From a bacterium (lineage in GTDB: Bacteria > SM23-81 > DAOVCL01), in contig JAOZPP010000069.1 of the NCBI GenBank assembly GCA_029932675.1, positions 1 to 18,886 of the forward strand: DNA of 18,886 nucleotides, given 5' to 3'. Shown here one piece after another: positions 1-18,886 of this stretch. The notes below the pieces were generated by a model. That model had not been told where the DNA came from and ran no database searches. It saw nothing but the letters and a program-made list of their open reading frames with translations. Made by a program: the position numbers and the translations under genes. The number at the start of each line of letters is the position of its first letter. The stretch's first letter is position 1.

Positions 1-43
1 ATAACTCATTGAAAAACAAGGAAAATTTTTTCAAAGAGCGAAA

Positions 44-64
44 GTTGGGTTAAATCCCCCCAAC
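44..64 (-). terminator. Possible weak terminator after the histidine kinase gene
   Basis: A six-base inverted repeat (GTTGGG at 44-49, CCCAAC at 59-64) lies 11 nt past the stop codon of the minus-strand histidine kinase gene. Read on the minus strand, the stem is followed by an interrupted T-rich stretch (TTTCGCTCTTTG) rather than a clean U tract. It sits at the right place to end the signalling operon, but the stem is short. Nothing else is recognisable in positions 1-74. Confidence 0.3.
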
Positions 65-74
65 CATCAATCTT

Positions 75-3000
75 TTATTTTACATCCCTGTTTCGCCTAT
101 TGGCCCTTGCCCCACATCCCCTGGGAAGAGAACCTGCTATGGGTAGGGTAATGACAAATTTCGTCCCCCTCCCCAACTCGCTTTCCACATCTATCTTGCC
201 CTTGTGGCTCTTCACTATACCATAGCTCACCGATAGGCCAAGTCCTGTCCCCTCTCCAGGTTTTCGGGTAGTGAAAAAGGGATCAAATATCTTATCCAAA
301 TTCTCGGGAGGGATACCACATCCGGTATCGCTAATCTCAACCTTCACCGTAGAACTCTTCGCATCATAAACAGACTTTACCTCTAACTTTCCCCCATGGG
401 GCATGGCCTTTCCGGCATTGATAATTAGATTGGTAAAGACCTGTTCCAACTGATTGGCGTTGCCCACCAGGTGGGGAAGTTGCGGGGCGAGATCCTTGAC
501 CACCTCCACCCTGCTTAGTTTAAGCTGGTGTTCGGTAAAGGTAAAGGAGCTCTCCAATACCTTGTTGATGTCCAACCTTTCGAAATCAGTGGAACTGGAC
601 CGGGAGAAGCGAAGGAGATTCTCCACGATTCCTTTGCACCTTTGGGAACCTTGCTGGATGTAGTCCAAGTATTTTCGGAAACTCTCCAGTTCCTTATCAG
701 TTAGAGAAGTCCCCTTATTCAGCTTCTCCAGCGCGTACTGGGAATAGCCTAAGATGCCGCCGATGGGGTTGTTCAGCTCATGGGCCACCCCGGCGGCCAG
801 CTCGCCCACTGCAGCAAGCTTCCCTGCCTGCACAAGCTGCTCTTGGGTGAGTTTGAGCTCCTCGTATGCCTGATTTATCTCGTCAAAGAGCTGGGCATCC
901 TCGATGACGCTGGCGGCCTGGGAGGCAAATATCTCACAGAGCTCTAACTCCTCCTGGGCAAACCTCTTCCTTTCCCCAAACCTGGCCAAGGTGAAGACCC
1001 CGAGCATCTTCCCCTTGGCGCGCAGGGGGACCGAGAGGAGGGATTGGATAACCCTGGCCTTAATGGGGAGGCGAGAGGTAGAAGTTAAGTGGACATCGTT
1101 CAGCATCTTGGCCTCTCCATTCTGGGCTACCGAACCGGCCAAACCCTCACCCAATTTCAAGGGATGGGAAGCTATCTGGTCCTCATACTTCCCCTTCACC
1201 GCTTTGGGGGTCAAAACCCCCCCCTCTTCCAAGACATAGAGGACGGAGAGGTGGCAATCGAGAAGTTCCTTCACGTTGGTGACAATGCGGGAGAGAACCT
1301 CATCAAAGGAAAGGGTAGAGGATAGGCTCCTGCTCACCTCCAAAAGGGCGGAGAGCTGGTTGACCTTCCTTCCATATTCGGCGAAGAGCCTGGCATTCTC
1401 GATGGCCACCGCCGCTTGGGAGGCAATGGTGGAGAGTAGCTCCAGGTGGCCCTCATCGTAAACGTTCTCCTCAGTGTAGCTCTGCACGCCAATAACCCCT
1501 AACACCCTCTCCCCAGCGATGATCGGCACCCCGAGCCAGGAGCTAGCTGGCTTTCCGTTCATCTCAACCCCCAACTCCCTCTGTTTCTCGGTAACGTCCC
1601 TCTTCACCAGCAGGGGTGCTTTAGTATGGATGATGTATTCGGTCATCCCCTTGCCCCCTCGCCTCTTCACCGGGGGCTCCTTGAGCAACTTGCCCTCATC
1701 CACCGTGAAGACGAAGTTTACCTCATCCAAGCTCTCGTCGTAGAGGGCGATGTAGAAGTTGGTCGTGTCCATCACCCTACCAGCCTGCTTATAGATCTCC
1801 GGGAGAAGCTTCTCCAGCACCAATGTGGAGCTGAGGATTTGGCCAATACGGTTGAGGGTATTCAGCTCCTGGAGCCGCCGCTGGAGTTCGTCGAAAAGGT
1901 TAGCGTTCTCTATGGCCACTGAGGCCAGCTTGGCGAAGAGCTCCACGGGGATGAGGGACTCCGCGGTGGGTATCCTTCCGTCATCAGGTTCATCGACTGA
2001 GATGTAGCCAATAAGCCTCCCCGTTGTTCCCCGCAAGGGGATGAGGAGAAGATCGTTGGGATGCCAACCCTGGAAACCCTCTTGGCGTGGCCGACTTGGT
2101 ATTCCCCTTCCCCGGAAGGGCATTCGATCATGAGGGATGTAGTAGGAGCTGCCCAAGAGAAAACGGTCGCTGAAGACCATCTTCCTCTCCTCAGGGGTCA
2201 TACTGCTCCTTCTCACTTCCGCAATTTCCTTCTTGGTCAAACCAGCAGAGGAGACCAAACGGGCATTGAAATGCTCATCCATCAGGGAGATCAAGACACG
2301 GCGAAAACCGGCGAACTTCTTTACTGCAGTAGCAATTTGATCCAATACCTTCTTTAATTCCTTCTCCCCTAAGATGCTTCCGGCGATATCGGTCAATTCC
2401 TTGATCTGCTTGTACCCCCTCTTTACCTGCTCCTCGGCTCTCTTCTCCTCGGTTATATCCCTCACCCACCCCTGCACCGCTGGCCTCCCCTCATACTCTA
2501 TTCGGGAGGCAAAAATCTCTACATCCCTTATCTCCCCGTCCTTTCTCTGCAATTTCAGGCTGTAATGCCCTTCCACCTCCTCCCCCCTCTCCCTCTTCAA
2601 CCCCCTCTGTTTCACCCACTCTTTATCCTGAGGGGCAATCGCCTCCCAAAAATTCCTCCCCAAAATCTGGCTCCGGCTATATCCGGTGATCTTCTCCACC
2701 TCTGGATTGACAAACTTAAATTTACTATCCTGGAAGATATAGATGCCCGCCAGGGCCCTCTCCACCAAGGTCCTGTATTTCTCCTCGGAGGCCCTGATCT
2801 CCCTGGTCTTCTCCTCAACCTTCCTCTCCAGCTCCCTGTTCCACCTTTGTATCTCCTCCTGAGAGCGATGGAGGTCCTCATAGAGGCGGGCATTCTCTAT
2901 GGCAATTGCCGCTTGGCTGGCAAAGAGGATGAGCAGGTCGAGGTCATCCTGGTCGAACTGGCCAACCACCGAACGGTTGTCCACGTAGACCACCCCGGTG

Positions 3001-3473
3001 AGCTTCCCCTTGGCCTGGAGGGGAACACACATAATGGAGCGCAGCTCCAGGTCCCTTACGCTCACCTGCTGGGCAAATCGGCCATCCTCGAAGGCATTTT
3101 CGATGAGTATCGGCTGGTTGGCCTTCACCACCTCCCCAATTATCGAGTGACTGATCTCAAACTCCGCGCTCTCTATCTGCTCCCGACTGAGGTTACGAGC
3201 TACCTTGAAGTCCAGTTCCCCCTCCTTCCCCATTAGGATGAGAAATCCCCTCTCCGCCCTGGTGATCTCGATCACCTTGTCCATCACATAGTTCAGTAAC
3301 TGATCGAGCTCTAAAGTCGAGTTCATTGCCCGGGAGATGTCCAGCATCTTCTTCAAGTTCACCGCCCCCTCCCCCAGTGGCTCCCCCTGCAGTGGCCCCA
3401 ACTTGGTCTCCAACTCCCTGATCTCCCCCTCCACCTCCTCGAAAAACTCTTCTATGCTCCTTCTCTCTCCCAT
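75..3473 (-). CDS. Soluble multi-GAF/PAS sensor histidine kinase
   Basis: This 1132-aa protein is a cytoplasmic histidine kinase with no membrane segment. Domains in order: GAF1 about 40-197, PAS about 231-345, GAF2 about 355-525, GAF3 about 540-695, GAF4 about 710-865, then dimerisation/phosphoacceptor and ATPase domains about 870-1112. The H-box is [11 protein letters not shown] with His898, an HPK4-type pattern. The N-box is [10 protein letters not shown] (about 1015-1024). G1 is DTGCGIP (1049), the F-box FDPFFTTR and G2 GTGLGLS (1076), so catalysis should be intact. The linkers after each GAF (IENARLY, IENANLF, IENARLF) are alike, which suggests internal domain duplication. The ATG is preceded by GGGAG at 7 nt. 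It is the last gene of the operon, 27 nt after the Ser/Thr kinase gene. No receiver domain or response regulator is in the window, so its phosphotransfer partner is elsewhere. The GAF and PAS ligands cannot be read from sequence. Confidence 0.95.
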
Positions 3474-3500
3474 AATCGGACTCCCTGTAATAATATTCGG

Positions 3501-6500
3501 CTATTGGACGAATTTCTTTAGCTCTTTTATTGCCTGGAAGACCTGATTTCTCCCCTTATCCCTTAGATAGCTCCATTTTAGCCCCTCCCCTTTAATCTGG
3601 GAGCAGGAGGATTTGAAGATGTACACGCACTCCGCGTAGTGCTGCAGGGCCCGCTGGAGGAACTGGCCCTGTTGGTAGAGCTTGCCCATCTGATAGCTAC
3701 CCCTCCACTGCAGCTCTGGGATCTCCATCCCCTGAGCGAGGTTGACGCCCTTCTCCAAGAACTTGAGGGCCCTTGACCTATTCCCCCAAGTGCGCACTCC
3801 CTCCACCTCCCCGCGGAGAAGGTAGGCCTTAGAGAGCAACTCCTTCTTCCCGTGCCTCTGGGCTGTGGAAAGCGCCTCCTCGCAATAACCTAAAGCCTCC
3901 TCATACCTACCCTGTTGCAGGGAGAGGTAACCAAGCTCGACGAAGGTCTCCCCCCTTATCCTCTCATCCCCCAAGATAGTGGAGAACTCCAAGGCTTTTC
4001 TCAGGTTTCTCTCTGCCTCCTCAAACTTCCCATCGGCCAAGCCCACCTTTCCTAACAGGCTATATGCCTCTGCCAAAAGCAGTTTCTCCCCAGTCCTCTC
4101 CACCAGGGAGATAATCCTCTCTATCTCCCTCCTCGCCTTCTCCACCCTTCCCAAGGTGAGGTAAGCTTCAGCAAAGTTGGTCAGGGTCACCGCCTCCAAC
4201 TGAGAGTTTCCCGCCAATCTGCTCATCTGCAGACCCTTGCGGTAGAGGCTCAGGGCCTGGGAGTATCTCCCCCGGGCAAAATAGGTTATCCCCAAGTTGG
4301 TATAGGACATCGCCTCCCCAAACCTATTGCCTATCTGGCGAAAGATCTCCTGGCTTTCTCGGAAGAGCTGGGCCGCCTCCTGATAGTCACCCTTATCTAT
4401 GTGGATACCGGCTATGTTGTTCATACAGGAGGCCTGGCCATTCTTGTCCCCTACCTTTCGGTTTATCTCCAATGACCTCTGAAAATAGCCCAACGCCTTA
4501 GAAGGCTGCCCCCCTACTTGATAGATATTGCCCAAGTTGATGTAGGAGCCGGAGACGCCCATAATGTTGCCAATGCGCTCGGAGATCTCCAAGCTCCTGG
4601 TATGGTAATCCACTGCCTTGCTATGTTCTCCCTGGACGAAGTAGATATTTCCCAGGTTGTTCAACGATGAGGAGATCGCTCTCTGATTCCCCAGCTTTTC
4701 CCTTATCCCTAAGCTCTTCAGGTAAAACTTCTCCGCCTTCTTTGGCTCTCCCCGATAGAAGTAGGCATTTCCTAACACATTATAGAGAAGTCCACCCACC
4801 CGGCAGGTCTTCCGGGAGCCGAGGACCTTCAGCCCCTCCTGGGCAAGCCTCAGGCAGGAGTCAAAATCACCCTTCCTCAACTCCACCATAGCCATATCGG
4901 CCAAGAGCTCTGCCGGAAGCCTCCCTTTAGCCCCCCCTCCTAACTTCTCCATCCCCTCCTTCAATACCTGAAGGGCCCTTTCGTATTCCGATCTGCTCTC
5001 CCAGGCCCGGGAGAGCCGGGAGTAGATCTTTACCTTCTCTGACCTGTTCAGTGCCCAGCTATAGTCCCTCAATGCCTCTTCATACCGCGCAATCGCCTTC
5101 TCCAGTTCCCCGGTGTGGCTGAGAACCTCCCCTAATTCCCCCAAAATCCTTCCCTTCAGCTTCTCCTTTCCCTTCCCTAAATTCTGTAAGGCCCACTGGA
5201 AATAGGAGATGGCAGGTTGATTGCTGTAAAGCTTCTTCGCCCTTAACCCCGCCTTCCAGCAGTAGGTGGCTGCTTTTGCCCCACCCAAACCCCTTTGAAA
5301 GTGGTGGGCCAGTTCCTCTACCCCCACCTCTCCCTTCTCCAATGCCAACCCCACTTTCTGATGAAGCAGTCTCCTCTCCTTCAGGGGGATACGGGTATAG
5401 ACTAAGTTAGAGGTGGTCTGGTGGGAGATCTCCCCTACGGTTGCCCCGGACTGCCAACTCCTCTTAACCAACCTCTTGGCCTCCAAATTGGTCACCGCGG
5501 TGTGCACCTCTTCCGGAGTTAAACCAATCACCTCTGGGAGAAGCCCAAGCCCGACCGGGTGGTTGACCACCGCGAGTGCTCGCAAGACCTTCAGCTCTTC
5601 GGAGGAAAGCCTCTGCAACCTCTGCTCCACTGCTCCACTTACCGAACTGGCTATTTCAAATGCGGCCAACCGATCAGGGTCGCACTTCCAATTTCCCTCT
5701 TGGCGGTAGATGATTCCCTCCTCGCTCAAAGACTTCATCGTCTCCTCGATGAGAAGGGGATTCCCCCCCGCCCGTTCGATCACTTTCTCCTCGATCTCCG
5801 CGGGAGGTTGTTCAACCCCAAGCATGGAGCCGATTAATTCCCTCACCTCTGGCTTCCTCAATCTCTCCAAGGGAATGACCTCACAATGACCCTCATCCTC
5901 TATCCCCTTGAGGGAGAGGGGAGGGGTTTCCCCCTCCTGGAGAGCAGCACAGACCAATAGCTTCTCTCCCCTGCTGTTCCGGATAAGGTAAGAGAGGAGC
6001 TCAAGGCTCACTTCATCCGCCCACTGGAGGTCGATGAGCCCCAGGAGAATGGGTTGGGAGGCGGATACCTGGCTGAGGAAGGAGGTGACGGCATCATGCA
6101 ACCGCAACTTCTCCTGGTCTGGGTCTAACTCCGGGGAAGGCTCTGACTCAATCAGGGAGGGGATGAGCTTTACCAGCTCGGCCGAGTACCTCCTCAACAG
6201 GGGATCATCCTTCTCCACGGTTCCTACCACCCTACGGAGGATATCCACCCAAGGTGCATAAGGGTCCCCCCCCTTCTCATAGCACCGGCCTGAGTAGAAA
6301 CCGAACCCTTCCAACTGCGCCCTGTACTTCAACTCCTTGAGCAACCTCTTCTTCCCTACTCCTCTCTCCCCCTTGAGGAGGACCAGAACTGGCTCCCCAT
6401 CTCCATCCCCGGAGAACCTCTTCTCCATGATTTGGGTAAGCCGCCTGAGCTCTTGTTCTCGGCCCACAAATTTTCCGCTTAAAACATAACTTGCTTTGGT

Positions 6501-7301
6501 CTCTTTGGTCTCGGTAGGGAACTTCTGGCTGGTGAGCTTGTTGATGGCCCTGATCACCTCATTGGCGCTGGCGTATCTCTGGTATGGCTCGGGGGAGAGA
6601 AGCCGGGGAAGGATATCCCTCCAGGGCTGGGGGAAGTCGGCAGAGACCGAGAGGATTTGTGTCTCCAGCTGGTTTTTCGCCACCTCCAAGGGGGTCTTCC
6701 CCTCATAAGGGAGCTCTCCACTGAGGATGTACCAGAGGGTAACCCCCAAAGAGTAGAGGTCAGCTCGTTTGTCTACCTCTGTCCCTTTGACTATTTCGGG
6801 GGCGATATAGGCTAAGGTCCCCTTCACCCTTCCGGCAAGTTCCATCCCTCCCTCTCCGGCTAAACCCAGATCCATTAGCTTCACCACCCTCCCCACCCTA
6901 ATATTCTCCGGTTTGACATCGTAATGGATCAGCCCCCGGGAGTGGATGTACTCCAAAGCCCGCAGCACCCCAACCACCGCTTCCGTGAATTTGGTCCCCG
7001 GATTCTTCTGGGCATAGGCAAACAGATCCTCTCCGGGGATATACTCCATGGTAAAGAAACAACCCTCTGGGGAGCGACCGAAATCGTAAACATCAACCAG
7101 GTTAGGGTGGCGCAGTTTGCTGAGAAGCTCAAATTCATGCTTAAAACATTCACCATCCTTGCCCCCCACCACCTGGGTGGCGATAAATTTAAGCGCTACT
7201 TCCTTACCCCCCTCCTCCCTATCCCGGACCAACCAAACCTCCCCCATACCTCCTTTCCCTAATTTCTTTACTTTTTCATACCTTCCATTGATCGGCTTCA
7301 T
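3501..7301 (-). CDS. Ser/Thr protein kinase fused to AAA-type ATPase and TPR array
   Basis: A 1266-aa three-part signalling protein resembling PknK/MalT-like kinase-ATPase-TPR fusions. The N-terminal Hanks-type kinase (about 7-260) has the glycine loop GKGGMGEVW, the VALKF lysine (Lys38), the catalytic loop HYDVKPEN (Asp128) and a DLG triplet (Asp144) in place of DFG, followed by APE. The ATPase module (about 276-560) opens with FVGRE; its P-loop reads GERGVGKK and its Walker B LIDLQWAD, both departing from consensus. A winged-helix-like stretch follows, then about 13 tetratricopeptide repeats of about 40 residues from about 665 to 1235 (for example SLNNLGNIYF, SYINLGNIYQ). The family pattern is that TPRs bind partners and the ATPase module switches the kinase; the partner here is unknown. 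The ATG at 7301 is preceded by GGAGG at 4 nt. An upstream GTG at 7313, with GGAGG at 7 nt, would add four residues and is equally possible. It lies 31 nt (19 with the GTG) after the HD-GYP gene. Confidence 0.93.
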   Translation of the reverse strand: MKPINGRYEKVKKLGKGGMGEVWLVRDREEGGKEVALKFIATQVVGGKDGECFKHEFELLSKLRHPNLVDVYDFGRSPEGCFFTMEYIPGEDLFAYAQKNPGTKFTEAVVGVLRALEYIHSRGLIHYDVKPENIRVGRVVKLMDLGLAGEGGMELAGRVKGTLAYIAPEIVKGTEVDKRADLYSLGVTLWYILSGELPYEGKTPLEVAKNQLETQILSVSADFPQPWRDILPRLLSPEPYQRYASANEVIRAINKLTSQKFPTETKETKASYVLSGKFVGREQELRRLTQIMEKRFSGDGDGEPVLVLLKGERGVGKKRLLKELKYRAQLEGFGFYSGRCYEKGGDPYAPWVDILRRVVGTVEKDDPLLRRYSAELVKLIPSLIESEPSPELDPDQEKLRLHDAVTSFLSQVSASQPILLGLIDLQWADEVSLELLSYLIRNSRGEKLLVCAALQEGETPPLSLKGIEDEGHCEVIPLERLRKPEVRELIGSMLGVEQPPAEIEEKVIERAGGNPLLIEETMKSLSEEGIIYRQEGNWKCDPDRLAAFEIASSVSGAVEQRLQRLSSEELKVLRALAVVNHPVGLGLLPEVIGLTPEEVHTAVTNLEAKRLVKRSWQSGATVGEISHQTTSNLVYTRIPLKERRLLHQKVGLALEKGEVGVEELAHHFQRGLGGAKAATYCWKAGLRAKKLYSNQPAISYFQWALQNLGKGKEKLKGRILGELGEVLSHTGELEKAIARYEEALRDYSWALNRSEKVKIYSRLSRAWESRSEYERALQVLKEGMEKLGGGAKGRLPAELLADMAMVELRKGDFDSCLRLAQEGLKVLGSRKTCRVGGLLYNVLGNAYFYRGEPKKAEKFYLKSLGIREKLGNQRAISSSLNNLGNIYFVQGEHSKAVDYHTRSLEISERIGNIMGVSGSYINLGNIYQVGGQPSKALGYFQRSLEINRKVGDKNGQASCMNNIAGIHIDKGDYQEAAQLFRESQEIFRQIGNRFGEAMSYTNLGITYFARGRYSQALSLYRKGLQMSRLAGNSQLEAVTLTNFAEAYLTLGRVEKARREIERIISLVERTGEKLLLAEAYSLLGKVGLADGKFEEAERNLRKALEFSTILGDERIRGETFVELGYLSLQQGRYEEALGYCEEALSTAQRHGKKELLSKAYLLRGEVEGVRTWGNRSRALKFLEKGVNLAQGMEIPELQWRGSYQMGKLYQQGQFLQRALQHYAECVYIFKSSCSQIKGEGLKWSYLRDKGRNQVFQAIKELKKFVQ

Positions 7302-7332
7302 TATTCCTCCCACAATTTATCCTCCAATTGGC

Positions 7333-8562
7333 TCATTGGTGGCCATCTTCCCGAAACAAGGTAAGTCTCCCACCTCCACCCCCTAAGTTTGTTTTTCTAA
7401 CTTGCAGATCTGGTTCAGTGAGGTCCGCCACCACCTGAGGGAGTTGATCCCTTCTCAAAATTTCCAAAAAGACATTGACTACTTGGGGGTCAAATTGACT
7501 CCCCCTTCCCTTCTCCAATTCCTGGATCGCTTCCTCCAGGGAGAGGGCCTTTCTGTATGGCCGGTCTATTATCATCGCATCATAGGAATCGGCCACGCTC
7601 AAAATCCTCACCTTAAGGGGGATCTCCACCCCCTTAAGCCCATCTGGATAGCCCTTTCCATCCCACCTCTCATGATGGTGGAGGGCAAGCTCCACTGCCT
7701 CATCGAGGAACTTGGCCTCCCGGAGGATCTTAGCCCCCACCTGAGGGTGCAATCTCACCTCCTCCCATTGGAGAGGGGTAAGGGGGTTGCCTGGGCGATT
7801 CCAGATTATATTCTCTTTTAATCCAATCTTCCCAATGTCATGAAGAAGGACATTGAAACCGAACCTCTCCAACTCCTCCCCTCGAAGCCCAAACTCCCTG
7901 CCTATCTTCATCGCCCAACGGCTTGTGCGCTCCGCATGTCCCTTGCTGTACGGATCTCTGGCCTCTACTGCAGCGATCAGGGCCATTACTGCGCTGGTAT
8001 ACATCTCCTTTAGTTCCCCAAAGAGAAGCAGACTCTCCAAGGCCGCTGCCATCTGAAAGGAGAGGATGGAGGCTATCTGGAGGTCTTCCTCCCGAAATCC
8101 ACTATGTGCCACCTTTTCCCCTAAGGTCAAACAAGCCCTCTGCCCCTCACGGAAAGGGATAAAGAAGAGGAATCTGGCCCCAGTGCCCTTAACTATCTCC
8201 TGAACATCCTTCTTCACCCTACCCGAGGCCGATTCCACGAAAAGCCAACCCTCCTTCTCTAACTCCTCCCAGAGGGGGGAACTATATTCTATCCTCACCT
8301 GGCTCGCCCTCTCCCTATCCACCCCCTTGCTATACTTAACCCGGAGAACACCTAATTTATCCGGCAAGAGAAGGGAGGCAGAGACACAGCCTAACTTGCC
8401 CATCAGGCTTAAGAGAAAGATGTTCACCAGTCTTTCCGTATCCTCCTCCCTCCGCAATTGGCTGGAGAGGTCATATATACTGTTCAGGTCAAAGACCTTC
8501 CTCTTTAGCTCACGGCTTAACTCAAGCAACCCCTTGCTCTGGGAACTAATAGTCCCTTCCAT
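7333..8562 (-). CDS. GAF-HD-GYP cyclic-di-GMP phosphodiesterase
   Basis: A 409-aa cytoplasmic protein predicted to hydrolyse c-di-GMP. Residues about 10-38 form a short helical lead, 39-180 a GAF domain, and 185-370 the HD-GYP domain. The metal-binding motif HDIGK (His241, Asp242) and the diagnostic HHERWDGKGYPDG block (296-308) are complete, with His209 in KGHAERTS and a DRPYR motif at 333. The last 40 residues include a GGGGG run and look disordered. The reading frame is open upstream to 8703, but the ATG at 8562 is the likely start: it has GGAGG at 8568-8572 with a 5-nt spacer, and it begins 1 nt after the stop of the GGDEF gene, so the two are probably translationally coupled. Pairing of a synthase and a hydrolase of the same messenger suggests opposed, ligand-gated control. 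Confidence 0.93.
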   Translation of the reverse strand: MEGTISSQSKGLLELSRELKRKVFDLNSIYDLSSQLRREEDTERLVNIFLLSLMGKLGCVSASLLLPDKLGVLRVKYSKGVDRERASQVRIEYSSPLWEELEKEGWLFVESASGRVKKDVQEIVKGTGARFLFFIPFREGQRACLTLGEKVAHSGFREEDLQIASILSFQMAAALESLLLFGELKEMYTSAVMALIAAVEARDPYSKGHAERTSRWAMKIGREFGLRGEELERFGFNVLLHDIGKIGLKENIIWNRPGNPLTPLQWEEVRLHPQVGAKILREAKFLDEAVELALHHHERWDGKGYPDGLKGVEIPLKVRILSVADSYDAMIIDRPYRKALSLEEAIQELEKGRGSQFDPQVVNVFLEILRRDQLPQVVADLTEPDLQVRKTNLGGGGGRLTLFREDGHQ

Positions 8563-8563
8563 C

Positions 8564-10213
8564 CTATCCTCCAGAGAGAGCCGGGGCAACCTCTCGCTGG
8601 GGTTGCAGCTCCCCATAGTAAATCGAGCGATTGCGTCCCCTCCTTTTGGCCTCATAAAGGGAAAAGTCGGCCTTATAGATGAGTTCATCCATATTGGCCG
8701 CATCCTGAGGGAAGGTTGCTCCTCCCAAACTTATGGTAATCTTCCCTTGCGGCTGCACTTCTTCCCCTTGGAAATGGTAGTCCTCAACCTTCCTCCGCAA
8801 CCTCTCCATAAACTTCTTACAGCCGGTGCTCTTCACCTCTGGCATTATCACACAGAACTCCTCTCCCCCATACCTGGAGACTACATCGATCTTACGCACC
8901 GACTTCTTCAATATCTTGGAGAGTTCCCGCAAAGCTAAGTCGCCCTGTTGATGTCCCAAACAATCGTTGTAGTTTTTGAAGTAATCAACATCCAAAATTA
9001 TCAAGGAGAGCGACCGATCATACCTCTTTGCCCTGATTATCTCCTCCTCCAAACGGTTGGAGAAATACCTGTAATTGTGTAGATCGGTCATCCCATCGGT
9101 GTAGGAGAGTTTCTCCACCTTCTTATACTCCTTCACATTCCCAATGGCCACCCCAGCCATATTGGTAAGGATAGCCAACATCTCCAAATCCTCCGGTTGA
9201 TATGGCTCTCCATTCACCCTCCCCCCCAAAGCTAAAACGCCCATTAGCTCTCCAGAGACCAAAAGAGGGGAAAAGAGCTCAAGTCCAATCTTCTTTAGGT
9301 CGGTAAACTCCTCCTTAAAGAGCGACTCATCGAGCTGGGAGATCAATATAGGCATCCCCTTGTGGGCAATAAAACGGCAGAATGCCGTCTTCCTTTGCAA
9401 AACCAGACCGGACGTCTCCTCTTCCCTAATCCCTTTGCAAAACTTAGGAACAAACTTGCCCTCTCCATCACCGGCGGCGAGGAATATGGTGGCACTCTTT
9501 GCTCCTAACTGGCCTAATATAGTGAGGAGCAGCGAATTGAAGAGGTGGTCTATGTCAAATATTGCATAGACATTTGTGCTCACCTGGAATAGGTTGTGGA
9601 GGTTGTAGATCTTTTTCTTCAGTTCCTTGTTTAATGACCTAAACTCCCGGGTAGCAAGTTCCAGTTGTGCCTTGAACCTCTTAGAGAGGTTGGTCGCCTT
9701 GAGGTAGAGCTTCTCCTTCTGAAGGGAAAGAACAAGAAAATTAGCTAAGACCTGCAAGATCCTCTCCTCGGTCGATTCGGAGATCGCCCCATCCTTCAAG
9801 CCAAGGAGGAGCACCCCGTTAAGCCCTCTCCTCCCCTGCAGGGGAAGAAGGAAGTTCAGACCCTCATCCAGGAAGGGAAAAGAAGTTGGGGGAAAGCAAG
9901 AAAGGGGGAGTGGCTTTCTCTTATCCTTTAAGTAGGAAGTAACCCCCTTGGCCGCTACCCGGTATTTACTCCACTCCCCTTCATCAACCCCCAACCCTCC
10001 CGCCGGCACAAAGTTAGCCCCTCTGCGCCAGAGAAGAATCCCCTTTTCACAACCATAGAACTCAGCCAAGAGGTCAAAAACAAGCTCCATAGTAAGCTTG
10101 AGCCTGTAGTTTCCTACCATCTCCTGGCTTACCCGCTGAATCCCCCGCACCTTCTCCTCCACCCGATCTACCTTTTCCCTCAGGTGAGCAAGCTGAGTAT
10201 CGAGATCTTCCAT
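8564..10213 (-). CDS. GAF-GAF-GGDEF diguanylate cyclase
   Basis: A 549-aa soluble protein predicted to make c-di-GMP from two GTP. Residues 1-30 are helical, a first divergent GAF-like domain covers about 35-165, a coiled-coil linker 165-205, a second GAF about 205-360, and the GGDEF domain about 365-535. The active-site signature is GGEEF (449-453), with the metal/nucleotide block DVDYFKNYND (408-417) and GHQQGD nearby. RKID (440-443) sits exactly five residues before GGEEF, matching the RxxD inhibitory site, so product feedback inhibition is likely. It lies between the small HTH gene (24-nt gap) and the HD-GYP gene (1-nt gap). Its ribosome binding site is weak (CAGGCG), so expression may depend on translation of the HTH gene. 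No EAL domain is present. Confidence 0.95.
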   Translation of the reverse strand: MEDLDTQLAHLREKVDRVEEKVRGIQRVSQEMVGNYRLKLTMELVFDLLAEFYGCEKGILLWRRGANFVPAGGLGVDEGEWSKYRVAAKGVTSYLKDKRKPLPLSCFPPTSFPFLDEGLNFLLPLQGRRGLNGVLLLGLKDGAISESTEERILQVLANFLVLSLQKEKLYLKATNLSKRFKAQLELATREFRSLNKELKKKIYNLHNLFQVSTNVYAIFDIDHLFNSLLLTILGQLGAKSATIFLAAGDGEGKFVPKFCKGIREEETSGLVLQRKTAFCRFIAHKGMPILISQLDESLFKEEFTDLKKIGLELFSPLLVSGELMGVLALGGRVNGEPYQPEDLEMLAILTNMAGVAIGNVKEYKKVEKLSYTDGMTDLHNYRYFSNRLEEEIIRAKRYDRSLSLIILDVDYFKNYNDCLGHQQGDLALRELSKILKKSVRKIDVVSRYGGEEFCVIMPEVKSTGCKKFMERLRRKVEDYHFQGEEVQPQGKITISLGGATFPQDAANMDELIYKADFSLYEAKRRGRNRSIYYGELQPQREVAPALSGG

Positions 10214-10237
10214 TAGTATAAGCGCCTGTAGGTTAAC

Positions 10238-10408
10238 CTATTTACTACCCCAGGTGCGTAGCCACCGATCCAAGGCTTCCCTGACAAACCTCCACTCGTT
10301 CCCCACCTTGCGGGCGGGCACCTTCCCCATCCTGGCCAACCTACAGAGGGTCTTCACATGAAGCCGTAAGTATTCTGCTGCTTCTGCAGCGGTCATCACC
10401 TCATGCAT
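10238..10408 (-). CDS. Small excisionase-family helix-turn-helix protein
   Basis: A 56-aa protein beginning MHEVMTAAEAAEYLRLHVKT and ending in DRWLRTWGSK. The pattern of TAAEAAEYL, a turn, LCRLARMGKVPARKVG, then EWRFVREALDRWL matches the excisionase/MerR-like HTH_17 fold (winged-helix DNA-binding domain). ATG at 10408 is preceded by AGGAGGG with a good spacer; an internal ATG at residue 5 is less likely. It is the first gene of the signalling operon, 24 nt before the diguanylate cyclase, and no integrase or phage gene is near. It is therefore more likely a transcriptional regulator than a recombination directionality factor. Possible targets include the palindromes in the upstream intergenic region, which is inference. 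Confidence 0.85.
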   Translation of the reverse strand: MHEVMTAAEAAEYLRLHVKTLCRLARMGKVPARKVGNEWRFVREALDRWLRTWGSK

Positions 10409-10600
10409 GACAGCCCTCCTTTTTTATCCTTAACTGTATCCAATTGTCTGGAGAAGTTACATAGCAAGCCCCTTGCCATACAATAAGGCCCAAAAGGGGA
10501 TATTCCCCCCTTCAAATCATAATTAGTTCCAAAACAAGGAGTTAAACGGAAAGGTTTTTCTTGAAATAACTAAAAGATAATTGGCTGCAGCGGAGATTGA

Positions 10601-10646
10601 GGATTGCAAATTACCTGAAGAGTCTCGGAATGCAAAAACCCTGAAG
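10601..10646. repeat. Imperfect 20-nt direct repeat, period 26
   Basis: GGATTGCAAA...CCTGAAG at 10601-10620 recurs as GGAATGCAAA...CCTGAAG at 10627-10646, with 16 of 20 positions identical. The second copy runs into the 10643-10670 hairpin. The function is unknown; it could be a paired protein-binding site or part of a structured RNA. Confidence 0.5.
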
Positions 10647-10670
10647 GTGCCAAATCGGTTTGGCACCTTC
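10643..10670 (-). terminator. Perfect 12-bp hairpin, possible attenuator in operon leader
   Basis: GAAGGTGCCAAA and TTTGGCACCTTC form a perfect 12-bp stem around a 4-nt loop. On the minus strand the stem is followed by AGGGTTTTTGC, so a U run is present but displaced by four bases. That could make a leaky terminator 235 nt ahead of the HTH gene. It could equally be a structural RNA element or a dyad operator. Confidence 0.45.
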
Positions 10671-10681
10671 TCCTTGCCTCC

Positions 10682-10716
10682 TGGGTCGCCAAGCTTTGTG
10701 ACCCATTTATTTTAAA
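10682..10716 (+). terminator. Terminator-like hairpin on the plus strand
   Basis: TGGGTCGC pairs with GTGACCCA (8 bp including one G-U) and is followed at once by TTTATTTTAAA, the layout of an intrinsic terminator on the plus strand. No plus-strand gene precedes it in this window, so it would end either an unannotated small RNA or antisense transcription over the signalling operon leader. Read on the minus strand it is simply a 5' leader hairpin. Confidence 0.45.
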
Positions 10717-10787
10717 TAACTTATGATCGATCAACCATCTTTGATCAAAAATTAGGTAATTTATCTCCCCCCTATCCAAGATTTTGG

Positions 10788-10816
10788 TTGACTAACACCA
10801 ATCCAATGCTTATTTT
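10788..10816 (+). promoter_or_regulatory. Sigma-70-like promoter of the rpsP cluster
   Basis: A -35 box TTGACT (10788-10793, 5 of 6 matches) is followed after a 17-nt spacer by TATTTT (10811-10816, 4 of 6). Transcription would start near 10823, about 75 nt before the rpsP start. TTGGT and ACCAA arms flank the -35 box and could serve as an operator. Confidence 0.55.
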
Positions 10817-10896
10817 AAAAAGGTACCTCACGAAAGGGGAAGTTAGTAGAGGAGAGTAATCGGGAAAATGACCCAAGATTCTCAAGGAGGTGATTT

Positions 10897-11322
10897 TTGC
10901 CCATAAAGATCAGGCTCCGCAGGATGGGAGCCAAGAAAAAGCCATTTTATAGAATAGTAGTAGCCGAGGCCAAAATGCCCAGGGATGGAAGGTTCATCGA
11001 GGAAGTTGGCTACTACAATCCCCTATTAGAGCCTATGGTGGTGAACCTCAAGGAAGAGAGGATCTATTCGTGGCTGGAAAGGGGAGCTCAACCTACAGAG
11101 ACGGTCAAGTCCCTGCTCAAGAAGGTTGGACTCTGGGCCAAATGGGTGGTGAAAAAGGGGGGTGGTGAGACCTCCGGTATGGAGATCGCCTCTCTTGTTC
11201 CAGGCAAGAGGAGGAGTAAGAAGATCTCTCCGGCCCCAGTTGAGGCAGAATCTGCTACACCAAGTGAGGAGGAGAAAGCTACAGAACAAGCAACGGAGGA
11301 GACTTCTGGAAAGGAGGAATGA
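10897..11322 (+). CDS. rpsP: 30S ribosomal protein S16 with long C-terminal extension
   Basis: S16 is a structural protein of the small ribosomal subunit. The N-terminal part ([20 protein letters not shown], then [15 protein letters not shown]) is diagnostic. At 141 aa it is about 50 residues longer than the usual 80-90 aa. The extra tail after about residue 95 is basic (GKRRSKK) then Ala/Glu/Thr-rich and acidic, ending ETSGKEE, and is probably disordered. The start is TTG at 10897, supported by a near-perfect Shine-Dalgarno sequence AAGGAGGTGAT at 10884-10894 with a 6-nt gap. It heads the cluster; ffh, often found just upstream in other bacteria, is not here, and the next genes to the left point the other way. 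khpA follows after 3 nt. Confidence 0.96.
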
Positions 11323-11325
11323 GAT

Positions 11326-11556
11326 ATGAAGCAGCTTATCGAGTATATTGCGAAGGCTCTAGTTGATAAGCCTGCTGAGGTAGAAGTGAGAGAGGTGGAG
11401 GGTGAGAAGACAATGGTCTACGAGCTAAGAGTTGGCGATGGGGATTTGGGAAAGGTCATTGGCAAGAATGGCCAAACCGCCCGTTCTATTCGGACCATCC
11501 TTAATGCCGCCTCAGCAAAGCAAGGGAAAAGAGCTGTCTTAGAGATCTTAGAGTAA
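11326..11556 (+). CDS. khpA: KH-domain RNA-binding protein KhpA
   Basis: A 76-aa single KH-domain protein (YlqC/KhpA family) whose RNA-binding loop reads [11 protein letters not shown] (GxxG = GKNG). Family members bind RNA broadly, often with KhpB/Jag, and affect cell division and small RNA function. The length matches the family. It starts 3 nt after rpsP, with GGAGG at the end of rpsP as ribosome binding site, which is the conserved gene order rpsP-khpA-rimM-trmD-rplS. Confidence 0.93.
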
Positions 11557-11592
11557 CCCTTCACTGGTTCACCACCATAACCCCTTTACTCC

Positions 11593-11622
11593 GAGCCGTC
11601 AGGCCCCCTCACCTGACGGCTC
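11593..11622 (+). other. Perfect 11-bp hairpin between khpA and rimM
   Basis: GAGCCGTCAGG (11593-11603) and CCTGACGGCTC (11612-11622) form a perfect G/C-rich stem with an 8-nt loop. No T run follows on either strand, so it is not a canonical intrinsic terminator. It sits in the only sizeable gap (87 nt) of the ribosomal part of the cluster, where it could be an mRNA processing or stability element that sets the rpsP-khpA level apart from rimM-trmD. Confidence 0.6.
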
Positions 11623-11643
11623 ATATCCATCAAGGGAAGTGCT

Positions 11644-12165
11644 TTGAAAGAAAAGAAGAGGGAATTTATCACTGTTGGAAAGATCACCCGACCGTATGGG
11701 ACCAAGGGTGCTCTGCGGGTAAAGCCTCTCACCGATTTCCCCCAAAGGTTTCAGGATTTAAAGCAGATTTGGGTCCACTCCCCTAAGGAGGAAAGGATGA
11801 GGATGGAGATAGAGAGGGTGGAGTGGAGGGGAAAGTGGTTAATCATGAACCTCCGGGGGGTAAATACCCGCTCTCAGGCCGAAGAGTGGACAAACTCCTA
11901 CATCGAGGTAAGCGCAGATCAGAGCTTTCCCCTTGCCGGGGGCAGTCACTACATCCATGAGCTCTTGGGCCTCCCGGTATTTACAGAAGAGGGAAGTTTA
12001 GTTGGTCAACTGGAGGATGTTTGGAAGCTTCCGGCCAATGATGTGTGGGTTCTGAGGACAGGAACGGGTCAGAAGCTTATTCCAGCCACCAAAGAGGTTA
12101 TCAAGGAAGTGGATCTCCGCCAGGAGAGGATAGTCATCCATCTCCTCAATGGATTACTTGAGTGA
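11644..12165 (+). CDS. rimM: Ribosome maturation factor RimM
   Basis: RimM binds S19 and helps 16S rRNA head-domain assembly. The 173-aa protein has the N-terminal RimM domain (VGKITRPYGTKGALRVKPLTD, broken here as VGKITRPYGTKG plus ALRVKPL) at about 10-85. A PRC-barrel follows at about 97-173, with the typical PANDVWVL and LIPATKEVIKEVDL segments. The length is normal for the family. The start is TTG at 11644 after a weak AAGGGAAG ribosome binding site; no better in-frame start is seen before the conserved region. Its stop overlaps the start of trmD (GTGATG), indicating coupling. Confidence 0.93.
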   Translation: MKEKKREFITVGKITRPYGTKGALRVKPLTDFPQRFQDLKQIWVHSPKEERMRMEIERVEWRGKWLIMNLRGVNTRSQAEEWTNSYIEVSADQSFPLAGGSHYIHELLGLPVFTEEGSLVGQLEDVWKLPANDVWVLRTGTGQKLIPATKEVIKEVDLRQERIVIHLLNGLLE

Positions 12166-12926
12166 TGAAGATCGATTTAGTGACCATCTTCCCCCAGCTT
12201 TTCCTCCCCCATTTAGAGACTGGAATGTGGGCTATTGCGCAGAAAAAGGGAATAGTCCAATTCGGGATTTATGACCTGAGGAACTACACGGAGAACCAAC
12301 ATCGCACTGTGGATGATTATCCATTCGGCGGAGGTCCGGGGATGATCATGAAACCAGGCCCCATCTTCCGGGCCATAGAGGCCTTAACCGCAAATTCACC
12401 ACAGCCTCCTCCTTTGACAATTCTCCTCTCTCCCCAAGGAGAGAAACTAAACCAAGAGCTGGTCAAGGAATTATCCGAACTCCCTTGGTTGATCCTCCTC
12501 TGTGGCAGATATCGGGGGGTGGACCAAAGGGTAAGGGAGAAGCTCGTGCAACGGGAGATCTCCATTGGAGATTATGTCCTTACCGGAGGTGAACTTCCAG
12601 CAATGGTCCTCATCGATGCAGTAATCAGACTCCTTCCCGGGGTGCTTGGTGACTTAGACTCCGCCAAGGAGGACTCTTTCTATGAGGGCCTGTTAGATTG
12701 CCCCCACTATACCAGACCCCAGAACTTCCGCGGGCTGAAGGTTCCTCCAGTTCTCCTCTCTGGCAACCACCAGGAGATCCGTAGATGGAGAAGGAGAAAG
12801 GCTTTGGAATTGACCTTGGAGAAGAGACCGGACCTTCTCCCTCAGGCGAATTTATCGAAGGAGGATTTGGACTATCTTGCCCAAATTGGCTATCACCAAC
12901 AACCAGGAGGCGAACGATGGATCTGA
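12165..12926 (+). CDS. trmD: tRNA (guanine-N1)-methyltransferase TrmD
   Basis: TrmD is a SPOUT-fold enzyme that methylates G37 of tRNAs from S-adenosylmethionine, preventing +1 frameshifting. The 253-aa protein has [10 protein letters not shown] at the N-terminus, [11 protein letters not shown], the knot region [15 protein letters not shown], the SAKEDSF segment with the catalytic-region Asp, and the C-terminal RPDLL motif. The usual GRYEGIDERV block reads [10 protein letters not shown] here. ATG at 12165 overlaps the rimM stop by one base; a GTG at 12162 would add one residue. It overlaps rplS by 10 nt. Confidence 0.95.
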
Positions 12927-13261
12927 TTAGAGAATTCACCTCTAAATATATAAAAAGAGAGGTTCCCAACTTTAACCCAGGGGATACGGTAAGGGTTCAG
13001 ACAAAGGTCAAAGAGGGGGACAAGGAAAGGTTGCAGACATTTCAGGGAACAGTGATCAAGAAAAAGGGAGGCGGAACAGCGGAAACCTTCACCGTGCGCA
13101 AGCTCAGCGGCGGGGTAGGTGTGGAGAGGATCTTCCCCCTCTATTCCCCCAACCTAACCAAGATAGAGGTAGTGAAAAGGGGAAAGGTGAGGAGGGCGAA
13201 GCTCTATTACTTAAGGAAGAGGAAGGGAAAGGCAGCGAAGGTAAAGGAAAAGATCACATAG
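12917..13261 (+). CDS. rplS: 50S ribosomal protein L19
   Basis: L19 sits at the 30S-50S interface. The 114-aa protein shows the diagnostic [37 protein letters not shown] and RRAKLYYLR segments, and the length matches the family. The frame is open upstream to 12785, but the real start is ATG at 12917. AGGAGG stands 6 nt before it, and the product then begins in register with other L19 proteins. It overlaps the end of trmD by 10 nt. Confidence 0.96.
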
Positions 13262-13265
13262 GCTG

Positions 13266-13871
13266 GTGATTTCCCTTACATTAGAGGAAAAGTTCAGGGG
13301 GCAGGGGTTCAAGTATATTGCTGGGATCGATGAAGCCGGCAGGGGTCCCCTGGCCGGGCCAGTTGTTGCCGCAGCAGTGATCTTTCCGCCAAACCTATTG
13401 TTGGAGGGGGTGGATGACTCTAAAAAACTAAGCCCCCGCCAAAGGGAGAGGAGCTATCAGGAGATAGTGGAAAAGGCAATGGCCTTTGGGATTGGGGAGA
13501 CCGATGTAGAAACTATAGATCGGCTCAATATCGCTCAGGCCTCCTTGCTGGCCATGAAAAAGGCAGTGGAATCCCTCCCTATCTTCCCTGATCTCCTCTT
13601 GGTAGATGGTAACAGGTTCATTCCAGGGGTGGGGATAGAACAGAGGACCATAATAGGTGGGGATGCTCAGTGTTTCTCCATTGCCTCAGCATCCATTCTG
13701 GCCAAAGTGACCAGGGATAGGCTAATGGATGTCTATGATGTCCTTTATCCTGGCTATGGGTTCTCTCAAAACAAGGGATATGCCACCTCCATCCATCGAG
13801 AGGCCTTAAGGAGGTTAGGACCCTGTGAAGTCCATCGACGATCTTTTTCGCTCCTGGGGGCTCAAGCGTAG
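13266..13871 (+). CDS. rnhB: Ribonuclease HII
   Basis: RNase HII removes ribonucleotides from DNA and RNA primers from RNA-DNA hybrids. The 201-aa protein carries GIDEAGRGPLAGPVVAAA with the first two acidic catalytic residues, DSKKLSPRQRE, LLVDGN and ASILAKVTRDR with the remaining catalytic aspartates, then PGYGFSQNKGY. The length is typical. The start is GTG at 13266, 4 nt after the rplS stop; the ribosome binding site is poor, suggesting reinitiation. Its last 47 nt overlap yraN in another frame. Confidence 0.95.
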   Translation: MISLTLEEKFRGQGFKYIAGIDEAGRGPLAGPVVAAAVIFPPNLLLEGVDDSKKLSPRQRERSYQEIVEKAMAFGIGETDVETIDRLNIAQASLLAMKKAVESLPIFPDLLLVDGNRFIPGVGIEQRTIIGGDAQCFSIASASILAKVTRDRLMDVYDVLYPGYGFSQNKGYATSIHREALRRLGPCEVHRRSFSLLGAQA

Positions 13872-14241
13872 CCCTTTAGGGAGCGGTGCCAAATCTACTC
13901 TGGGAAGGCGAGGGGAAACCATTGCCTCCCGTTACTTGGAGGGGAAGGGTTACCAGATATTAGAAAAGAACTACCGAGCCCTGCGAGGGGAGATCGACAT
14001 AATTGCCCGCAAGCGAGGGGAAATAACCTTCGTCGAGGTAAAGAGCGGCAGAAGCCTAAGGTTTGGCCCTCCCTTAGAAAGGGTTGATCTGCGTAAACAG
14101 AGGCAAATAGCCAAGGTAGCTTTGGCTTGGCTCCAATCGAAAGGGTTGGAAGAAGTGCCCTGCCGGTTTGATGTTCTCTCCATAACTGAGGAAAGGGGGT
14201 CAATCAGAATAGAACATATCCAAGATGCCTTCCAGATTTAA
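13825..14241 (+). CDS. yraN: UPF0102/YraN-family endonuclease-fold protein
   Basis: A 138-aa member of the YraN family, which has a restriction-endonuclease-like fold and a conserved place next to rnhB. The core ALRGEIDIIARKRGEITFVEV includes the Glu, Asp and Glu-Val-Lys residues (GEIDII...FVEVK) expected of a PD-(D/E)xK nuclease site, and GRRGE lies near residue 28. The true biochemical role of the family is not well established. The GTG at 13825 gives a 47-nt overlap with rnhB. TTAGGA just upstream is a possible ribosome binding site, and no good start lies further downstream before the conserved region. Confidence 0.9.
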   Translation: MKSIDDLFRSWGLKRSPLGSGAKSTLGRRGETIASRYLEGKGYQILEKNYRALRGEIDIIARKRGEITFVEVKSGRSLRFGPPLERVDLRKQRQIAKVALAWLQSKGLEEVPCRFDVLSITEERGSIRIEHIQDAFQI

Positions 14242-14267
14242 CCACTTCCAGGGGATTCCTTTTCAAA

Positions 14268-14299
14268 CAGGGTGGCAGAAGATCTATTCTGCCACCTTG
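14268..14299 (+). terminator. Hairpin after yraN, possible terminator
   Basis: A 13-bp stem (CAGGGTGGCAGAA with TTCTGCCACCTTG, one G-U pair) closes a 6-nt loop 26 nt after the yraN stop. It is followed by CGCTTTTG, a short U run starting three bases after the stem. It probably ends or attenuates transcription of the translation cluster before ispG. No clear promoter for ispG was found in the remaining gap. Confidence 0.5.
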
Positions 14300-14406
14300 C
14301 GCTTTTGCCCCCAGACAAACAGGACGGGGGGAGAATCCAAGCAAGCAGTGGATTTCTGCGGGTAAAGCCTTTAAGATAGGCGGTGATTATAGGAGCCATG
14401 TTTAAG

Positions 14407-15459
14407 ATGAAGAGGAGAAAGACGAAAGCCATCCCTGTCGGCGGAGTCCAGATCGGCGGGGGTTCACCCATCGTGGTCCAATCGATGACCAAGACCTATA
14501 CTCAGGATGTAGAGGCTACCCTGGCCCAGATAAGAAGGTTGGAGAAGGCTGGGTGTCAATTGGTCAGGGTAGCGGTCCCGGACAGGGAGGCTGCCGCGGC
14601 CATCTCTAAAATCAAGCCAAAGATAAGGATACCCTTAGTTGCCGATATCCACTTTGATCATAGGCTTGCCCTTTTAAGTATAGAAAACGGGGCGGACAAG
14701 CTCAGAATCAATCCCGGAAACATCCAGGATAGGGGGAAGCTCAGGGAGATAGTCTCGGCAGCAAAAGGCCGAGGAATCCCTATTCGTATAGGGGTAAACT
14801 CAGGTTCCCTACCCCTTGATCTCTATGAAAAATACGGTGGGGTCACCTCCAAGGGTTTGGTGGAAGCAGCCTTAAGGTGGGTGGCGCTATTTGAGGAGTG
14901 GGGATTTGAAAGAATAGTCATCTCCCTCAAGTCCAGTGACCTCCCCCTGACCATAGAGGCCAACAGGGAGATCTCCTCCATCCTCGACTATCCCTTACAC
15001 CTGGGGATCACCGAGGCTGGTCCCCCTCGGTTGGGGACAATCAAATCGGCTATAGGCATAGGCACACTCCTCGCCGAGGGGATTGGGGACACCCTCCGGG
15101 TCTCCCTCACCAGCGATCCTATAGAGGAGGTGAGGGTGGGGAGAGCCATCCTCAAGTCAATGGACCTCCTCCGAGAGGGGCCAGTAATTATCTCCTGTCC
15201 TACCTGTGGTCGCTGTGAGATAGATGTAGTAAAGATCGCTGAAGAGGTGGAGAAAAGGCTAGAAGGGTTCAAAAAGCCGCTCAAGGTTGCGGTTATGGGC
15301 TGTGTAGTCAACGGTCCAGGAGAGGCCAGGGAGGCGGATGTGGGGATGGCGGGAGGTAAGGGATCTGGGCTCATCTTCCGGCGGGGGAAACCGATAAGGA
15401 AGGTTGCCGAGTCAAAGATAGTAGAGGCATTGATCGAGGAGGTGAGGAGATTATGCTAA
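14407..15459 (+). CDS. ispG: 4-hydroxy-3-methylbut-2-enyl-diphosphate synthase (IspG/GcpE)
   Basis: IspG is the [4Fe-4S] enzyme of the MEP pathway that converts MEcPP to HMBPP. The 350-aa protein begins MKRRKTKAIPVGGV and contains GGGSPIVVQSMT, VADIHFDH and the NPGNI motif in the TIM-barrel part. The C-terminal domain has cluster ligands in CPTCGRCEID and GCVVNGPGEA. It is the short bacterial form without the plant-type insertion. Several starts are in frame: GTG 14383, ATG 14398 and ATG 14407. The last fits the family N-terminus and has AGGAG 11 nt upstream, while the ATG at 14398 has AGGAG too close. Presence of IspG indicates the MEP rather than the mevalonate route. Its end overlaps the next gene by 7 nt. 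Confidence 0.95.
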   Translation: MKRRKTKAIPVGGVQIGGGSPIVVQSMTKTYTQDVEATLAQIRRLEKAGCQLVRVAVPDREAAAAISKIKPKIRIPLVADIHFDHRLALLSIENGADKLRINPGNIQDRGKLREIVSAAKGRGIPIRIGVNSGSLPLDLYEKYGGVTSKGLVEAALRWVALFEEWGFERIVISLKSSDLPLTIEANREISSILDYPLHLGITEAGPPRLGTIKSAIGIGTLLAEGIGDTLRVSLTSDPIEEVRVGRAILKSMDLLREGPVIISCPTCGRCEIDVVKIAEEVEKRLEGFKKPLKVAVMGCVVNGPGEAREADVGMAGGKGSGLIFRRGKPIRKVAESKIVEALIEEVRRLC

Positions 15460-18116
15460 AGTGGATGTTCTTCTTCCCTTTTCTTCTCTGCTTGGCCGGG
15501 AGTGGATTGGCGAGGCCCTACGACCAGTATAAGCTCACTAAGTGGCAGGACCCCTTAGGTAGATCACCCATTAGCTACCGGGACTTTCAAAGGGCTAATC
15601 CCAAAAGGGGAAGGTTCATCATAGGCGAGGTGAGCCTAAAGGATGAATTCCGGTTCGGCAAGCTCAGTAGTAGTGCTGAAAACGGGAAGGTGGCCATCTT
15701 AGTCAACTCTGCCCTCTATCTGAGGATTTCCTCATCCCTGGAGGTTTACATAGATGATCTCCTCGCTGATGGTTACTCGGCTCTCTTAGATACCGTAAGG
15801 GGAGGGGAGCCATCAGACCTGAGAGATTTCCTGTTAGACCAGTGGACCACCGATTCCTTAGTCGGAGCCCTCTTTATCGGTGACCTTCCCCTGGCTTGGT
15901 ATAAGATTCAGGACTACTGGGGAGACTGGGAAGAGTTTCCCATAGACTACTACTTTATGGATTTGGATGGGAATTGGGGCGATTCTAATGGAGATGGGAT
16001 GTTCGACTCCCATACAGGGTCCACCGAGCCGGAGATATGGATAGGCAGGCTTACCGGATCCCACCTTACCTGGGGAGGGGAGGTGGAGCTGTTAAGGAAC
16101 TATTTCACAAAGGATCACCAATACCGTTGCGGAGAGCTATCCCTTCCCCCGCGGGCTCTAGCCTACGATGACGACGACTGGAACTATGCAGGAGATGCCT
16201 ATCTAAGTTTGATCTATGACACGGTCACCGTGGTAGATGAGCCCTTAGAGACCACTGCCTCAGGATATCGGGCAAGGTTGGAACAGGGTTATGAGTTCGT
16301 CCACCTTATGGCTCACTCCTCCCCTTGGACCCATACCTTCAAACCCCAAGGCCAGGGGGGAACCATCTACAACTACGAGATAAACCTGATGGAACCTAAA
16401 GCATTCTTCTACAATCTATTTGCCTGTTCTAATACCCGGTGGGTGGAGACGAACAACATAGCCTGTTGGTATATCCTCTCCAACCCCTATGGCTTGGTGG
16501 CTGTGGGCACTACCAAGACGGGGAGCATGCTCTACTTCGAAGATTTCTATGGCCCTTTGGGTGACGGCCAATCCATTGGGGAGGCCTTCAAAAGTTGGCT
16601 AACCAAGCATGGGGAGGATTCACCTTCCTGGTTCTATGGACTAACCATCTTAGGTGACCCCACCCTCCGCCCCAAGGCCGGTTCCATAGGTTTGGCCCAA
16701 GGGGACAATGGTCCTCAATCCGTCAGGGACAGCTCCTGGTCTGAATATAGGATAACAACCAACCCCTTTACCGATGGTGACCCCAGCTTGGCCTCTGACC
16801 TGGAGGGAAACATCTACCTGGTCTGGACTTCTGGTCGGGATATAAGGTCCAACCTATATGAAAGCCACTTCACAGGAGGTTCCTGGTCATTCCCACAGGC
16901 AGTTTGCCCCCATGAGTATTGGGATCTTGACCCCTCTATTGGGAGCGAGCCCACTGGCCGGGTTTGGATCGCCTGGCATAGCCTCCGCTCAGATGGGGTG
17001 CAGAACATCTTCGCCACCTACAGTGATAATCACGGAACAAGTTGGTCGGAGGCAGTTCAGCTCACCGATGACCCAGGATACGATGTGGAACCCAAACTGG
17101 TGATTGGGCCGGAGGGAAAACCTTGGGTTCTCTTTAAGAGTTGGAGGGATGGGGAGGCAAACATCTATTTGAGGAGATATACCACTGGGTGGGAGGGTTT
17201 GGAACAAGTAACCACCGATCCAGCGGATGATGTCTCCCCTTCAGCTACAAAGGATGGGGAAGGAAGGGTATGGATTAGCTGGGCATCGAACAGGGGGGAC
17301 AATTGGGATATATATGCCCGGTATAGGTCTTATGAGGGATTTTCCCCTTTATACAGGATCACCTCCCATCCAGGAGCCGATATGCTCCCCTCATTGGTCT
17401 GTGACCGAAGAGGCCAACTATGGGCCTTCTGGCAATCGTTTAGAGATGGGGATGCCAATATATACGCCAGCCTATTCGATGGGGAGTCTTGGTCCTCCCC
17501 CTTTGCTTTAACTACGGACTCCTCCGATGACCTCTCCCCTTCTACCGCCCCATTTGGCTCAACAGGGGTAATCCTCACCTGGAGAAGTAACCGCGGCCAG
17601 CATTGGTCCGTCTACGAACGCCATCTTATAGAGGGCTTCTGGAGCCCACCGGCTTTGCTCTCCTCAGATGGAAGGGACGACATCTCCCCCATCGTCATCT
17701 CCTCCCCTCAGGGAGAGAGCTGGGTTGGCTGGAGCACAAATATAGGCTCCAATTGGGAGATCTGTGTCAGTTGCAATCAACCACTGGGTGCAGCCGAGGG
17801 AAGGTCGCCACCTCTATCAATTCAGGCCTCCCTCTCCCAGAACTGCCCCAATCCCTTCAATGCGACTACAGCAATCAGCTATCAGTTGTCAGCCCTCAGC
17901 CCGCACCGCATCACCCTTCGGATTTACAATATACTGGGCCAAGAGGTGAGGGCGCTGGTTGATGAGACGCAACCGGCAGGGAGCTACCAGGTTCTGTGGG
18001 ATGGAAAGGACGACTGGGGCCGCGACCTCCCCAGTTCCATCTATCTATGTAGGTTAGAGGTGAAAGCCCGGGGGCAAACCGTGAAAATGTCGAGGAAATT
18101 GGTACTGCTCAGGTAA
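15453..18116 (+). CDS. Secreted gingipain-like (C25) protein with seven propeller repeats and C-terminal sorting tail
   Basis: An 887-aa exported protein. Residues 1-20 form a signal peptide (MLKWMFFFPFLLCLAGSGLA). Residues about 78-405 look like a C25/caspase-fold peptidase region: VHLMAHSSP supplies a candidate catalytic His288, FYNLFACSNTRW a candidate Cys325, and TILGDPTLR is the usual family ending. An Asp/Gly-rich loop (DLDGNWGDSNGDGMFD, 170-185) suggests calcium binding. From about 443 to 775 there are seven repeats of about 50 residues, each starting like DPS/SPS and containing W.xW.S.RxG...IY, probably one seven-bladed propeller. Residues about 790-887 (NCPNPFN, YNILGQEVRALVD, KLVLLR) match FlgD-like/type IX-type sorting tails. 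The ATG at 15453 overlaps ispG by 7 nt. Substrate and actual activity are unknown; the fold call rests on motifs only. Confidence 0.8.
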   Translation: MLKWMFFFPFLLCLAGSGLARPYDQYKLTKWQDPLGRSPISYRDFQRANPKRGRFIIGEVSLKDEFRFGKLSSSAENGKVAILVNSALYLRISSSLEVYIDDLLADGYSALLDTVRGGEPSDLRDFLLDQWTTDSLVGALFIGDLPLAWYKIQDYWGDWEEFPIDYYFMDLDGNWGDSNGDGMFDSHTGSTEPEIWIGRLTGSHLTWGGEVELLRNYFTKDHQYRCGELSLPPRALAYDDDDWNYAGDAYLSLIYDTVTVVDEPLETTASGYRARLEQGYEFVHLMAHSSPWTHTFKPQGQGGTIYNYEINLMEPKAFFYNLFACSNTRWVETNNIACWYILSNPYGLVAVGTTKTGSMLYFEDFYGPLGDGQSIGEAFKSWLTKHGEDSPSWFYGLTILGDPTLRPKAGSIGLAQGDNGPQSVRDSSWSEYRITTNPFTDGDPSLASDLEGNIYLVWTSGRDIRSNLYESHFTGGSWSFPQAVCPHEYWDLDPSIGSEPTGRVWIAWHSLRSDGVQNIFATYSDNHGTSWSEAVQLTDDPGYDVEPKLVIGPEGKPWVLFKSWRDGEANIYLRRYTTGWEGLEQVTTDPADDVSPSATKDGEGRVWISWASNRGDNWDIYARYRSYEGFSPLYRITSHPGADMLPSLVCDRRGQLWAFWQSFRDGDANIYASLFDGESWSSPFALTTDSSDDLSPSTAPFGSTGVILTWRSNRGQHWSVYERHLIEGFWSPPALLSSDGRDDISPIVISSPQGESWVGWSTNIGSNWEICVSCNQPLGAAEGRSPPLSIQASLSQNCPNPFNATTAISYQLSALSPHRITLRIYNILGQEVRALVDETQPAGSYQVLWDGKDDWGRDLPSSIYLCRLEVKARGQTVKMSRKLVLLR
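16779..17775 (+). repeat. Seven protein-level tandem repeats of about 150 bp
   Basis: Repeat starts fall at about residues 443, 493, 546, 595, 645, 695 and 745 of the secreted protein, a spacing of 49-53 residues. Each has an Asp-rich start, a Gly turn, a tryptophan pair and an R-D/N-G turn followed by an I-Y strand. The regularity suggests blades of one beta-propeller built by duplication. Confidence 0.7.
17874..17901 (+). repeat. Four tandem heptamers (NTCAGYY) inside the sorting-tail coding region
   Basis: ATCAGCT, ATCAGTT, GTCAGCC and CTCAGCC follow each other without gaps. Seven is not a multiple of three, so the repeat reads through all three frames, giving ISYQLSALS (residues 808-816). 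The unit resembles AGCTATC-type heptamer short repeats known to be dispersed in some bacterial genomes. Confidence 0.6.
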
Positions 18117-18140
18117 AAAATAGGAAGTGTCCCTATTTTT
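18116..18140. terminator. A/T-rich hairpin at the end of the secreted protein gene
   Basis: AAAAATAGG and CCTATTTTT form a perfect 9-bp stem around a 7-nt loop, starting on the last base of the stop codon. The terminal T run makes it a plausible intrinsic terminator for the plus strand, and by symmetry for the minus strand. The GGAAGTGTCCCTATTTTT arrangement also looks like the palindromic REP-type elements mobilised by Y1/RAYT transposases; no such transposase is in the window. Confidence 0.6.
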
Positions 18141-18453
18141 GAGGTATTGTCATCGGTAACCATTTTTATCGGGGCGGGACGCGGCAAGAAAGAACGCAAG
18201 ATCAGTTTAACAAAAGCGCAAGGAAAATTTTTATATCATTTGCCATTTCCTACGGCGCAATCGTTGACCATAAAAGAAATAATGGAGTAGGCTGGGATCG
18301 AACCTCCGCACCAGATGGAGATTCTGGATATTGTGGAAGTAATAGAATACAGATAAAATGAACAAAATAATCAGTGAGAACCTGTGTAATCTCTACCAGC
18401 AGCAGGCAGGCGTCTAATCCTTGTTCCAATCATACATAACTAAGGAGAAAAAA
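18141..18453. other. AT-rich intergenic spacer with tRNA-like relic
   Basis: No gene is seen in this stretch. On the minus strand, CCAGA-ATCTCCA-TCTGG (18327-18311) makes a 5-bp stem with a 7-nt loop containing U33-like T and a CTC triplet. GGTTCGATCC (18304-18295) follows, like a T-loop, and the sequence ends in CCA at 18283. The T-stem does not pair and no D-arm or matching acceptor strand is visible, so this is at most a tRNA fragment, of the sort left at integration sites, and may be chance. Confidence 0.25.
18331..18359 (+). promoter_or_regulatory. Weak candidate promoter for the right-edge membrane protein
   Basis: TTGTGG (18331-18336, 3 of 6 matches) and TAAAAT (18354-18359, 5 of 6) are separated by exactly 17 nt, about 95 nt before the start codon of the next gene. 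Only the -10 box is good. Confidence 0.25.
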
Positions 18454-18886
18454 ATGAATTTGAAAAAAGCAACCTTATGGACTATGGCCGGGATTTCCTA
18501 CATTTTCTTATCCCGGACGCTGGCTACTTTTATGCCGGGGCTTTTTGGTAATTTACAAATCGCCAAAACCAACGCCATGCTTTCCCTGCTGGCCAGCCTG
18601 ACGCCACTGCTGTTTTACTACTTTTTTTACAAAGAATATTTTGCAGATCAGAAGGAATCACTGAACAAAGATCAGCTCATGCTAAAAAACGGGGCTGCGT
18701 TTGCCTTTATCGGTTCGTTGGTGGTAGCTCTTCTGTTTCTCAAAGGATTCCTATGGTTAGCAGGCAATCCGGGTCGGGCTGCCGGACACGGCTATTTTGA
18801 AATTATCGCCCCCTGGCTGAGCGCAGTGTTTGCCCTGTTTTTTTACTATGCTTTTTCCCGTTCGGAAAAGAAAAAAGTAAGCAACC
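18454..18886 (+). CDS. Small integral membrane protein, truncated by window edge
   Basis: The reading frame starts at ATG 18454 with AAGGAG (18442-18447) and a 6-nt spacer. It stays open for 144 codons to the end of the window, so the C-terminus is missing or just beyond. The product begins MNLKKATLWTMAGISYIFLS and has about four hydrophobic segments: YIFLSRTLATFMPGLFG, MLSLLASLTPLLFYYFF, GAAFAFIGSLVVALLFL and APWLSAVFALFFYYAFS. A charged loop (KEYFADQKESLNKDQ) lies between the second and third, and SRSEKKK comes late. I do not recognise the family. Codon use (many CTG leucines, CGG/CGT arginines) differs from the AGG/AGA and CTC-rich genes to the left, which hints at a different origin. Confidence 0.75.
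   Translation, partial: MNLKKATLWTMAGISYIFLSRTLATFMPGLFGNLQIAKTNAMLSLLASLTPLLFYYFFYKEYFADQKESLNKDQLMLKNGAAFAFIGSLVVALLFLKGFLWLAGNPGRAAGHGYFEIIAPWLSAVFALFFYYAFSRSEKKKVSN

Follow-up and report, generated by a model that had tools for sequence, protein, structure and literature searches.

Are five adjacent genes that combine the synthesis and breakdown of c-di-GMP with a Ser/Thr kinase and a histidine kinase one integrated signalling system, or separate systems that share a transcript? The question is raised by a set of genes on the reverse strand of an 18,886-nt stretch of bacterial DNA (hereafter the window), which is the entire contig C58 of a 3.03 Mb assembly of 116 contigs (completeness 97%, contamination 0.24). 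A sequence-only reading of this DNA had proposed that the five genes are a fixed combination forming an integrated module of three signalling chemistries. We compared the window with the one available genome of the same genus, Candidatus Zixiibacteriota bacterium CSMAG_1030 (G001, about 220 contigs), and with two genomes of the same phylum (G002 and G003); the window genome and CSMAG_1030 are both fragmented assemblies. The operon is made of two ordinary signalling cassettes in tandem and is not a new system as an operon, and two of its parts, a split dual kinase and a sigma-54-type promoter, are worth keeping (Table 1).

Table 1. Features of the five-gene locus and its upstream region, in window positions.
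Feature	Position	Strand	Basis or remark
Terminator-like element: 12-bp perfect hairpin, then AGGGTTTTTG	10643..10670	-	Upstream of the promoter
Sigma-54-type -24/-12 promoter, TGGCAAGGGGCTTGCT	10463..10478	-	Exact pattern match; 54 nt ahead of the HTH start codon
HTH_17/excisionase-like (MerR-type fold) DNA-binding protein, 56 aa	10238..10408	-	Pfam HTH_17 7.5e-14
Diguanylate cyclase (DGC)	8564..10213	-	Pfam GGDEF 6.4e-46, GAF 6e-11
HD-GYP phosphodiesterase with N-terminal GAF	7333..8562	-	Pfam HD_5 5e-39, HD
Hanks-type Ser/Thr kinase-AAA_16-TPR protein (STK)	3501..7313 (GTG); ATG at 7301	-	Pfam, motifs
Soluble histidine kinase (HK)	75..3473	-	Pfam; NCBIfam AtoS-like kinase core 2.6e-72
HK GAF1, STK-associated adapter-type GAF	2895-3314	-	Tree, junction alignment, survey
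HK PAS (residues 231-342)	about 2448-2783	-	Pfam
HK GAF2-4	between PAS and HisKA	-	Pfam
HK HisKA	about 594-809	-	Pfam
HK HATPase	about 138-461	-	Pfam

The genes follow each other in the order HTH, DGC, HD-GYP, STK and HK, all in one direction, with gaps of 24, 1, 19 and 27 nt, the third becoming 31 nt if the STK begins at its ATG; all of these open reading frames were found with the sizes and spacings first described. In all five, dN/dS against the CSMAG_1030 orthologs is 0.10-0.13, a sign of purifying selection and thus of real genes. As had been stated, none of the five proteins has a convincing membrane helix: hydropathy over 19 residues peaks at 1.96, within the GAF domain of the HD-GYP protein. 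The contig stops 74 nt past the HK stop codon, at base 1, so that the 3' end of the operon lies outside the sequence. Divergent from the operon is a housekeeping run (10897-15459, forward strand) of genes that we take, by reading, to be rpsP, a KH protein gene, rimM, trmD, rplS, rnhB, a YraN-like gene and ispG. Beyond it, an 887-aa secreted protein (15453-18116, forward strand) matches Peptidase_C25 weakly in Pfam and carries a FlgD_ig domain at its C terminus, resembling proteins with a sorting-type tail.

The five genes are likely co-transcribed, since the gaps between them leave no room for promoters or terminators and the first gene is preceded by a conserved sigma-54-type promoter. In CSMAG_1030 the counterpart of this promoter, TGGCAAGGGGATTGCT, lies inside a well-conserved block. 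The pattern TGGCA-N6-TTGCW has 35 exact matches in the window's own genome, compared with 1 for the reversed control, and RpoN is encoded in the same genome; the two features expected of a sigma-54-dependent operon, this pattern upstream and RpoN in the genome, are therefore both present. From the consensus and from conservation in two genomes we infer that RpoN uses the promoter. A second match to the pattern (5210-5225, forward strand) is probably due to chance, as it lies on the opposite strand within the STK gene and about 0.9 matches are expected with one mismatch allowed.

Other sites of this pattern in the genome precede flagellar rod/hook-type, Wza-like export-type and Hsp20-type genes, names that we presume from the N-termini of the encoded proteins. 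Sites ahead of flagellar-like and export-like genes agree with a connection of sigma-54 with flagella and exopolysaccharide described in the literature (PMC3162934), and our analysis suggests that the operon may have a motile-sessile role.

On the far side of the promoter, the terminator-like hairpin might act as an insulator between the operon and the rpsP side. The region between the operon and rpsP (10643-10705) contains two neighbouring hairpins, GAAGGTGCCAAACCGATTTGGCACCTTC on the reverse strand and TGGGTCGCCAAGCTTTGTGACCCA on the forward strand, each followed by a T-rich stretch. A search for a c-di-GMP riboswitch or other leader RNA ahead of the operon gave no Rfam match at the gathering level and one chance match at a permissive level.

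The first three genes make up a c-di-GMP cassette. The tiny HTH protein that heads the set, confirmed as a 56-aa frame with a Pfam HTH_17 domain, also matches NCBIfam 'excise' (1.8e-13), and its ortholog in CSMAG_1030 is 84% identical (dN/dS 0.12). We set aside a role as a phage excisionase, as no integrase or phage gene was noticed by eye in the window and the protein heads the cassette in the relative too. In the DGC, an N-terminal region (residues 1-190) is followed by a GAF domain (220-357) and a GGDEF domain (371-529) that reads RKID-VVSRY-GGEEF, with the RxxD I-site five residues ahead of GGEEF; the CSMAG_1030 ortholog, 77% identical, reads RKID-IVSRY-GGEEF and so conserves the GGEEF. 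At the sequence level the protein thus has what is expected of an active cyclase: a GG[DE]EF signature with a fold match, and the I-site. An AlphaFold model built from a two-row alignment had a mean pLDDT of 34.6 and was uninformative for the fold of residues 1-190.

The HD-GYP protein starts at an internal ATG (MEGTISS) of a longer open frame, 1 nt past the DGC stop. It carries HDIGK and HHERWDGKGYPDG, which agree with HDxGK and HHExxDGxGYP; its ortholog, which has HHERFDGKGYPDG, is 73-76% identical, with the last 28 residues unaligned. The proposal that the motifs of both c-di-GMP synthesis and breakdown are intact therefore holds. The two enzymes share a homologous GAF domain together with the helix ahead of it (E 1e-12 across some 200 residues), which supports viewing them as a pair with matched GAF sensors. 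Paired GGDEF and HD-GYP genes with GAF sensors are general c-di-GMP modules, and the window pair is like them in having opposed enzymes side by side, a GAF domain on each and intact active-site motifs; what the window adds is the leading 56-aa HTH_17 protein, the sigma-54-type promoter and the attached kinase genes. Our literature search found no paper combining Zixibacteria and c-di-GMP.

The STK is, as had been described, a Hanks-type kinase fused to an ATPase and TPR, with Pkinase (residues 12-251), AAA_16 (281-453) and then about 460 residues of TPR recognized by Pfam. Its true start is likely the ATG at 7301, because the start of the ortholog, MRTIDGRY, matches MKPINGRY there. The motifs VALK, HYDVKPEN, DLG and APE are present, and the kinase may be active. 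The Walker A motif, GERGVGKK, has no usual Ser/Thr and departs from GxxxxGK[ST], whereas the compared paralogs have GKS or GKT; the AAA part may therefore not hydrolyse ATP. Walker B reads LIDIQLSDE in the CSMAG_1030 STK. The HK was first described as a soluble histidine kinase with four GAF domains: GAF, HisKA and HATPase_c were found by Pfam, but there is an additional PAS domain, and the 950-aa CSMAG_1030 ortholog has one GAF fewer, so that the fourfold GAF array is not a fixed property. By reading, the H-box, N, G1 and G2 boxes are present, and the HK may likewise be active.

If the five genes were a fixed module, their order should recur in relatives. In CSMAG_1030 the HTH, DGC and HD-GYP genes stand together on contig C92, at the identities given above and behind the conserved promoter, and the STK and HK genes (76-78% identity to the window proteins) are located apart from them. 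The STK ortholog there lies partly at the end of C23 and partly at the end of C90, the assembly being broken inside the gene; a second STK (37-41% identical) lies ahead, with its stop codon running into the STK start, and downstream comes the HK ortholog, followed by genes for a GAF-PAS-GAF protein and a membrane protein. Each cassette thus retains its own gene order though the cassettes are separate. We found no orthologs in G002 or G003, where the best matches were 34% for the DGC, over its GAF-GGDEF part, and 30% for the STK. A fixed five-gene module is therefore not supported, as the orthologs are split between two places in the sole same-genus genome and absent from both same-phylum genomes. 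The fixed combination thereby falls to the refuting test set out in the sequence-only reading.

The same comparison weighs against the proposed integration, in which the kinases would directly control the DGC and the HD-GYP protein and so couple phosphorylation on Ser/Thr and on His to c-di-GMP turnover. Besides the separation of the cassettes in the relative, a cyclase profile search over 241 genomes found full-length kin confined to the genus, and three partial homologs outside it that stand without any of the other operon partners. Pfam finds no receiver domain in the DGC or HD-GYP protein, which leaves the HK without a visible phosphoacceptor in the operon. We regard direct integration as improbable, even with the tight gene spacing in its favour. 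Two further observations lend it something: a different GAF-GGDEF gene, 576 nt past HD-GYP in CSMAG_1030 (C92, 3932-5005; L106), has a GAF of the STK-linked type, and a Kinase+6 TPR+GGDEF protein (gi|23020879) reported in Clostridium thermocellum (PMC1262709) indicates that STK arms can drive cyclases. The clostridial protein, like the window, links a TPR-bearing Ser/Thr kinase to c-di-GMP synthesis; it is, however, one polypeptide with no HD-GYP or HK, whereas the window cyclase is a separate gene. No counterpart of the CSMAG_1030 GAF-GGDEF protein was seen in the window's genome.

The split also allows that the two halves became neighbours by chance in a recent rearrangement, sharing a promoter and otherwise unrelated. 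The 28 unaligned residues at the end of the HD-GYP protein are what a breakpoint there would leave, and the order differs in CSMAG_1030, where HD-GYP is followed by the 576-nt non-coding stretch (L106:3356-3932); this stretch has short repeats and is a possible rearrangement scar. The junction in the window is, however, neat (19 or 31 nt, co-directional), like those of operons kept by selection, and with two genomes compared either gene order may be the older one. Chance adjacency is thus a real but rather unlikely explanation. Far less probable still is an assembly chimera in this metagenome-derived genome. The fragmentation of both genomes would make a false join conceivable, but this join lies inside a contig and between co-directional genes, there is no abrupt composition shift across it, and the completeness and contamination values given above speak against it.

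What, then, connects the two kinases? When STK and HK were joined and aligned over their full length with fusion proteins, the gene boundary fell at the TPR-GAF joint. A tree of 50 GAF domains places HK GAF1 in a group of 11 rows with STK-linked GAFs (support 86/83), the inner six of which have support 100/96; GAF3 and GAF4 lie among other GAFs, apart from that group. By both tree and junction alignment, the GAF beside the kinase arm is therefore kin to the GAFs of STK fusions. In the window's own genome (C35) and in G003 (C79) the kinase-AAA_16-TPR arm leads into a GAF and then a sigma-54 activator with Fis-type HTH, as recognized by Pfam; G002 (C296) has the arm and GAF with a sigma-54 domain identified by sequence matches. 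C16 of the window's genome has the same chain over two genes, STK then GAF-sigma54, and in distant genomes, among them Pseudomonas and G050, the chain of kinase arm and GAF terminates in a histidine kinase. Relative to the sigma-54 fusions, the window shares the arm and the type of GAF, but its output is a histidine kinase instead of a sigma-54 activator with Fis-type HTH.

A profile of GAF1 run over 241 genomes gave 36 loci that were inspected. An STK was in the same frame in 16/36 and in a neighbouring gene in 10/36; 2/36 represent one truncated AAA-TPR-GAF-sigma54 frame, and 8/36 had no STK within the available DNA. As 20/36 regions were selected chiefly for the length of their frames, the fusion share is inflated; among the loci outside this selection, 7/16 had a neighbouring STK gene no more than 1.5 kb away. 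Scanning genome contigs with the STK returned CSMAG_1030 as the sole close relative and otherwise mostly Pseudomonas proteins at 24-27% identity. STK-AAA-TPR-GAF-sigma54 fusions are widespread, at about 1500-2000 aa (for example G000 C35:143-5437, G003 C79 and G002 C296). A literature search by title found no publication on such fusions, which is weak evidence, subscription journals not being covered.

Dual kinases with the order Ser/Thr kinase-GAF-HK have been reported from cyanobacteria (PMC2176072, PMC1262709). In the HstK type, an N-terminal Hanks kinase is followed by at least one GAF and by C-terminal HisKA and HATPase domains (PMC2176072). Together, the window STK and HK carry the same parts in the same order as these proteins (cyanobacterial cbSTKIII; HstK/Alr2258 and Pkn40/Pkn41 of Anabaena). 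Unlike them, the window pair is not one polypeptide but two genes 27 nt apart, with a PAS and three GAFs added ahead of HisKA, a TPR arm and a non-cyanobacterial host.

These comparisons support the view of STK and HK as a functional pair, a candidate unfused Ser/Thr-His dual kinase in which the STK would most likely act on the HK via GAF1. GAF domains shuffle freely, however, so that the kinship of GAF1 is no proof of such action; the grouping of 11 rows is moderately supported, with one distant row on a long branch; and given its degenerate AAA motif the arm may work unlike its relatives.

Another cluster of the same genome (C102:445-9309) encodes HDOD, GAF-HK, REC-GGDEF, REC-GAF-HD-GYP, REC-sigma54 activator and TPR-HD-GYP proteins. 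Its HK-DGC-HD-GYP core recurs in G001 (C160) and partly in G002 (C68: HK and REC-GGDEF), so that this cluster is better conserved than the window set. The C102 HK, which adjoins receivers, is 48% identical to the window HK in the kinase core, and cross-talk of the window HK with the C102 regulators is possible.

On balance we consider it probable that the locus is one sigma-54-dependent transcript of two tandem cassettes, a c-di-GMP switch and a split Ser/Thr-His dual kinase, a reading for which CSMAG_1030, with its assembly broken inside the STK gene, is the only close relative compared. In the first cassette, the HTH_17 protein would be a probable autoregulator, and one cytoplasmic ligand or state could drive the DGC and the HD-GYP protein in opposite directions, because their GAF sensors are homologous. 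In the second, the STK would sense or dock through its TPR arm and control the HK through GAF1, a domain that related proteins carry fused to the same arm, and the HK would phosphorylate a response regulator encoded elsewhere. We infer the STK-to-HK signalling, the shared GAF ligand and any coupling of the cassettes beyond co-expression.

In known dual Ser/Thr-His kinases both activities sit in one large protein, within which the flow of the signal is difficult to examine. A pair encoded naturally by two genes provides separable partners, making GAF-mediated control of an HK by an STK testable with two purified proteins. More speculatively, and in our view doubtful, GAFs of this type may be portable receivers for STK-AAA-TPR arms, with an HK, a sigma-54 activator or a cyclase as output, fused or in trans; the window arm would then act in trans on its HK, and c-di-GMP would be set from the same transcript. 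If this were true, a Ser/Thr kinase signal would reach both His-Asp and c-di-GMP signalling.
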